From assembly GCF_029269265.1 (NCBI RefSeq), contig NZ_JARIXP010000004.1, forward strand, positions 372,001 through 436,000: 64,000 bases of DNA, given 5' to 3'. Each line of letters starts with the position of its first letter. Within the stretch, counting starts at the first letter, position 1. The notes under the pieces were generated by a model that was given only the letters and a program-made list of their open reading frames with translations, was not told the origin of the DNA and ran no database searches. This stretch comes from Rheinheimera sp. 1928-s. Lineage in GTDB: Bacteria; Pseudomonadota; Gammaproteobacteria; Enterobacterales; Alteromonadaceae. Shown piece by piece: positions 1 through 64,000 of this stretch. The position numbers and the translations under genes were made by a program.

Positions 1-1142
1 TCGGCGGTGACTACATCCAGGTTAGCAATGGCTTTGCTCATTTCTTCGTTCTGAGCAGAACCTGATAAGCTCACCAGACGGTTACGAACCAACACCAATT
101 CACCCACCATATTCATGATCTGGTCAAGGCGTTTAGTATCAACACGGACTGTAGTTTCTGGTTGGTTGGCGGCGGCTTTAGGATCGGCATCCGGATCTTT
201 TGGCGCTGCGGCTACTGCAGGAGCTGGTTTTGGCGCTGCAGGAGCTGCTGCTTTCACTGGTTCAGCAGCTTTTGCCACAGGAGCTGGCGTTACCGCAACA
301 GGCGCTTTGCCTTTGCCATGTAATTCATCCAGCAAGGATTCAAATTCGTCATCAGAGATATCATCACCTGACGCCGCTTTTGATTTTTCTGCTGGTTTAG
401 CAGGAGCTTTTTCGGCCGGCTTAGATGCAGCAGCTGCAGCTTCGCCAGGGATAAAGGACCCCTGACCATGCAGTTGATCTAAAATGGCTTCAAACTCGTC
501 ATCTGTAATATCTTCACTGGCCGTTTCTTTGACAGCAGGTGGAGGCAGATTGGCTGACGTATCACGGCCAGGAGCTCCTGCACCATGTAATTCATCCAAT
601 AAAGATTCAAATTCGTCGTCACTGATTTCATCAATAGAAGAGCTTTCAACAGCCGGAACTGTGGCAAACTCAACCACAGCATCAAATTCTTCCATGCTGA
701 TTTCAGCTTCTGGTTCAGGTTCTGCAGCAACATGATGAGCCTGTTCTTCAGACTCAGGCATGCTCAGGCGATGCAAAGCTTCAATAATAGCAGGGTCAGC
801 CGGAGTCAGAGGCTCGCGGTTTTGCACATCGGCAAACATAGCGTTGACCGCATCCAGCGCCTGTAAAATAACATCCATCAATTCGGCAGTGACACGACGT
901 TTACCGGTCCGCAAAATATCAAACACGTTTTCGGCGCCATGGCAGGCGTCAACTAATTCAGTCAGCGATAAAAATCCAGCGCCACCTTTAACGGTGTGGA
1001 AACCACGGAAAATGGCATTTAATAAATTTGCGTCATCCGGATTATTTTCCAGCTCAACCAACTGCTCTTGCAGTAGTTCAAGGATCTCGCCGGCTTCGAC
1101 TAGGAAATCCTGTAAAATATCCTCATCTAAATCAAAGCCCAT
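1..1142 (-). CDS. cheA: Chemotaxis histidine kinase CheA (partial, C-terminus outside window)
   Basis: CheA receives signals from chemoreceptors through CheW and phosphorylates CheY. About 380 N-terminal residues are present. The P1 HPt domain carries FHTVKGGAGF, with the phospho-accepting His at residue 49. An Ala/Pro-rich linker follows, holding three degenerate copies of a motif like ISDDEFESLLDELHGKG near residues 170-190, 209-228 and 258-278. The last visible part (RVDTKRLDQIMNMVGELV) begins the P3 dimerisation domain, so the catalytic and CheW-like domains lie outside. The ATG is preceded by GGGGAG, supporting this start. The gene follows cheZ by 15 nt in the same operon. Family assignment is secure; the repeated linker is the odd part. 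Confidence 0.95.
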   Translation of the reverse strand, partial: MGFDLDEDILQDFLVEAGEILELLQEQLVELENNPDDANLLNAIFRGFHTVKGGAGFLSLTELVDACHGAENVFDILRTGKRRVTAELMDVILQALDAVNAMFADVQNREPLTPADPAIIEALHRLSMPESEEQAHHVAAEPEPEAEISMEEFDAVVEFATVPAVESSSIDEISDDEFESLLDELHGAGAPGRDTSANLPPPAVKETASEDITDDEFEAILDQLHGQGSFIPGEAAAAASKPAEKAPAKPAEKSKAASGDDISDDEFESLLDELHGKGKAPVAVTPAPVAKAAEPVKAAAPAAPKPAPAVAAAPKDPDADPKAAANQPETTVRVDTKRLDQIMNMVGELVLVRNRLVSLSGSAQNEEMSKAIANLDVVTA

Positions 1143-1157
1143 GCTACAGCTCCCCTT

Positions 1158-1910
1158 TTAGAAACCTAAACTTGATAATAAATCGTCCACATCATCCTGA
1201 CCGGACACCACGTCATCACGCTCTGCTGCGTTAATAATAGGGCCTTCAGCTTCGTGACCTGCTTTTGGTTTTTTCGCTACGGCTGGTCGTTCTTCCATGC
1301 TTAAATTGGTTTGACCAAAGGCCGTTAATAAACCAATTAAGCTGTCTTCCACTTCCCGGACCAATTCAATGACCCGCCGTAAAATCTGACCTGTTAAATC
1401 CTGATAATCCTGAGCCATCAATACTTCAGTCAGCCTTGCATGTAAGGTAGCAGAGTTTCCGGTGGCCTGATGCAAAAAGCCATCAAGATTGTGACATAAG
1501 GCTTTGAACTCTCCGACTTTTAAGTCGCGGCTCATCAGTTTTTGCCAATGAGGCAAAATAGATTTCAGGTGAGAGTTCAGCTCATCAGCAATAGGAAGAC
1601 AGTTTTCGACCGCGTCCATGGTTTTGTTTGCGGCTTGTTCTGTCATATCAATGACGTGATTCAGACGTTTTTTCGCATCTGGAATATCATCTTCCAGCAG
1701 CGAACTTAAGGATGGATCGATTTGAAAACTTTTAAGCGAGTCGTGTAATTGCCGGGTTAGTTTTCCAACCTCGGCAAACAACTCAGAAGAACCCGGAACA
1801 GCCAGCTGTTGCACCAGTTGGTTAGCCGATTCGGTTTCGCCGAATTCGAGTAACTGAACCAGTTCACGGGCCTGTTCTAAAGAAATCAAGGGTGCCGTAG
1901 CTACAGACAT
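1158..1910 (-). CDS. cheZ: Protein phosphatase CheZ
   Basis: CheZ dephosphorylates CheY-P and resets the flagellar switch. The protein is 250 aa, normal for polar-flagellate gammaproteobacteria. A long helical middle region contains the catalytic stretch AQDYQDLTGQILRRVIELV (about residues 145-165), including the Gln expected to assist hydrolysis. The acidic C-terminus, QDDVDDLLSSLGF, is the conserved CheY-binding tail. It lies 25 nt after cheY and just before cheA, as in Vibrio and Shewanella. Nothing unusual was seen. Confidence 0.95.
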   Translation of the reverse strand: MSVATAPLISLEQARELVQLLEFGETESANQLVQQLAVPGSSELFAEVGKLTRQLHDSLKSFQIDPSLSSLLEDDIPDAKKRLNHVIDMTEQAANKTMDAVENCLPIADELNSHLKSILPHWQKLMSRDLKVGEFKALCHNLDGFLHQATGNSATLHARLTEVLMAQDYQDLTGQILRRVIELVREVEDSLIGLLTAFGQTNLSMEERPAVAKKPKAGHEAEGPIINAAERDDVVSGQDDVDDLLSSLGF

Positions 1911-1935
1911 GGTGTACTCCTTTGTCAGTTACGGT

Positions 1936-2319
1936 TTAACCCAGGCGTTCAAATACTTTAGCCAGTTTTTCCTGTAAGGTTGCAGCAGTAAAAGGTTTAA
2001 CGATGTAACCGTTCACTCCAGCCTGAGCGGCTGCAATGATCTGTTCCTTTTTCGCTTCAGCAGTAACCATCAGCACAGGAATATGTTTCAGCTTTGCATC
2101 AGCACGAATCGCACGTAACAAATCTATACCCTGCATGCCTGGCATGTTCCAGTCAGTGACGACAAAATCAAAATCACCGTTTTGCAGCATAGGCAAAGCA
2201 GTACTGCCATCATCAGCTTCAGACACGTTGGTGAAGCCAAGATCTCTTAGCAGGTTTTTAATAATGCGTCTCATGGTTGAGAAATCATCAACCACAAGAA
2301 TTTTCATATTCTTATCCAA
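1936..2319 (-). CDS. cheY: Chemotaxis response regulator CheY (TTG start)
   Basis: CheY is the single-domain receiver that binds FliM when phosphorylated and changes motor rotation. The 127-aa protein has the acidic pocket DD at residues 11-12, the phospho-acceptor Asp at 56 (VVTDWNMPG), the Thr of MVTAEA and the Lys of YIVKPF. The start chosen is TTG (TTG GAT AAG AAT ATG): a strong GGAGGGG sits about 5 nt before it and about 17 nt before the first ATG, and the MDKNMKIL start is also the form familiar from Vibrio homologues. It lies 42 nt after fliA in the flhA-flhF-flhG-fliA-cheY-cheZ-cheA run. Confidence 0.95.
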
Positions 2320-2361
2320 AATCCCCTCCGGTGAGAGCCCAAGCTGGACTAACTCAAACTA

Positions 2362-3081
2362 TTACAACCAATCCTGCATTCTGGAGCGCAAGCGCACCAG
2401 CGCCTGGCTATGAATTTGACTGACTCTGGATTCACTGACATCCAGTACAGCACCAATCTCTTTCAAATTTAGTTCGTCATTATAATACAGCGACAACACT
2501 ATAGCTTCTCGCTCCGGTAAGCTACTGATATTTTTTATCAACGCCTGTTGAAATGCATCAGTTGCCTGTTGTTCGTACAAATGATCTTCATCTTTATCAT
2601 TTGCCGTCACTAACACATCATCCGAGATGCCCAGATCTTCGATACCAATAATGCGACCACTGCTGGCGTCACTAAGCATATGATGATACTCATCTAAAGA
2701 TATATCAAGTTTTTCAGCAACTTCACTATCTTTTACATCACGACCCAGTTCAGATTCAAGTTCAGAAATGGCTTCAGCTATCATGCGGGAATTGCGGTGG
2801 ACAGAGCGTGGAGTCCAATCGCCACGGCGAATTTCATCCAGCATAGAACCACGAATACGAATACCAGCAAAGGTTTCAAAGCTTGCACCTTTGCTACCAT
2901 CAAAATTCTTTGCTGCTTCAATCAGACCAATCATGCCGGATTGAATTAAGTCATCGACTAAGACACTGGCGGGTAAACGGGCTAACAAATGGTAAGCAAT
3001 ACGCTTTACCAAAGGCGCATGCCGCTCAACCATAAGTGTCAGTTGATCCGCGGCACCGTAGGCCGCAAGTTTGCTATTCAA
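2362..3081 (-). CDS. fliA: Flagellar sigma factor sigma28 (FliA)
   Basis: FliA directs RNA polymerase to late flagellar promoters (consensus TAAAGTTT-N11-GCCGATAA), two good examples of which lie at the flagellin end of this window. The 239-aa product has sigma region 2 (LVDDLIQSGMIGLIEAAKNF and GASFETFAGIRIRGSMLDEIR), region 3 and region 4 with an HTH near ESRVSQIHSQALVRL. The reading starts at a TTG that overlaps the flhG stop (TTGA), giving the usual FliA length; the next in-frame ATG, at residue 18, would remove part of region 1.2/2. Translational coupling to flhG is likely. Function is secure, the exact start less so. Confidence 0.94.
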   Translation of the reverse strand: MNSKLAAYGAADQLTLMVERHAPLVKRIAYHLLARLPASVLVDDLIQSGMIGLIEAAKNFDGSKGASFETFAGIRIRGSMLDEIRRGDWTPRSVHRNSRMIAEAISELESELGRDVKDSEVAEKLDISLDEYHHMLSDASSGRIIGIEDLGISDDVLVTANDKDEDHLYEQQATDAFQQALIKNISSLPEREAIVLSLYYNDELNLKEIGAVLDVSESRVSQIHSQALVRLRSRMQDWL

Positions 3082-3959
3082 ACCAGACCTCTCGCTTCAG
3101 GTTGTTGCACCAGTTGTTCCAGGAAAAACTCCAGATGACCTGAGGCCACAGGAGGCACAGGCCATTGCACAGCGCGGGTGGCTAAGGTGCGGATAGCCAG
3201 AGACGCCGGAGTTTTTGGAAAGGCATCGACAAAAGCTTTTTGCTTACGTGCCGCTTTTCTGACGTTTTCATCAAAAGGAATAGTAGCGACTAATTCCAGA
3301 CTGACATCTAAAAAACGGTCGGTCACACGACTTAGCTTAGCAAATAACTCCTGACCCTCTTTTAAGCTGCGAACCATATTGGCGACAATTTTAAAGCGTT
3401 GTACACCATGCTCGCGACTTAAAATTTTCATCAACGCATAAGCATCGGTAATGGAAGAGGGTTCATCACAGACCACTACCAACACATCCTGCGAAGCACG
3501 GGAAAAGCTTAATACCATATCGGAAATGCCTGCGGCAGTGTCGACCAGCAACACATCAAAACGGGTGCGCATTTCGCTAAAAGCACGAATAAGACCAGCG
3601 TGTTCTACTGGTTTTAATTCGGTCATGGACTGAGTGCCGGAAGTCGCAGGTACAATTTTAATACCAAAAGGGCCTTCAATCAGAATGTCATCCAGCTCAG
3701 CTTCGCCGGATAATACGTGAAATAAGTTTTGCTGAACCCGAAGCCCAAGCATCACGTCACAGTTGGCTAACCCAAGGTCAGCGTCCAGTACTAATACTTT
3801 TTTACCCAACTGAGCCATAGCCATGGCGAGATTCAGCGTGACGTTAGTTTTACCCACGCCGCCTTTACCACCTGTCACCGCTATGACTTTTACCATCTGT
3901 TGTTGGTTCATTCTTCTCAGGCCACTGGCTTGATCATCATTCATCGGAAGATTATGCAT
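3078..3959 (-). CDS. flhG: MinD-like ATPase FlhG (FleN), flagellar number regulator
   Basis: FlhG is a ParA/MinD-type ATPase that limits the number of polar flagella and restrains the FlrA/FleQ master regulator. The deviant Walker A is VTGGKGGVGKTNVTL, with VLDADLGLANCD and LLVDTAAGI as the switch segments. The N-terminal DQASGLR motif, which in characterised FlhG stimulates FlhF GTPase, is intact. The chosen ATG overlaps the 3' end of flhF by 8 nt; an ATG 15 nt further in (MNDDQASGL) is also possible. A longer in-frame opening reaches upstream but runs through the flhF coding sequence and matches no FlhG, so I do not use it. About 293 aa. Confidence 0.94.
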   Translation of the reverse strand: MHNLPMNDDQASGLRRMNQQQMVKVIAVTGGKGGVGKTNVTLNLAMAMAQLGKKVLVLDADLGLANCDVMLGLRVQQNLFHVLSGEAELDDILIEGPFGIKIVPATSGTQSMTELKPVEHAGLIRAFSEMRTRFDVLLVDTAAGISDMVLSFSRASQDVLVVVCDEPSSITDAYALMKILSREHGVQRFKIVANMVRSLKEGQELFAKLSRVTDRFLDVSLELVATIPFDENVRKAARKQKAFVDAFPKTPASLAIRTLATRAVQWPVPPVASGHLEFFLEQLVQQPEARGLV

Positions 3960-5358
3960 AGGTTCCTTCCACCCGGGCAGTCGTGTCTGAATACCACTGA
4001 TAACCCGTACTACTGTTAGAGGTCCGTAACTGCTCTGCCTTGGCAACCATTGTTTTTGCGTCTGCCATTTCGATGTCTTCAGGGACTCGTTGGCCATGGG
4101 TCAAATAACTGACCGGTAACGCATTTTGTATTGCCACGTTAATGATTTCTCCCAAACTTAAGCATTCATCAAGTTTGGTGAAAATACAACCCGCTAATGG
4201 AATACGTTTGAAATGTTCAACGGTTTCCTGCATCACGCGAGCTTGAGATGTTGCAGACAATACCAGATAACTTTTTATTTTGACACGCGAATTATGCACT
4301 AAGGACGCAAGTTTTTCAGCAAGACGAACGTCACGCTGGCTCATTCCTGCGGTGTCAATCAGTATTAATTTACGTTGTTGTAACTGATTTAACAGCATGG
4401 CTAACTCTTCGCTGTCTTTCACTTGTTTGACCGGGCAACCAATAATGCGGCCAAAAGTCGCTAACTGCTCGTAAGCCCCGATACGAAATGAGTCAGTGGT
4501 AATTAAAGCGACCTGATCAGCACCGTGACGTTTAGCAAACTGAGCGGCCAACTTAGCCACAGTCGTGGTTTTACCCACACCCGTTGGACCAACCAGAGCC
4601 ACAACTCCACCACGGCGCATAATATCGTCATTGGTGGTGATCAACTGCCCTGTTAACAGCTCTAATGCGCTGTCCCAAGCTTCAGAGTCACTGATATCCT
4701 CTGGCATAAAGCAGGCAATCTGATCCGCCACAGGTTCAGATAAACCCAACGCCAGCAGTTTTTCAATCACCATGGCACGTACAGGTTCACGACGCGCCAG
4801 ATCCTGCCACATCAAACCAGAGACCTGATGTTGCAATAGCTGTTTCATCGATGACATTTCGCTGCGCATCGCATCGAACTGCTTTTGCATCAGTTTGGCT
4901 TGTTGCTCCTGATAGCGGGTTAATTCGTTTAAATTTACCGCAGCTGCGCCGGAAGATTGACGTTCAACATCAGAAGGTGCTGAATTTGAAACCGAAAATA
5001 AGGCATTGGTTGCAGCAGCCGTTTTTGCAGCCGCCATTTTATTGGCAGAGATAGCCTGAGCAGCTGCTGGTTGTTTACTGATTTGACGGGCGAGCAAAGC
5101 TTGCAGAGAATCGGCAGGCACTTGTTCTGGTTCATCATCAACTTTGATATTCAAACGACTGCCTACCGCAGGCTGAGCTGTGGCCTGAACTTCAGGCTGT
5201 TCCTTAGCTGGCGCGGCCTCCGGGTCTATCGCTGCAACAATTTCAACGCCGCCAGCCACTTTTTTATTCGACAGAATAATGGCATCAGGGCCTAAAAACT
5301 CTTTGACTTCTGTCAGAGCGGTACGCATATCTTTGGCAACAAAGCGTTTGATTTTCAT
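3952..5358 (-). CDS. flhF: Flagellar positioning GTPase FlhF
   Basis: FlhF is an SRP-family GTPase that marks the cell pole for flagellum assembly. The 468-aa protein has an N-terminal B domain beginning MKIKRFVAKDM, a long Ala/Gln-rich linker, and a C-terminal NG domain. Visible G motifs are GPTGVGKTTTVAKLAAQFA (G1), ITTDSFRIGAYEQL (G2) and LILIDTAGM (G3). It lies 11 nt after flhA and overlaps flhG. The flhA-flhF-flhG-fliA order matches monopolar flagellates. Confidence 0.96.
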   Translation of the reverse strand: MKIKRFVAKDMRTALTEVKEFLGPDAIILSNKKVAGGVEIVAAIDPEAAPAKEQPEVQATAQPAVGSRLNIKVDDEPEQVPADSLQALLARQISKQPAAAQAISANKMAAAKTAAATNALFSVSNSAPSDVERQSSGAAAVNLNELTRYQEQQAKLMQKQFDAMRSEMSSMKQLLQHQVSGLMWQDLARREPVRAMVIEKLLALGLSEPVADQIACFMPEDISDSEAWDSALELLTGQLITTNDDIMRRGGVVALVGPTGVGKTTTVAKLAAQFAKRHGADQVALITTDSFRIGAYEQLATFGRIIGCPVKQVKDSEELAMLLNQLQQRKLILIDTAGMSQRDVRLAEKLASLVHNSRVKIKSYLVLSATSQARVMQETVEHFKRIPLAGCIFTKLDECLSLGEIINVAIQNALPVSYLTHGQRVPEDIEMADAKTMVAKAEQLRTSNSSTGYQWYSDTTARVEGTYA

Positions 5359-5368
5359 AGCTTAACTC

Positions 5369-7474
5369 CTAATTCGACTGGCCTACCACACTGACAATAC
5401 GGATTTGTTTGTTGTCAGGGATCTCTTGGTAGGACAAAACCCGTAATCCTGGAATACTGTACTTCACGAATCGTGCCATAACTGATCGCAAAATGCCGGA
5501 TGTCAATAAAACTGCAGGTTCACCGGCCAATTCCTGATTCTGACAAGCTGTAGCTAAAGACTGCTGAATACGTTCTGCCAGGCCTGGCTCTATGCCTGCA
5601 CCGTCATTACCTGCTGACTGCATCGACTGATGTAACATCTGCTCCAGATCAGGCGCAAAGGTAATGACCGGCACTTCAGGCGCACTGCCCACCACTTCCT
5701 GAATAATCAAACGTTTTAACGCCACACGGCACGACGCCGTTAACACGTCAACATCCTGACTCTTGGCGCCATAGTCCACCAAAGTTTGCACTATGGTGCG
5801 CATATCGCGGATAGGCACGCCCTCATGCAGCAGGTTTTGCAACACTTTGACCACAACAGTCAGCGGCAGCGTATCAGGTACTAAGGCATCCACCAGCTTA
5901 GGAGAAGATTTGGCCAGCATATCCAGCAGGTTCTGTACTTCTTCATGGCCCAGCAACTGAGCGGCGTTATTGGTTAAAATCTGGCTTAAATGGGTGGCCA
6001 CTACAGTTGCAGCGTCCACTACTGTGTAACCTAAGGTCTGTGCATGTTCACGCTGGTTTTTTGCTATCCAGACCGCTTCTAAGCCAAAAGCAGGATCTTT
6101 AGTGGCTATGCCTTTGACAGTACCAAACACCTGACCCGGGTTGATAGCCAGCTCGTTATCATGCCGAAGCTCTGACTCGCCCGTTGTCACCCCCATCATG
6201 GTGACTCTGTAGGTATTGGGTTCTAAATCCAGGTTGTCACGGATATGCACTGCAGGAATAAGGAACCCCAGTTCCTGAGATAATTTTTTGCGCACGCCTT
6301 TAATGCGGGTCAAGAGTTCACCGCCTTGGGCTTTATCGACCAAAGGAATTAAGCGGTAGCCGACTTCCAAGCCAATAGTGTCAACTGGCTGCACATCGTC
6401 CCAGCCAATTTCTTTGACAGGAGCCACTTCAACAGGAGTGGTCATTTCAGCCTTTTTAATAGCTGCAGCTTTTTCTGCTGTTGGGTTTTCCACTCTGTAC
6501 AGGTAATACGCAGCGCCGCCAACAATAGCAGCTAAGCTTAAAAAAGCGACATGCGGCATGCCAGGCACTATGCCCATAATGACAAGGATAGCTGTGGCAA
6601 GAACCAGCACTTTGAAGTTACTGAACTGGCCAGCCATTTGAGTGCCAAAATCACCATCTTTGTTTTGACGGGTGACGATAATAGCGGTACCGACCGACAA
6701 CAACAGGCCAGGTATTTGAGCAACCAAACCATCACCTATGGTCAGCAAAGTATAAATTTCAACGGCTTCCATAAAAGGTAAATCGTGCTGTAACACACCA
6801 ATGACTAAACCACCGATAATGTTAATGACCATAATAACGATACCCGCCATCGCATCGCCTTTAACGAATTTGTTCGCACCGTCCATTGAACCGTAAAAAT
6901 CGGCTTCTTCGCCTATTTCTTCCCGGCGTTTACGGGCCTGCTCAGCGTCAATGAAACCTGCGTTTAAATCGGCGTCTATTGCCATTTGTTTACCAGGCAT
7001 CGCATCTAAGGTAAAACGGGCTGTCACTTCAGAAATACGGGCAGCACCAGAGGTCACTACCATCATATTGATGATCACAAGAATAATGAAAACCACAAGA
7101 CCCACAGCGTAGTTGCCACCAATCACTACTTCACCAAAGGCCTCAACCACTTTACCCGCAGCATCAGGACCATTATGACCTTCAAGTAAAATCACCCTGG
7201 TACTGGCGATATTAAGAGTTAAACGCATAATAGTAGCCACCAGAATAACGCTGGGGAAAATGGCAAAATCTAAGGGTTTCCTGGTGTAGATAGTGATTAA
7301 TAACACCACTAATCCCAGGGTAATGTTAAAAGTAAATAAAATATCCAGCATCAAAGGCGGCAGTGGCAATACCACCATAGCCAGAGCGGCCAGGATCATT
7401 AAAGGAGTGCCAATACCTTTGATATAAGACAAAACTTCGGGGTTAATACGGGAAAATACTTGGGTCATCGACAT
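5369..7474 (-). CDS. flhA: Flagellar type III export gate protein FlhA
   Basis: FlhA forms the nonameric export gate of the flagellar secretion system and takes part in proton-coupled export. The 701-aa length is normal. The first half holds about eight membrane segments and the FHIPEP-family segment (IDADLNAGFIDAEQARKRR). The second half is the cytosolic docking domain for chaperones and export substrates (QELGFLIPAVHIRDNL). Two starts are close: the first ATG (MSMTQ), with AGG upstream, or the ATG two codons later. A 73-nt gap separates it from flhB and holds a weak sigma54-like site. Confidence 0.97.
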   Translation of the reverse strand: MSMTQVFSRINPEVLSYIKGIGTPLMILAALAMVVLPLPPLMLDILFTFNITLGLVVLLITIYTRKPLDFAIFPSVILVATIMRLTLNIASTRVILLEGHNGPDAAGKVVEAFGEVVIGGNYAVGLVVFIILVIINMMVVTSGAARISEVTARFTLDAMPGKQMAIDADLNAGFIDAEQARKRREEIGEEADFYGSMDGANKFVKGDAMAGIVIMVINIIGGLVIGVLQHDLPFMEAVEIYTLLTIGDGLVAQIPGLLLSVGTAIIVTRQNKDGDFGTQMAGQFSNFKVLVLATAILVIMGIVPGMPHVAFLSLAAIVGGAAYYLYRVENPTAEKAAAIKKAEMTTPVEVAPVKEIGWDDVQPVDTIGLEVGYRLIPLVDKAQGGELLTRIKGVRKKLSQELGFLIPAVHIRDNLDLEPNTYRVTMMGVTTGESELRHDNELAINPGQVFGTVKGIATKDPAFGLEAVWIAKNQREHAQTLGYTVVDAATVVATHLSQILTNNAAQLLGHEEVQNLLDMLAKSSPKLVDALVPDTLPLTVVVKVLQNLLHEGVPIRDMRTIVQTLVDYGAKSQDVDVLTASCRVALKRLIIQEVVGSAPEVPVITFAPDLEQMLHQSMQSAGNDGAGIEPGLAERIQQSLATACQNQELAGEPAVLLTSGILRSVMARFVKYSIPGLRVLSYQEIPDNKQIRIVSVVGQSN

Positions 7475-7512
7475 AAAAAGCCTGACAAATTACTGACGCT
7501 ACAGGCTGTTAT

Positions 7513-7527
7513 ACAAAAACCGTTCCA
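7513..7527 (-). promoter_or_regulatory. Weak candidate sigma54 promoter before flhA
   Basis: On the minus strand the site reads TGGAACG-N4-TTGTA. It keeps GG and the 10-nt spacing of the -24/-12 consensus but has GT instead of GC at -12. A start site about 12 nt downstream would give a short leader of about 27 nt to flhA. In Vibrio the flhA operon is sigma54/FlrC-dependent, which fits. The non-consensus -12 makes this a candidate only. Confidence 0.4.
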
Positions 7528-7547
7528 CTTACTCAGGGCTCTGCTAC

Positions 7548-8675
7548 TTAATGCCGATAATCTTCAGGTATAGGTAAGTCTCTCGCCAGATTTTTCGGAC
7601 GTTTTCCTTTGCCTTTTTTGTACATATTCAACTGATAAACGTAAGCCAGTACCTGTGCGACCGCAGCAAATAACTGCTCCGGAATAGGATGATCAAGTTC
7701 AGTGGTATAAAAGATGGAGCGGGCTAAAGCGGGCGATTCGAGCACCGGCACTTTGTTTTCATCGGCCAAACGTCTGATGTATAGCGCGACTTCATCTGCA
7801 CCTTTGGCGACAACAACAGGAGCTCTGAACTTCGCCTGATCGTATTTAAGCGCCACAGCAAAGTGAGTCGGGTTGGTGACAACAACATCTGCCGTAGGAA
7901 CAGCGGCTATCATTCGGCGCCGGGCAGCCTGATACTGCAAGCTACGAATACGGCCCTTCACCCTGGGATCACCCTCAGAGTTTTTGTACTCGTCTTTGAC
8001 TTCCTGCAGTGTCATTTTTAATTCTTTATGATGTTTCCACAACTGATAAGGAGTATCAATTGCTGCAATCACAATAACGCTGAAACAAATACCAAAAAAT
8101 ACCCAGGCCAGAATTTCTGCTGATGCAAAAATATCCTCCGGATTGGTCATCAGTGATAACGCCATAATATCGTCGAAAAAGGTCGCGAGTAGTGCGAAGG
8201 TTAAACCACCAATCACCAGCACTTTGGCGATACTTTTAACCAGCTCCACCATAGCCTGCAAACCAAACATCCGTTTAATGCCTGCGCCAGGGTTCAGTTT
8301 GCTCCATTTAAAACCAACGGCCTGCCAGGTAAAGTTGTAGCCACCTACCAGAACACTCCCCACATAAGCTGCCAGCATAATTAGCAGGAAAAACTTCAGT
8401 AGCCCGGGGAAAAGTTCAAATAAGGCATCCCCCCAGACCGAAAACATGGAATAGGGATTAAAGATGTCTTTTTCATCCAGCGACAATAAACGACGACAGA
8501 CTTCCAGCACAGACCCTGCGATTTCTTTGCCGAAGATTAAAAGACCGGCACTGCTCCCTACAAGCACAGCAAAAGTGGCTAAATCCTTGGAGCGCGCCAC
8601 CTGGCCTTTTTTTCGGGTGTCTTCCAGTTTTTTACTGGTGGGTTCTTCGGTTTTTTCCTGACCAGAGGTTGCCAT
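7548..8675 (-). CDS. flhB: Flagellar type III export switch protein FlhB
   Basis: FlhB is the export gate component that autocleaves to switch from rod/hook to filament substrates. The 375-aa protein has a charged N-terminus (QEKTEEPTSKKLEDTRKKGQ), four membrane segments and a cytosolic C-domain with the self-cleaving motif NPTH (VVVTNPTHFAVAL, near residue 264). It is the last gene of the fliE-to-flhB run, 9 nt after fliR. Everything needed for function looks intact. Confidence 0.97.
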   Translation of the reverse strand: MATSGQEKTEEPTSKKLEDTRKKGQVARSKDLATFAVLVGSSAGLLIFGKEIAGSVLEVCRRLLSLDEKDIFNPYSMFSVWGDALFELFPGLLKFFLLIMLAAYVGSVLVGGYNFTWQAVGFKWSKLNPGAGIKRMFGLQAMVELVKSIAKVLVIGGLTFALLATFFDDIMALSLMTNPEDIFASAEILAWVFFGICFSVIVIAAIDTPYQLWKHHKELKMTLQEVKDEYKNSEGDPRVKGRIRSLQYQAARRRMIAAVPTADVVVTNPTHFAVALKYDQAKFRAPVVVAKGADEVALYIRRLADENKVPVLESPALARSIFYTTELDHPIPEQLFAAVAQVLAYVYQLNMYKKGKGKRPKNLARDLPIPEDYRH

Positions 8676-8684
8676 AACGCTCTC

Positions 8685-9458
8685 CTAGCAGCCAATTAAC
8701 TTGCAGGTGTATTCAATACCATGCTGCCAGTTCAGGTTAAAATGAAACAAAAAGGTATCCATCGTCATCCACATGATCAATAAACCAGCCAACATACTGA
8801 TAGGCATACCTATGGAGAAAATGTTTAATTGCGGCGCGGTACGGGTCAAGACACCAAAAGCAATATTGACCACCAGCATAGCAGTCACAGGAGCCAAAGT
8901 AATGGCAAGAGCCGTCACTATGATCCAGCTACCAAACTCAGCCACTTGCCAGTATTTATTCACATCCAGCCACTCGCCGTTAATAGGTAAAGTTTCAAAA
9001 CTGAACACCACCATCTGAAACATAATCAAATGACCGTCGTACACCAGAAACAATAAGGTGGCTAAAATCAGATAAAACTGGCCTATAGCCGGCACTGACA
9101 CGCCGTTGGCGGGATCGGCCATAGCGGCAAAACCTAAGCCGGTTTGAGTGGCCAGAATTTGACCTGCGGTGACAAAAGCCTGCACAAAAATTTGCGAAAT
9201 AAAACCTATGGCCAGCCCTATCAGAATTTGCTGGATCATTTGCACCACAAGATTCAGCGACATCAGATTGACGTCTTTCACTGGCGGCACCACTGGCATA
9301 ATCATCACAATAAAAGCCGCACAAAATGCAGCTTTAACACGGGTTGGAATATTTTTTGCGCCAAAGGCCACCATAATAAACATCATGGCGGAGACACGGG
9401 CAAAAGGCAGCATAAAATCAGCAATAACCTGCAGTAATTGCTGTAGAGGGTATTCCAT
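8685..9458 (-). CDS. fliR: Flagellar type III export protein FliR
   Basis: FliR forms part of the FliP-FliQ-FliR export channel under the MS ring. The 257-aa protein is almost wholly hydrophobic, with about six membrane segments and family phrases such as MMFIMVAFGAKNIPTRVK and GLGFAAMADPANG. Its start touches the stop of fliQ (TAATG arrangement), so translation is probably coupled. Confidence 0.96.
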   Translation of the reverse strand: MEYPLQQLLQVIADFMLPFARVSAMMFIMVAFGAKNIPTRVKAAFCAAFIVMIMPVVPPVKDVNLMSLNLVVQMIQQILIGLAIGFISQIFVQAFVTAGQILATQTGLGFAAMADPANGVSVPAIGQFYLILATLLFLVYDGHLIMFQMVVFSFETLPINGEWLDVNKYWQVAEFGSWIIVTALAITLAPVTAMLVVNIAFGVLTRTAPQLNIFSIGMPISMLAGLLIMWMTMDTFLFHFNLNWQHGIEYTCKLIGC

Positions 9459-9727
9459 CAGCTAATAACCGAGGGAATGCTCATATAGAGCCTCTCGGTG
9501 TAATCCATAATGGTTTGAGTTAACCAATGGCCACCAAACATCAGCGCCAGCAAAGTAACAATTAAACGAGGTAAGAAGCTTAAGGTTTGTTCGTTGATAG
9601 AGGTTGCGGCCTGAAAAATAGACACGATCAAACCCACAATAAGCGACGGAATAATGGCCATGGAGACAATTAAAATCACCAGCCAAAGCGCGTCACTTAA
9701 AATATCAACAAAAACCTCTGGACTCAT
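9458..9727 (-). CDS. fliQ: Flagellar type III export protein FliQ
   Basis: FliQ is the small two-helix component of the export channel. At 89 aa it has the normal length, with the two membrane segments ([20 protein letters not shown] and [16 protein letters not shown]) and the family core [20 protein letters not shown]. It overlaps fliP by 4 nt (ATGA type) and touches fliR. Confidence 0.96.
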
Positions 9728-10470
9728 GTCCCCACTCCGTAGCTGGTGGCTAAAGTTCCCATCACCAATAACCAGCCATCCACTAACACAAACATCATCA
9801 GTTTAAAGGGCAAGGCAATAATCATGGGTGATAACATCATCATACCCATGGCCATCAGAATACTGGCAACCACTAAGTCGATGATCAAAAACGGAATAAA
9901 AATCATAAAACCAATTTGGAACGCAGTTTTTAACTCGCTTGTGACAAAAGCCGGGATCACCACTGTGATAGGTAAATCCGCCACATTATCAACTTTGGGA
10001 GTACCCGCTATTTCTGCAAAAGTTTCCAAATCTTTCATTCGGGTTTGATGCAGCATAAAAGCTTTCATCGGCTTTATTGCTTCATCAAAAGCCTGAATCG
10101 AGGTCATTTCTTCAGCCAGATAGGGTTGCAGCGCTTTTTGATTTACCTCATCAAAAACCGGAGCCATGATAAAAAAGGTCATAAACAGCGTAATACCAAT
10201 CAACACCTGGTTGGATGGCGAGGATTGCAAACCTATGGCCTGACGCAAAATAGCCAGCACCACAATAATACGGGTAAAACAGGTCATCATAATGACCATC
10301 GCAGGCAGGAAACTCAGGGCAGTCATCACTGCCAAAACTTGCAGTGTTACGCTGTAGTCCTGAGAACCATCCGGATTTGTCGTGACAGATAAAGCGGACA
10401 AAGAGCCGCCCTGCTGTGCCAGCAAATCAGGAGATAAAAGTAAAAGTACTAATGCAAGTAATGGCCACAT
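9724..10470 (-). CDS. fliP: Flagellar type III export protein FliP
   Basis: FliP is the main ring of the export channel. The 248-aa protein has an N-terminal signal peptide ([18 protein letters not shown]), as usual for FliP, then four membrane segments. Family stretches include [20 protein letters not shown] and [17 protein letters not shown]. It begins directly after the fliO stop and overlaps fliQ. Confidence 0.96.
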
Positions 10471-10917
10471 TTAAGAATTCGACTTCTGTTTTTGTAGTAA
10501 CGCCTGAAATTGAGTGCGCCAGTCTGGCGCCGCCGGATCGTCAACCAAAGGTTGTTCTAATTCAAACAACATATTAATTTGGTTTGCTGTCACCCCCAGG
10601 ACTCTTTGTTTGCCTTGTACTTCAATCACTAACAAACGTTCCCTTGGTCCCAGCATGACTGAACTAACAATTTTAATATGGCTGGACCCCGGCAATTTTA
10701 TCGCCAGCTTTTTATACAACCAGGCCAGACCAAACAACAGCCCCAGCACAATAATTAACGAGCCAAATACATTCATGATGTTCATGGCATTCATGCCGTT
10801 GCCTTGAACTGAAGGTGCTGCAGTGGCTGATACTTCAGCAACAGTTTCAGCAGCGACTGTCAGAAAAGGACTAGAGGCAGCCAGAGCAAAGGTCATAACG
10901 CAACGACTTAACCGCAT
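10471..10917 (-). CDS. fliO: Flagellar export assembly protein FliO
   Basis: FliO helps build and stabilise the FliP ring. The 148-aa product begins with a hydrophobic leader (about residues 8-22), followed by a membrane segment (MNVFGSLIIVLGLLFGLAWLY) and a cytosolic domain with the family motif LGPRERLLVIEVQGKQRVLGV. FliO varies widely in sequence, so part of the call rests on position between fliN and fliP. Confidence 0.92.
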   Translation of the reverse strand: MRLSRCVMTFALAASSPFLTVAAETVAEVSATAAPSVQGNGMNAMNIMNVFGSLIIVLGLLFGLAWLYKKLAIKLPGSSHIKIVSSVMLGPRERLLVIEVQGKQRVLGVTANQINMLFELEQPLVDDPAAPDWRTQFQALLQKQKSNS

Positions 10918-11306
10918 TAGCGCAGCTTCTTAATTCGTTCGATCTGACTGATCACATCGGTCAGACGAATACCAAATTTGTCGTTCACCACAACCACTTC
11001 GCCGTGAGCAATCAAAGTGCCGTTTACCAATACGTCCAGCGGTTCACCAGCCAGACGTTCCAGCTCCACCACTGAACCCTGGTTCAGTTGCAGTAAGTTA
11101 CGAATACTGATTTTGGCGCGTCCTACTTCCATAGAAATAGTGACAGGGATATCTAAAATGGTATCAAGTTTACGTTTTTCATCGACAGTCAGCTGAGCCG
11201 GTTCTTCTTTTAGTTCATCCAGCTCAACAGCCGAAACCCCAGTGTCCACTTCAGCTTCAGCTAAAGCCGCGGCCCATTCGTCCATGGTATCTTGTTCATT
11301 CGCCAT
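10917..11306 (-). CDS. fliN: Flagellar motor switch protein FliN
   Basis: FliN forms the lower part of the C-ring and the docking site for FliH-FliI. The 129-aa protein has an acidic N-terminal extension and a C-terminal SpoA domain (ILDIPVTISMEVGRAKISIR ... GEVVVVNDKFGIRLTDV). It starts 2 nt after the fliM stop and touches fliO. Confidence 0.96.
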   Translation of the reverse strand: MANEQDTMDEWAAALAEAEVDTGVSAVELDELKEEPAQLTVDEKRKLDTILDIPVTISMEVGRAKISIRNLLQLNQGSVVELERLAGEPLDVLVNGTLIAHGEVVVVNDKFGIRLTDVISQIERIKKLR

Positions 11307-11308
11307 GA

Positions 11309-12397
11309 TTATCTCTCCCCACGTTCAGATAAGTTTAAATCCGCTTCCAGTTCAGTGATATCCGCATCGCTGTCCAGGCGACGACCGCCTTTAGTGAACA
11401 CATGCATCTCTGATTTCACGGACTCAGGTCGTTTAATTTTTTCGATGATTTTTAATGCAATATTGTCGCGGGAACGCCCCATTTTTGCTCTGTAGGTCGG
11501 TAGATCTTCAATCAGCACTGTGATGTGATCTGGCATTTCCACCGGAATAATATCGCCAGCCTGCAGATTCATCAGTTGTTCCAGCGTAATGTCCACATCC
11601 AGCATTTTGGTGGTCAAATCCACTTTCACATCCATAATTTCGTCACGCAGCGCCTTACTCCATCGTAAGTCGGTGTCTTCTTTATCACTTTGCACACCGG
11701 CATCTAACAGCTCACGGATAGGCTCCAGCATGGAATAAGGTAAGGCCACGTGGAAATCACCGCCACCGCCATCCAGCTCAATATGGAAAGAGCTGATCAC
11801 CACCACTTCGGTTGGACTGACGATATTAGCCATAGCCGGGTTGACTTCAGAATCCAGATATTCAAAGGAGACATCCATCACGGGTGCCCAGGCTTCTTTG
11901 TAATCTTCAAAGATAAGCTTCAGCAGCATTTGAATGATGCGGCGTTCCGTTGGCGTAAATTCCCGGCCTTCGATTTTGGCGTGGTAACGACCATCACCAC
12001 CGAAGAAGTTGTCTACCAGAATAAACACCAGACGCGCTTCCATGGTAATAAGGCCTGTGCCTTTTAACGGACGGAACCGCACCATGTTTAAGCTGGTTGG
12101 AACAAAGAGGGTATGCACGTATTCGCCGAATTTAATCATCTGTACGCCGTTAATGGAAACTTCGGCAGTACGGCGCATCATATTAAACAAGCTGATACGC
12201 ATATGACGGGCAAAACGCTCGTTGACCATTTCGAGCGTGGGCATACGACCACGCACGATACGATCCTGGGAGGAGAAGTCGTATTCGGTCGCAGATCGGC
12301 CACGACCGTCGCCACTTTCCTCGACCTCTTCTTCTTCGACGTCATCGACACCATGTAGTAGCGCGTCAATTTCGTCCTGGGACAATAAATCAGTCAA
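11309..12397 (-). CDS. fliM: Flagellar motor switch protein FliM
   Basis: FliM is the CheY-P receptor in the switch complex. The 362-aa protein starts with the CheY-binding peptide LLSQDEIDALLHGV, has the central CheC-like domain with the GGXG segment (FFGGDGRY) and ends in a SpoA domain. The N-terminal linker is acidic (DDVEEEEVEESGDG). It is 12 nt downstream of fliL. A long open frame on the opposite strand over fliL/fliM is a shadow. Confidence 0.96.
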   Translation of the reverse strand: MTDLLSQDEIDALLHGVDDVEEEEVEESGDGRGRSATEYDFSSQDRIVRGRMPTLEMVNERFARHMRISLFNMMRRTAEVSINGVQMIKFGEYVHTLFVPTSLNMVRFRPLKGTGLITMEARLVFILVDNFFGGDGRYHAKIEGREFTPTERRIIQMLLKLIFEDYKEAWAPVMDVSFEYLDSEVNPAMANIVSPTEVVVISSFHIELDGGGGDFHVALPYSMLEPIRELLDAGVQSDKEDTDLRWSKALRDEIMDVKVDLTTKMLDVDITLEQLMNLQAGDIIPVEMPDHITVLIEDLPTYRAKMGRSRDNIALKIIEKIKRPESVKSEMHVFTKGGRRLDSDADITELEADLNLSERGER

Positions 12398-12409
12398 GCT
12401 GTTGCTCTC

Positions 12410-12934
12410 TTATTGCATCACAAAACCAGTGAAAAGCACTTCTTCCACTACTTCACTGCCAGCCACGCCGGTTAAGGCTTCCTGCACATCTCTCAGTGCT
12501 TTTTTCTTTAAATTCTCTTTGCCTTCGACCGTGATCAGTTCTTCGGCATTGCTGGTACTAAAGTTACGTAACAAGGTGCTTTCAATTAATGGAATATGCA
12601 CTTTGGCTGTTTCTTCATTGTTGCTGCCACGGACTAACAACTGTACTTTAATTTGCACCAGACGATCTTTAGAGGCGCCAGGCACATTAAAAATAAAAGG
12701 CCGCGGCATACTGACGTACAAGGCGGTGCCTTTGGCTGCCAATGCATTTGGATCTACTGCTGCAGCTGTTTCAGCACCAGCTTCAGCCGGAGCTGGTTCA
12801 GACGAACCACCTGACATCATCAGCACAGCAACTACAGCTCCAACGGCAAGTATTACAGCTGCAGCTATGATGATGAGCAGCTTTTTCTTTTTCGCTTTAC
12901 CGTCACCAATTTCTAAGTCTTTACCCGCCGCCAT
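12410..12934 (-). CDS. fliL: Flagellar basal body protein FliL
   Basis: FliL is an inner-membrane, stomatin-like partner of the stator. The 174-aa protein has a short Lys-rich cytosolic end, one membrane helix (LLIIIAAAVILAVGAVVAVL, about residues 19-38), an Ala/Glu-rich linker and a periplasmic domain ending EEVLFTGFVMQ, the usual FliL tail. A 160-nt gap separates it from fliK; I saw no promoter there matching sigma54 or sigma28. Confidence 0.95.
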   Translation of the reverse strand: MAAGKDLEIGDGKAKKKKLLIIIAAAVILAVGAVVAVLMMSGGSSEPAPAEAGAETAAAVDPNALAAKGTALYVSMPRPFIFNVPGASKDRLVQIKVQLLVRGSNNEETAKVHIPLIESTLLRNFSTSNAEELITVEGKENLKKKALRDVQEALTGVAGSEVVEEVLFTGFVMQ

Positions 12935-13094
12935 TTTTATTCCTTATCCACTGTGATCAAACCGTATTATTGACCTCGCCATTCATCAAAGGCAATCTCT
13001 AACTGTGCATCTGCCGTTTTTCTGCTCTTATGAACAGAAACAAAAGGGATACGGCCTGTTTTGCTCTGCTCAAAACCTGCTGCTTCTTTGGTCT

Positions 13095-15008
13095 TTAGGC
13101 GTAATAGTCCACCACGCGGTCTGGATTCTTCTTCGGCATCAGAGCAGGATCATTGCCCTGCTCAGAACCATCAGCAGCAGTGCCCACAGCATGACCACCT
13201 GCGGTACGACGACCCCCTCCCTGGCCTGAAGACGATTGGTTTTGCTGCTGTACCGAGCCCTGGCTCAGTTCAATACCTTGCTGTTGCAATAATTCTTTGA
13301 GTTTTGGCATTTGTTGCTCCATCAACTCTTTGGCATTGCCCTGCTGCACCATAAACTGCACCGACATTTGGTCCTGCTGCAAACTTATTTTGATCTGCAT
13401 CGAGCCTAATTCCGAAGGATCCAGACGAATTTCAGCGGTATGCACTTTGTCTTTAACCATCATCAGCATCTTTTCTTTTAACTGATTTGAAGCTTCTGGC
13501 TGGATCAAATTCAGTTTCTGTCCAAGCGGGTCCAGCGGCTTTTGACTTTGCTCAGAGACGAGGTCACGAGCTGTAACAGTAAGCGCTGCGCTGGCTTTTT
13601 CCAGACTGGATTTTAACTGACTGCTAAATGTATTGATTTCTGTCGCCACAGGGTTACTACTTTTTTGCTGCTCAATAACGCTGAGCAAGCTGTCAGCTTT
13701 ACTCTGCTGACCGGATTCACCGGAAGAAGATGATGCTCCCTGCTCTCCCTGAGCGGACAGAGTAGCTGTTTGAACTTGTTTTAAGACCTCTTCAGTCGTC
13801 ACTTTAGCTTCAGCTGGCGCAGCTTTGCTTTGTTTTGCTACTGGAGCTAATACTGCGGCTGCACTTTGAGCCTGTATTGAGGCTTTTGGATCCGTAGCCG
13901 AGGCGTGCGAGCTCAGGTTTTCGGTCTCAGACTCCTGCTCTTCAGACTGTGTAACTGTCAGGGTCACCCCTTTAGGCAACGTGAGCTGCTCTGGTTGAAC
14001 CGCAGCTTTATTGATGCCAACTACTGCAGTTACCTCAGCAGTTCGCTCCGTAGTTGCAGCCACTGCAGACTCAGTTTTCCCGGTATCAACCGCTCTTTTT
14101 AGTGATTTCTCAATCTGGGCTGAAACTTTGTTTTGATCAGGGCTTGTGTCTTTTGGGATTTTAACCAGAGCCTGGTCCGCAGCCTCTTCCGTTACAGTTT
14201 CAGACAAGCTCTGCTGACCATCCTGCGGTGTTTTTTGAGCCAATTGAGCTACGCTGCCTTGTTTTAATGGGGTGTCAACAGAGTCATTTTTTACTGACAG
14301 GTTTTTATCTGACGGAGAACTCAGCTTTAAAGCTTTTAACTCTTCTGCTGTCAGATGCTGCTCTGAGCCTTGACTTGCCAGCGGCATATTTTTCAGCACA
14401 ACAGCACCTTCGTGTTCAGTGGCAGCTAAAGCCTCAGCACCTTGCGCTGTTGTAGTTGGATCTGCCACCTGTTTTCCTGCAGCCTTGATCTCTGCCGGGT
14501 CGCCTGTCATTCCTGGCCAGACTTTGTCAACTTTCGGCCCTACGACCACTTTAGTATCGGGTTCTGTTTTTTCAGCTTTGGTTAAACGTTCATGCAAAGT
14601 TTTTGCTTTTTCCAGCAAGTTTAACCAATGTGATTGTTCTGCTTCGCCTTTTTCAGTACTCACCAGTTCCGCTTCAGTCTCAGCTGCAGTCAACGCTTTA
14701 TCATCTTTAGCTTCTGAAGGGCTATGAGTCACCGCAGATCCGGCGGCCTCGCTTTTAGTGTCGGCTGTGCCAGCACTCTGGTTTTCAGACGATTTGTGCA
14801 GATCCGACACTTCTGAGGCATTATTCTGCCGCGTTTTAGCAACAGATTTAGCTGACTTTTCCGGCGCTTTGCCATTTACCTCTGCAGCCAATGTAGCGGC
14901 AAAACTTTGATCCGGCTCAGCAGAACCGTCGTTTGACAACCCAGCTTGTGGCTTTGCTGCTGAGACGGGCTCAGGGCTAAGCAGTGTCATTGATAATAAT
15001 TCAGCCAT
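13095..15008 (-). CDS. fliK: Flagellar hook-length control protein FliK
   Basis: FliK acts as a secreted ruler for hook length and triggers the FlhB specificity switch. At 637 aa it is long for the family; the first 480 residues are low-complexity, rich in Ala, Glu, Lys, Ser and Gln. The recognisable C-terminal domain (about 510-600) contains IRLDPSELGSMQIKI and VQQGNAKELMEQQMPKLKEL, followed by a Gln/Gly-rich tail. The ruler part varies in length between species, so the size need not be odd. It lies between fliJ and fliL, separated by 123 and 160 nt. Confidence 0.93.
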   Translation of the reverse strand: MAELLSMTLLSPEPVSAAKPQAGLSNDGSAEPDQSFAATLAAEVNGKAPEKSAKSVAKTRQNNASEVSDLHKSSENQSAGTADTKSEAAGSAVTHSPSEAKDDKALTAAETEAELVSTEKGEAEQSHWLNLLEKAKTLHERLTKAEKTEPDTKVVVGPKVDKVWPGMTGDPAEIKAAGKQVADPTTTAQGAEALAATEHEGAVVLKNMPLASQGSEQHLTAEELKALKLSSPSDKNLSVKNDSVDTPLKQGSVAQLAQKTPQDGQQSLSETVTEEAADQALVKIPKDTSPDQNKVSAQIEKSLKRAVDTGKTESAVAATTERTAEVTAVVGINKAAVQPEQLTLPKGVTLTVTQSEEQESETENLSSHASATDPKASIQAQSAAAVLAPVAKQSKAAPAEAKVTTEEVLKQVQTATLSAQGEQGASSSSGESGQQSKADSLLSVIEQQKSSNPVATEINTFSSQLKSSLEKASAALTVTARDLVSEQSQKPLDPLGQKLNLIQPEASNQLKEKMLMMVKDKVHTAEIRLDPSELGSMQIKISLQQDQMSVQFMVQQGNAKELMEQQMPKLKELLQQQGIELSQGSVQQQNQSSSGQGGGRRTAGGHAVGTAADGSEQGNDPALMPKKNPDRVVDYYA

Positions 15009-15029
15009 CGATCACTCCGGTCCGGATGC

Positions 15030-15046
15030 AAGCAGCTGTGCTGCTT
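15030..15046. repeat. Short perfect inverted repeat before fliK
   Basis: A 7-bp perfect stem (AAGCAGC / GCTGCTT) with a 3-nt loop lies in the 123-nt fliJ-fliK gap, about 20-36 nt upstream of the fliK ATG. It has no T-run, so it is not a clear terminator. It could affect fliK translation or be chance. Confidence 0.3.
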
Positions 15047-15131
15047 TTGCTCATTAGTGCCAGCACTGGGCAGGCAATATATTAGTTAGCAAACTACATA
15101 ATAGAAAAGACATACAAAATACGCGCCACAC

Positions 15132-15572
15132 TTAACTGACTCTGCGGAAAAATTGCTGAGAAGCTATTTCATCCAACATTTTTTGCTCTTGTTTGTCGGC
15201 TTTACGTTGTACTTCTGCCAGTTCCCGTTCAATCAGTATTTCCAGCGCTTTACGTTTTTTCTGCATATCCAGTAGCTGAAGCAAACGCTGGTCGGCACTG
15301 GCCTTGGCTTGTTGCACATATTGCTGCTGCGCCGTTAAAGCTGCATCCAGCTTACCAATGAAATTCAGATATTGATTAAAACTACGGCCCGCCATGCCCT
15401 GTTGACCACGGCTTTGAGTTTGTTGTACATACTCAATACGATAATCAGCCAGCCCCTGATATTTTTGCTGCATCGACTGGTAGTTCTGCAGCGCAGCTCT
15501 GTACTGTGCATGTAATTTGTCTTCTTTTTCCTGCTGGACTTTCACCAACAATTGAAGCTGTGCAAGGGCCAT
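15132..15572 (-). CDS. fliJ: Flagellar export chaperone FliJ
   Basis: FliJ is the coiled-coil rotor of the FliH-FliI-FliJ ATPase complex. The 146-aa protein is almost entirely heptad-like and Gln-rich (KVQQEKEDKLHAQYRAALQ; ALEILIERELAEVQRKADK). It begins 3 nt after the fliI stop. Sequence conservation of FliJ is low; length, coiled coil and position support the call. Confidence 0.93.
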   Translation of the reverse strand: MALAQLQLLVKVQQEKEDKLHAQYRAALQNYQSMQQKYQGLADYRIEYVQQTQSRGQQGMAGRSFNQYLNFIGKLDAALTAQQQYVQQAKASADQRLLQLLDMQKKRKALEILIERELAEVQRKADKQEQKMLDEIASQQFFRRVS

Positions 15573-15575
15573 AGA

Positions 15576-16913
15576 TTAACGTCCTAAGTGAGCAGGCAAG
15601 AGTTTATCCAGCTGTGTCAGACTTTCGTCATAAGGCACAATATCTTTCATTTCCTGCTGTAAAAAACCACGGATTTTTGGCATCAAGGTGACAGCGGCAT
15701 CCAATTGCGGATCGGCACCTTTGACATAAGCACCTATAGAAATTAAATCTTTGCTTTGCTGATAAGAGGCATATAACTGCTTTACAGCACGGGCCAGTTT
15801 TTGGTGTTCCATACTGGTCACTGCAGGCATAACCCGGCTGATCGACTTTTCAATATCGATGGCGGGAAAATGACCGCTGTCAGCGAGCTGACGGGACAAA
15901 ACGATGTGACCATCCAAAATAGCGCGGGACGCATCAGCAATAGGGTCTTGTAAATCATCGCCCTCAGACAGCACAGTATAAAAAGCGGTGATGGATCCCT
16001 GACCTACAGCACCATTACCAGCCCTTTCGACCAGTGCCGGTAATTTGGCAAATACCGAAGGCGGATAGCCCTTAGTCGCTGGGGGTTCACCTACGGCCAA
16101 AGCAATTTCCCGCTGTGCCTGCGCATAACGGGTGATGGAATCGAGCAGCAGCAGTACATCAAGCCCTTGCTCGCGGAAATATTCAGCCACCTGCACTGCA
16201 GTTTCACAGCCTTTTAAACGCATTAACGGTGATACATCGGCAGGAGCCGCCACTACCACAGAACGTTTGCGGCCTTCTTCACCGAGAATTTCATCAATAA
16301 ATTCTTTAACCTCACGGCCCCGCTCGCCCACTAAACCAACCACTATCACATCAGCGGCAGTACCGCGGGTCATCATGCCAAGCAGCACCGACTTACCTAC
16401 ACCTGAGCCTGCAAACAACCCCATACGCTGGCCTTTGCCTACGGTAATAATACTGTTGATAGCGCGTACGCCTACATCCAGCGGGGCATGAATAGGCTGA
16501 CGTTGTAATGGATTAATAGGAGGTTTTTTCGCGCCGCCAAATTCCTGACTTAAAATCGGCCCTTTGCCATCCAATGGCTTACCTGCACCGTCAATAACCC
16601 GCCCCAGCAGTGCCATGGTTAAAGGCACACCTTTGAAATCATTTAAAGGTGTCACTTTTGCACCAGGCACTACACCGGACACATCATCTTTAGGCATTAG
16701 AAAAATACGGTCGTTAGCAAACCCCACCACTTCAGCAAACAACTGACCGGATGCGGTTTCAACGTGACAAGTCTGGCCTATAGCCGCGGTGCAGCCTGTA
16801 GCTTCCAGAGTCAGACCCACGACCCGAACCAAGCGTCCGGCCAGATTAGGCCTGCTTTTCTGAATATGCTGCAGCTGTTGCTTTAAGTTAGCGGCTAACT
16901 GTGACGACGACAT
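15576..16913 (-). CDS. fliI: Flagellum-specific ATPase FliI
   Basis: FliI is the hexameric ATPase of flagellar export, related to the F1 beta subunit. The 445-aa protein has Walker [17 protein letters not shown], Walker [21 protein letters not shown], and the family segment [15 protein letters not shown]. Length and domain order are typical. It is 42 nt downstream of fliH. Confidence 0.97.
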
Positions 16914-16955
16914 AAAACTCCTTAAACAAAGCCTGCAACAAGACAGAGCTTGATA

Positions 16956-17759
16956 TTAATCAGGAGAATGCAAGAAATGCTCCAGACTGCTTTGCAATCT
17001 GTGTTTAATACTTCTGTCCATCGAAGATAAAGGGGTCTCCAGCAGACAACCACCCCGTTCAATAGCCGGGTCTGAGCGCAATTGCCAATGCCGCTCTGCT
17101 AATTGTTCTGCACTGAAATGCTGCTCAACCACAGCAATATCATCAGGATGAAGTTTGATCAGAATATGTTCGGTTTGCAGTGGTAATACAGCTGTCGCAT
17201 CAGACAGTGTTTTTAAAATAACCTGTGGATTGGTTTTCACTTCGATAGCAATCACAGCTTCTGCCATTGCCAAACAAAGTTGCACCAGTTGCTGCTCTAC
17301 CTGCTGATCGATTTGCAGTAAAGGCTGCTGCAACTGATCCAGCAAGGCAGCCAGTTGCTGCTTTTTCTGCTCGATTTCTTCAGTAGCTTGCTCTAAGCCA
17401 AGTTTTTTACCTTCGGCCTGGCCATGAGCTAAACCATCAGCACTGCCCTGTTCGCGGCCTTCTTCGTAACCTTTAGAAAAACCTTCTTCTTTACCCTGAG
17501 CAAAACCTTCATCAAAAGCAGCCTGACGTATTTGTTCAATATCGTCAGCCGTCAGAGGTTTGATGTCCAGTTCAGTGTCTTCTTCCACTGCCACTGCGGC
17601 CATCTTTTGTGTTGGCAGTGTTTTATTCAACGCATTGGTTTTTCCAACCGGAGCCTTTTTATCTGATGTCAGTTCAGGGCTTGGCCAACGTTTGAGTAGT
17701 TCAAGTAACTCATCCGTTGGCGCAAAAGGTTGTTTGGTTCTGAAAGGATCCATGGTCAT
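16956..17759 (-). CDS. fliH: Flagellar assembly ATPase regulator FliH
   Basis: FliH binds and regulates FliI and anchors it to FliN. The 267-aa protein has an N-terminal FliN-binding region, then the typical glycine-repeat helix (QGKEEGFSKGYEEGREQGSA and following GxxxG steps) and a C-terminal domain similar to the F1 delta subunit. Two nearby starts exist (MTMDP). It lies 22 nt after fliG. Confidence 0.94.
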   Translation of the reverse strand: MTMDPFRTKQPFAPTDELLELLKRWPSPELTSDKKAPVGKTNALNKTLPTQKMAAVAVEEDTELDIKPLTADDIEQIRQAAFDEGFAQGKEEGFSKGYEEGREQGSADGLAHGQAEGKKLGLEQATEEIEQKKQQLAALLDQLQQPLLQIDQQVEQQLVQLCLAMAEAVIAIEVKTNPQVILKTLSDATAVLPLQTEHILIKLHPDDIAVVEQHFSAEQLAERHWQLRSDPAIERGGCLLETPLSSMDRSIKHRLQSSLEHFLHSPD

Positions 17760-17781
17760 ACAGCTTTACTCCACAATCCTG

Positions 17782-18816
17782 TTACAGGAAGTCTTCACCA
17801 CCACCACCACCCAGCATAATTTCGCCGGCATCAGCCAAGCGACGCGCAACTGACAGTATATCTTTTTGTGCCGCTTCCACTTCGCTGACACGAACTGGTC
17901 CCATAGCTTCCAAATCGTCGTTCAGCAATTCAGCCGCCCGTTTGGACATATTTTTCAGGATCTTCTCTTTTAAGTCGGCATCAGCGCCTTTCAATGCTTT
18001 CATCAACGCATCCTGCTGTACTTCACGCAGAATGGTCTGAATGGCCCTGTCGTCCACGTCGATCAGGTTTTCAAATACAAACATCAGATCCTGAATTTGT
18101 TGTGCCATTTCTTCGTCATGTTCGCGAATCGCATCCATCAACTGACCTTCAACATTGGTGTCGAGGTAGTTCATAATATCGGCCGCAGCTTTTAAGCCAC
18201 CCATTTTCGCGGCCTGAGCACCAGCCTGACCAGCAAACTGTTTCTCCATAATTTCGTTTAATTCTTGCAGTGCCGCTGGTTGTACTTCTTCCAGGTTGGC
18301 AATACGCATAGTTAAGTCTAAACGCACTTTTTCCGGGAACTGCGACAGAATTTCGGCGGACTGTTCCGGCTCTAAGTAGGACAATACAATAGTCTGGATC
18401 TGCGGGTGCTCGTTGCGGATGATATTCGCCACCTGCTTCGAGTCCATCCATTTCAATGAATCCAGGCCTTTGGCGCCACCACCCAGAATAATCTGGTCAA
18501 TCAGATTCGAGGCTTTCTCTTCACCTAAGGCCGCGGTTAAAGCGCGGCGGATAAAGTCTTCGCTCTGGAAGCCGATAGTACTGAAATTCTGAATTTGCTC
18601 GATAAAAAGCCGGTGCACAGCGGCAATTTTGGCCTGGTTCAGATCGTCGATCTGCGCCATCGCCATACCCACCTTTTGCACTTGTTTTGGCTCCAGGTGT
18701 TTTAAAATCTGTGCAGCGTCCTCTTCTGACAAACTCAGCAACAGGATAGCGGCTTTCTCGACGCCATCTAATTTGCCTACGTCAAAGCTCGGCTTGATGT
18801 TTTCAACATTACTCAT
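17782..18816 (-). CDS. fliG: Flagellar motor switch protein FliG
   Basis: FliG couples the switch to the stator and transmits torque. The 344-aa protein has the family start GVEKAAILLLSLSEEDAAQIL, the EHPQ motif (RNEHPQIQTIVL) of the middle domain and a C-terminal torque helix with alternating charges (DRAIQTILREVQQDALMKAL). It overlaps fliF by 8 nt. The C-terminal GGGGEDFL tail is unremarkable. Confidence 0.97.
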   Translation of the reverse strand: MSNVENIKPSFDVGKLDGVEKAAILLLSLSEEDAAQILKHLEPKQVQKVGMAMAQIDDLNQAKIAAVHRLFIEQIQNFSTIGFQSEDFIRRALTAALGEEKASNLIDQIILGGGAKGLDSLKWMDSKQVANIIRNEHPQIQTIVLSYLEPEQSAEILSQFPEKVRLDLTMRIANLEEVQPAALQELNEIMEKQFAGQAGAQAAKMGGLKAAADIMNYLDTNVEGQLMDAIREHDEEMAQQIQDLMFVFENLIDVDDRAIQTILREVQQDALMKALKGADADLKEKILKNMSKRAAELLNDDLEAMGPVRVSEVEAAQKDILSVARRLADAGEIMLGGGGGEDFL

Positions 18817-20527
18817 CTTCGGCTAACCAATTTTTAACGACCAATGAGGACAATTCAGGTTCATTCGCAACCAGAGCCCGAACCGCTTTTAACAGATCTT
18901 CATCACCATGCAAGTCTGGCAGCATCAATGTGCCATCCGCTGCGAAACCTACAGACTTCGCATCAAACTCGCGGGTTAACATATCCAGAGTATCGTCACC
19001 CAGATCCAGACCACTGCTTAAAGAAGATTCATCATAAACATCCTGAGTATCTTCAGGGTAAATCAGTTTCTTCAACATTGGACGAACCACAGCAACAATC
19101 AACACGATAATAATCAGTGTACCCATCACCAGCTTCAGCATACGGGCAAACCATTCCTGCTCGTAAATCGGAGGTTCAACAGCTTCAGCCATAATACTGC
19201 GGGCAAAAGGCACAGATACAACTTCTATAGTATCGCCCCGTTGTACATCAAAACCAATGCCCCCTTGCAATAAACGACGGATATTGGCAATTTCAGCCTG
19301 AGAACGGATTTGTGGTTCAGTCACAGTGCCATCGGCTGCTGTTGTACCTGGCATATAATCTACAGCAACAGAAACACTGATACGACGAATCACACCGGAC
19401 TGCTGAGTCGAATGACTGATGGTGGTATCCAGTTCATAGTTACGGGTCATTTCTTTGGTATTGCGACCAGGCACTACAGGTTTACTGGCATCAGCTCCGA
19501 CTGCTTGTTCAGGAATAGCGCTGTTCAGTGGCGGCTGGTTGGTTAAAGCACCAGGAATGCCGCCTAAACCACCACCCACGCTGTTTTCTTCAATGCTCAT
19601 TTCGCTGCGCACCGCAGGTAAATCAGGATTAAAACGTTTTTGCGTTTGTTCAACAGCAGTAAAATCCATTAATAAATCCACCTGAGCTGTGTAGTTATCT
19701 ACGCCCAGCACCGGGATTAAAATGGAGTCAATTTTCTGACGATATTCTTCTTCACGAGCGCGTTCCATCTCATATTCTTTACGACTACGGGCTGATGAAG
19801 CGTCTTGCGAGCCGCTGTTCAGCAGACGACCATTTTGATCCGTCACAGTCACACGGCTGGGTTCAAGACCTTGTACCGCAGAAGCCACTAAATCGACGAT
19901 GGAATCGACTTCACCGTCTTTTAAGCTTTTACCGCCACGAACTGTCACCATCACAGTAGCGGACGGTTGTTTTTCACGGCGGGCAAAAATATTCTCTTTT
20001 GGAATAGCAAGCAATACACGGGCTGAGGCTATGCTTTGAAATTGTTCGATAGTACGGGCCAGTTGCTGTTCACGGCTGTGTTTTAACCTTTCCATCTCTA
20101 AACGCTGGCTGACGCCAAAACCACTGTCCTGCATCAGAATTTCATCGCCGGTGGTTTGTTGCTGCTGTAAACCTGCACGTGCCAGTTTGAGCTTAATATC
20201 CTGATATTCTTTACCGGACACCATCACCACCTGGCCTTCAAGCTTGTAATCTACTTTTTGGCTGTCCAGATAATCCAGAGTTTCAATCAGCTCTTTGGTT
20301 TCAAAAGTGCCTAAAGGTCGCATATCAGGCTCGCGGGCCCACAAAATAATCAGCACAGCTAATGCAATACAGATAGTTAAAGCGACAATCAAACTGATTT
20401 GCCGCACCATATCCATGCCACCGCCCATAGAGCCTAAGAAGCCGGATTTCTGCTCCTGTTGCACCGGGGTGTTGCTGCCAAAATCATCTGACGAAATTGC
20501 CAGTTCAGTTGAGGTACTTTCTGCCAC
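18809..20527 (-). CDS. fliF: Flagellar MS-ring protein FliF
   Basis: FliF builds the MS ring that nucleates the basal body. The 572-aa protein has an N-terminal membrane helix (ISLIVALTICIALAVLIILW), a YscJ/FliF ring-building domain and a second membrane helix near residue 470 (LVMGTLIIIVLIVAVVRPML). The acidic C-terminal tail that binds FliG ends VVKNWLAEDE. It starts 16 nt after fliE and overlaps fliG. Confidence 0.97.
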   Translation of the reverse strand: MAESTSTELAISSDDFGSNTPVQQEQKSGFLGSMGGGMDMVRQISLIVALTICIALAVLIILWAREPDMRPLGTFETKELIETLDYLDSQKVDYKLEGQVVMVSGKEYQDIKLKLARAGLQQQQTTGDEILMQDSGFGVSQRLEMERLKHSREQQLARTIEQFQSIASARVLLAIPKENIFARREKQPSATVMVTVRGGKSLKDGEVDSIVDLVASAVQGLEPSRVTVTDQNGRLLNSGSQDASSARSRKEYEMERAREEEYRQKIDSILIPVLGVDNYTAQVDLLMDFTAVEQTQKRFNPDLPAVRSEMSIEENSVGGGLGGIPGALTNQPPLNSAIPEQAVGADASKPVVPGRNTKEMTRNYELDTTISHSTQQSGVIRRISVSVAVDYMPGTTAADGTVTEPQIRSQAEIANIRRLLQGGIGFDVQRGDTIEVVSVPFARSIMAEAVEPPIYEQEWFARMLKLVMGTLIIIVLIVAVVRPMLKKLIYPEDTQDVYDESSLSSGLDLGDDTLDMLTREFDAKSVGFAADGTLMLPDLHGDEDLLKAVRALVANEPELSSLVVKNWLAEDE

Positions 20528-20543
20528 GTTTTAATCCCCCGCC

Positions 20544-20885
20544 TTAGACCGGCATCGACATAATTTCTTTATAGGCTTCAACCAGCTTGGTTCGCACCTG
20601 TACTGTGGCTTCAAAGGCTAAAGAGGCTTTTTGCCCGGCAATCATGGCCTGAGCCAAAGACACTTTAGGGTCGCCCATTTCAACAGCTGTGCTGAGTTCA
20701 CGGCTTTGAGTTTGTAAACCATTTACTTTGTCCAGCGCACCTTTGAGCATGGCGGAGAAATCAGATTGGCTGGTATTTTGCTCAGGGATAGCCGGAATGG
20801 CCAATTCAGAAGGCACACTTCGGGCTTGTGAAGCGAGGGACTGAAGTTCCTGATAAAGACTGTGACCTTGACCTTGAATGTTCAT
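20544..20885 (-). CDS. fliE: Flagellar hook-basal body protein FliE
   Basis: FliE joins the MS ring to the rod. The 113-aa protein has the family C-terminal part (VNGLQTQSRELSTAVEMGDP and FEATVQVRTKLVEAYKEIMS). It is the first gene of the large fliE-to-flhB run and has a good sigma54 site about 50 nt upstream. A GACAGGTCACAG stretch before the ATG may serve as ribosome-binding site. Confidence 0.95.
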   Translation of the reverse strand: MNIQGQGHSLYQELQSLASQARSVPSELAIPAIPEQNTSQSDFSAMLKGALDKVNGLQTQSRELSTAVEMGDPKVSLAQAMIAGQKASLAFEATVQVRTKLVEAYKEIMSMPV

Positions 20886-20935
20886 CTGCTGTGACCTGTC
20901 AAAATATTGCTATTACTACGATTAACAGAGATAAA

Positions 20936-20950
20936 GCAGGGATCGTGCCA
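20936..20950 (-). promoter_or_regulatory. Sigma54 promoter of the fliE operon
   Basis: The minus strand reads TGGCACG-ATCC-CTGCT, with the invariant GG and GC separated by exactly 10 nt. A start about 12 nt downstream gives a leader of about 40 nt to fliE. A sigma54 promoter here, activated by FlrA and/or FlrC, fits the known class II/III flagellar genes of Vibrio-type systems. Confidence 0.75.
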
Positions 20951-20986
20951 GAATTAAATTTAATAAAATGAGATGATTGAAAATTA

Positions 20987-21042
20987 AAAATGGGGTCAGA
21001 TCACATAAGTTACGCATAACTTATGTGATCTGACCCCATTTT
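20987..21042. repeat. Long perfect hairpin, copy 1 (REP-like element / terminator) after flrC
   Basis: A perfect 26-bp inverted repeat has arms at 20987-21012 and 21017-21042 and a 4-nt loop. Its arm begins AAAATGGGGTCAGATCACAT. It ends 3 nt from the flrC stop and is followed on the minus strand by a T-run, so it should terminate flrB-flrC transcription before the fliE promoter. The same outer 22 bp recur at 25184-25240. From memory, TGGGGTCAG-type palindromes are common near REP-associated Y1 transposases in gammaproteobacteria; that origin is inference. Confidence 0.8.
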
Positions 21043-21045
21043 CAT

Positions 21046-22401
21046 TTAAGCAGGTAACTGAATACCAGACTCTCGCATCCTGGCTAGTTTGTATCTTAAG
21101 GTACGGGCACTGATCCCCAGACGCTCGGCCACTTCTTTGCGGCTATTGGCACAAGCACGCATAGTTTCCAGAATAATACGGTGTTCCTGCTCGTAAATTT
21201 CAGATTTAAACACACTGACATCCAGCTCGCCGCCCTGAGTCAGAGCTGCATCAGGCATGCTGTCCATCATATTGGGTGCTGATTCAAGCAAAATATCGGC
21301 TGCATTGATCTGGTCGCCATCACAAATAATCAGGGCGCGTTGCACTATGTTATCCAACTCACGCACATTACCAGGCCAGTAATGCTGCATCAGTTTGTGC
21401 TGAGCTGCATAACTTAACAGAGGCTGAGGCATACCTGTGCTACGACAATGCCGTTCTAATAAATGCATCGCCAGCGGCACTATGTCAGCCGGACGTTCTG
21501 CTAATGCTGTCCAGGTCAGTGGAAATACGTTCAGACGATAGTACAAATCTTCGCGGAATTTGCCTTCGGCCACAGCCTGTTTTAAATCTCTGTTGCTGGT
21601 GGCGATCACCCGCACATCCAATTTAATGGTTTTACGTGCACCTAAACGCTCGACTTCACGTTCCTGCAATACCCGCAGTAATTTCGCCTGCAGGTTTAAA
21701 TCCATTTCACTGATCTCATCCAGCAAAATAGTACCTTGCTGGGCTTGTTCAAACTTGCCTGGGCAGGCCTGTATAGCGCCGGTAAAAGCACCTTTCTCGT
21801 AGCCAAACAAGGTAGCTTCCAGCATATTTTCCGGAATAGCAGCACAGTTAATGGCGACAAAAGGACCGTCAGGACGACCACTTTGTTGATGGATATAACG
21901 TGCCAGCACTTCTTTACCAGAACCACTTGGCCCTAGTACCAGTACATTGGCATCAGAACGGGCGACTTTCGCTGCCAGTTTGACCAGCTGTTTGCCCTGC
22001 TCTGAATGCACTACAGGTTCTATAGTGGCTACTTCTGCGCCCAAGGCATAGCGGCTGACCATATTGATCAGCACTTCGGGTGAAAATGGTTTCGCCAGAT
22101 AATCCACAGCACCATTACGAATAGCAACCACGGCGTCATTGACGTTGGCATAAGCCGTCATCATCAACACAGGCAAAGACGGAAAGTTCAGCTTCACTGT
22201 TTTGAGTAAATCTAAACCTGACATAGTACCCATTTGCACATCACTGATCAGTAAAGAGATTTTATGCTCTTTTAACAGCTGCAAGCCTTGTTCAGCACTT
22301 TGGGCTGGCACCACCTGATAATTCGCCAGACTCAGCGTGTCACACAATGCTTCGCGTAAACCGGCATCATCTTCAACGACCAAAATACTAGTTGTTTGCA
22401 T
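21046..22401 (-). CDS. flrC: Sigma54-dependent flagellar response regulator FlrC (FleR)
   Basis: FlrC is the NtrC-type activator of class III flagellar genes, phosphorylated by FlrB. The 451-aa protein has a receiver domain with Asp54 (LLISDVQMG), an AAA+ domain with Walker A (LGPSGSGKEVLARYIH), the sigma54-contact GAFTGA loop ([12 protein letters not shown]), Walker B (GTILLDEISEM), and a C-terminal Fis-type HTH (RKEVAERLGISARTLRYKL). It overlaps flrB by 14 nt. The hairpin right after its stop should end the transcript. Confidence 0.96.
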   Translation of the reverse strand: MQTTSILVVEDDAGLREALCDTLSLANYQVVPAQSAEQGLQLLKEHKISLLISDVQMGTMSGLDLLKTVKLNFPSLPVLMMTAYANVNDAVVAIRNGAVDYLAKPFSPEVLINMVSRYALGAEVATIEPVVHSEQGKQLVKLAAKVARSDANVLVLGPSGSGKEVLARYIHQQSGRPDGPFVAINCAAIPENMLEATLFGYEKGAFTGAIQACPGKFEQAQQGTILLDEISEMDLNLQAKLLRVLQEREVERLGARKTIKLDVRVIATSNRDLKQAVAEGKFREDLYYRLNVFPLTWTALAERPADIVPLAMHLLERHCRSTGMPQPLLSYAAQHKLMQHYWPGNVRELDNIVQRALIICDGDQINAADILLESAPNMMDSMPDAALTQGGELDVSVFKSEIYEQEHRIILETMRACANSRKEVAERLGISARTLRYKLARMRESGIQLPA

Positions 22402-23506
22402 AACTTAACTCCTGACCTGCAGTGACAGGCACATAGACGGGAAACAATAATTCAAAACGGGCGCCACCCAACTCTGAAGTGCAATAACGGATAGTGCCAT
22501 TGTGAGAGTGAGCAACAGCTTGCACCACAGCTAATCCAAGGCCAGTGCCCTGACTACGGGTGGTAAAAAAGGGTTCAAAAATTTGTTGCTGTAAATGCTC
22601 TGGTACACCAGGGCCATTGTCTTCGACCGCTATCATCACCAACTGAGGATTAACAGTATCTAAGCGGGCTTCGAGTTTCAGCACAGCCCCCTGACCTATA
22701 ATTTGCATGCTGTTTTGCAATAAATTCTGAATAGCACCAGCTAAGCTGCGTGGGTTTCCCAGAATTTGCACATCAGGTTCTGGCAGTTGCACACTGATTT
22801 GACTTTGCTGTTGCTCCACCAAAGCCTCAACACCTGCGAACACCTCGGTCAGCAGTTGTTGCAAAGATAAGGCTTCTACTTGCTGTTCGCGTCCTGCGCG
22901 GGCAAATAACAGCATGTCATTGACCTGCTGTTCTAAATCCACCAGACGGGCCACCAGCTTATGCTGAAATTGCTCACGCGAGTTTGGGTTCAATTTAGGG
23001 CTGGTTAAATTCTGCGCATATAACAAAGCTGAAGATAATGGAGTGCGAATTTGATGCGCCAAGGACGCCATCATTTTGCCAAGGGTCGATAAACGCTGTA
23101 AATGAGCCAGTCGGCTTTGCAACTGACGGGTTTCCGTCAGATCAGTTAATACAATCAACTGCCCTGCTTCAGGCTCTAAGGAACTGATTGCCAGTTTGAC
23201 TCTGCGCCCATCTAATAAGGACACTTCCATACCGTCATCACTGCGGGGCCGGAACGAGCGCGCTATCACATCCAACCAGCGCTGCCCCACTAAAGGCTCG
23301 CCTAAGATAGAAATAGCAACGGGATTAGCTTCAGCCACATAACCACGCTCATCCAGCACTATAACGGCTGTTGGCAGGTTATTGACCAAATGCTGCAGGC
23401 GACGGGCCTGACGGGCCGTATGAATGGCAGTTGCTGCTGGTACTTCTGGCTGCGCTTGTGGCTGCATTTCTGCTGCAACATAAGCATAAGCTTTGGCTGA
23501 ACTCAT
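22388..23506 (-). CDS. flrB: Flagellar sensor histidine kinase FlrB (FleS)
   Basis: FlrB is a soluble kinase that phosphorylates FlrC after basal body assembly. The 372-aa protein has no membrane segment. A PAS-like domain (about residues 40-135) is followed by the H-box (LAHQIRTPLSS) and the HATPase boxes DNGPGVP and GTGLGLAVVQAVAHSHNG. It overlaps flrC and has a sigma54-type promoter upstream. Confidence 0.95.
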   Translation of the reverse strand: MSSAKAYAYVAAEMQPQAQPEVPAATAIHTARQARRLQHLVNNLPTAVIVLDERGYVAEANPVAISILGEPLVGQRWLDVIARSFRPRSDDGMEVSLLDGRRVKLAISSLEPEAGQLIVLTDLTETRQLQSRLAHLQRLSTLGKMMASLAHQIRTPLSSALLYAQNLTSPKLNPNSREQFQHKLVARLVDLEQQVNDMLLFARAGREQQVEALSLQQLLTEVFAGVEALVEQQQSQISVQLPEPDVQILGNPRSLAGAIQNLLQNSMQIIGQGAVLKLEARLDTVNPQLVMIAVEDNGPGVPEHLQQQIFEPFFTTRSQGTGLGLAVVQAVAHSHNGTIRYCTSELGGARFELLFPVYVPVTAGQELSYANN

Positions 23507-23544
23507 AACGTCTCTGCAAATGAATTGACACTAGCCATTCAAAT

Positions 23545-23559
23545 GCACAAGACATGCCA
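23545..23559 (-). promoter_or_regulatory. Sigma54 promoter of flrB-flrC
   Basis: The minus strand reads TGGCATG-TCTT-GTGCA, with GG and GC exactly 10 nt apart. A start 12 nt downstream gives a leader of about 28 nt to flrB. FlrA-dependent sigma54 expression of flrBC is established in Vibrio cholerae, so this is the expected regulator target. Confidence 0.7.
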
Positions 23560-23628
23560 CAATTAAATATTGATTTAAGGGATGTAAAATCAATAACTTA
23601 ACAGGCCATTTTTTTGACAATTAAGCTG

Positions 23629-25080
23629 TCAGGCCTGGCTTTCATCCCGCATTAAATTGTATTTACGCATCTTCTCAACCAGAGTTGTACGGCGCAAACA
23701 CAGAATATCTGCAGCTCTTGCAACTACATAGTCGTGCCGTTCCAGTGCCTGAGTAATTAAAGAAATCTCCAGTTCAGCTAAAAACTCTTTTAAATCCATG
23801 CCCTGCTCTGGCAAGACTTCAATGCTGCCTGCTTGAGGGAAAATCAGCTCGTCAGTGCTTTCGTCTTCATCGTCACTGCTTTGGAATAATTCGTTAATTG
23901 CATCCCGTTCCAGCAAGGCATCCGGATAAACAGGCACATAAGTTTCCACTTCCAGATGGCGGTATTTTTGTGGGAGTTCAGCCACATCCACCACCTGATT
24001 TGGAAACATAATAGCCATACGTTCCACCAGATTCGCCAGCTCACGCACATTACCTGGCCATGGGTGCAGTTTTAAACTCTCCAATGCACGTTCAGTAAAT
24101 TTCACTTTGGCGTGGCCTTGTTGCTCAGTGCGGATAATCAGTTCCTGCACCAACAGAGGTAAGTCATCACTTCTGTCGCGAAGCGCCGGGGTTTCAATAG
24201 GAAAGACATTCAGACGATAAAATAAGTCTTCACGGAAACGCCCTTCTTCAATCATGTTTTCCAGCGCTCTGTGAGTCGCGGCGATAATACGTACATCAGC
24301 CCGAATAGGCTGACTGCCACCTACCCGCTCATAGATCCGTTCTTGCAGCACTCTTAATAACTTCACCTGCATAGGCAAAGGCATATCACCAATTTCATCC
24401 AAAAACAGAGTACCGCCCTGTGCCAGTTCAAAGCGGCCTTTACGGGTGGAAATCGCACCGGTAAAAGCACCTTTTTCATGGCCAAACAACTCGCTTTCTA
24501 ATAATTCGGCCGGAATTGCACCACAGTTCAGTGGTACAAAAGGCCCCTGATGACGATTCGACAGCACATGGATATTACGGGCCACCACTTCTTTGCCTGT
24601 ACCTGAATCCCCCAGAATTAACACATTGGCGTCGGTTTTAGCGACTTGCTGGATCAGGAAACGAACCTGCTGCATAGCCTGAGTTTGCCCGACCATGCCA
24701 ATAAAACGCGATTGTTCACACTGACCTTTCTGGCCTGGTAATAAACGCTGGTATTCCTGACAATCCCGCAGTAACTGAGTAAATGAAGCGTAAGAGAAGG
24801 GTTCAGTCAGTAAGCCCACCACATTGGCTAACCCTATATGATGCTTCAGGGTTTCACCCAGCAACAAAAAAGCACAAGCCGGATAACGACGGATCAGCTG
24901 TTCATGATCCTGATTGGACAAAGCCCCTAATAAAATCACAGCTTGTGAGCCTGCATGTAAATGCTGGTCCAGCTCATGGTAGTTCAGCAACTGATGGGGT
25001 TCAGAAATAAAACTCAGCACAGCGCCTAAACGAGAGGTTCGTTGTTCCTGCTGATCAAGAATATAGAGCTTGGTGGTCAT
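23629..25080 (-). CDS. flrA: Flagellar master regulator FlrA (FleQ-like), sigma54 activator
   Basis: FlrA is the top regulator of polar flagellar synthesis. The 483-aa protein has an N-terminal FleQ-type receiver-like domain, an AAA+ domain with Walker A ([16 protein letters not shown]), GAFTGA ([13 protein letters not shown]), Walker B ([12 protein letters not shown]), and a C-terminal Fis-type HTH ([19 protein letters not shown]). FleQ relatives bind c-di-GMP and FlhG. It stands alone between the flagellin-like gene and flrB, with a sigma70-like promoter and a palindrome upstream. Confidence 0.95.
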
Positions 25081-25109
25081 AAGACTCAGACTTTTACTGC
25101 TTTTTTATC

Positions 25110-25137
25110 ATTCTACAAAGCTTGTCTGAGGTTGCAA
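25110..25137 (-). promoter_or_regulatory. Candidate sigma70 promoter of flrA
   Basis: On the minus strand TTGCAA and TAGAAT are separated by 16 nt. A start about 7 nt downstream would give a leader of about 23 nt to flrA. Matches are four of six and five of six to the consensus. A housekeeping promoter is expected for a class I gene, but this is read by eye. Confidence 0.4.
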
Positions 25138-25141
25138 GGTA

Positions 25142-25183
25142 AAACGCTATTTTTTTGACACTGGCGTCAAAAAAATAGCGTTT
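25142..25183. repeat. Perfect 18-bp inverted repeat upstream of flrA
   Basis: The arms (AAACGCTATTTTTTTGAC and its complement, 25142-25159 and 25166-25183) flank a 6-nt centre. It lies 4 nt upstream of the candidate flrA -35 and abuts the REP-like hairpin on the other side. It could be an operator for flrA, or a terminator for the flagellin-like gene (the second arm ends in a short T-run on the minus strand). Confidence 0.65.
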
Positions 25184-25240
25184 AAAAATGGGGTCAGATC
25201 ACATTAACGTTGTTTGCTAATGTGATCTGACCCCATTTTT
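25184..25240. repeat. Long hairpin, copy 2 (REP-like element / terminator) after the flagellin-like gene
   Basis: A perfect 23-bp inverted repeat (arms 25184-25206 and 25218-25240) has an 11-nt loop. The arm starts AAAAATGGGGTCAGATCACAT, matching the element after flrC, while the loop differs. It ends 5 nt from the stop of the flagellin-like gene, so it can act as its terminator. The two copies sit at the outer edges of the flrC-flrB-flrA block. Confidence 0.8.
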
Positions 25241-25245
25241 ATAAA

Positions 25246-26043
25246 TTAAGCTAACAGCTTTAAGGCTTGTTGTTCAGAAACACGGCCCTGGCTAATCACA
25301 GAAATAGAAGCTTGTTCACGAACACCGGCTGCCACTTGTTCTGTGACCGCTTTGGCATAATCCAGGTCCTGAATACGGCTGATGGCTTCCTGCTCGTTTA
25401 CATTCTGCGTTTGCAGATTACGGGCTGTCGACTGCAAAGCATTAATAGTAGCGCCTAAATCAGTTCTGTTGTTGTCCACTAGCTGTGAAGAACTCTGAAT
25501 AGACTTCAGCGACGCTTCTGCACTTTCAGCAGAAGACAAATCAATACTAAAAGCACCTGAGTCAGTTAACTTAGTGGATAAATCCTGAGTTTTAATACTG
25601 ATACTGCCATTGCCTGTTCCTACAGGAATAGATCCATCCTGATCAAATAATTTGATGCCAGCAAATTCGGTATTTTTAATTTGGTCCTGAATACTGGCGG
25701 AGTAAGCATCAGCTTGTTTTTGCAAGGCCTGACGGTCTGAAGCAGTTAAAATGCCATTACCAGCCTGCACAGCTAAACGGCCCATTTCATTCAGATTATC
25801 TGTCACGCCCTGCAAGCCTTGATCGGCCACAGTAGCTAAAGAGATACCATCGTATACATTCTGTGTGCCCTGTGCAGAAGCATTGGCACTCTGAGTTAAA
25901 CGGTTGGCAATTTGTAATCCGGCGGCATCATCTGCAGCACTGTTGATACGACGCGCTGTGGCTAATTTTTTCAGCAAATTTTCAGATTCATTTGAATTGA
26001 ATTTCAACTGGTTTTCATTGGCGAAAGAGCTACCGATTTTCAT
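25246..26043 (-). CDS. Divergent flagellin-like protein
   Basis: The 265-aa product has the flagellin N-terminal core ([20 protein letters not shown], about residues 31-50; DGISLATVADQGLQGVTDNL) and the C-terminal core (TARNLQTQNVNEQEAISRIQ ... ISVISQGRVSEQQALKLLA). It lacks the usual NTNVSALNAQ opening, starting MKIGSSFANENQ instead, and differs strongly from the three flagellins at the other end of the window. It may be a minor or specialised filament subunit. No sigma28 site with correct spacing was found upstream. It is a real gene by length and family core; the role is unknown. Confidence 0.85.
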   Translation of the reverse strand: MKIGSSFANENQLKFNSNESENLLKKLATARRINSAADDAAGLQIANRLTQSANASAQGTQNVYDGISLATVADQGLQGVTDNLNEMGRLAVQAGNGILTASDRQALQKQADAYSASIQDQIKNTEFAGIKLFDQDGSIPVGTGNGSISIKTQDLSTKLTDSGAFSIDLSSAESAEASLKSIQSSSQLVDNNRTDLGATINALQSTARNLQTQNVNEQEAISRIQDLDYAKAVTEQVAAGVREQASISVISQGRVSEQQALKLLA

Positions 26044-26357
26044 ACTACTACCTCAGGCTATTCCGAAACGGATTGGCTATGAAAGGAGTCTACCTCAAAA
26101 TGAGCTGCCTGCCCAAGCTTTAAACTGTGCTTTTTTTAGACAATAAAGCTATAACCAGATGATTCTAAGCTAAGCACCTATTTAAAAAGGATTTTTTAAT
26201 AGTGGAATAAATTATGCTAAGGTTTGTTACAGTGGGTATAGATCCAATATGACTGTCAGTTTTAAGACGACCAGAGCACATTGTGAAACACCACAAGTGT
26301 GGGTCACAAAGTTCTTACTTGCAGCAGACAGAACAATTACAACAAACTGGGGCGAAC
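26044..26357. other. 314-nt divergent intergenic region
   Basis: This A/T-rich stretch separates the flagellin-like gene (minus) from pseC (plus) and must hold both promoters. I found no TAAAG-N-GCCGATAA or GG-N10-GC site in the right orientation. A weak sigma70-like pair for pseC (TTGTTA near 26224, TATGAC near 26248, 18-nt spacing) is possible. Nothing else was recognised. Confidence 0.4.
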
Positions 26358-27506
26358 ATGATTCTTTACGGTAAACAATGTATAAGTGATGCCGATATCA
26401 ACGCTGTAGTTGACGTCCTTAAAAATAATAACCTGACACAGGGGCCTAAAATCAAAGAGTTTGAGAAGGCCATTAGCGAATATACCGATTGTAAGTTTGC
26501 TGTTGCCGTTAACAGCGCGACTTCCGCTTTGCATATCGCAAACTTAGCCTTAGGCGTTGGCCCAGGAGATCTGGTCTGGACATCCCCAATAACATTCGTA
26601 GCTTCGGCAAATAGTGCTCTTTATTGTGGGGCATCGATTGACTTTGTTGATGTGGATATAACAACAGGAAATATGTGTACAGTGTCCTTAGCTGCGAAAC
26701 TGGCACAAGCAAAACAGAAAGGCAGACTCCCTAAAGTAGTCATACCTGTCCATCTGGCTGGCCATAGCTGTGATATGGAAGAAATTGATAAACTTGCAAA
26801 AATATACGGATTTCGAGTGATTGAGGATGCCTCTCATGCAATAGGAGGTAGTTTCAATCACAAAAAAATTGGAGCATGTGAATTCAGCGATATATGTGTA
26901 TTCAGTTTCCATCCTGTAAAAATAATAACTACAGCTGAGGGAGGATTGGCCACAACAAATGACCCTGAATTAGCTAACACTTTAATGATGTTGCGCAGTC
27001 ACGGTATAACAAAAGAACAAAATGAACTGGTGAGACTAGATGAGGGTGATTGGTATTATGAACAACATAGCCTCGGTTTCAACTATAGAATCACTGATTT
27101 ACAGGCTGCTCTGGGTCTAAGCCAACTGAAATCGATAGACAGCTTTACTGCCAGAAGAAACACCTTATCAGGTCAATACCGAAAATTACTTAAAGAACAA
27201 CCACTGGACATAGTTGAACCTTTACACGATTGTTTTAGTGCAAGACATCTGCAAATCATAAAGCTTCATGATGAATCAATTAGACGAAGTGTTTTTGATG
27301 CTATGAGAGCTAGAGGGATTCAGGTTCATGTCCACTATTTTCCTGTACATCTACAGCCTTTTTATACAAACCTTGGATTTAAGGAAGGTGATTTCCCCAA
27401 AGCTGAACTATTCTACAAAAAAATTCTTACGTTACCCCTTCATCCTCAACTTTCAGAAGATGAAATTGATTTTGTTTGTTCAAACCTCATTGAGCTTTTG
27501 CATTAA
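26358..27506 (+). CDS. pseC: PseC: UDP-4-keto-6-deoxy-AltNAc aminotransferase (pseudaminic acid)
   Basis: PseC is the PLP-dependent transaminase of the second pseudaminic acid step. From the ATG chosen (GGGGCG upstream) the protein is 382 aa and opens ILYGKQCISDADINAVVDVL, the family start; an in-frame GTG 75 nt upstream adds an unrelated tail. The SFHPVKIITTAEGG segment carries the PLP lysine. It is the first gene of the pse operon, directly followed by pseF. By hand count 9 of 13 Arg codons are AGA, unlike pseF and later genes, and it is visibly more A/T-rich, suggesting a different origin. No pseB precedes it. Confidence 0.92.
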   Translation: MILYGKQCISDADINAVVDVLKNNNLTQGPKIKEFEKAISEYTDCKFAVAVNSATSALHIANLALGVGPGDLVWTSPITFVASANSALYCGASIDFVDVDITTGNMCTVSLAAKLAQAKQKGRLPKVVIPVHLAGHSCDMEEIDKLAKIYGFRVIEDASHAIGGSFNHKKIGACEFSDICVFSFHPVKIITTAEGGLATTNDPELANTLMMLRSHGITKEQNELVRLDEGDWYYEQHSLGFNYRITDLQAALGLSQLKSIDSFTARRNTLSGQYRKLLKEQPLDIVEPLHDCFSARHLQIIKLHDESIRRSVFDAMRARGIQVHVHYFPVHLQPFYTNLGFKEGDFPKAELFYKKILTLPLHPQLSEDEIDFVCSNLIELLH

Positions 27507-28202
27507 GTGAAAATGGCCATTATTCCGGCACGCGGCGGCAGTAAACGAATTCCGCGTAAAAATATTAAAGACTTTAATGGTAAGTCGATGATTGGCTGGT
27601 CTATCGAAGCCGCATTGTTGTCCGGCGTTTTTGATGAAGTTTGGGTATCCACCGATGATGCAGAGATTGCAGCTGTGGCGCAAGGCTTTGGCGCCAAAGT
27701 GCCTTTTATCCGCCCTGCCGAATTATCAGATGATCACACAGGTACCTCAGCCGTAGTGCGTCATGCCATCAATTGGGCCCTGCAACACCAGTTAAAACCC
27801 GAATTCGTTGCCTGTATTTATGCCACTGCACCTTTGCTTCAAGCTGAGATGCTAAAAGAGGCCATGCTGCAATTGCAACAGGATGCGGCTTTGGATTATG
27901 TATTCTCAGGCTGTCGTTTTAGTTTTCCTATTCAGCGTGCTTTGTATCGCTCTGAGTCAGGCAAAGTCAGTGCTGTAGACCCATCTTCTATTCCTAAACG
28001 ATCACAGGACTTGCCTGAAACTTTTCATGATGCGGGTCAGTTTTATTGTGGTCGTGCTCAAAGCTGGCTGGATGCCAAACCAGTGTTTTCGCCAAGCTCT
28101 TATTTATATGAGCTGCCACAGCATTTGGTGCAGGATATAGATACAGTGGACGACTGGCTTCGCGCTGAGCTGTTGCATCAACTGCTTTTAAGACAGCCAT
28201 GA
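27507..28202 (+). CDS. pseF: PseF: CMP-pseudaminic acid synthetase
   Basis: PseF activates pseudaminic acid with CTP. The 231-aa protein has the NeuA-family nucleotide motif IPARGGSKRIPRKNIKDF, the VSTDDAEIAAVA segment and PFIRPAELSDD. Its GTG start abuts the pseC stop; an ATG two codons later is equally possible. It overlaps pseG by 4 nt (ATGA), so translation is probably coupled. Arg codons here are mainly CGN. Confidence 0.92.
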   Translation: MKMAIIPARGGSKRIPRKNIKDFNGKSMIGWSIEAALLSGVFDEVWVSTDDAEIAAVAQGFGAKVPFIRPAELSDDHTGTSAVVRHAINWALQHQLKPEFVACIYATAPLLQAEMLKEAMLQLQQDAALDYVFSGCRFSFPIQRALYRSESGKVSAVDPSSIPKRSQDLPETFHDAGQFYCGRAQSWLDAKPVFSPSSYLYELPQHLVQDIDTVDDWLRAELLHQLLLRQP

Positions 28203-29290
28203 CAGTCAGCAGAAAAGCGCTATTTCGGGTCGATGCCTCAGCCGTTATAGGTTCAGGTCATTTGATGCGTTGCCTGACCCTGGCCAAAGCAGTGCAGCAA
28301 TCAGGTTGGTCTGTTGTTTTTGCCTGTCGCGCTCATTCCGGCAATTTAATTCAGTGGCTGCGCGATCAAGGTTTAGACGTCCTTGAATTAACAGCTCCAG
28401 CGACAAATACCCAAGCAACAGACTATGCCGCCTGGCTTGGCGTAACAGAACAGCAAGATGCGGCAGAGCTTATTGGGCAACTGCAACAACCTGTCGATTT
28501 ATTAGTGATTGACCACTACGGCTTGTCCAAAACATTTGAACAGGCGATGACAAGTTTTTATCAAAAACTTCTGGTGATTGATGACTTAGCCAACAGGCCT
28601 CATCACTGCGATTATTTGCTGGATCAAAACCTCTACCCGCAGCTGCATAGCAGGTATGACTCACTGGTGAATAAAGAAGCCACACTGCTGTTAGGCCCTT
28701 CTTATGTGCTGCTACGTCCGGAATTTGCAACTTTTCAACGAACAGCAAAAGCCGATCAACTGCGCTTTTTAGTGTTTTACGGTGGCACAGACGAGCTGAA
28801 TTTAACCAGCAGGACGATAAAGGCGTTACAGCAACTTCAGAAAACTGACTTTCATGCCGATATAGTCATAGGCCTTGCCAATCCACACAGGATGGAACTT
28901 GAAAAACTCTGTGCTAAAGACAGCCGTTTCAATTTATATATCAATACGCCACAGATGGCAGAATTGATGAGTCAAGCCACTTTAATGATAGGTGCAGGTG
29001 GTTCCACCCATTGGGAACGCTGTGCCTTGGCTTTGCCTGCATTGGTGGTGACTTTGGCAGAAAACCAAGTCGCCAGCACTTTATCTTTAGTCGAAGCAGG
29101 CGTTTGTGGTTATCTGGGGCAAGGTCAGAATTTAACAGCATTGCAATTAACGGACGCTGTGCAGCAGTTGCTGGAAAATCCAGAGCAGTTGCAGTTGATG
29201 TCCGACAAAGCCAAACAACTGGTGCCGCAAGGCGGCGGTTGTGCTGCTATTGTAGATTTACTCAACACAGAATTTCAGGGTCGGCATTAA
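28199..29290 (+). CDS. pseG: PseG: UDP-6-deoxy-AltdiNAc hydrolase
   Basis: PseG removes UDP before the condensation step of pseudaminic acid synthesis. The 363-aa protein shows the GT-B-like fold with FRVDASAVIGSGHLMRCLTL (N-terminal GxGHxxR motif with the catalytic His), LLVIDHYGLS and the C-terminal MIGAGGSTHWERCALALPAL. The length is typical. It overlaps pseF by 4 nt. Confidence 0.93.
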   Translation: MTVSRKALFRVDASAVIGSGHLMRCLTLAKAVQQSGWSVVFACRAHSGNLIQWLRDQGLDVLELTAPATNTQATDYAAWLGVTEQQDAAELIGQLQQPVDLLVIDHYGLSKTFEQAMTSFYQKLLVIDDLANRPHHCDYLLDQNLYPQLHSRYDSLVNKEATLLLGPSYVLLRPEFATFQRTAKADQLRFLVFYGGTDELNLTSRTIKALQQLQKTDFHADIVIGLANPHRMELEKLCAKDSRFNLYINTPQMAELMSQATLMIGAGGSTHWERCALALPALVVTLAENQVASTLSLVEAGVCGYLGQGQNLTALQLTDAVQQLLENPEQLQLMSDKAKQLVPQGGGCAAIVDLLNTEFQGRH

Positions 29291-29318
29291 AGGCCAACAG
29301 CAGTACAGGAAAATACAG

Positions 29319-30380
29319 ATGAGCAAAGCACCTTTGGATATTCAGTTAGGCCAGCACTGGGTTGGACCTTCTCATCCGCCTTTAATTATTGCTGAGCTTT
29401 CCGGCAATCACGATCAATCGCTGGATAAAGCGCTGGCGATGATAGATGCAGCTGCAGCTGCCGGTGCGCAAGCCGTTAAATTACAAACCTATACCGCCGA
29501 CACCATGACGCTGGATATAGACACTGGCGAGTTTTATATCGAAGATAAAAACAGCCTCTGGCATGGCACCACTTTGTATAAGTTGTATCAGATTGCCTAT
29601 ACACCATGGGACTGGCATAAAGCCATTTTTGAGCGAGCCAAAAGCCACGGCATGCTGGCGTTCAGCACCCCTTTTGATTTAACTGCAGTGGATTTTTTAG
29701 AATCTTTGGATGTGCCTTGTTATAAAATTGCCTCTTTTGAAAATATTGATCATCCGCTATTGGCAGCGGTGGCGAAAACCGGCAAACCTGTAATTATGTC
29801 GACCGGCATGGCCAGTCAATCAGAACTGGCAGAATCTGTGGAAGTATTGCGCGCCAATGGCTGCAAAGAGCTGATTTTACTCAAATGCACCAGCAACTAC
29901 CCCGCCCGTCCTGTTGATGCGAATTTACTGACCATCCCGCATTTAGCGCAACTGTTTCAATGCCAGGCCGGTTTATCCGATCACACTACAGGTATTGGTG
30001 TCTCTGTGGCTGCTGTGGCTTTAGGCGCTACTGTGATTGAAAAACACTTTGTACTCGACAGAAGTGAAGGTGGCGTCGATGCTGAGTTTTCATTAGAGCC
30101 GAACGAGCTGAAACAGTTGGTGGAAGAAACAGCCAAAGCTAAAGTGGCTTTAGGTCAGGTCAATTATGGCTGCACTGAAAAAGAAATAGCTTCACGTAAA
30201 CACCGCCGCTCTTTGTATATTGCAGCTGATTTAAAAGTGGGTGATGTACTTACCACTGAAAACTTGCGCGCTATCCGGCCTGGTTTAGGCTTGCCTCCGA
30301 AATATCTGTCGATGCTTTTGGGCAAAGCAGTGACTAAAGACGTGGCACGTGGCACCGCCATGAGCTGGGATCTGGTGTAA
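29319..30380 (+). CDS. pseI: PseI: pseudaminic acid synthase
   Basis: PseI condenses the free 6-deoxy-AltdiNAc sugar with phosphoenolpyruvate. The 353-aa NeuB-family protein has the PseI-type phrase IIAELSGNHDQSLDKAL and the signature EKHFVLDRSEGGVDAEFSLE, which separates PseI from LegI/NeuB. A C-terminal SAF (antifreeze-like) domain runs from about residue 290. Its stop overlaps the start of the next gene by 1 nt. A second NeuB-family protein of the LegI type lies at 51528-52619. Confidence 0.94.
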   Translation: MSKAPLDIQLGQHWVGPSHPPLIIAELSGNHDQSLDKALAMIDAAAAAGAQAVKLQTYTADTMTLDIDTGEFYIEDKNSLWHGTTLYKLYQIAYTPWDWHKAIFERAKSHGMLAFSTPFDLTAVDFLESLDVPCYKIASFENIDHPLLAAVAKTGKPVIMSTGMASQSELAESVEVLRANGCKELILLKCTSNYPARPVDANLLTIPHLAQLFQCQAGLSDHTTGIGVSVAAVALGATVIEKHFVLDRSEGGVDAEFSLEPNELKQLVEETAKAKVALGQVNYGCTEKEIASRKHRRSLYIAADLKVGDVLTTENLRAIRPGLGLPPKYLSMLLGKAVTKDVARGTAMSWDLV

Positions 30381-30955
30381 TGCCGGACGCTCGCTTAACT
30401 ATGTGGCATACCGATGAAATAGCCGCCTTTAATGTGTTGCTTAAACCTTTGCAGCAGGATGATTTGGCACAGGTGCTTATATGGCGCAATAGCCCGGAAG
30501 TGAGCAGCCACATGCTGGATCAGAGTGAAATTAGCCCGGAGCGGCAACAAAGCTGGTTTGAACGTATATCTTCTGACCGACGCCAGATGCAGTTTGTGAT
30601 TTGTTATAAAAACCAGAAGGTTGGCGCCTGTAATTTAAAAAGCCCTACAGCTTTGGCTGTGGCAGAATGTGAAGCTGTTGAAACAGGCTTTTATTTAGGT
30701 GAAGCTAAGTACCGCGGCACTATACTGGCATTTTTTGCGGCCTTAGCGCTGAACCAGTATGCTTTTGAACAGCTTGGCATCAAGCTATTAAAGGCGCAGG
30801 TGAAAAGCACTAATAGCGCAGCCTTGCGTTTTAACGAACAATTAGGTTATCAAGCTGATGCACTGCAGTCTTCGAGTGAGATGGTGACCATGACTTTGGT
30901 GCAGCAAGCACACCAGGACGCCGCCGCTAAATTTGCAACTTTTATCCGGAATTAA
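30380..30955 (+). CDS. pseH: PseH-like GNAT N-acetyltransferase
   Basis: In the pathway PseH acetylates the 4-amino group of the PseC product. The 191-aa protein has the GNAT pattern typical of PseH (LIWRNSPEVSSHMLDQSEIS; GFYLGEAKYRGTILAFFAAL; NSAALRFNEQLGYQ). Position inside the pse operon supports PseH, although the downstream acyl-carrier genes raise the possibility that it transfers another acyl group. The gene symbol is by analogy. Confidence 0.8.
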   Translation: MPDARLTMWHTDEIAAFNVLLKPLQQDDLAQVLIWRNSPEVSSHMLDQSEISPERQQSWFERISSDRRQMQFVICYKNQKVGACNLKSPTALAVAECEAVETGFYLGEAKYRGTILAFFAALALNQYAFEQLGIKLLKAQVKSTNSAALRFNEQLGYQADALQSSSEMVTMTLVQQAHQDAAAKFATFIRN

Positions 30956-30956
30956 T

Positions 30957-31214
30957 ATGAGCAACGAACTAATTCAAACCAACTCAGCTAAATTAACTGT
31001 CGCTTTTGCCACAGCTTTAGTGGTTGCTGACACGCAAATCCATGATGATTTAGCCTACAACAGCATTAAAGAATGGGACTCAACGGCTCATATGCTGCTG
31101 ATTGCAGAGCTGGAAAACGTATTTAATGTCATGCTGGATACCGACGATATTATTGATATGAGTTCGGTCGCCAAAGCCAAAGAGATACTGAGTAAATACG
31201 GAGTGCAGTTCTAA
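30957..31214 (+). CDS. Acyl carrier protein
   Basis: The 85-aa product is a standalone carrier. Ser42 in KEWDSTAHMLLIAELEN matches the phosphopantetheine site (usual DSL, here DST), followed by the acidic helix (DTDDIIDMSSVAKAKEIL). The ATG lies 2 nt after the PseH-like stop and overlaps the reductase start. Its place between an acyltransferase and a ketoreductase/ligase pair suggests it presents an acyl group for sugar decoration, not bulk fatty acid synthesis. The acyl identity is unknown. Confidence 0.85.
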   Translation: MSNELIQTNSAKLTVAFATALVVADTQIHDDLAYNSIKEWDSTAHMLLIAELENVFNVMLDTDDIIDMSSVAKAKEILSKYGVQF

Positions 31215-31963
31215 TGAATGCGACTGCTGCGCCTGTTAGCCTTATTACAGGTGCCAGTCGTGGCATAGGCCGCGCAGTAGCCCTGCATCTTGCCAAAGCG
31301 GGCCATGAGCTGATTTTGGTGGCGCGTGATCTAACAGCTTTAGAACAAGTGCAGGCCGACTGTCAGGCTTTAGGGGCTTTGGTCTCTATTCATGCAATGG
31401 ATTTAACAGACCGTGACGCTGTAACTGCTTTATTTCGCCATTTGCACACAAAGTTGCAAGACAAAGGCCTAAGCCATCTGGTGCACTGTGCAGGCCAGAT
31501 GCAGGACTCATTACTGGCTATGACCCGTTTAGCGGATATGGATAAACTGCTGGCGCTGAATGTCGGCGCTACAGTGCAGCTCTGTCAGCTTGCCAGCAAA
31601 CTGATGCTGCGCCATAAAGCCGGTCACTTGCTGTTGTTATCGTCCAAAGTAGCAGAAGCAGGTTCTGCTGGTCAGGCTGTCTATGCCGCCACTAAAGGCG
31701 CTGTGTCTGCTTTGGTTAAATCGCTGGCAAAAGAATTAGGCCCAAACGGTATTCGTGTTAATGCGGTAGCGCCGGGTTTTATCGAAACTGATTTAACAGC
31801 CCATTACAGCGAAGAGAAAAAACAACAACTGACAGCACAAATCAGCTTACGCCGTTTAGGTCAGGCTGACGAAGTAGCGGCTGTGATCCAATTTTTATGC
31901 TCAAACGACGCCCGTTATATCACTGGCCATATTCTGGCGGTGGATGGTGGTTTTAGTTTATGA
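31214..31963 (+). CDS. SDR 3-oxoacyl-ACP reductase-like (FabG family)
   Basis: The 249-aa protein has the NAD(P) motif TGASRGIG (residues 12-19), a Ser followed by the YxxxK pair (VYAATKGA), NAG-like HCAGQM, and the FabG tail RVNAVAPGFIETDL. It probably reduces a 3-keto group on the acyl-ACP made by the neighbouring genes. It overlaps the ligase by 4 nt. Other SDR substrates cannot be excluded. Confidence 0.85.
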   Translation: MNATAAPVSLITGASRGIGRAVALHLAKAGHELILVARDLTALEQVQADCQALGALVSIHAMDLTDRDAVTALFRHLHTKLQDKGLSHLVHCAGQMQDSLLAMTRLADMDKLLALNVGATVQLCQLASKLMLRHKAGHLLLLSSKVAEAGSAGQAVYAATKGAVSALVKSLAKELGPNGIRVNAVAPGFIETDLTAHYSEEKKQQLTAQISLRRLGQADEVAAVIQFLCSNDARYITGHILAVDGGFSL

Positions 31964-33375
31964 AGGGCCTGAGTTTTGCTCACAGACTAGAGCTGTTTGG
32001 TGACGCCATAGCCCTGCGTTTACCTGATAACAGCACTATCAGTTACCTGCAGCTGGCAAAACTAGCTGATCAGTACAGCAGCACTTTAAACAAAGTTGTG
32101 CCGAAACACTCTTTGCTGGCTTTGCGCTTTAGTTCCACTTTATCTGCTGTAGTAGCTTATCTGGCGGCACTTCGTTGTGGCAAAGCGTTGTTATTACTGG
32201 CACCGGATTTGGCAGATAGACAAACTTTAGCTTTAATCGAGCGTTTACATATTGCGGCGGTGATCCGAAGTTCTGGTGAAATTCAGCTGAGCGCTTATCA
32301 ACACACCGCTTATAAACAAAAAGTGCGGCCCGATTGTGCTTTGTTACTCAGCACCTCAGGCAGTTCCGGCTCGCCCAAATCAGTGATGTTGTCCCTTCAG
32401 AATATCGAAGCCAATGCCCGCGCTATTTGTGACTATTTACCGATAGAGAGTACAGATACGGCCATTACGGCCTTACCGCTGCACTATTCCTATGGCTTGT
32501 CAGTGCTGAATAGTCATTTATGTCAAGGTGCATCCATCTTACTGACAGAAGCACCTTTAATGAGCAAAGAATTCTGGCAACAAACCAGAGACTTCAACAT
32601 AACCAGCTTACAAGGCGTGCCTTTTAGTTATCAGTTGTATCGCCAGCTGCGGCTGGAGCGTATGCCCCGCCCTGCGCTGCGTTATTTGACCCAGGCCGGA
32701 GGCAAACTCAATAGCAGCCTGACTGACTATGTGCAGCAATTATCAAGTACGCTGCAAAAGCCGGTTTATCTGATGTATGGCCAAACCGAAGCCACAGCCC
32801 GTATTGCTTATTTGCCGCCGAAACTCATTCAGCAGTATGCCGATTGTATTGGTAAGCCGATTCCCGGAGGCGAATTGCTGCTGCGGGATCCTATTACGAA
32901 ACACCTGATCACCGCAGACTTCACTGAAGGCGAGCTATGTTACCGTGGCCCTAATGTAATGTTAGGTTATGCCAGCTGTGCTGATGACTTAACCAGTACC
33001 GGCGTTTTAACTGAATTAAGCACAGGTGATTTAGCTGAGCGTCTGCCCAATGGCTTGTACCGTATTATCGGGCGCTTAAGCCGTTTTCTAAAAATTCAGG
33101 GCAAGCGACTGCAACTGGATCATCTGGAACAACAACTTTCAGTTTTAACAGACCCTGTCTGTTGCACTGGTAACGATGAGTTGTTAGTAGTCGCTTACAC
33201 ACAACAAGAACCAGCACTGACAGAACAAATACAACAGGTCTTACGCGAACAACTGCAACTGCATCCTGCTTTATACAAACTACTGCAATTGGATGCTTTG
33301 CCTGTGCTTTCCAACGGTAAAGCCGATTACCAGGCGTTATTGCAGCTTGCGAAGGAAAGTCATGATGCTGGTTGA
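31960..33375 (+). CDS. AMP-forming acyl ligase (ANL family)
   Basis: The 471-aa protein activates a carboxylic acid as acyl-AMP. Visible motifs are the A3 P-loop LLLSTSGSSGSPKSVMLS (about 124-141), A5 MYGQTEATARIAYLP, A7 ELSTGDLAERLPNGLY and the A8 hinge IIGRLSRFLKIQGKRL; a short C-terminal domain ends in ALPVLSNGKADYQAL with the catalytic Lys. It most likely loads the acid onto the ACP two genes upstream. Its 3' end overlaps the luxE-like start by 14 nt. Confidence 0.88.
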   Translation: MKGLSFAHRLELFGDAIALRLPDNSTISYLQLAKLADQYSSTLNKVVPKHSLLALRFSSTLSAVVAYLAALRCGKALLLLAPDLADRQTLALIERLHIAAVIRSSGEIQLSAYQHTAYKQKVRPDCALLLSTSGSSGSPKSVMLSLQNIEANARAICDYLPIESTDTAITALPLHYSYGLSVLNSHLCQGASILLTEAPLMSKEFWQQTRDFNITSLQGVPFSYQLYRQLRLERMPRPALRYLTQAGGKLNSSLTDYVQQLSSTLQKPVYLMYGQTEATARIAYLPPKLIQQYADCIGKPIPGGELLLRDPITKHLITADFTEGELCYRGPNVMLGYASCADDLTSTGVLTELSTGDLAERLPNGLYRIIGRLSRFLKIQGKRLQLDHLEQQLSVLTDPVCCTGNDELLVVAYTQQEPALTEQIQQVLREQLQLHPALYKLLQLDALPVLSNGKADYQALLQLAKESHDAG

Positions 33376-34441
33376 ACGAGAACCTTATAGCCTGAATGCG
33401 GCCGAAAAACAGCCTTTGCTGATGACGGAGCTCAACGAGCTGACGCAACATCATCAACAACAATGCCAGCCCTACCAGCAACTGCTGGAGGCTCAGTGGC
33501 CAGATGTATTGCAGAACCTATCAAATAGCACAGAACAACTACCTTATCTGGCGGTACGGCTATTTAAGCAGTTAAAACTGCAATCTGTGCCGGATGCAGA
33601 TGTCTTTAAAGTGCTGTATTCCAGCGGCACCACAGGCACACCGTCCCGTATTGTGCTCGACAGCGCAACTGCCGCCATGCAGTCAAAAGTTCTGGTGAAG
33701 ATCATGCAGCACTGGCTGGGTAAAGCCCGTTTGCCTATGCTGATTATTGACCACCCTGGCGTGATTAAAGATCGCAGCAATTTCTCTGCCCGTGGTGCCG
33801 GTATTCAGGGCTTATCTTTTATGGGGCGCAATCATTGTTATGCACTGAATGATGATATGAGTATTAACTTTGAAGCATTGGATCAGTTTTGCCAGCAGTT
33901 TGGCGATGGCCCTGTGTTTGTGTTTGGTTTTACTTTTATGGTCTGGCAGTTTTTTATTCAGCAATTAGAACAGCAGCAAAAAAGGATTTCTTTGCCACGG
34001 GCTCTGTTATTGCATAGCGGTGGCTGGAAAAAACTGCAGGACCAAGCCGTCGACAATGCCACCTTTAAACAGCAGGTACTGGCTCAAACCGGTATTAGCA
34101 AAGTGCATAACTTTTACGGCATGGTAGAACAAGTGGGCGCTATTTTTGTTGAATGTGAACAAGGCCATCTGCACTGCCCCAGTTACGCCGATGTATTGGT
34201 ACGCACACCAGGCAGCTGGCAAACAGCAGCTGTGGGAAAAGAAGGTGTATTGCAGTTAATATCTACCCTGCCACGCAGTTATCCGGGCCATAGCTTATTG
34301 TCAGAAGACCGCGCCGTGCTGTTAGGTGAAGATAACTGCCCTTGTGGCCGTATGGGCAAATATTTTCATATTTTAGGCCGCTTGCCGCAGGCTGAAGCCC
34401 GAGGCTGTAGTGATACTTTTTCGTCAGGAACAACTCCATGA
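33362..34441 (+). CDS. LuxE-type acyl-protein synthetase
   Basis: LuxE-family proteins activate an acid with ATP and carry it on a Cys for reduction by LuxC. From the ATG with AAGGAA upstream the product is 359 aa. It has LYSSGTTGTPSRIVLDS (AMP-binding loop), HNFYGMVEQVGAIF, and the conserved C-terminal ARGCSDTF with Cys349, the likely acyl-carrying residue. A longer in-frame opening runs back into the ligase gene and is not used. It overlaps the luxC-like gene by 4 nt. No luxA/luxB genes are present, so this is not a light-producing system. Confidence 0.87.
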   Translation: MMLVEREPYSLNAAEKQPLLMTELNELTQHHQQQCQPYQQLLEAQWPDVLQNLSNSTEQLPYLAVRLFKQLKLQSVPDADVFKVLYSSGTTGTPSRIVLDSATAAMQSKVLVKIMQHWLGKARLPMLIIDHPGVIKDRSNFSARGAGIQGLSFMGRNHCYALNDDMSINFEALDQFCQQFGDGPVFVFGFTFMVWQFFIQQLEQQQKRISLPRALLLHSGGWKKLQDQAVDNATFKQQVLAQTGISKVHNFYGMVEQVGAIFVECEQGHLHCPSYADVLVRTPGSWQTAAVGKEGVLQLISTLPRSYPGHSLLSEDRAVLLGEDNCPCGRMGKYFHILGRLPQAEARGCSDTFSSGTTP

Positions 34442-35613
34442 GCTGGACCATTTTAAACCCTGCAACGGCTAGAGCAGAACTGCAGCAACCTTTTGCTGAA
34501 CAAGATTTTGCTTATTGTCAGGCCTTGTCTGAAGCTTTATTAAAAGCTCCTCAAAGCAGGGATTTTCCGGATTTAATAGCATTGGGTTTCTGGTTACGCC
34601 AGGCTAATTTAAAGCCTCTGCTGGCGCCTTATCAGCAAGGCCAGTTTATACGTCAACCCTTAGGTTTGGTGTTTCATAGTGCGCCAGCTAATGTCGACAG
34701 CTTATTTGTGTACTCAGGTATTTTAAGCCTGCTCTGTGGTAATAAAAACGTCATTCGTTTATCCAGCCGAAGTGGCGGTAGCACAGCTGTATTAATAGAG
34801 AAAATTCGAGCTCTTGCAGAAACCTTCCCAATGCAAAACGCTCGTTTTCAACTGGTGCAATGCGACTACAACAGCGCTGAACTTAAAGCCTTGATTAGCA
34901 CTGTCGATGGCCGGGTATTATGGGGCTCCGATCAGGCTATACAAGCGCAGCGCCAGTTAGTAATGCCAGCTCACGCCCGCGAGCTGAGTTTTGGTCATAA
35001 GTTTTCCTTGTGTTTATTAGGCGCAGAGCAAGTGCTTTCTGCCGATGACACAGAGTTTAAACAGCTGAGCCAACTGTTTTATCGCGACCAACTGACTTTC
35101 GCCCAGCAAGGCTGTTCTTCCGCTAAAGCTGTAATCTGGTTAGGTGACGCAGCACAAGTGCAACAAGCGCAGCAGCGGTTTTGGCTGGCGTTAACTGAGC
35201 TTATAAAGCAAAAGCAACCTCTCAATAGCAGTGAGCAGTATCAGGCCTTAGCCACAGCGCAGCAGCTGATTATGAGCAGTGAACAACAGCTGATGCTGAC
35301 ACAGCAACAGAGCATTTCCCGTGTGGCAGTCCACACACTAGAGCCTGTGTTTATTCATCAGCATCAGGGTTGTGGTTTATTTTTGGAGCTACAACTTTCA
35401 AATCTTGCGCAGTTAAACCCTATGCTGACTCAAGCGCATCAGACCTTAACCCTCTGGGGTGTGGATCCAAGCTTGTTAAAAAACTGGCTGACAAGCGTGC
35501 ATACAGGTCTTGATCGGGTGGTGCCAGTAGGACAAGCATTAAGCTTTAGCCCGGATTGGGATGGTGTGAATTTAATAGAGCAGTTTAGCCGTAAGGTGGT
35601 GTGTTCTTTTTAA
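34438..35613 (+). CDS. LuxC-type acyl-CoA/acyl-protein reductase
   Basis: LuxC reduces an acyl thioester to an aldehyde with NADPH. The 391-aa protein is shorter than bioluminescence LuxC (about 480 aa) but retains FAQQGCSSAKAV with the catalytic Cys226, the nucleotide-binding part FHSAPANVDSLFVYSGILSL and VVPVGQALSF near the end. It is the last gene of the plus-strand operon. With LuxE upstream it should yield an aldehyde whose use here is unknown. Its TAA lies inside the TTAA that also serves as stop of the convergent gene. Confidence 0.85.
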   Translation: MSWTILNPATARAELQQPFAEQDFAYCQALSEALLKAPQSRDFPDLIALGFWLRQANLKPLLAPYQQGQFIRQPLGLVFHSAPANVDSLFVYSGILSLLCGNKNVIRLSSRSGGSTAVLIEKIRALAETFPMQNARFQLVQCDYNSAELKALISTVDGRVLWGSDQAIQAQRQLVMPAHARELSFGHKFSLCLLGAEQVLSADDTEFKQLSQLFYRDQLTFAQQGCSSAKAVIWLGDAAQVQQAQQRFWLALTELIKQKQPLNSSEQYQALATAQQLIMSSEQQLMLTQQQSISRVAVHTLEPVFIHQHQGCGLFLELQLSNLAQLNPMLTQAHQTLTLWGVDPSLLKNWLTSVHTGLDRVVPVGQALSFSPDWDGVNLIEQFSRKVVCSF

Positions 35614-37022
35614 GGCTGCTGTTTAAGTTGTTCTAAATAATCAATAAGCGCAGAACAAGCTTCAGTGTTTACCATACTGAACTTCTGCTGCAAGGCCTGC
35701 CTTTTTGAAGCAAAACGGTCTGACTCTAAATCCAACGCCATCTGTTCTAACATCTGAGCAAAATTCTCAGCCACACTACCGGCAATAAAATCTTCTTTGC
35801 CGATGGCAAACTGTCCCCGCACTTTAGCGTACTGATCAATGTCATACATAAAATGCAACACAGGTTTATTGCAAAGTAAAAAGTCAAAAGCCACAGACGA
35901 ATAATCAGTGATCAACAGATCTGCATCAGCCAGCCAGGGATAAACATTAAAACGCCCTGGATAATGGAAAATCCGGTCGCACCCTTCTTGCTGGCGCAGC
36001 TCATCAAAAGGCGCCAGAAAAGGATGAGTTTTCATCACAAAAACTGCGTTATGCCCAACAAGAAACTGCTGCAGTTCAGGCCAGTGGATTGGATGTTCAT
36101 TCTGGCCGTTGTCACGGTAAGTTGGCATATAAAGGATGAGTTTTTTACCAGCGCTTTGCCGTTGTAATTGTGACAGCGGCAAAGCGTTATGCCAGCAACG
36201 TTGTGGTGGTGCCTGCAGCAAGGCATCGTTACGTGGATACCCCAAATCCAGATAGTGTTTTGCTTTAAACATGCCGGGGAAAATCTGCTGATTAAACCAG
36301 CTGGAGCTGGAGACAAAAGCTTCATCCAGAATATGTGGAAAATGTTTATTGCCTGCCAAATGCTTAAAAGGTAAACCATGCCATAGCTGGACAACCTTAG
36401 CCTGAGTGCGGATGCGGTTAAATACAGTATCAGTTGACTCATGATCCAGCACCAATACCTTTGCTCTTTGCAATAACCAACGTACCTGCCAGGGTTTATC
36501 TATTTGCGCTGGATGAAAACCCCGCTGCGCATCTTTCACCACTAAATATACGTTCTGATGTAGCTTTTGGTGCTCATCAAAAGCCACTAATACGTTGCTA
36601 TCAACATATTTTTCGGCGTAGTAGACTACAGGGCCTTTGGGTAACAGATCCAGCAGTGAGGCAAGACTCTCGTTCATCAGGGTTTTGAGTTTTTTTAGTA
36701 TGGAGCCTGCTTTGTAAGGCTTAAACAGCAATGGACTCAGGCTTGTACAACACCATATTTTTTTTGCGACAAAGCCGTTTTTCAACATGCCTTCAGCTAT
36801 TTTCTGCTGGAAATCACTGATAGCAATCAATACAGCGTCATGGGGTTTGCTGTTAGAGACATGATTACAAACATCAGGCCCCTGCTTCAGGTTATCCACC
36901 ATACCAAGCACAGTAGCACCTTGCTGTTGCATTAATAGCGCAAGGTTCCTGCCGGCTGGATTATCCGGAGCTATATACAGGCGTTGCCCCTGCCAGTCTT
37001 TGACTTCACGTTGCATAGGCAT
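35610..37022 (-). CDS. TagB/TagF-like CDP-glycerol glycerophosphotransferase
   Basis: The family transfers glycerol phosphate (or related polyol phosphates) from CDP-glycerol. In this 470-aa protein the catalytic domain shows VVQLWHGLPFKHLAGNKHF, YMPTYRDN, MKTHPF and LLITDYSSVAFDFLLCNKPV, all typical of TagB/TagF. The first about 110 residues are a separate N-terminal domain. In a Gram-negative flagellar island it more likely decorates a glycan than makes teichoic acid. It is the last gene of the minus-strand operon, 39 nt after the TagD-like gene. Confidence 0.85.
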   Translation of the reverse strand: MPMQREVKDWQGQRLYIAPDNPAGRNLALLMQQQGATVLGMVDNLKQGPDVCNHVSNSKPHDAVLIAISDFQQKIAEGMLKNGFVAKKIWCCTSLSPLLFKPYKAGSILKKLKTLMNESLASLLDLLPKGPVVYYAEKYVDSNVLVAFDEHQKLHQNVYLVVKDAQRGFHPAQIDKPWQVRWLLQRAKVLVLDHESTDTVFNRIRTQAKVVQLWHGLPFKHLAGNKHFPHILDEAFVSSSSWFNQQIFPGMFKAKHYLDLGYPRNDALLQAPPQRCWHNALPLSQLQRQSAGKKLILYMPTYRDNGQNEHPIHWPELQQFLVGHNAVFVMKTHPFLAPFDELRQQEGCDRIFHYPGRFNVYPWLADADLLITDYSSVAFDFLLCNKPVLHFMYDIDQYAKVRGQFAIGKEDFIAGSVAENFAQMLEQMALDLESDRFASKRQALQQKFSMVNTEACSALIDYLEQLKQQP

Positions 37023-37061
37023 AAAACTCGTGATGAGCGAGAGCTTTGTTGGCAGGCATTG

Positions 37062-37478
37062 CTAATCCAAAAAGTCCCGTTTGAGTTGCATAAACACCTG
37101 AATAGCTTTTTTCAAATCCGTAGAAGATACATTGTCAGTGCGCGGCAAATACACCACCTCGCAATAGGGCTTTAAAAAATCAAACTTACCCTGCCAGTCT
37201 GACCCCATCACAAACACATCCACCTTGTGCTTTTGCACATCGCCGATTTTTTGCTCCCAGTTTGATTCGGCAATCACTTCATCAACAAAACGTACACTAC
37301 GCACCAGCTCCACTCTGTGTTCAAAGGGCATTAAAGTGGTCTTGCCTTTGGTCGCATTAAATTCGTCAGTAGAGACAGCTACAATCAGCTTATCACCCAA
37401 CTCGCGCGCCCGTTTCAATAAATTCAGATGACCTATATGGAACAGGTCAAAGGTGCCGTATGTGAGTACTGTTTTCAT
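37062..37478 (-). CDS. TagD-like glycerol-3-phosphate cytidylyltransferase
   Basis: The product (138 aa) would make CDP-glycerol from CTP and glycerol 3-phosphate. The HxGH motif is GTFDLFHIGHLNLLKRA and the second signature is RTDNVSSTDLKK (usual RTxGISTT). The ATG chosen has AAGGAG 4 nt upstream; an in-frame TTG 15 nt earlier does not. It sits next to the TagB/F-like enzyme that would use the product. A related polyol or ethanolamine phosphate substrate is possible. Confidence 0.85.
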   Translation of the reverse strand: MKTVLTYGTFDLFHIGHLNLLKRARELGDKLIVAVSTDEFNATKGKTTLMPFEHRVELVRSVRFVDEVIAESNWEQKIGDVQKHKVDVFVMGSDWQGKFDFLKPYCEVVYLPRTDNVSSTDLKKAIQVFMQLKRDFLD

Positions 37479-37496
37479 AACTCTCCTTAACAAAGG

Positions 37497-38387
37497 CTAG
37501 CGAACTGCTAAGTACTTTGACAATAGTTGATCGACCCATACCAAATCTCCCTCGACAACAGGAGCTTGTCGGGTTAGTTGATTTCTTAATAAAAAACGGC
37601 GAAAACGCCTGTATCTTGCTATTAATCCATTATCAACCATTCGACCTATATACGCGCTCAGCGCAAGCTGTGCATAATCAGAACTTATCAGGCCAGCCAG
37701 TTGCTCCTTATAGCGTTCAATATCAGTCTGATGCTGCCAGTTAATTGCAGCATGTAACTTACCCCAATGTTCGGCTTCAGTGGTCTCCCGCACCATCCAT
37801 ATACCACTCATCGGATTGATCGTCCCCTTCGCAACAGCAACGGCTGCAATAGTCAGTTCAATGAAGTTATCATTTTCATACTGTGCTGAACGGATCCGTT
37901 CAAAGGCATCTTGAATAATGTCTTTACGGTAAAGCGCCCAGAGGATTTGTTCGTAGCGTTTGAGATAACGCTGTATGTCCAGTCGTTTATCTCCACTCAA
38001 ACGAGGGAACGGTAACGAAGCTCCTGCCCATCTGAATTGCTGGTATGAGAATTCATTAAAACGAACAGGCCGACCAAAACTAGCACTGTAATCGGGTTGC
38101 TTTATCATCATATCCGCAGCTGATGTTAGAGCGCCGGGAAGAAAAAAGTCATCATCAGGTGATAACGCAACCAATCGAGTTGTTATATGGCCTAACGCTA
38201 CCAGTACTTTTTCAGAAAATGACAATCCAGGTAAATGCAAATACTTCACTGTGTCAGGTAAAACCTCATTGTAAGCGGTATCTGAGGAGTCGACGATCAT
38301 CAGCGCAAAGCCCAACTTCCCATAATAGGTAACACAGCGTTCCAGATAAGAATGTCTTTGGTGAGTTGGTACTAAAATAGTGAACAT
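37497..38387 (-). CDS. GT2-type glycosyltransferase
   Basis: The product (about 296 aa from ATG; an in-frame TTG 21 nt earlier overlaps the upstream stop) opens MFTILVPTHQRHSYLERCV, the nucleotide-binding start of family 2 transferases, and contains LSPDDDFFLPGALTSAADMM with the DxD-type metal site. The C-terminal half is unfamiliar. It is probably the transferase for one of the island sugars. Donor and acceptor cannot be read. Confidence 0.75.
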   Translation of the reverse strand: MFTILVPTHQRHSYLERCVTYYGKLGFALMIVDSSDTAYNEVLPDTVKYLHLPGLSFSEKVLVALGHITTRLVALSPDDDFFLPGALTSAADMMIKQPDYSASFGRPVRFNEFSYQQFRWAGASLPFPRLSGDKRLDIQRYLKRYEQILWALYRKDIIQDAFERIRSAQYENDNFIELTIAAVAVAKGTINPMSGIWMVRETTEAEHWGKLHAAINWQHQTDIERYKEQLAGLISSDYAQLALSAYIGRMVDNGLIARYRRFRRFLLRNQLTRQAPVVEGDLVWVDQLLSKYLAVR

Positions 38388-38404
38388 AATCAATTGGCTC
38401 TGAT

Positions 38405-39694
38405 TCAATAACGGCTATTTTTTCGGTCATTCAGTAGGTTTTCTATCGCATTCCTGCCAGATAAAAAGGATTGGTCGCTCCAAAAATAGTCCCAACGCCC
38501 AAACCTGCCTGCACTGTATATCGGCACTGTATTTAAATACTGAAGTATCTGATCGCGCAGGTTTTCCATACCATGGTTAAATATGACGTTACCAAAAGGA
38601 AGCTGTTTATGATGACAAAACAAAATGCTTTTCTCATCAGCAATCTCCATCTGCAGCAGGCTTTGTCTAACATTGTGGATTAAAGCCTGAGGATCAGGAG
38701 CCGGAGTACCCGACAGACTATAAATTTCGAACTGCAACGAACTGCATCCATCTGGCGCATTCGCCGGTGCTTTTATTGACGGAGAATAAGCCCGAGCTGC
38801 GTATTGCTCCTGATCATAAATATAAAACCACAAATAAGGAGGCACCTGAGGTTGGTTCAGCCCTACAGAAACTAAATCAACTCTGGTCCACAATAAATTT
38901 CGTGCAGCGTCTTTTATCTCTTCAGGACAAAAGGTTAGCATTTCAATTAACTTGGGCAGTGGCAAGGTGTTTATTAAGGATTTATAACTCTCAGTTGTCC
39001 CATCCGAAAAACTGACAATTTTATTGATGAGATCAACAGACACAGCTTCTTTATTGCAGCGGATCTGAATAGCTTCAGCAAGTGGCTTGATAAACTCGAA
39101 ATAGCCGCCTTGCTTTGGGTAACGCATCTGACTGGCATAATAATGATTATCCTGCCGTTGCTCTAACGCGCCCTGTAAAATTTCTTTTAGCTCGGCCCTG
39201 CGCATCCGGTCGCCTATCCAACTTAAAGACAACTGTTCAGCCGACAATCCCCAGTACTTCTTCGTGTAACGCAACGGATAGCGATCAGCAATGACCTCTC
39301 CATATTGCTGGATCAGCCATTGCTGATAATTCTCGACAGAACCTTCAGGACGCTTGATGAAAGATTCAATGCAGGCCACACGGTCTTCAGTTGACAAGGG
39401 ATAAAGATTATTTTGTACCGGATGTTTTAGCCACAGCCCTTGGTCAAAACAGTAGGGGTTTGGCGTATGCACATGATGTGGAGTGTTCAGAAATATTGAG
39501 TTTACATAGTCGCTTTTCGAAAACGATAAATGCACCGCATTATCAAAACGAAAACCCTGAACTTCAAAATTTGACACTAAACCACCAGGGTGGCTTGCAG
39601 CCTCAAAACACTCGGCCTCTAACCCAGCTTGCTGTGCATGGTAGCAGGCAGAAATACCTGCAATACCTGCTCCTAATACTATTACATCAGCCAT
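38405..39694 (-). CDS. FAD-dependent UDP-galactopyranose-mutase-like / amine-oxidase-fold protein
   Basis: The 429-aa protein has the dinucleotide motif IVLGAGIAGISACYHAQQAG and SHPGGLVSNFEVQGFRFDNAVH, as in protoporphyrinogen-oxidase- and UDP-galactopyranose-mutase-like flavoproteins, and a C-terminal FAD segment (YSAGRFGRWDYFWSDQSFLSG). UGM enzymes interconvert pyranose and furanose nucleotide sugars, so a ring-contracted sugar is one possibility. It overlaps the upstream epimerase-type gene by 8 nt. The reaction is not assigned. Confidence 0.7.
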   Translation of the reverse strand: MADVIVLGAGIAGISACYHAQQAGLEAECFEAASHPGGLVSNFEVQGFRFDNAVHLSFSKSDYVNSIFLNTPHHVHTPNPYCFDQGLWLKHPVQNNLYPLSTEDRVACIESFIKRPEGSVENYQQWLIQQYGEVIADRYPLRYTKKYWGLSAEQLSLSWIGDRMRRAELKEILQGALEQRQDNHYYASQMRYPKQGGYFEFIKPLAEAIQIRCNKEAVSVDLINKIVSFSDGTTESYKSLINTLPLPKLIEMLTFCPEEIKDAARNLLWTRVDLVSVGLNQPQVPPYLWFYIYDQEQYAARAYSPSIKAPANAPDGCSSLQFEIYSLSGTPAPDPQALIHNVRQSLLQMEIADEKSILFCHHKQLPFGNVIFNHGMENLRDQILQYLNTVPIYSAGRFGRWDYFWSDQSFLSGRNAIENLLNDRKNSRY

Positions 39695-40553
39695 GATTTA
39701 ATACCATCTGTGCAAATTGTCGAATAAAGTCAGCTAAGTTGCCCTTAGGTTGATACTGCTCGTAACTGCTTCGTACCACAAGTGTTGTGCTCTGCGACGG
39801 ATGACTGTCTGGGACAGTCTTGATCTGGCAATTCAGTTCTGGCAGGACCTTAGCAACCAACTGCGCAAACTCCACTATAGACAATGTGTTCAGACCAAAC
39901 ACATTGAGTACCTGCACCTGACCAACAAGCTCTGTCGCACGCACTACATCATCGACACTGACAAAATTCCGCAGTTGCTGACCACTGGAGCGGATCTCAA
40001 TTTTTCCTTTTAAGACTGCGCTTTGCACAAACTCAAAGGGAACCAGGCTCCACCGATAAAAGTCGCTGAGTTGTGGTGGTAGCCCATAAATATTGGTTGG
40101 GCGCAGAATCAGTGGCTGGTAGCCACCGTAGGAGGCCAGATCCAACACAATACGCTCAGATAAATAATGCGTCAGGCCATAGTCATTTTTCGGCGCTACC
40201 AGACTAAGTTCATCTAGCTCGCCACTGCTGCGGCCATAAACATGAAAGGTACTGAAATAAACCAGCTCAGGGATCGATGAGCGGCGGCATAATTCAACCA
40301 CTTGCCTGGTCAATACAACATTCACTTGGTAGCTAAGTTGTAAGTCTTGTTGTATCTGGGTTTCGTTCACAGCAGCAGCCAAAATCAGGCGATGGATTTG
40401 GATATTTAGTATTAATGAATCAATAGAGCTCACGGCAAAGTCATCATCCTGGCGTCGTCCAAGCGTATAAACCTTCCACCCCAATTGCTGGTAATAACGA
40501 TGCAGGGCCTGCCCAACAAAACCGCTGCCACCTACCAGCAAAAGATTCTTCAT
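39687..40553 (-). CDS. NAD-dependent epimerase/reductase, candidate CDP-dideoxyhexose 4-reductase (AscF-like)
   Basis: The 288-aa extended SDR has LLVGGSGFVGQALHRYYQQL, a Ser in YFSTFHVYG, the YxxxK-type YGLTHYLSERIV and LRPTNIYG. It follows ddhA-ddhB-ddhC and an RmlC-type epimerase, the place where ascF (ascarylose) or rfbS/rfbJ (paratose/abequose) reductases lie in Yersinia and Salmonella. Because a 5-epimerase-like gene is present, an ascarylose-type reductase is the best guess. It overlaps both neighbours. Confidence 0.65.
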   Translation of the reverse strand: MKNLLLVGGSGFVGQALHRYYQQLGWKVYTLGRRQDDDFAVSSIDSLILNIQIHRLILAAAVNETQIQQDLQLSYQVNVVLTRQVVELCRRSSIPELVYFSTFHVYGRSSGELDELSLVAPKNDYGLTHYLSERIVLDLASYGGYQPLILRPTNIYGLPPQLSDFYRWSLVPFEFVQSAVLKGKIEIRSSGQQLRNFVSVDDVVRATELVGQVQVLNVFGLNTLSIVEFAQLVAKVLPELNCQIKTVPDSHPSQSTTLVVRSSYEQYQPKGNLADFIRQFAQMVLNHG

Positions 40554-41089
40554 AAAAACGGACTCTCAAATTGATCCAGTGCAGGAAAACCTTGATCCCG
40601 CAGCGAAACGACAGGCTCAGTAACGGGCAACTCAAAGGGTAAGGAACGCCAGTGTATGCCCTGATCATGGTCTGGTGCATAAAGACTGTCAGTCTGATAC
40701 AGCATTAAAGTTTGAGCTGTAACAGCTAAAAAACCATGGGCTATGCCTACAGGCAGGTACAGCAGTTGAGGTTTAGCCGCAGATAACGCAACAGTACAGG
40801 TCTGGCCAAAAGTGGCTGAGCTCTTGCGTAAATCAACCAACAAATCCAATGCCTGACCAGCAGCACAATGAACCAGTTTTTGATGAGCAAAAGGTGGGGT
40901 CTGAAAATGCATACCTCTGAGCACATGCCGTTCAGACCAGGAGTAAAACTCTTCTTTGTGCTTGAAGTCGATGCCACTCTTAGCCAACTCAGCCTGATGA
41001 TAGGTTTTTACAAAGCGCCCTCTTTCGTCACTGGAATGCGGCAGATCAATTAGCTTGCAGCCCAACAGCGATAGTTCAGTCACATTCAT
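40550..41089 (-). CDS. RmlC-family epimerase, candidate CDP-3,6-dideoxyhexulose 5-epimerase (AscE-like)
   Basis: The 179-aa cupin has the RmlC signature LRGMHFQTPPFAHQKLVHC with the catalytic His, LDLLVDLRKSSATFGQ, PVGIAHGFLA and the late DHDQGIHW. It is normally a dTDP-4-dehydrorhamnose 3,5-epimerase, but no rmlA/B/D genes are here; after ddhC an AscE-type 5-epimerase acting on a CDP sugar is the natural reading. Its stop and start overlap its neighbours (4 and 1 nt). Confidence 0.7.
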   Translation of the reverse strand: MNVTELSLLGCKLIDLPHSSDERGRFVKTYHQAELAKSGIDFKHKEEFYSWSERHVLRGMHFQTPPFAHQKLVHCAAGQALDLLVDLRKSSATFGQTCTVALSAAKPQLLYLPVGIAHGFLAVTAQTLMLYQTDSLYAPDHDQGIHWRSLPFELPVTEPVVSLRDQGFPALDQFESPFL

Positions 41090-42411
41090 CAGTTTCTCGC
41101 TTCAAGTTGTCTGAAGAACTCATAAAACCTGCTGATCGTAAAGTCTAAGTGGTCACTGGTTAGTCCAGGATATAAGCCAATCCAAAAGGTATGCGACATA
41201 ATATGGTCAGTCACAGTCAACTCGCCGGCAACCCGGTAGTTCAGATTTTGAAAATACGGCTGTCGGGTCAAATTACCGGCAAACAATAGACGTGTACCAA
41301 TCTTTGCCTGATCCAAAAAATTAATAAGCTCAGCCCGGCTAAAGCCTTTATCGGTTTTAATGCTCACAGGATAACCAAACCAACTGGGGTCAGCGCCTGG
41401 TGTGGCCTGAGGTAAGACCAGATAGTCCTTTAAACCAGCTAACCCCTGCGTCAGATAGTTAAAGTTTTGCTTCCTTGAAGCAATAAAGCTCTCTAACCGA
41501 TCAAGCTGAGCCAAAGCACAGGCTGCTTGCATATCGGTAATTTTCAAGTTGTATCCCATGTGTGAGTAGGTGTATTTGTGATCATAGCCTTGCGGCAAGT
41601 CGCCAAACTGCTGATCAAAGCGTTTGCCACAGGTATTGTCTCGTCCGGGATCGCAATAACAGTCTCTTCCCCAATCACGAAATGACTCTATTATTTTCTT
41701 TAAACGCAATGATTTAGTGAACACGGCCCCACCTTCACCCATAGTGATGTGGTGCGCCGGATAAAAACTTAAGGTAGCGATATCACCAAAAGAACCCACC
41801 AGCTTGCCGTTGTAAGTGGTACCCAAGGCGTCACAACAATCTTCTATCAGCCATAAATCAAACTCATCAGCAAGGGCACGGATGGTGGTTAAATCAAAAG
41901 CATTTCCCAACGTATGAGCAATCATAATGGCTTTGGTTTTGTCACTGATCGCCTGCCGGACTAACTGGGCATTAATGTTTAATGTATGCAGGTCCACATC
42001 AACAAAAACAGGGATTAAGCCGTTTTGAACTATAGGATTGACTGTGGTCGGAAATCCTGCGGCGACGGTAATCACTTCATCACCCGGTTTTAGCCTGCGC
42101 TCCCCTAACTGTTCTGAGGTCAGCGCGGTTAGCGCCAGTAAATTAGCGGCCGAACCAGAAACAGTCGTCAATACATGTTTTACACCTAAAAAGGAACTTA
42201 ACCGGCGCTGAAACTCCTGATTAAACCGCCCTGTGGTTAACCAGGCATCCAATGAGGCGTCTACCATCAATTGTCGCTCTTTTGCACCTACGACTTTGCC
42301 CGAAGGTGGAACTGCGGTTTCGCCCGCAATAAAAAGTTTAGGGGCGTCTGCCAGAGCTGAATATTGAGCAACCAATTCAGCAATTTTTGTTCTGATGTCA
42401 TCCTGATTCAA
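41089..42411 (-). CDS. ddhC: DdhC/RfbH: CDP-4-dehydro-6-deoxyglucose 3-dehydrase
   Basis: This PMP- and [2Fe-2S]-dependent enzyme removes the C3 hydroxyl in 3,6-dideoxyhexose synthesis. The 440-aa protein has His in place of the PLP Lys ([18 protein letters not shown]), the hallmark of E1 dehydrases. The cluster ligands fit C-x57-C-x-C-x7-C (EDCCDALG, then [11 protein letters not shown]). No partner reductase (ddhD/E3) is seen in the window and must come from elsewhere. It overlaps ddhB by 4 nt. Confidence 0.94.
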
Positions 42412-43499
42412 GATGTAACTCCGGGTTCAGTTGTCAAAAGGGTCTGATAATTCTGAATTTCAGCCCAACAATAGTTATACATAGCTTCGCCTCTCAAAAA
42501 GGCGTGCTGCCACTGCACTATGCCTGACAAAGTGCTTTGAAGTGAGCAAAAAGTACGCCAGTTCAATTGCCTCCGTGCTTTTGTACTGTCCACACTCAAT
42601 AATGTAGTTTCATGACACTGCTGCGTCTCGGAGCGCCACCCACCCGAGCCCCAGGCCCTGATTAATTCTTCAACGACCCATTGCACAGGCTGGCTGGCGT
42701 GATCATCAGGACCAAAATTCCAGGCATCCGCATACCGAACCCCCTCTTTTACCAGATGCTCGGCTAACACCAAATAGCCGTGCAGAGGCTCAAGCACATA
42801 CTGCCACGGACGAGTTGCGGACGGATTACGCAGCACTATCTCTTGCCCATGTTGTAATGCAGTTAACACATCGGGAATTAAACGATCAGGCGCGTAGTCG
42901 CCGCCTCCAATCACATTTCCCGCGCGCACAGTGGCAATAGCACAGCGATGCGTTGCATAGTCGACCGCATTAAAAAATGAACTGCGAAATGATGCGGTAA
43001 CTAACTCAGCGCAGGCTTTGCTGCTGCTGTAGGGATCATAACCTCCTAAAGGATCGATCTCTCGATAGCCCCAGTGCCACTCTTTATTTTGATAAACCTT
43101 ATCTGTGGTCACCACCACCACTGCCCGCACAGAATCAACTTGTCGTATGGCCTGCAGCAGATTAGCGGTCCCCATCACATTCACCTGAAAGGTTTTGAGT
43201 GGGTCCAGATAGGATGCCCTAACCAAAGGCTCAGCCGCTAAATGAAAAACCACTTCTGGCTTCACTGCACAAACAAAAGATTGTAACGCCTGCAAGTCAC
43301 AGATATCGCCAATCTGGGAGTGCATGCCTCTGGCAACCTCAGCACTGGTAAATAACGCAGGTTCAGTTTGTGGGGCTAAAGCGTAGCCGTACACATCAGC
43401 CCCTAATTGCTGCAACCACAGAGACAGCCAGCTGCCTTTGAATCCGGTGTGGCCGGTCAGCAATACCCTTTTGCCAGCCCAAAATGAAGTATCAATCAT
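42408..43499 (-). CDS. ddhB: DdhB/RfbG: CDP-glucose 4,6-dehydratase
   Basis: The enzyme makes CDP-4-keto-6-deoxyglucose. The extended SDR has [35 protein letters not shown] with the catalytic Thr, and [13 protein letters not shown] (YxxxK variant with Tyr). The start chosen gives [12 protein letters not shown], the usual family opening (363 aa); an ATG 12 nt upstream overlaps the ddhA stop and has a GGAAG nearby, so it is also possible. Confidence 0.93.
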
Positions 43500-43501
43500 G
43501 G

Positions 43502-44278
43502 TTAATTCCATATCTTCCAGGGAGCTTTACCAGTGCGCCAAAGCTCTTCAAGCATCACTTTATCGCGCATGGTATCCATAGGCTGCCAAAACCCATGATG
43601 TTCATAAGCCATTAGCTGACCATCCTCCGCCAGTTTTTTTAATGGAAATTGCTCCCACACAGTTAAATCATCTTCAATATAATCAATAACCTTTGGCGAC
43701 AACACAAAAAAACCACCGTTGATCAGATTGCCATCACCTTTGGGTTTTTCTTTAAAACTGGTGACCTTCTCGCCTTCAATCTCCAAAGCACCAAAACGAG
43801 CCTGAGGTACAGTCGCGGTCAAGGTGGCAAGACAACCGTGTTTTTGGTGGTATGCAATGGATGAGGTGATATCGATATCACCGACGCCATCGCCATAGGT
43901 AAAGCAAAAATAATCGTCATCTTTGACAAAATCACGGACCCGCCGCAAACGGCCTCCGGTCATGGAGTCTTCGCCCGTATCCACCAACGTGACTTTCCAG
44001 GGTTCAGCGCGATGATTGTGAACATGCATCTGATTGTTCTGCATGTCAAAGGTGACATCAGACATATGCAAAAAGTAATTGGCAAAATACTCTTTGATCA
44101 GATAGCCCTTATAACCACAACAAATAACAAACTCGTTAATGCCATGCGCTGAGTAGGTTTTCATGATATGCCACAGCATCGGCTTGCCACCAATATCAAC
44201 CATAGGTTTAGGCTTTACCGTAGTTTCTTCACTTAATCGGGTTCCCAGCCCACCTGCCAGTATCACTGCTTTAGTCAT
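43502..44278 (-). CDS. ddhA: DdhA/RfbF: glucose-1-phosphate cytidylyltransferase
   Basis: The enzyme makes CDP-glucose from CTP and glucose 1-phosphate. The 258-aa nucleotidyltransferase has [40 protein letters not shown] and [12 protein letters not shown], all specific to RfbF. It is the first gene of the 3,6-dideoxyhexose module, 63 nt after the polysialyltransferase-like gene. Confidence 0.94.
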
Positions 44279-44341
44279 AGCTACTCCAATCCGCTGTCAT
44301 TTTCACCTTCACTCAACTTAAGCACAAGTTATGCCAGAACA

Positions 44342-45415
44342 CTATGTCGTTTGAGTGTCTAAATAGTTGATCTCAATCCCCTCACAGAGCCGCAGGTAAT
44401 CCATGATGGCTTCGATCACCTGCAAGTTATTGCAGCGCGTCAAATTCCAGACATGAGAAGAGGCAGCGTTAATCCAGGTGCTTAACCCCGGGTCGACGCT
44501 AATGACTCTGAGCCCGCTAAAACAATGAGCAATAGTCGTTAATGCCATCGAATAAAAGCCAACCACAGTGGCGGGAGGTGTGGCTTGCTGACGCAGCCAG
44601 TCTTCTATTGGCAAATGCTGCTGCATGATGGCAACAGGCAACTCAAGCCTTATCCTGGCGACAAAATCAGGGTTGGTGATGCGATGGGGTACATAGTGAA
44701 TACACTTGCCTGGGAACAGCGCCACCACCTTTCTCAACAAGGCGATATAGTGGTCTTCACTCAGATAACTCAGTTGTGTTTCTCCGCCACCAAGTAACAG
44801 CACAGCCTGCTCGTCCACAATAGGGAAATGCTGTTTCATCGCCTGAAGTGGATTCTTGCATATGCTGAGCCAGGGCAAAGCAGGTAAATCAAAGACTGTA
44901 AATAACTCAAGGTGGGCCGGTGGCTGTGTGCATACCTGGTATTTTTGTCTGGCCAGCAAAGCCTGCTGCGCGCGCACTGTGTCTGGGTCGGCAGGAAAAT
45001 CAAAAAACAGCCCCTGACTAAACAAGTAGCGGTAGAACACCAGGGGCGCATTGCCATCATCCATCAGTACCAGCTTAGGTCCACTTAAACTGCAAACGAT
45101 ATCCCTTTGCCATTGTTGCCTTATATTGGAGAAAAACACCAACTGATAGCCTTGCTGCTTCAGCCAGGGCAAATGCTGAGCATAAATACTGATCCTGTCT
45201 TCAATAGCACCGCTAACTCTGGGGACCTGAATCAAATGGGTAGGTTTCAAGCGGGTTAATAACTGCTGCAACTGACTGTAGGCATCGGCTCTGCAACAAT
45301 CACAGGTGATGATATCGTAGTCGTCTATGCCATATTCTCGCACTGCTTCTTGCAGGTTAAACACCTGAGATGGTGTATCGATAACAAATAATGCACGTAA
45401 AGCAGAGGCCATCAC
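44342..45415 (-). CDS. Putative sialyl/polysialyltransferase-like GT-B protein
   Basis: The 357-aa protein is not a close match to anything I can name. Features recall bacterial sialyltransferases of the GT52/polysialyltransferase type: ALFVIDTPSQVFNLQEAV at the N-terminus, LLLGGGETQLSYLSEDHYI at the start of a second domain, the basic CIHYVPHRITNPDFV, then PIEDWL and VGFYSMALTTIAHCF, in the order H-P/R, P-x-E, S-x-AL. These enzymes use CMP-nonulosonic acids, which this island makes, so it is a candidate transferase for Leg or Pse. A start one codon later is possible. Confidence 0.5.
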   Translation of the reverse strand: MMASALRALFVIDTPSQVFNLQEAVREYGIDDYDIITCDCCRADAYSQLQQLLTRLKPTHLIQVPRVSGAIEDRISIYAQHLPWLKQQGYQLVFFSNIRQQWQRDIVCSLSGPKLVLMDDGNAPLVFYRYLFSQGLFFDFPADPDTVRAQQALLARQKYQVCTQPPAHLELFTVFDLPALPWLSICKNPLQAMKQHFPIVDEQAVLLLGGGETQLSYLSEDHYIALLRKVVALFPGKCIHYVPHRITNPDFVARIRLELPVAIMQQHLPIEDWLRQQATPPATVVGFYSMALTTIAHCFSGLRVISVDPGLSTWINAASSHVWNLTRCNNLQVIEAIMDYLRLCEGIEINYLDTQTT

Positions 45416-46371
45416 ATCGGTTCCTTTGCTGAGCTTGGGTAATTTGCCATTTGCTCATACCACTGCAAACGCTGAATTTGAGTAGTTAAATCACAAAAAT
45501 GCTCAGGATCCTGAGCTAAAAACGCCTTCACCTGAGCATATAGCCCCGCTTTAAACTCATGATCTATATTATTATCAGGTGGTACTGGCTGCCACACCAC
45601 CGTGCCACGCAGTTGCTGTTGCACTTGCTCCAGAGGCATAAATTGAAAACGCCTTTGCGCTGAACTGAGCTCCAATGCCCAACGCCCTGCAGATTGCCAA
45701 TTGCCTTGATAGCTGAATAAGGCGCCAGACTCTGACACACCTGCCCCTGTCATCACTGCGGCAGAAGGATGCCAGGGCAGTGAGCCAGTAAAAAGACTAT
45801 TCATCTGCTTAGGCGTTCCACCCAGATAAAAAGCCAGATCGATAATGTGAGCTGTGTTGGCAATCAGCCAGCGCGCTTTGACTTCATCCGGGTGGCTGGT
45901 GGCTTCGATCTGATGAGACCACTCTGTCATTTCAAAGTAAAAAGACAATACACCGCCATCGTCTTTGAGTTGTTTTCTGGCATGCTGAACACCAGCATAA
46001 AAACGTCTGTTGTAACCAATCAATACTATGGTTTGTTGTTGTTCTGCAAGCTGACGCAATTTATCCAGTTGCCATTGATACAAAGCCCCTGGTTTTTCCA
46101 ACAAAATATGCTTAACACCGTAGTGCAGAAGTGCAAGACAACTTGGATACAGGTCTACGACATTCACAGCAACAATTGCAATAGTAGCGCAGTCTGGTTG
46201 CGACTTTAAGAATAGTTCCAGCCCACCACTGACCACTTGTGCCCCGGTTTGCTGACGGAAGTTCTGACAGCCTTGATCTGAGCGTCCTATCACCAGCGGT
46301 GTTTGCTGTAGTTGTTGCAAGACTTTGTAATAGGCCTGCGCCATAGGCCCTGCGCCAATTAACCACATCAT
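45412..46371 (-). CDS. Gfo/Idh/MocA-family oxidoreductase (third of three)
   Basis: The 319-aa protein has an N-terminal nucleotide-binding stretch (WLIGAGPMAQAYYKVL), the family EKP motif (HILLEKPGALYQW) and GYNRRFYAGV in the C-terminal substrate domain. Such enzymes oxidise or reduce sugars with NAD(P). It overlaps the polysialyltransferase-like gene by 4 nt. The substrate is unknown; a nonulosonic acid or its precursor fits the context. Confidence 0.8.
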   Translation of the reverse strand: MMWLIGAGPMAQAYYKVLQQLQQTPLVIGRSDQGCQNFRQQTGAQVVSGGLELFLKSQPDCATIAIVAVNVVDLYPSCLALLHYGVKHILLEKPGALYQWQLDKLRQLAEQQQTIVLIGYNRRFYAGVQHARKQLKDDGGVLSFYFEMTEWSHQIEATSHPDEVKARWLIANTAHIIDLAFYLGGTPKQMNSLFTGSLPWHPSAAVMTGAGVSESGALFSYQGNWQSAGRWALELSSAQRRFQFMPLEQVQQQLRGTVVWQPVPPDNNIDHEFKAGLYAQVKAFLAQDPEHFCDLTTQIQRLQWYEQMANYPSSAKEPM

Positions 46372-46380
46372 AAATACTCC

Positions 46381-47349
46381 TCAGGTTATAGGGCAGTGAT
46401 TCAGTTCAACTGACTCTTGCCGAAAATAGGCCAGCAAACTGTGAATAAGCGGCAGATGTAAAGCGGCAGATTCAGCAAAAGGAGTTAAAGAACAGCTGCC
46501 ACTTCGAAGCAAATCGTCCACTACGCCTGCAGTCAACTGGCTTTGATACAGCATAGGCATATCTCTGAGTATCAGCTCTCGCTCGCCTCTTCTGTGGACA
46601 GAGCCTTTGACTTCATCAATGTCAAAACACACCTTGGCAGAGCTGCATTCTATGAGCACTGACGTTGGTGCACGTTCATCGGCAGTGCAGTGAAGAAGCA
46701 GTTCGGAACCTTGGCTAAATACACAACGCAAAGTACCAGCCACTTCAAGATATCCCACTCTTTTGCTTTGAAGACTCTGCACTAGCTGGCTGTGGTCAAC
46801 ACTAAGCAAAGATTCAGAGCTTAAAAACGACACTAAATCAATAAAGTGAATGCTATTGCAGGCCATTCCCCACAAATTCCCCTGAACCTTCATCAACACA
46901 GGCGTCTTAGCTGTTATAAGGCTCAGTTGCCGATACAACGGATAACAACGCCTTGGACAGTTCACATAAGCCTGAACCTCATACTGCTCAAGTAGGTTCT
47001 GCATCAGTGCATAGTGTTCAGGCCGCTGAAACAATACTTTTTCCAGCACCAGATAACGCACTTTGGCGCAGCGCAGCAGCTCTTGGCTCAACTCAAAGCG
47101 CACTGCCGCTCCTGTTGCAATCAAAGCGAGGTCATACTGCGAACTGAGTTGCTCAATGGACTGGAAAAAACGGATCTGAGCCGCGTTCACCTGCACCTGA
47201 GCCAGACGTTGTTTGGCTTTTTCAACAGACAATACATCAGGTTCTACCACGTCAATACTACAGTCAGGCAAACTGGCCATAGACTGCAAATGACGGGAGC
47301 CCAACTCACCTGCGCCAACTAACACCAGGCTGCAGTGCATGAGGCTCAT
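46381..47349 (-). CDS. Gfo/Idh/MocA-like oxidoreductase (second of three, divergent)
   Basis: The 322-aa protein has LVLVGAGELGSRHLQSMASL as dinucleotide motif and an EK pair (LVLEKVLFQRP) instead of the usual EKP; the C-terminal domain carries NCPRRCYPLYRQL and SIHFIDLVSFL. It overlaps the SDR by 4 nt. The loss of the Pro after EK makes the activity less certain. The start could also be the ATG three codons later. Confidence 0.75.
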   Translation of the reverse strand: MSLMHCSLVLVGAGELGSRHLQSMASLPDCSIDVVEPDVLSVEKAKQRLAQVQVNAAQIRFFQSIEQLSSQYDLALIATGAAVRFELSQELLRCAKVRYLVLEKVLFQRPEHYALMQNLLEQYEVQAYVNCPRRCYPLYRQLSLITAKTPVLMKVQGNLWGMACNSIHFIDLVSFLSSESLLSVDHSQLVQSLQSKRVGYLEVAGTLRCVFSQGSELLLHCTADERAPTSVLIECSSAKVCFDIDEVKGSVHRRGERELILRDMPMLYQSQLTAGVVDDLLRSGSCSLTPFAESAALHLPLIHSLLAYFRQESVELNHCPIT

Positions 47350-48116
47350 AAGGTGAATCCATCATCAATAATCAGGTTTTGGCCTTGCATAAAAGTGCTA
47401 TCGTCAGACAGCAAAAAGACCACAGCCCCACAAATATCGGTTGGATTAAGCATACCTTTACCTAAGGTATGCTGTTTATACTGCTGTAAAAATGTCTCTG
47501 GTTGCCCATCAAGTAAACCACCAGGGCTTACCGCATTTACTCTAAAACGAGAGTCATTGACATAACTGCTAATGTATTTAGTCAACTGCACAATGGCCGC
47601 TTTTATGGCGGCGTATTCCACAGGCATGGTCATAGGCGTATCTTTGTAGAGGTCAAACTTAGGCGCAATCACGCCATAAACAGAGGATAAATTCACCACT
47701 GACAACGGCTGCTGATGCACGCTGAAGTGCTTTGCCGCTTGTTGCGCAAATAAAAATGCCGCGCCCAGATGCAACTGCACATTTTCATTAAAGCTCTCTA
47801 GTGTGACATCAAAAAAATGCCGGCCGTAACTAGGATGCCGGGGGTAGGTACAGTTCACCGCACCAGTTAATTGAGGGTAAGTCGCAAACAATAACGCCAC
47901 TTGCTCTGGCTGATTAAAATCAACCTGATGCAAAACCAGTTGCTGATCCGTGCAACCAACAGCTATCAAACGTTGGCGTAATTTGTCCAGATCCAGATCA
48001 GCAGCGATAACCACAGCGCCCCGCTGCACTAACACCTGACACAAAGTGCTACCTAATAAACCCGCAGCACCGGCAACTAATACGGTTTTACCTGTCAGCA
48101 TCTGTTGTCCTTTCAT
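47346..48116 (-). CDS. SDR oxidoreductase (PtmA-like)
   Basis: The 256-aa protein has VLVAGAAGLLGSTLCQVLVQ and the catalytic Ser and Tyr (VVNLSSVYGVIAPK ... YAAIKAAIVQLTKYI), with VNAVSPGGLLDGQ near the end. Its neighbours legF and ptmE recall the Campylobacter ptm cluster, where PtmA belongs to legionaminic acid synthesis through GDP-sugars. The reaction is inferred from context only. It overlaps legF by 4 nt. Confidence 0.75.
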   Translation of the reverse strand: MKGQQMLTGKTVLVAGAAGLLGSTLCQVLVQRGAVVIAADLDLDKLRQRLIAVGCTDQQLVLHQVDFNQPEQVALLFATYPQLTGAVNCTYPRHPSYGRHFFDVTLESFNENVQLHLGAAFLFAQQAAKHFSVHQQPLSVVNLSSVYGVIAPKFDLYKDTPMTMPVEYAAIKAAIVQLTKYISSYVNDSRFRVNAVSPGGLLDGQPETFLQQYKQHTLGKGMLNPTDICGAVVFLLSDDSTFMQGQNLIIDDGFTL

Positions 48117-48817
48117 TGGTTTTTACTGAGTTCTGCTGCGCTCAGCAACACTTCCGCCAGCATAAAGTCATAGATATCATCAATATCGACAGCACGCTGT
48201 TTAGGGATAACGACTGCCGTCACTTTACCCGCCAAAACCCCTGCACTCTTGCGGATATAATGTGGTGATGTTGCATAAACCACGGTAGTTAAATCAAACA
48301 ACTGCGGGGCATCCTGACGGCGAATTAACTGGCCATTGGCTTTGATGGCTATATCGACCAGGCCATCTGGCAGTTGCCGCACCATATTAAAATAGGGGCT
48401 ACGCTGGGCTGGTGTCATGCTGACACAAATATCAGCACCCGTTTGCTGCAACTTTAACAGCGCTGACTGCACATCCTCTTTGCTGCGTAGTGGCGCGGTG
48501 GCAGGCAAGCTGACAAAGTGATCAAACTGGCCATAGTGGTGCTCAACCCAATCGACGGCATGACGCCAGGCGAGAAATTCTGCGCTGGTGTCAGTGGCCA
48601 GTTCTGCTGGGCGTTCAATCACAATGGCACCCGCCGCCTTTGCGGTGCTGGCAATCTCAGCATCGTCTGTAGAGACAAACACCTGTTCAATCTCAGGAAG
48701 CTGTTGCGCCAGCTCAACGGAATAACACAACAGAGGTTTTCCCAGCAGTGGTTTGATATTTTTCCCCGGCAACCCTTTGGAACCGCCACGGGCAAAAACA
48801 AAAGCAAAAGTACGCAT
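48113..48817 (-). CDS. legF: LegF-type CMP-nonulosonic acid synthetase
   Basis: The enzyme activates legionaminic acid with CTP. The 234-aa NeuA-family protein has FVFARGGSKGLPGKNIKPL, VSTDDAEIASTA, LPATAPLRSKEDV and TPAQRSPYFNMV. It is clearly different from PseF at 27507-28202, in keeping with two separate CMP-sugars. The Leg assignment rests on the neighbouring legI/legG/legC/legB. It overlaps both neighbours. Confidence 0.88.
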   Translation of the reverse strand: MRTFAFVFARGGSKGLPGKNIKPLLGKPLLCYSVELAQQLPEIEQVFVSTDDAEIASTAKAAGAIVIERPAELATDTSAEFLAWRHAVDWVEHHYGQFDHFVSLPATAPLRSKEDVQSALLKLQQTGADICVSMTPAQRSPYFNMVRQLPDGLVDIAIKANGQLIRRQDAPQLFDLTTVVYATSPHYIRKSAGVLAGKVTAVVIPKQRAVDIDDIYDFMLAEVLLSAAELSKNQ

Positions 48818-49782
48818 TAGTCTGTGTTCTCCGCTATCCGTCTGGCTTGTTCAATCAGCGCTAAGACAGCTAAGCCATCCTGCAGCGGCACAGGCGCCAC
48901 TTTTTCTTCTGTTACAGCAGTAAAAAAGTCCTGCAACATCAGCAGATAAATTTGGTTTTTATCCCAGAGTGGCTGATGATACAGCTGCTGTCGGCCATCT
49001 GTATTAATCAGACAAACACTGTTTTCCAGCAGATCCCATTCTATACGACCTTGCTGGCCTGAAATAATGCAACGCCGTTGTGGCACCTGCTGTAAAAAAT
49101 CCAGATGCAACTGACAAAGCAATGAATTGTCGCCAGACAACATCAAATCGGCACGTTCTTCCACATCCAGCTTTAATTCGCCCTGTTTTTGTAAGCGGCA
49201 AAACTCTACAGATAAAGGGCCAAACAACCAGAGCAAATAATCCAGTTCATGACTCAGTTCCAACAGAGCACCACCACCAAATTCTTGTTTTGCAGACACT
49301 GAATCCCGATAATCAATCTGCTTACGCCATTGGCTCAGATGTTGTCCAACCATAGCCTGAACCAAATACACAGGCCCAAGCCTCTGTTCTGCCAGCAGTT
49401 GTTTGACCACCTGAGCAGAGGGTAAGTAACGTAGGCAATAGCCCAGACTCAACAGCGGTGTTGACGGAGGCTCAGACAAAAAGTCTGCTGCTAACTGGCG
49501 CTGATGACTCAGAGGTTTTTCAATCAAGGCAGCAATACCGGCATCACGAAAAGCATTCGCATGCTGCAAATGTAAATGGGCCGGAGAAGCGATCACGGCA
49601 AACAAAGGCTGGACGGCTATCGCCTGCTCGAGGCTCAGCTGGGTTTGCCCAGCCAGTTCATCATCAGGCAATTGGCGGCCACTCGCTGAGACTACATAAA
49701 TTTGTGCCTGTGGCCATAACAGCAGCAGATTAGCTAAATGTCGTTTACCTATACTGCCCAAACCCACCAATACAATCGTCAT
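48817..49782 (-). CDS. Gfo/Idh/MocA-family oxidoreductase (first of three)
   Basis: The 321-aa protein has IVLVGLGSIGKRHLANLLL, the EKP-type LIEKPLSHQRQL, and GYCLRYLPSAQVVKQLL and LLELSHELDYLLWLFG in the C-terminal domain. It lies between the PtmE-like gene and legF. Gfo/Idh proteins accompany nonulosonic acid clusters in many bacteria and may epimerise or oxidise the sugar; the substrate here is not readable. Confidence 0.82.
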   Translation of the reverse strand: MTIVLVGLGSIGKRHLANLLLLWPQAQIYVVSASGRQLPDDELAGQTQLSLEQAIAVQPLFAVIASPAHLHLQHANAFRDAGIAALIEKPLSHQRQLAADFLSEPPSTPLLSLGYCLRYLPSAQVVKQLLAEQRLGPVYLVQAMVGQHLSQWRKQIDYRDSVSAKQEFGGGALLELSHELDYLLWLFGPLSVEFCRLQKQGELKLDVEERADLMLSGDNSLLCQLHLDFLQQVPQRRCIISGQQGRIEWDLLENSVCLINTDGRQQLYHQPLWDKNQIYLLMLQDFFTAVTEEKVAPVPLQDGLAVLALIEQARRIAENTD

Positions 49783-49811
49783 TACTACTCCGTCAGCTTT
49801 GCAGGGAATGG

Positions 49812-50879
49812 TTATAAATCCTGTAGTGTGTCATTCACAAGTTGCTGGGCTTTTTTAAAATCATCCAGTCGTCCTATATCAATCCAGTCCTGCTCAACCT
49901 GAAAATGATTCACTTGCTTTCCATCTTGCAGCCGCGCCGATAATAAAGTGGGCATATCAATCTGATCACCGGCTTTGACCTGACGAATAAAATCAGGCTC
50001 AAGCAAATAAATACCTGCATTAACAAAATAATGATGGACTGGCTTTTCGACAATGGCAGTAATACGGTGGCCATCTGTGCTAACCACGCCATAAGGCACC
50101 TGATAATCAAACTGACGCACACAGACGGTCGCCTCTCCGCCTTGTTCTTCATGAAACGAAAGCAACTGAAGAAAATCTATATCGGTCAGCAAATCACCAT
50201 TCATCACAAATACAGGCTCTGTTAGTTCTTGCTGCGGTAACAAGCCTAAAGCCCCGGCCGTGCCCAGAGGCTGACTTTCATGCAAATAATTAATAGAAAC
50301 TCCCCATTTGCTGCCATCACTAAAGTGAGACATGATTTGTTCCGGCATATAGTGGGTGGATATAAAGAAGCGATGAAATCCGGCCTGAATAAACCGCAGC
50401 ATAATCAGTTCAAGAATAGGTTTATCACCAAGCTTTAACATAGGTTTAGGACATGATTCAGTCAGAGGCCGCAATCTGGTGCCAAAACCGCCCGCCATCA
50501 GACACACCGCATTATCCAATTTAGGCTTTTGCAGCAAATCATATAAAAACTCAATCGAAAGCAGTTGTCCATCGTCAGAGACAACCGGCAACAACAGCAG
50601 TTGAAAGCGCTCCATGCATGACAATAAACGGGTTTTGCTCCAGTCAGCCTGCGCTACTCGTGGCTCTTTTTGCATAATATCTGAAACAGGCGAGGCTAAA
50701 CTGATGCCCTTCAATAGCGAACGTCGCACATCACCATCGCTGACAGTACCTAGCAAAAGCCGCTGGGCATCAACCACCACCAGACTGCGGCGGCCTTGCT
50801 GATCCATCAGAGCTATAGCGTCCGCTAATGGCATCTGAGGCAAGACCAAAATCTGTTCCCACTGTTTAAGCTTGGCCAT
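49812..50879 (-). CDS. ptmE: PtmE-like CBS-domain nucleotidyltransferase
   Basis: In Campylobacter PtmE makes GDP-GlcN for legionaminic acid. The protein (355 aa from the ATG with GGAG upstream; an ATG 24 nt earlier overlaps the NeuD-like gene) has two CBS repeats (about 1-110) and an NTP-transferase domain with AVCLMAGGFGTRLRPLTESC, KPMLKLGDKPILE, VMNGDLLTDIDF and NAGIYLLEP. The CBS-plus-transferase layout is specific for PtmE-type proteins. The nucleotide used is inferred. Confidence 0.82.
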   Translation of the reverse strand: MAKLKQWEQILVLPQMPLADAIALMDQQGRRSLVVVDAQRLLLGTVSDGDVRRSLLKGISLASPVSDIMQKEPRVAQADWSKTRLLSCMERFQLLLLPVVSDDGQLLSIEFLYDLLQKPKLDNAVCLMAGGFGTRLRPLTESCPKPMLKLGDKPILELIMLRFIQAGFHRFFISTHYMPEQIMSHFSDGSKWGVSINYLHESQPLGTAGALGLLPQQELTEPVFVMNGDLLTDIDFLQLLSFHEEQGGEATVCVRQFDYQVPYGVVSTDGHRITAIVEKPVHHYFVNAGIYLLEPDFIRQVKAGDQIDMPTLLSARLQDGKQVNHFQVEQDWIDIGRLDDFKKAQQLVNDTLQDL

Positions 50880-50880
50880 T

Positions 50881-51540
50881 TTATTGTTCTCCGCTGATTG
50901 CATGGGATAACCGGACTAGAGCTGAACCACCGCGCACTGTTGCATGTGCAGCCAGGTTTTTGACCACTACTGTACCAGCCCCGACCACAGCTCCTGCAGC
51001 AATATTAATGCCCTGAATGACAGTGGCTCCGGCCCCAACAAATACCTGTTCAGCCACAGTCACCTGACCGCAGAGCACAGCTCCCGGGGCTATATGGCTG
51101 TGAGCTGCAATCACACAATCGTGTTCAACTAAAGCTCTGCTATTAATAATAACGTTATCGGCAATATTGCTATCAGCTTGAATCACAGCTCCGGCCATGA
51201 TTTGCACCCCCTGCCCCAACTGGACGCTTGGACTGACCACAGCAGACGGATGCACCAGATTGATAAACTCAAACCCAGCCTGACGGGCTTTGCTGAATAA
51301 TGCATAACGCGCCTGAGACTGAGGCATCATGCCAACCCCATTGACCAATTTCACCTGCTGCGGATTGTAGCTGGTCAGCGCGTCATCATCACCCAATACG
51401 GCCAATCCCCGCCATTGCTGGACTTTTTGCGCCCAAAGCAAGGGACAACTCACGCCTAAAACCGGGGTCTGCGTAAGTTGCAGCATCTCAAGCACCACCT
51501 TCGCATGACCGCCTGCGCCAAGCAATATTACGCCTTGCAT
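50881..51540 (-). CDS. NeuD/PglD-family sugar O- or N-acyltransferase
   Basis: The 219-aa product has the PglD N-terminal motif VILLGAGGHAKVVLEML and a left-handed beta-helix with hexapeptides (VHPSAVVSPSVQLGQGVQIM ... VFVGAGATVIQGINI). It may acetylate the legionaminic acid precursor (LegH role) or the finished sugar (NeuD role). The start chosen lies 13 nt inside the legI end; a longer upstream opening has no family match. Confidence 0.85.
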   Translation of the reverse strand: MQGVILLGAGGHAKVVLEMLQLTQTPVLGVSCPLLWAQKVQQWRGLAVLGDDDALTSYNPQQVKLVNGVGMMPQSQARYALFSKARQAGFEFINLVHPSAVVSPSVQLGQGVQIMAGAVIQADSNIADNVIINSRALVEHDCVIAAHSHIAPGAVLCGQVTVAEQVFVGAGATVIQGINIAAGAVVGAGTVVVKNLAAHATVRGGSALVRLSHAISGEQ

Positions 51541-52619
51541 GACGGTTCCTGAGTCACAGGGTCCATGGCCTGATAAGAACAAGTAGCGGTTTGTCCAAGT
51601 AAATCCCAGTAATGTATCGCTGCTGTGCCTCTGCAGCTGCGGGCACTCGTCAGGTTTTCTGCGGTAAATGTCTGACCCGCTGCTATGGCTGTTTTAGCAA
51701 CAATTCGTTGCCGCACCACTTGCTGCGTATCCAGCTCAACAGCTTGTGGCGCTTTGATACCGGATCCCAACAGCAATTCAACCCGTCGAATTTGCTGCAC
51801 CATATCTTTGAGCTCGCCGGGAGTTAATGAAGCCTTGTGATCCGGGCCTGGCAAATTACGATCTAAGGTAAAGTGTTTTTCAATGATAGTAGCGCCGCGG
51901 GCAACAGCAGCGACTGGCACTAACAAACCATCACTATGATCCGAATAACCCACTGGCAACTGAAAACTTTGGGCTAATGTGGTCATGGCCGCTAAATTAA
52001 CCTGCTCGTCAGGACACGGATATTGCGAAGTACAATGCAGCAGTGTGACTTGCTTTTTCAGGTTCTGCTGAGCAGCAATACTGCTCCAGTTTTGCCAGAC
52101 CTCTCGTAGACCTGCCGGCGGCACGTCAGCCGTGGACGCATGCGCAACAACGGCCAACGCCAATTCAATCTCGCCGAGGGTTGCCATACCAGTTGACAGA
52201 ATGAGTGGCTTACCACTGCGCGCGGTTAACCATACTAAAGGCGCATTTGTTAGTTCACCGGATGGGATCTTATAGCGCTTTAGCTGCAAATTAAGCAGAA
52301 ACTCAGTGCTTGGCAGGTCGAAGCCTGTCGACATAAATTCAAGCCCTAATTGTTCCGCATAGTCTTTAAGTTGGTGATGCAGAACCTGGGGTAGTTCTAA
52401 GCGTTTGAGCATCTGCCACTGGCTTTCGCTGGCATCGGTAAGTTCTTTTTGATACTGAGCTTTTGGTGTTTGTCTGGTGGCTAATAAATCAGCCTGAAAC
52501 GTCTGAAATTTAACAGCGTCAGCACCTGCTTGTGCTGCTGCATCAACCAAAGCAAAAGCTAAATCAGCATCGCCATTATGATTGACCCCAGCTTCAGCAA
52601 TAACAAAGGTTTTGCTCAT
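51528..52619 (-). CDS. legI: LegI: N,N'-diacetyllegionaminic acid synthase (NeuB family)
   Basis: The enzyme condenses a diamino-hexose with phosphoenolpyruvate. The 363-aa protein has FVIAEAGVNHNGDADLAFAL, FMSTGFDLPSTEFL, IPSGELTNAPLV and EKHFTLDRNLPGPDHKASL, the LegI/NeuB signature, which differs from that of PseI at 29319-30380. A SAF domain lies at the C-terminus. It abuts the legG stop without a gap. Confidence 0.92.
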   Translation of the reverse strand: MSKTFVIAEAGVNHNGDADLAFALVDAAAQAGADAVKFQTFQADLLATRQTPKAQYQKELTDASESQWQMLKRLELPQVLHHQLKDYAEQLGLEFMSTGFDLPSTEFLLNLQLKRYKIPSGELTNAPLVWLTARSGKPLILSTGMATLGEIELALAVVAHASTADVPPAGLREVWQNWSSIAAQQNLKKQVTLLHCTSQYPCPDEQVNLAAMTTLAQSFQLPVGYSDHSDGLLVPVAAVARGATIIEKHFTLDRNLPGPDHKASLTPGELKDMVQQIRRVELLLGSGIKAPQAVELDTQQVVRQRIVAKTAIAAGQTFTAENLTSARSCRGTAAIHYWDLLGQTATCSYQAMDPVTQEPSCKA

Positions 52620-53786
52620 TTAACAGTCCTTGCCTGAAGGCACATCATAGAATTTCTTTTGGCTGGAAAGTGGGATGGTTTTTAATAGTGACACCACTTT
52701 GTGACTCACTTCGCCATCACCGTAGGGATTACAGACTGCTGTGCAATCGAGTTGCATAGCAACGGCTATTGAGGTTTTTATTTCGGTCAGGTCATGGCCA
52801 CAATGCAGCACAGAGCTCGCCGCCAACCGACCCGCCTGACGTTGCCCCACATTGACACTGGGCACATGCAATGAGGGTACTTCAATCACCGCACTGGAAG
52901 AATTACCCACTACCACTTTTGCATGCCGCACTGCCGCCAAATAACGTGCCTGCCCAAGCGACGAAAACAACTTAATGCGCTTGGGGTGCTGTTTTTGGGC
53001 CAGTTCAAGTTGCTCAATAATCAACCGGCCACCTTCGTCCGCATTTGGATAAGTGCCAATCAGATAAAGCGATTCAAAACTCAAACAGGCGTCCAGTACA
53101 TTGCAAATGGCAGAGCTGGTACTGGCAATATCCTGAGTTTCCGGATGGTAAGTCAATAACAGGTAGTGTGCATCTGCAGGCAGACCAAGTTCTTTTAGCG
53201 TGTTTTCGCGTGACCAGGCCGTTTGCTTGGCTATGGCTTCAAGACCAGGCGCACCGACACAAAATACCCGTTCAGGAGACTCACCTAACTGGATCACTCG
53301 TTGACGATACACCTCAGTCGAGGTTGCATGGTACTGGCTGAATTTTGTGATGGCATGCCGTATTGCATCATCATAAGCGCCTTCGGTCAGTTCACCACCG
53401 TGCAGATGAAACAAGGGGATGTGCATGAGCATCGCAGCCTGCGCCACTGCCAATGCCTCGTATCTATCGCCAAGCAACACTAACAAGTCTGGCTTAAGCC
53501 TTTGCAAGGCATCGGCAAAACCAATCAGCCCCAGCCCCATACTTTTTACCGTTGCTACCGCACTGTCTGCCGAAAGTAACATATCGATGCGTGCTGCAAT
53601 CTCAAAACGATCCTGTTCTATCTGCTGCACCGTGTAGCCATACTCAGGTGATAAATGGCTGCCAGAGACAATCAGCTGCAACTCCAGCTCGTGATCGCTT
53701 TGTATTGCCCGTAACACATAATATAGCAAGCCATAATCAGCCCGGGTGCCTGTGAATACCGCAATCCGACGTTTATGGATGGTCAT
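52620..53786 (-). CDS. legG: LegG: hydrolysing UDP-sugar 2-epimerase (NeuC family)
   Basis: The enzyme releases UDP and inverts C2 of the LegC/acetyltransferase product. The 388-aa GT-B-like protein has RIAVFTGTRADYGLLYYVL, LHGGELTEGAYDDAIRHAIT, LLTYHPETQD and GNSSSAVIEVPSLHVPSVNV, all NeuC/LegG hallmarks. It overlaps legC by 14 nt. Confidence 0.92.
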   Translation of the reverse strand: MTIHKRRIAVFTGTRADYGLLYYVLRAIQSDHELELQLIVSGSHLSPEYGYTVQQIEQDRFEIAARIDMLLSADSAVATVKSMGLGLIGFADALQRLKPDLLVLLGDRYEALAVAQAAMLMHIPLFHLHGGELTEGAYDDAIRHAITKFSQYHATSTEVYRQRVIQLGESPERVFCVGAPGLEAIAKQTAWSRENTLKELGLPADAHYLLLTYHPETQDIASTSSAICNVLDACLSFESLYLIGTYPNADEGGRLIIEQLELAQKQHPKRIKLFSSLGQARYLAAVRHAKVVVGNSSSAVIEVPSLHVPSVNVGQRQAGRLAASSVLHCGHDLTEIKTSIAVAMQLDCTAVCNPYGDGEVSHKVVSLLKTIPLSSQKKFYDVPSGKDC

Positions 53787-54930
53787 GCGGCAAGCTCCTA
53801 ACCGAACTGGGCAAATTAACCAAATGCTCAGACAGATAGTGTGTGACAGCTAAGTCAGTACGGATACAGTTCTCATACATAGCTAGTTGATGCATGGGTC
53901 GCCAGGCTGGGCGCAACATAATGCCCTGCTCTGCTGCGGTTTCAAGCAATTGTGTTTTTACTTCAGTTGAAGGACAAATCACTGCATTGAGCCAGTAGTT
54001 GGAGCGCGCATAAGGCGGCTCTTTGACACAACGAAACTCTGTGCCAGCAAAAAAGTCCTGATACAAGGCTGCTATTTCGCGTTTATCGGCGATAAAACTA
54101 TCCAGTTGTTCCAATTGTCCGCAACCTAAAGCGGCGTTCAGATTTGGCATGCGGTAATTAAAACCATAGTCGTCATGCACAAACTCATAACTATGTGGAA
54201 CTTTGGCTGTGGTTGTCAGATGCTTCAGCGCTATACCATCGGCTGGGTCAGCACAAAGCACCATGCCACCTCCCCCTGTGGTGATAATTTTATTGCCGTT
54301 AAAACTCAAAGTACCAAAACGCCCCACAGTACCGGTATGTCTGCCTTTATACAGAGACCCCAGACTTTCAGCAGCATCTTCAATTAAGACTAACTGCCAT
54401 TGCTGGCACAATAACAGCAGCTCATCCAGCTCAACCGGGTGGCCAAAGGTATGCATAGGCACAACAGCCCGCACCCGGCGCTGAGTTTGGCGATGGATAC
54501 AAGCTCCGTCCGTCAGTTCACACTGTTGCTGTAAAAACTCAGCCAGTGACTTTGGACATAAGCCCAAACTCAATTCTGAGACGTCAACAAATACGGGGTC
54601 TGCACCTGCCCAATGAATAGCATTACAGGTTGCAACAAAAGTAAAGGACTGAGTCACCACCAAATCATGGTTCACCACGCCTGCAGCATATAAAGCAGCC
54701 TGCAAAGCAGCTGTGCCGTTCATTACTGCGACTGCTTTAGACGATTTGCAGTACGAGGCCATATCCGCTTCGAACCGGTCAACGTAAGCTCCGACACTGG
54801 ACACAAAAGTAGAGTCTAAGGTGTGCTGCACATAAGCGGATTCTTGTCCGGCAAAACGAGGGGCATGCAAAGGAATAAAGTCCTTAGTCTGGTAAAGCTC
54901 TCGGATAAATCGAAACAAAGTCTGCTGCAT
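53773..54930 (-). CDS. legC: LegC: aminotransferase of legionaminic acid synthesis
   Basis: This PLP-dependent transaminase follows LegB. The 385-aa protein opens with the LegC-type sequence FIPLHAPRFAGQESAYVQHT, has AVMNGTAALQAALYAAGV, and the PLP-Lys segment SFNGNKIITTGGGGMVL. It lies 8 nt after legB. It is distinct from PseC. Confidence 0.92.
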   Translation of the reverse strand: MQQTLFRFIRELYQTKDFIPLHAPRFAGQESAYVQHTLDSTFVSSVGAYVDRFEADMASYCKSSKAVAVMNGTAALQAALYAAGVVNHDLVVTQSFTFVATCNAIHWAGADPVFVDVSELSLGLCPKSLAEFLQQQCELTDGACIHRQTQRRVRAVVPMHTFGHPVELDELLLLCQQWQLVLIEDAAESLGSLYKGRHTGTVGRFGTLSFNGNKIITTGGGGMVLCADPADGIALKHLTTTAKVPHSYEFVHDDYGFNYRMPNLNAALGCGQLEQLDSFIADKREIAALYQDFFAGTEFRCVKEPPYARSNYWLNAVICPSTEVKTQLLETAAEQGIMLRPAWRPMHQLAMYENCIRTDLAVTHYLSEHLVNLPSSVRSLPHDHP

Positions 54931-54938
54931 CAGGGCTT

Positions 54939-55916
54939 CTACTTGTTGTATTGACTGGCTTTGTAGCGGGCCAGATGTTCAGGCTGAGTGAACCATTCAA
55001 TAGTACGACGCAGGCCTTGTGTTAAATCTACCGCAGGTGAAAAGCCTGTGAGTTGCAGCAGTTTGCTGTTATCGCCCCATAATCTGAACACTTCGGAACC
55101 ACTTGGACGCAAACGTTGCTCGTCTATCACAAACTCGACGTCACTTTGCATCAGACTGCGGATCAAATCTAAGGTATCGGCTACTGAAATTTCATAATTC
55201 GAGCTGATGTTCACCGTCTCACCAATAGCTGCATCACAACGGCTGAGCACTTCAAAACCAGCGCAGGTGTCCTCTACATAATTAAAATCACGGGTTGGAC
55301 TGGTGTCTCCCAACTTGATGCGTGTTGCACCTGTCGCGATTTGACTGATAATTGTCGGGATCACAGCACGAGCCGACTGACGTGGCCCATAGGTATTAAA
55401 AGGCCGGACTATGGTCACAGGCAAATTAAAGGCATGGTAATAACTCATCGCCAAGGCATCAGCAGCAATCTTAGAGGCGCTGTAAGGTGACTGGGCTTGC
55501 AGCGGATGTTTTTCATCAATAGGCACATACTGTGCTGTGCCATAAACTTCACTGGTAGATGTTTGTAAAAACCGTTTTACTCTATGTTTCAGTGCAGCCT
55601 GACACAGATTCAGCGTGCCATTGACATTAGTCTCAATATAACTTTGTGGTGCGCTGTAGGAATAAGGTATAGCAATCAATGCGGCCAAATGAAAAACTAC
55701 ATCGATATCCTGACACAAGGCGTCACAAAAAAACGCATCTCTCACGTCACCATACTGAATATCAAGCGATGGATGAACAACACCATCCAGCCAGCCAGCC
55801 GAGTTAAACGAGTTATACTGAGCTAAAGCCCGAACCTGATAGCCTTTCTCGAGTAGGTATTCCACCAGATGAGAACCGATAAAACCATCGGCACCTGTAA
55901 CCAACGCTTTTTTCAT
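54939..55916 (-). CDS. legB: LegB: NAD-dependent 4,6-dehydratase
   Basis: LegB starts legionaminic acid synthesis from a nucleotide-linked GlcNAc. The 325-aa extended SDR has LVTGADGFIGSHLVEYLLEK, the catalytic Thr in LQTSTSEVYGTA, YSASKIAADALAMSYY and RPFNTYGPRQSARAVIPTI. It is the first sugar gene after maf. It keeps C5 configuration in known cases, so it cannot simply replace PseB. Confidence 0.92.
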   Translation of the reverse strand: MKKALVTGADGFIGSHLVEYLLEKGYQVRALAQYNSFNSAGWLDGVVHPSLDIQYGDVRDAFFCDALCQDIDVVFHLAALIAIPYSYSAPQSYIETNVNGTLNLCQAALKHRVKRFLQTSTSEVYGTAQYVPIDEKHPLQAQSPYSASKIAADALAMSYYHAFNLPVTIVRPFNTYGPRQSARAVIPTIISQIATGATRIKLGDTSPTRDFNYVEDTCAGFEVLSRCDAAIGETVNISSNYEISVADTLDLIRSLMQSDVEFVIDEQRLRPSGSEVFRLWGDNSKLLQLTGFSPAVDLTQGLRRTIEWFTQPEHLARYKASQYNK

Positions 55917-55920
55917 CTGG

Positions 55921-58752
55921 TTATCCTTGTTTTACTGGTTTAAACAAATACTGAACACTGACGCCATCAAACTCAAAAGGCTCCTGCATGTAATGAGTCT
56001 GACCATCCAGCAGATAGCCGCGCCATACAGCCAACACTTGATTAAACGTCTGTAAAAATTCACTACTGTCTTCAGTAATGTTAGCAGCCAGTTTTGTCAG
56101 TACACCAGCCATGTAATTTGCACTACCGTGAAACAGACAAAAGGTGATGTCATTGTCTTTCACTGCTCTTTTACGCAAAAACTGCCACTGCTTTTCGATC
56201 AAAGCTGTCGCATCTTCTTTGTTTTCTGCATCCTGTTGCAATATGTCCAGCCACTGCTGCATTGAAGACTCAAACACAGCAGTATCAAATTGCGCATAGA
56301 TAGACTCTGCTAATTCAGGGAAAGCCGGGAAATAAGCAGTAGTTAGCAGTCCTGCCAGCTCGGCCTCTTTGTCTTTAACACCAGAGGCCTCAAGCAAAAT
56401 ATTTTCTGGTTGCAAAGCAATGGTTCCTTTAATTTTTACACCATCGCTGCAGTTATAAACTTCAATTTTACGGCCAGCCTTGGATATAGCTTGTTCCAGT
56501 AATTTACGCGACACATCAAATTCAGGTTTAGTGTACACCATAGGCCGGAAATTCCCGGTTGAAGGAACTCCACCACCATGACGTAGCTGATAGTTATACA
56601 CCTGCGAACCATCAGCCTTGTAATAAGAAGAATGCTGTGAATGGTGTTGGTTAATGTCGATAAAACCTAAATCGACACCAAAAAGATAAAAGTGTTTAAA
56701 ACCTAATTTGATGGCGTAGTTCATTACCAAGTTAGTCACTGTTGGGTACGCATAAGCCAAAGAGGCTACGTTAAAACCACGCTTTTTCAGGCCATTGTGA
56801 AACACATAAGTTGACGCCTCTCCATCTTTAAAACACAACAGCGTTTCTTTGAATAAAGCGGCAGTATCCGGGTGAATACCATTTACACTGAGTAAACGAA
56901 TACCTTTTAGATAATCCGTGTCATCAATTTGAGTGATCCAGTCAAAAGTAGCTCTGTTTTGTTCTATCTCAGCATGAAAGTCAGGCTGGATACCATTTCT
57001 GTGGAGAGACCTCAGCGCAGTACCACAACTGATCACAATAACCTGATCCCTGTACTCTTTTAGGTAGTCAAAACAGTGATCCAGGCTCGGACCGTTACCC
57101 ACCACAAAAACAGGCAAATTCAGCGCAACATGGTTTTTGTATCCGGCATTACTATGTTGTAAAAACCTTTGCCCGCTAAAGACACTGTGATGAGTATGTG
57201 CAATACCAAAACGGGCGTGATCGTAGTATTCACCAAGAGCCAGAACAACTTTTAACTCGGATCGCAAATCACTGATCGCTTTTTGCATACCAATATTGAA
57301 ATAGGTACTAAGCATATAAGTATCAGCAACTGAATAAGCTCCAATCTGATAAAACTGAGCCATTAGATCATAAAAATAATGGCTGCCATCTCCGCCTAAG
57401 TTGAGGTATATCCGACCTTTTGCTTCGTCTGCTTTAGAAAAAATTCCGGCCCAGTCAGTTACCCATAAACTGGCAGCAAAAAAATCTAGGTTAGGTTCAC
57501 AAATAAACAGGTTTTTAATCTGATGCTTTTCAGTTAACAGTTCAATATGCTTACCAAGTGCAACACCAAAAATAATCAGCGTATTAACCACTGCTGGTAA
57601 CTGACTTTGCTGATTCAGAGCTTTATCTATGAGTGGCTGTAGTTCGGCAACCTTAGAAAAATGCAAATAACTTTTATATTTAGAGCTTGTGCGCTGATTC
57701 AGCACCACATCGTCTTTAAACGGATGATTGACAAAGTAATCAACAAGCTCTGCCGATTCAGCCTCAAGGTCCTGATGAAGCAAAGCATTACGCTTCTGAT
57801 GATACAGATTAGGGTTACCTTGCAGGTCTGACACCAGTTGCCAGGCCCGGGTTTTATGCTCCAGCATCGCCTTATGAACTTTAGGGTAAAACTTCTCTAA
57901 AGCTTCCATATTGACGTTATACAAGGCCTGCGCCTGCTCTGTTTTATAGTCTTGAGGTGTGTATTGCCCCAATAAGTTACCGGCGCGCTCAGACACATAA
58001 TCCGCATAATCTTTGTATTCGGTAAACTGATGCCCTGTATGAGTCAGGGCTTCTTTATCACCGGAATGCTGCAGCAGGTAGCGGATCACATCGTCCATCA
58101 TAGGATGAAACTGATGGCGATAGACAAACACTTTGTCCAGAGCCTGATCAAACTCAAGGAGTTCTTTTAACTCATGGGGTACAGCACTGGCGTCAGACCC
58201 TATTTGCAAAAAGATATGAGTGCCCATGCTGGTGGCCGTATCCAATAACTGTTGCCAATTATTGGCCTGAGCTGAACAAAGTAAAATATCTACATTAGGC
58301 TCATACACCACCAGATAACGAATATTGCAGTTCATCACCAGCTCGTTCAGGTGATAGCCCAAACCCAAACCAAAGACTAACAACACATCCACTTTTTGCG
58401 GTAATGCTTGATGCCGCCAGGTTAAATCATCTGTTTTACTTTGCAGGTTAAAATAAGCGGCATGAGAATAGAACTCTTGTACCTCAGTCAGCACTTCTTG
58501 TTTTGCAGAACTTTGGTAAAACACCCGGCCAGTGGCGAAATCGACAATATTTAATTCTGCATCTTTAGTACAAAACAAAGAATATTGCTGCACTTCATGG
58601 TCATTAATGATGCCGACTAAACTGGGGATATGTTGCCGAAAGGCGTCAATATTCTGGCGTATGTTGCGCCCTATGCTGACAGAGACTTGTTTTTCCAGAG
58701 CTTCTTGCTGCTCGGTGTTATCGAGGATTTGGTAATTAATATATTTCAGCAT
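55921..58752 (-). CDS. maf: Maf-type motility-associated glycosyltransferase (DUF115), with duplicated N-terminal module
   Basis: Maf proteins attach nonulosonic acids to flagellin. The 943-aa protein contains the DUF115 core (FVVGNGPSLDHCFDYLKEY near 549-567; PDFHAEIEQNRATFDW; YLFGVDLGF). Before it, two similar modules occur at about residues 117-200 (VFGLGLGYH, YEPNVD) and 385-470 (IFGVALGKH, CEPNLD). The second directly precedes the core. It stands at the head of the legionaminic acid genes, 17 nt after the fliT-like gene. The likely donor is CMP-Leg or CMP-Pse. Confidence 0.9.
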   Translation of the reverse strand: MLKYINYQILDNTEQQEALEKQVSVSIGRNIRQNIDAFRQHIPSLVGIINDHEVQQYSLFCTKDAELNIVDFATGRVFYQSSAKQEVLTEVQEFYSHAAYFNLQSKTDDLTWRHQALPQKVDVLLVFGLGLGYHLNELVMNCNIRYLVVYEPNVDILLCSAQANNWQQLLDTATSMGTHIFLQIGSDASAVPHELKELLEFDQALDKVFVYRHQFHPMMDDVIRYLLQHSGDKEALTHTGHQFTEYKDYADYVSERAGNLLGQYTPQDYKTEQAQALYNVNMEALEKFYPKVHKAMLEHKTRAWQLVSDLQGNPNLYHQKRNALLHQDLEAESAELVDYFVNHPFKDDVVLNQRTSSKYKSYLHFSKVAELQPLIDKALNQQSQLPAVVNTLIIFGVALGKHIELLTEKHQIKNLFICEPNLDFFAASLWVTDWAGIFSKADEAKGRIYLNLGGDGSHYFYDLMAQFYQIGAYSVADTYMLSTYFNIGMQKAISDLRSELKVVLALGEYYDHARFGIAHTHHSVFSGQRFLQHSNAGYKNHVALNLPVFVVGNGPSLDHCFDYLKEYRDQVIVISCGTALRSLHRNGIQPDFHAEIEQNRATFDWITQIDDTDYLKGIRLLSVNGIHPDTAALFKETLLCFKDGEASTYVFHNGLKKRGFNVASLAYAYPTVTNLVMNYAIKLGFKHFYLFGVDLGFIDINQHHSQHSSYYKADGSQVYNYQLRHGGGVPSTGNFRPMVYTKPEFDVSRKLLEQAISKAGRKIEVYNCSDGVKIKGTIALQPENILLEASGVKDKEAELAGLLTTAYFPAFPELAESIYAQFDTAVFESSMQQWLDILQQDAENKEDATALIEKQWQFLRKRAVKDNDITFCLFHGSANYMAGVLTKLAANITEDSSEFLQTFNQVLAVWRGYLLDGQTHYMQEPFEFDGVSVQYLFKPVKQG

Positions 58753-58769
58753 AAGGGCCTGGCACCTGC

Positions 58770-59069
58770 TTAATTATTGTCTCCGTAGCTTTGATGTGCC
58801 TTTTTACCTTTGCGTAATTGCAACATCCTGACAGCTACAGTACTTCTCTCGGAAGTGACTTGTTCAGTGATAAGACTAACCCACTGCAAGTTATCTGCCA
58901 ATATACTTTGTAAATCAGGTGTTTGTTGAGGGTTTTCACAGAGTTGACGCAAGAGTTGATCGAACTCTTGCCAATAGAGAGAGAAGTCTTCGGTGGAATA
59001 TTCTTCCTGCGCCAGCAACTCGACAATTTGCTGGCGTTTGGCTTGCAACATCACAACTAAATCCGTCAT
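58770..59069 (-). CDS. fliT: FliT-like flagellar export chaperone
   Basis: The 99-aa helical protein lies directly after fliS, with a 1-nt overlap, as fliT does in many gammaproteobacteria. FliT binds the cap protein FliD. The C-terminal RMLQLRKGKKAHQSYG resembles FliT-like ends of Pseudomonas. Sequence conservation is weak, so the call rests on size, helix content and position. Confidence 0.7.
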   Translation of the reverse strand: MTDLVVMLQAKRQQIVELLAQEEYSTEDFSLYWQEFDQLLRQLCENPQQTPDLQSILADNLQWVSLITEQVTSERSTVAVRMLQLRKGKKAHQSYGDNN

Positions 59070-59509
59070 TAAGCAGACGCCAACGCTGCCTGCCCCTGAC
59101 GCTCAGCCAGCAACTGAAAGCCTTTTTGCCGTTCTTCGACCGGAATAGCATCCCAGCCTGATTTAATTTTGATCATAATTTCAATCACATCATCGACTTT
59201 TGCCGGGCTACTTTCGCGACTGGCCTGCATCAGATGATTGACCATAAAATCGTACAGAGACCATAGGTTCTGCGATACATCGCCACCTACATCCATATCC
59301 AAAGAATGTTGCAAGGCAGAGATAATACTCATGGCTTTAGACACTGTGCGGGATTTTTCAGCAAAATCTTTACGCTCCATAGCGCCTTTGGCTTTTGCCA
59401 TATTTTCCAATGAGCCCTGCATTAATAACTGAATAATGCGATGCGGGTCTGCAACTGCTAAATCATCTTTGATCCCTACAGATTTGTAGGCCTTAATACC
59501 GTAACTCAT
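59069..59509 (-). CDS. fliS: Flagellin export chaperone FliS
   Basis: FliS binds flagellin C-termini and prevents early polymerisation. The 146-aa protein has the family start YGIKAYKSVGIKDDLAVADP, HRIIQLLMQGSLENMAKAKG and SLYDFMVNHLMQASRES. It follows fliD by 12 nt. Confidence 0.95.
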   Translation of the reverse strand: MSYGIKAYKSVGIKDDLAVADPHRIIQLLMQGSLENMAKAKGAMERKDFAEKSRTVSKAMSIISALQHSLDMDVGGDVSQNLWSLYDFMVNHLMQASRESSPAKVDDVIEIMIKIKSGWDAIPVEERQKGFQLLAERQGQAALASA

Positions 59510-59521
59510 GGCAAGCTCCTG

Positions 59522-60982
59522 TTAACTACCATACCGTGGCAAGTTTGCCAGCTGTTGCACCAGGTAACTGGAGGTACTTTGTAATTGGCCCAAAGTGGAA
59601 TCCAAAGCTCCGTAACGCTGACGCAAGGTTTCTTCGTAGCTCACTATATATCGTTCAAAGGCCTCACGATCTTTAGTATTTTTTTTCAGTTGGTCTTTTA
59701 ACGAGGTTTCTTTGTTCACTAATAAACCATCCCGGTCCGTAAACTGGGAAATCACTTTGTCCAAAGACTTGCTAATACCACCTGAAGCACCAAATAAGTC
59801 GGCAATTTTATCGTAATTATTTTCCAGCGCATTATCAAAACGTTCACGGCCAGAGTCGGCGCCATATAAACGAGTACTGGAAATCTCCATTTTACCCTGG
59901 TCATTAAAAGTGATACCCAGAGCATACAAGTTATTCAGCTCGTCACCACCTGAAGAAAAAGCACTGCCTAAAGTTCTGGTAACCTGACTCATGATGCTTC
60001 TGACCATAGGGTCACTGGTTAACGCTCCACCTTCAGAGACAACTGTTTTACCATCATCTCCTATAGTGCGGTTTTTAGTTAAGCTGTTCACCTCTGTCAA
60101 TAAACCGTTATAGGCGTCCATAAAAGCTTTAATTTTCTCTTCAGCGGCTTTTTTATCTGTCTCTATAGACAAAGTGGCATTGTTATCGTCTGGCGTAACG
60201 GCAAGCACTGTCAATTCAGTATCCTGAATCGCATTAGTAAAAGTGTTGTTTTTACTAAATACGCTGATACCGTCAATCACGACTTCAGCATCGGCAGCTT
60301 CAATCGCCACGCCTAAACCGCCTGAACCATCAGTATCGTTACCAAAAGCCCTGGTCGAAAGGCTATTCAGTTCAGCATTATCGTTGGTAATACGTAAGTC
60401 ATTAGCTTCACCAGTGATTGATGATGTCAGCACTAATTTAGTACCTATACCATCACCGGCATTAATAATATTGGCACTGACGCCAAAATTACCACTGGCA
60501 TTGTTCACTGCTTTACGGAACTGATCCAGGGTCATACCAGCGGTGACGTTTACATCAAAATTTTTACCATCAGCGCTAAACGTTAATTTACCCGCTGTGG
60601 TACTGACTACTGCAGATGCACTGGTATAAGCTTCGTCCGCACTTTCAATCCGGCTGCCTGTGGCCAGCGACTTGACTTTAATATCAAAATTACCGGGCGC
60701 AGCTGTGCTGCTGGATTTTGCTTCAAGATAAGTTTTAGTATCTGTAGGTTGTTTAATGCTGGTCGTTCTGGCTCTGAGTTTATCTTCACCCAAAGCAGTT
60801 ATCGTATCTTTAAATTTTGTTAACGCGGATTTTAATTTACCAAAACCAGAAAGCGATGAATCCAGCTCCTTTTTCGTAGTGTCCAGACGACTGACTTTAC
60901 TGTTTCGCTCCACTGTCACTAACTGTGTAACCAAACTTTCAAGATCTAGCCCTGATGCTGCACCTAATGACCGGATAGCCAT
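59522..60982 (-). CDS. fliD: Flagellar cap protein FliD (HAP2)
   Basis: FliD caps the filament and guides flagellin assembly. The 486-aa protein has the N-terminal domain RSLGAASGLDLESLVTQLVT and a C-terminal coiled coil (FERYIVSYEETLRQRYGALD ... LGQLQSTSSYLVQQLA). It lies 14 nt after flaG and should share its sigma28 promoter. Confidence 0.96.
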   Translation of the reverse strand: MAIRSLGAASGLDLESLVTQLVTVERNSKVSRLDTTKKELDSSLSGFGKLKSALTKFKDTITALGEDKLRARTTSIKQPTDTKTYLEAKSSSTAAPGNFDIKVKSLATGSRIESADEAYTSASAVVSTTAGKLTFSADGKNFDVNVTAGMTLDQFRKAVNNASGNFGVSANIINAGDGIGTKLVLTSSITGEANDLRITNDNAELNSLSTRAFGNDTDGSGGLGVAIEAADAEVVIDGISVFSKNNTFTNAIQDTELTVLAVTPDDNNATLSIETDKKAAEEKIKAFMDAYNGLLTEVNSLTKNRTIGDDGKTVVSEGGALTSDPMVRSIMSQVTRTLGSAFSSGGDELNNLYALGITFNDQGKMEISSTRLYGADSGRERFDNALENNYDKIADLFGASGGISKSLDKVISQFTDRDGLLVNKETSLKDQLKKNTKDREAFERYIVSYEETLRQRYGALDSTLGQLQSTSSYLVQQLANLPRYGS

Positions 60983-60996
60983 GATTCATCCTCTCT

Positions 60997-61401
60997 TTAT
61001 ATCGTTTTGTCGATCATCAAACCTGTCGAAGCTCCCAGATCTTCCTGTAATCTTTTGATTGCTTTGGCCATCGTCAGTACTTCTTCAGACGGGATCTGAC
61101 GAATGACTTCTTTGGTTTCAAAATCAACCACTTTCACTACTGGTTTTCCAGATTCTTCATCAACAGAAAAATTTAAAGTGCGTCCTTGAGAGTTAACAAA
61201 CTGGTTAATATTCTCAACAGCCTCACCCAACTCATCCTCCGTAATAGCTTGCTCTGCTTGTGCAGACTCAGCCTTTACTTTGGACTCTGGTTCGGCAGTT
61301 TCTGGACCACTTTTTATTTTGTTCAGCTCAACTGCAACATTAGCAGCAGCTTTGGGGGCTGTTGGCTGATAACCAAAATTACCCGTAATTACTGAACTCA
61401 T
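60997..61401 (-). CDS. flaG: FlaG family protein
   Basis: FlaG is a small protein that affects polar filament length. The product (134 aa from the second ATG, MSSVITGNFG) has a variable N-half and the conserved C-half (LNFSVDEESGKPVVKVVDFE, IRQIPSEEVLTMAKAIKRLQ). Two ATGs are close; AGAGG lies 3 nt before the first and 9 nt before the second, favouring the second. A strong sigma28 site ends only 8-14 nt upstream, so the leader would be almost absent. Confidence 0.92.
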   Translation of the reverse strand: MSSVITGNFGYQPTAPKAAANVAVELNKIKSGPETAEPESKVKAESAQAEQAITEDELGEAVENINQFVNSQGRTLNFSVDEESGKPVVKVVDFETKEVIRQIPSEEVLTMAKAIKRLQEDLGASTGLMIDKTI

Positions 61402-61415
61402 TTGCATCTACCTCT

Positions 61416-61442
61416 GTATCGGCAAGCAAGGCGAAAACTTTA
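61416..61442 (-). promoter_or_regulatory. Sigma28 promoter of flaG-fliD-fliS-fliT
   Basis: The minus strand reads TAAAGTTT, 11 nt, GCCGATAC, a full -35 match and seven of eight at -10, with consensus spacing. The start site would fall near 61409, only a few nt before the flaG ATGs. Part of the -35 and spacer also forms a 7-bp stem (AGGCGAA/TTCGCCT, 61429-61452). Confidence 0.8.
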
Positions 61443-61480
61443 GTCTTCGCCTCCCTCAATCTTTACCTAAAAGGCTGGTA

Positions 61481-62308
61481 TTAACCTAATAAGGATAGTG
61501 CAGTTTGAGGCCTGGTGTTAGCCTGCGACAGGATAGTTGTACTCGCCTGTTGCAAAATCTGTGCCCGGGTCAATTCAGCAGTTTCTTTGGCAAAATCTGT
61601 ATCACGGATCTGGCTGCGGGCAGAAGATACGTTTTCAACGATGTTGCTTAAGTTACGGATAGTAGACTGGAAGCGGTTTTGCAGCGCACCCAAATCTGCC
61701 CGTGCTGAGTCAATCGTTTTGATTGCACTGTCAATACTTGCTAATGCAGCTGAAGCACCACCTACTGTAGAAACTGATAGTGAAGCTAAACCTAAACCAG
61801 AAGTACCATAACCACCACCTGTACGTGACAGGTTGATGCTGATGGTTTGACCAGCGTTTGCACCGACCAGGAATTTGGCAGAGAAATCACCTTTCAGTAA
61901 GTCAATGTTACCAAACTGAGTGTTCTGAGCAATACGGCTGATTTCAGTTTTTAAAGCTGAAACTTCTTTTTGTAACGCAATACGGTCAGATGAACCGTTG
62001 ATACCGTTCTGTGATTGTACCGCTAATACACGAATACGTTGTAATGAAGTTGTAATTTCATCCATCGCACCTTCAGCTACCTGAGCCACTGAAATGCCGT
62101 CGTTTGCGTTACTGATAGCCTGGTTTAAACCATTGATCTGACTGGTTAAACGGTTGCTGATTTGTAAACCAGCAGCATCATCAGCAGCGCTGTTGATACG
62201 AAAACCAGAAGATAAACGTTTAAAAGATGTATCTAATGCACTGCCAGAACTTAATAACTGACGTTGTGCGTTTAACGCGGATACGTTGGTGTTTACTGCT
62301 AAAGCCAT
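61481..62308 (-). CDS. Flagellin (copy 1)
   Basis: This filament subunit of 275 aa has the N-terminal core ([40 protein letters not shown]) and C-terminal core ([20 protein letters not shown] ... ILSQANTRPQTALSLLG). The middle is short, so the outer domains are minimal. Ser/Thr-rich stretches there are natural sites for nonulosonic acid attachment. A sigma28 promoter lies about 100 nt upstream. It is very similar to the next flagellin. Confidence 0.97.
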   Translation of the reverse strand: MALAVNTNVSALNAQRQLLSSGSALDTSFKRLSSGFRINSAADDAAGLQISNRLTSQINGLNQAISNANDGISVAQVAEGAMDEITTSLQRIRVLAVQSQNGINGSSDRIALQKEVSALKTEISRIAQNTQFGNIDLLKGDFSAKFLVGANAGQTISINLSRTGGGYGTSGLGLASLSVSTVGGASAALASIDSAIKTIDSARADLGALQNRFQSTIRNLSNIVENVSSARSQIRDTDFAKETAELTRAQILQQASTTILSQANTRPQTALSLLG

Positions 62309-62411
62309 AAGTCACTCCTTAAAGCTGCGACGGGTCTGCAAACCCTGGCACAACCTTCATTGTTAAGCGGAACCCCGCAATTCTCGCCAAACTGCAATTT
62401 GGCTTAACTAG

Positions 62412-62438
62412 CTATCGGCAAGCAACTTCAGGACTTTA
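62412..62438 (-). promoter_or_regulatory. Sigma28 promoter of flagellin copy 1
   Basis: The minus strand reads TAAAGTCC, 11 nt, GCCGATAG: six of eight and seven of eight matches with the exact consensus spacing. The predicted start near 62405 gives a leader of about 97 nt, usual for flagellin genes. Confidence 0.8.
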
Positions 62439-62578
62439 GTAAAAAAAGGCAATTATTTTCCAGCAAGCGGCAATTAATTTCACTTTTCGTTATTTTTCAA
62501 AAAGTTATGGGTGAAATTATTTTTTAAAATAAATAGAAATTCGCAGTTTTATGCCCCTTTTTATAAATCACAGGCAAA

Positions 62579-62607
62579 AAAAACGGACTCTTGTAGAGTC
62601 CGTTTTT
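62579..62607 (-). terminator. Rho-independent terminator after flagellin copy 2
   Basis: A 12-bp stem (AAAAACGGACTC / GAGTCCGTTTTT) with a 5-nt loop lies 29 nt after the flagellin stop and is followed on the minus strand by a T-run. Confidence 0.85.
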
Positions 62608-62636
62608 ATTACCATGTCATCAAAGTCGGGTTTAGA

Positions 62637-63464
62637 TTAACCTAACAGTGACAAGGCCGCCTGTGGACGCTGATTCGCCTGAGACAGGATAGTGGTACTG
62701 GCCTGTTGCAGGATCTGCGAACGAGTCAACTCTGCGGTTTCTTTAGCAAAATCAGTATCTCTGATCCGGCTACGCGCTGATGACACGTTTTCCACAATGT
62801 TACTCAGGTTACGAATGGTAGATTGGAACCGGTTTTGTAAAGCACCCAGATCCGCTCTTGTGCTGTCGATAGTTTTGATTGCACTATCGATGCTGGCTAA
62901 TGCAGCTGAAGCACCGCCTACACTGGATATCGATAAGTTATTGATACCCAAACCTGACGAACCAAAACCCCCACCAGTGCGTGATAAATTCACGCTGATA
63001 TTTTGTCCGGCATTGGCTCCCACCAGGAACTTGGCGGAGAACTTACCATCCAGCAGCTTAATGCCACCGAACTGAGTTGTTGTTGCAATACGGCTGATTT
63101 CCGTTTTCAGCGCTGATACTTCTTTTTGCAATGCAACCCGGTCTGCCGAACTATTGATACCATTTTGCGACTGTACTGCTAGTACCCGGATACGCTGCAG
63201 AGAGTTAGTAATCTCATCCATCGCGCCTTCGGCCGTTTGAGCCAGAGAAATGCCGTCGTTCGCATTGCTGATGGCCTGGTTCAAGCCGTTGATTTGGCTT
63301 GATAAACGGTTACTGATCTGTAAACCCGCCGCATCATCAGCTGCGCTGTTGATACGAAAACCTGATGATAAACGTTTAAACGCCGTATCCAATGAATTGC
63401 CAGATGTAATTAACTGACGTTGTGCATTGATCGCTGATACGTTGGTATTGACATATAATGACAT
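62637..63464 (-). CDS. Flagellin (copy 2)
   Basis: A second 275-aa flagellin of the same length as copy 1, with nearly the same N-terminal ([20 protein letters not shown]) and C-terminal cores; most differences lie in the middle third. It is ended by a clear terminator, so it is transcribed separately from copy 1. Upstream I found no sigma28 site with correct spacing, and only a poor sigma54-like match, so its promoter is uncertain. Confidence 0.97.
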
Positions 63465-63702
63465 GGTGTCATCCTCCGGTTAGTAAATAAGTAGCCATAA
63501 AGCCTTTCCTTTTTTCCTTTGGCAGGAGCTCCTCGCTATAGGTGCGTCAGAGCAGTGCCATAAAGTTGGTCGTACGGATCCGGCGCCCAATGCCTTCCAG
63601 ATCCAGTGCTGTTCGTGTTGTCCCCCTGGTAGTTGCTGCTTCTATCGCTTCAACTACCCTGGGTAAATTCAGTCGCTGAACTTAAACGTTCTGCTTTGTC
63701 CG
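63465..63702. other. 238-nt intergenic region between flagellin copies 2 and 3
   Basis: It must hold the promoter of copy 2 and the end of copy 3. It contains one inverted repeat (63628-63658). No consensus promoter was recognised. Confidence 0.5.
63628..63658. repeat. Inverted repeat after flagellin copy 3
   Basis: An 8-bp stem (GGTAGTTG / CAACTACC) has a 15-nt loop, with CC/GG able to extend it past a mismatch. It may be part of a weak terminator for the third flagellin, but no T-run follows. Confidence 0.35.
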
Positions 63703-64000
63703 TTACCCTTGTAACAATGACAATGCCGACTGAGGTCTCTGATTTGCCTGCGATAAGATAGTGGTGCTGGCCTGCTGCAATATCTGCGAGCGTGTCAGTT
63801 CAGCCGTTTCTTTCGCAAAATCTGTGTCTCTAATCCGGCTGCGAGCTGCCGAGATATTTTCCACAATGTTCGACAAGTTGCGGATCGTGGACTGAAAGCG
63901 GTTTTGAATCGCACCCAGGTCGGCTCGTTTGGAGTCGATGACGTTGATCGCACTGTCGATTTGTGCCAGAGCTCTGGAGGCGCCAGCTAAACTACTGATA
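63703..64000 (-). CDS. Flagellin (copy 3, partial, N-terminus outside window)
   Basis: The last 99 codons of a third flagellin are present (ISSLAGASRALAQIDSAINV at the window edge; [20 protein letters not shown]), ending SALSLLQG with TAA. The C-terminus is one residue longer than in copies 1 and 2 (LLQG versus LLG). The N-terminal part lies beyond position 64000. Confidence 0.95.
   Translation of the reverse strand, partial: ISSLAGASRALAQIDSAINVIDSKRADLGAIQNRFQSTIRNLSNIVENISAARSRIRDTDFAKETAELTRSQILQQASTTILSQANQRPQSALSLLQG

Follow-up and report, generated by a model that had tools for sequence, protein, structure and literature searches.

Gene sets that combine an acyl carrier protein (ACP) with LuxE- and LuxC-type enzymes have been described in flagellar glycosylation islands. 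According to the available parts of Forn-Cuni et al. 2021 (PMC7874193), the Group II flagellar island of Aeromonas carries pseH, orf1-3, luxE and luxC, the three orfs encoding, in this order, an ACP, a 3-oxoacyl-ACP reductase-like protein and an AMP ligase; pseBC lie apart from the rest, glycosyltransferases follow luxC, and a fatty-aldehyde or liposugar role was suggested for these genes. Flagellin islands with Acp, CaiC, FabG, LuxE and LuxC also occur in Enterobacteriaceae, LuxE being present in 73 strains, and the accessible text of De Maayer and Cowan 2016 (PMC4875605) reads them as serving fatty acid synthesis and a liposugar. With these two reports the gene set itself is already published. 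The rfbKLMN genes of V. cholerae O1 produce the 2,4-dihydroxybutanoyl (tetronate) group of an N-acyl amino sugar, the perosamine of the O-antigen, whose amino group is acylated by 2,4-dihydroxybutanoic acid (PMC3441752). RfbL is described as activating this acid for CoA or for the carrier RfbK (PMC12208996), RfbM is an iron alcohol dehydrogenase, and the LuxE domain of RfbN, a protein that unites LuxE and LuxC, has been tied to tetronate synthesis (PMC4772473; all three papers as far as their accessible portions go).

The Rheinheimera operon and its relatives

The window (the whole stretch of 64,000 nucleotides analysed) contains, at 30380-35613, genes for a PseH-like GNAT, an ACP, a FabG-like short-chain dehydrogenase/reductase (SDR), an AMP ligase, LuxE and LuxC, hereafter the module. 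All six are open frames, tightly coupled and directly behind pseC-F-G-I.

25246..26043, minus strand: flagellin gene, divergent from the operon (Flagellin_N and Flagellin_C; context)
26358..27506, plus strand: PseC aminotransferase (TIGR03588, 529 bits, above cut-off)
27507..28202, plus strand: PseF (TIGR03584, 303 bits, above cut-off)
28199..29290, plus strand: PseG (TIGR03590, 305 bits, above cut-off)
29319..30380, plus strand: PseI, pseudaminic acid synthase (TIGR03586, 501 bits, above cut-off)
30380..30955, plus strand: PseH-subfamily GNAT N-acyltransferase without GxG in the CoA loop (PF13302, 62.8 bits, above cut-off); proposed acyl-ACP:UDP-4-amino-sugar N-acyltransferase
30957..31214, plus strand: stand-alone ACP, start ATG at 30957, Ser42 (weak PP-binding match; serine motif in relatives)
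31214..31963, plus strand: FabG-like SDR, TGASRGIG at 12 and YAATK at 157 (PF13561, 192.1 bits, above cut-off); proposed distal-aldehyde reductase
31960..33375, plus strand: AMP-forming ligase, TSGSSGSPK at 132 (PF00501, 147.6 bits, above cut-off); proposed hydroxyacid:ACP ligase
33362..34441, plus strand: LuxE-type acyl-protein synthetase, Cys349 (PF04443, 153.0 bits, above cut-off)
34438..35613, plus strand: LuxC-type acyl-protein thioester reductase, Cys226 (PF05893, 95.6 bits, above cut-off)

An earlier sequence-only reading had placed these six families directly behind pseC-F-G-I, and the open frames, their order and the Pfam matches confirm it; the active-site residues it named (ACP Ser42, LuxE Cys349, LuxC Cys226) are correct, and so is its remark that no luciferase is in sight, as far as the ten operon genes go. 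Its description of the joints as mostly 1-14-nt overlaps is borne out, PseH and ACP being separated by a 1-nt gap: with the start codons chosen here, on which all these lengths depend, PseI/PseH and ACP/SDR overlap by 1 nt, SDR/ligase and LuxE/LuxC by 4 and ligase/LuxE by 14. The GNAT is present as stated; it is a homologue of PseH, a name that the reading did not give it, and so counts among the core enzymes of the pse pathway and is no extra. The order of the module is not due to chance, because it is found again in many other genomes; the families follow one another in this way in nine named Aeromonas loci (L054, L058, L064, L066, L070, L072, L084, L086 and L113).

The ACP gave no Pfam match at E<=1e-3, its PP-binding score (E=0.068, 13.9 bits) being below the cut-off; its homologue in locus L028 exceeds that cut-off (26.7 vs 20.8 bits), and the serine motif W[DNS]S is found in 110/110 ACPs that score above 50 bits to the Rheinheimera protein. 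The SDR falls below the cut-offs of both the 3oxo_ACP_reduc equivalog (TIGR01830; 223.1 vs 297.75 bits) and YmfI (222 vs 238 bits).

In contrast to Aeromonas Group II, pseC-F-G-I-H of Rheinheimera run directly into the module and the operon has no pseB, a gap on which the sequence-only reading was silent; in the whole genome no match exceeded the PseB cut-off. The best candidate, with 686.7 bits to FnlA (cut-off 730) and 325.4 bits to PseB (cut-off 407.75), suggests that an FnlA-like enzyme may stand in for PseB. The PseC lineage is shared with L040, and not with L036 or L037. The divergent flagellin is the likely acceptor.

Affinities of LuxE and LuxC and a proposed route

Both LuxE and LuxC match the P. 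phosphoreum fatty acid reductase (7xc6) in sequence and fold, this structure giving the best PDB matches and its LuxC the best one for the LuxC model, and the catalytic cysteines are common to the two systems. The cysteine is kept at the Cys349 position in 117/117 LuxE alignment rows and at the Cys226 position in 112/112 LuxC rows, Rheinheimera included. Unlike the bioluminescence system, the operon has neither luciferase (luxAB) nor luxD among its ten genes by Pfam, and the proteins are far from the lux type, scoring 53 vs 550 bits (LuxE) and 28.7 vs 750 bits (LuxC) against the NCBIfam bioluminescence equivalogs.

The RfbKLMN type is represented here by loci L127 and L128, assigned by gene content, their likeness to V. 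cholerae resting on descriptions. Rheinheimera LuxE shares 34% identity (210-211 bits) with their RfbN-type LuxE/LuxC fusion vs 22% (58 bits) with the LuxE of lux operon L130, a luxCDABEG-ordered control in which LuxC and LuxE were named by Pfam and the other genes by eye from translations. The LuxE proteins of L129 and L131 gave 55 and 45 bits, these loci being called lux-like by LuxE, with operon content confirmed for L130 only. A branch with SH-aLRT 95 in the LuxE tree separates the module and RfbN-type rows from the two lux-like rows. LuxC is a poor discriminator, scoring 52 bits with the RfbN type, 39 with lux-like L130, 35 with lux-like L131 and 69 with L171, another LuxE/LuxC pair. ACP, ligase, LuxE and LuxC all have homologues in both L127 and L128, with 40-42% identity over 55-57 aa for the ACP (40-42 bits) and 21-22% over 455-461 aa for the ligase (79 bits). 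An ACP, an AMP ligase, a dehydrogenase, LuxE, LuxC and an adjoining acyltransferase gene are common to Rheinheimera and, in the published descriptions available, V. cholerae rfbKLMN. The Rheinheimera operon differs in having an SDR where L128 has an iron alcohol dehydrogenase, LuxE and LuxC as separate genes, and flagellar pseudaminic acid (Pse) as its expected product.

On balance we favour the reading that the five genes behind pseH form a portable module that supplies a short hydroxyacyl-ACP, most likely dihydroxybutanoyl (tetronate-type), which the module's PseH subfamily would take from ACP and attach to the UDP-sugar at its 4-amino group, later N-7 of Pse. LuxE would activate one of the carboxyls of a preformed C4 hydroxy-dicarboxylate, most likely malate, forming an acyl-AMP and passing the acyl to Cys349. 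LuxC would take it onto Cys226 and form the semialdehyde at the expense of NAD(P)H, and the SDR would convert aldehyde to alcohol, the job of the iron alcohol dehydrogenase in RfbKLMN. The ligase would then activate the remaining carboxyl and load ACP, from which PseH, lacking the usual CoA loop, would transfer the hydroxyacyl to the amino sugar. The proposal rests on gene content, RfbKLMN-type homology, intact catalytic residues, linkage to pse, co-inheritance of PseH, loss of GxG and agreement with a published mass; from these we infer the order of steps, the substrate, ACP as the PseH donor and the position on the sugar. If it is right, genes that two surveys took for fatty acid or fatty-aldehyde synthesis would form a defined pathway leading to a short hydroxyacyl amide, an exact candidate structure would be available for the 376 Da Aeromonas sugar described below, and loss of the CoA loop would become a sequence lead for predicting ACP-dependent N-acylation from genomes. 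Many nonulosonic acid derivatives of flagellin glycans are known by mass alone.

The family names, the published suggestions (PMC7874193 and PMC4875605, in the parts available) and the matches to 7xc6 would instead agree with reduction of a long fatty acid, the flagellar glycan then bearing a lipid or a fatty-aldehyde-derived group. The low bioluminescence scores, the affinity of LuxE for the RfbN type and the lack of a ketosynthase among the ten operon genes by Pfam make this improbable. The sequence-only reading had offered either a Pse with an unusual acyl, which fits the evidence, or a group added through an aldehyde, which is less likely, the aldehyde being better read as an intermediate that the SDR reduces. 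That the aldehyde formed by LuxC itself decorates the sugar, joined through reductive amination or some comparable reaction, appears very improbable: an SDR that would reduce it is present in 74/80 named loci, the ligase and ACP would be left without a role, and the ten operon genes include no recognisable dedicated imine reductase.

The PseH subfamily and its CoA loop

PseH scores below the TIGR03585 equivalog cut-off (83.6 vs 93.1 bits). The best Foldseek match of its AlphaFold model (pLDDT 94) is H. pylori PseH (4ri1; E 1.1e-12, TMt 0.81), which with C. jejuni PseH (4xpk/4xpl) makes up its best PDB matches and has the same fold and place in the pathway. Those structures were solved with acetyl-CoA, whereas the Rheinheimera protein has no GxG loop, its CoA-loop segment reading YRGTILA vs LKGVG in C. 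jejuni. Between the loop columns, GxG occurs in 0/68 module PseH (rows above 55 bits to Rheinheimera PseH, a limit that leaves L062, at 37 bits, and L068, where none was found, outside) vs 21/34 module-free PseH, 13/34 of the latter also being without it. The contrast is smaller for the strict GNAT motif [QRK]xxGx[GA] (1/68 vs 6/34).

A single branch of the PseH tree sets all 68 module PseH apart (one change; support 100/99, and 96 in a separate run), and adding L062 raises the count to two changes. The PseI tree, with 66 rows from module loci and 40 from module-free ones, requires six changes, at least three of them forced. At the level of these sequence trees, the PseH subfamily tracks the module and PseI does not. 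GxG is likewise absent (0/5) from five weaker GNATs that adjoin modules but fall elsewhere in the tree; since their sister, the module-free PseH of L194, lacks it too, the loss in these five may not stem from the module.

The 376 Da sugar and the distribution of the module

A. piscicola AH-3, where this gene set likewise follows pseH, carries a Pse derivative of 376.14 Da. The published deletion in this strain lies beyond luxC and retains all module genes, the fgi-1 mutant keeps the 376 Da residue while losing the rest of the chain, and the glycan ends in a moiety of 102 Da (PMC7874193, available parts). The calculated mass of Pse with acetyl and dihydroxybutanoyl groups is 376.148 Da, equally for the 2,4- and 3,4-isomers and for O-methylglyceroyl; among the pairs tried, formyl plus di-O-methylglyceroyl, glycoloyl plus hydroxybutanoyl, and two lactoyl or hydroxypropanoyl groups give the same value. 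As a further point against a fatty-aldehyde-derived group, none of the fatty acyls tried fits 376.14 Da within 0.06 (acetyl plus octanoyl, 400.221).

The same enzymology could deliver another short hydroxyacyl to this PseH, for example 4-hydroxybutanoyl from succinate, or 3-hydroxypropanoyl. The substrate is not readable from sequence, and FdhC (5ktc), a GNAT that places 3-hydroxybutanoyl on a sugar, is among the PseH fold matches. We consider this alternative unlikely, Pse with acetyl and hydroxybutanoyl having a calculated mass of 360.153 vs the 376.14 Da of AH-3, although Rheinheimera could differ from Aeromonas. Equally unlikely is a role of the module in a different sugar of this glycan, such as a terminal sugar or legionaminic acid, instead of Pse itself. 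The Rheinheimera island also carries LegB, LegC, NeuC and NeuB while missing pseB, the RfbKLMN-type units of L127/L128 adjoin other nonulosonic-acid genes, and C4H6O3 (calculated 102.032) is close to the 102 Da end moiety; PseH and the module, however, are coupled and inherited together, and the 376 Da residue outlasts chain loss in the fgi-1 mutant.

More tentatively, and with rather less confidence than in the hydroxyacyl-ACP route, the PseH subfamily may have exchanged acetyl-CoA for acyl-ACP as its donor, perhaps on more than one occasion, and LuxE, LuxC, SDR, ligase and ACP may be a mobile tetronate cassette that flagellar Pse shares with other amino sugars and with O-antigens in several phyla, the source of the 376 Da Aeromonas derivative and perhaps also of the 102 Da moiety.

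The sequence-only reading had named a random distribution relative to pse genes as evidence against its proposal. The distribution is not random, PseI lying within 10 kb in 29/39 module genomes of an order-wide sample of 394. Nor is the module specific to pse: the 80 named loci contain 70 complete modules, and for 22 of these the locus lacks PseI; in a class sample, one (G300) of the three module genomes besides Rheinheimera had no PseI match. By the thresholds used, 13 of those 22 show no amino-sugar partner, among them L080, where a hexapeptide transferase precedes the ACP. In favour of the proposed portable module, those of L028 and L029, also without pse, have as neighbours a hexapeptide transferase of the NeuD type and sugar aminotransferases, L029 additionally having rmlA and rmlB.

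Operon layout, upkeep and neighbouring sugar genes

The pseudaminic acid (pse) operon and the genes on either side of it are arranged as follows.

25246-26043, - strand: flagellin gene, back to back with the pse operon
+ strand, in operon order: pseC, pseF, pseG, pseI, a PseH-like GNAT, an ACP, a FabG-like SDR, an AMP-forming ligase, LuxE and LuxC (the last five being the module)
35610-37022, - strand: CDP-glycerol glycerophosphotransferase-type gene, next after LuxC and in the opposite direction

Each of pseC, pseF, pseG and pseI exceeds its own NCBIfam cut-off. The sequence-only reading had described coupling of the genes by overlaps of 1-14 nt, and this is borne out for the last six, from the GNAT to LuxC, with a 1-nt gap as one further junction type. 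The key residues that it named in ACP, LuxE and LuxC were also correct in the window sequences, and the catalytic Cys is kept in 117 of 117 LuxE and 112 of 112 LuxC rows collected. Scanning for promoters and terminators turned up no excess of sites over shuffled sequence.

No pseB was found in the operon (26044-26358, from the flagellin gene to pseC). The leader before pseC is common to the window and the pseB-bearing locus L036, and beyond it the sequences diverge. No pseB was seen either in locus L040, which shares its PseC type with the window, distinct from the PseC of L036 and of locus L037. Decay of the operon for want of pseB was rejected, since dN/dS between the window and L040 was 0.03-0.19 for all ten operon genes; by these values the operon looks maintained and is probably in use. 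The best PseB match of the genome, outside the window (G000:C19:341032-342003), is an FnlA-like dehydratase scoring 686.7 bits against FnlA (cut-off 730) and 325.4 bits against PseB (cut-off 407.75). The first product of such an enzyme is the same 4-keto sugar as is wanted from PseB, and it perhaps feeds the window operon. NeuB-like and NeuD-like genes lie near the pse operon of L040.

Other sugar genes are present in the same flagellar island, those named here as sets lying on the - strand. The glycerophosphotransferase-type gene forms part of a teichoic-acid-like set with a glycerol-3-phosphate cytidylyltransferase above its cut-off (35610-37493). RfbH, CDP-glucose 4,6-dehydratase and glucose-1-phosphate cytidylyltransferase, all above cut-off (41089-44278), form a CDP-3,6-dideoxyhexose-type set. 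LegB, LegC, NeuC and NeuB, all above NCBIfam cut-offs (51528-55916), make up a second nonulosonic acid set, next to a Maf-type gene (55921-58752) and two flagellins (61481 and 62637).

Distribution of the module and its tie to pse genes

The gene set is known rather than new. In Forn-Cuni et al. 2021 (PMC7874193), pseH, ACP, 3-oxoacyl-ACP reductase, AMP-dependent synthetase, luxE and luxC are reported in Group II islands (98 Aeromonas strains), and fatty aldehydes or a liposugar are proposed; De Maayer and Cowan 2016 (PMC4875605) describe matching families in Enterobacteriaceae islands and propose a liposugar too. A literature search, with most subscription papers outside its reach, found nothing combining tetronic acid with flagellin glycosylation, or pseudaminic with dihydroxybut-, and flagellar islands and tetronate are not joined in the accessible parts of PMC7874193, PMC4875605 and PMC4772473.

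In an order-wide sample, a PF04443 match was found in 61 of 394 genomes, 39 of which carry a module-type LuxE, defined in examined loci as exceeding 300 bits to the window LuxE, with the weakest matches (20-31 bits) left out. Twenty-nine of these 39 have PseI, scoring above its curated cut-off, no more than 10 kb from LuxE. PseF, PseG and PseH adjoin the module in two of the remaining ten genomes (G574 and G552), a third (G427) has PseH at a contig end, and seven have none of PseI, PseF, PseG and PseH beside the module. PseI above cut-off occurs anywhere in 38/39 module genomes versus 101/355 others, counts that are not independent owing to kinship among the genomes.

A scan of named genome contigs gave 413 relatives; the closest named relatives of the window LuxE are from Rheinheimera. 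Among the best 80 of the 413, some of which are loci ending at contig ends, 70 contain all five module genes by the thresholds used; 48 of these complete modules are accompanied by PseI, and 46 of the 48 also by a window-type PseH. Nine of the 22 complete modules lacking PseI have a sugar aminotransferase, a NeuD-type transferase or RmlB; the other 13 have none of these by the thresholds used, and in one of them (L080) a hexapeptide transferase directly precedes ACP. In loci L028 and L029 a NeuD-type hexapeptide transferase is followed by the module; both clusters contain sugar aminotransferases, and that of L029 rmlA and rmlB as well. Ten neighbour proteins from eight PseI-less loci were of mixed kinds. 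The module-free set consisted of 40 PseI loci, hand-taken from a score-ranked list of module-free genomes and so not random, one of them (L203) from G515, a genome with an RfbN-type unit elsewhere; no LuxE or LuxC was detected in these loci at E<=1e-3, and the ligase gave one match, of 16.5 bits. Because of the order-wide counts, the 80 loci and the 40 module-free loci, the module is one unit, tied to pse strongly (29/39 within 10 kb), though not exclusively (22/70 without PseI).

In a class-wide sample, LuxE matches were found in 7 of 370 genomes, four of them strong, the window's own included; three of the four have PseI on the same contig, and G300 is without PseI. A plasmid search returned 34 records, of which three were examined. 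That from Deinococcus sp. NW-56, another phylum, carries ACP-SDR-ligase-LuxE-LuxC and then an acetyltransferase within a polysaccharide cluster (L126, 5383-10771); a Rhizobium plasmid has acyltransferase-ACP-ligase-LuxE-LuxC, and the LuxE-like gene of a Salmonella plasmid looks unrelated. In a genome of the same genus (L025, G015), no ligase match was seen between SDR and LuxE (7661-7786), the remaining module genes being kept, and another ligase may stand in. Ligase and LuxE are fused into an 877-residue protein in L034 (8838-11471), which supports their acting in one pathway.

The PseH subfamily and its CoA loop

ACYLTRANSFERASE belongs to the module. Against the PseH model, whose cut-off is 93.1, the window GNAT scored a lower 83.6 bits. 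H. pylori PseH was closest to its structure model (pLDDT 94), and a profile of its relatives found C. jejuni PseH as best match in the PDB (69.8 bits, the next at 44.4). Module PseH sequences with more than 55 bits to the window PseH (78, or 68 once duplicates and short ones were removed) are split from the 34 module-free PseH found in the 40 loci by one branch (SH-aLRT 96; 100/99 in a careful tree). Inheritance of the whole operon as sole cause of this branch was rejected, because PseI (66 module and 40 module-free rows) requires six changes, no fewer than three of them forced, where PseH requires one. Five weaker module-adjacent GNATs from Alphaproteobacteria (25-37 bits) form their own clade on the module-free side (99/93), and scoring them as module rows raises the PseH count to two.

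The CoA loop reads LKGVG in C. jejuni PseH and YRGTILA in the window PseH. The GxG pattern, spotted after the fact, is present in 21/34 module-free versus 0/68 module PseH, and the stricter [QRK]xxGx[GA] in 6/34 versus 1/68. GxG is also absent from all five weaker GNATs, which nest among GxG-keeping rows (L174, L175, L179 and L208). The case for recurrent GxG loss as a clear-cut marker of the module is weakened, since the sister of these five, module-free L194, also lacks it, as does nearby module-free L177. On sequence grounds, the acyl donor of module PseH would be ACP rather than CoA.

Two module-free loci have GxG-less PseH in other settings. In L194 (10301-13200) PseH carries a fused HAD-type domain (728 aa) and lies next to a glyoxalase-like protein; this is possibly another acyl-donor system for pseudaminic acid. 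In L200 (5608-8566) PseH adjoins an ACP-like gene, and a second ACP gene, an AMP ligase and FabG-like genes lie around it, without LuxE or LuxC.

Likeness to RfbKLMN-type units and the putative acyl group

Loci L127 (G515) and L128 (G752) carry, in a row, an ACP, a ligase, a 374-residue gene and an 825-residue LuxE-LuxC protein; Pfam confirmed ACP, AMP-binding, Fe-ADH and LuxE+LuxC in L128. By published description, their gene content is that of V. cholerae O1 rfbKLMN, and they serve here as stand-ins for the V. cholerae sequences. A LuxE domain in RfbN is noted in PMC4772473, and the V. cholerae product, 3-deoxy-L-glycero-tetronate, acylates the perosamine amino group (PMC3441752).

The window LuxE shares 34% identity over 368 residues (210-211 bits) with the RfbN-type LuxE domain, versus 22% (58 bits) with LuxE of the luxCDABEG operon L130 and 55 and 45 bits with two more lux-like LuxE. 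The window ACP and ligase score 40-42 and 79 bits, respectively, against the L127/L128 units. For LuxC the scores were 52 bits with the RfbN type, 39 with lux-like L130, 35 with lux-like L131 and 69 with a further pair, L171; judged by them, LuxC is less telling than LuxE and discriminates poorly. In a LuxE tree of 118 rows, a branch of SH-aLRT 95 puts the RfbN rows together with the module rows and the two lux-like rows on the other side; the RfbN rows are long-branched and their exact placement is unsure. A role in bioluminescence was rejected: none of the ten operon genes encodes a luciferase, in line with the sequence-only reading, LuxE and LuxC score far below lux models, and LuxE is nearer to the RfbN type.

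The rfbKLMN pathway, reportedly set out by Morona in 1995, is said to draw on malate and to use a transferase of the hexapeptide type. By analogy, LuxE and LuxC of the module would convert one carboxyl of a C4 hydroxy-diacid, most likely malate as for rfbKLMN, to a semialdehyde. In the putative order of steps, the SDR would then yield the alcohol, the ligase would load the other carboxyl onto ACP, and PseH would transfer the acyl group, with ACP as donor, to the amine destined to be N-7. We consider it somewhat probable that the module makes a tetronate-like hydroxyacyl-ACP and has a dedicated PseH, with confidence slightly reduced in view of the poor discrimination by LuxC and of a second GxG loss that a module-free row has too. 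That the acyl group is dihydroxybutanoyl itself is a serious possibility, stopping a little short of probable. More doubtful, and marked down slightly on the same grounds, is the joint proposal of a PseH donor switch to acyl-ACP, a mobile tetronate cassette and the source of the Aeromonas 376 Da derivative.

According to PMC7874193, Aeromonas piscicola AH-3 has a pseudaminic acid derivative of 376.14 Da, and its glycan chain ends in a further moiety of 102 Da; the deletions described there leave the module in place. The computed mass of a pseudaminic acid residue with free amines is 232.106, and addition of acetyl and C4H6O3 (102.032) gives 376.148. Four of the substituent pairs tried reach this value, and the gene content predicts acetyl plus dihydroxybutanoyl. 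Acetyl plus hydroxybutanoyl gives 360.153 and acetyl plus octanoyl 400.221; a fatty acyl group was rejected, as no combination tried came within 0.06 of 376.14 Da.
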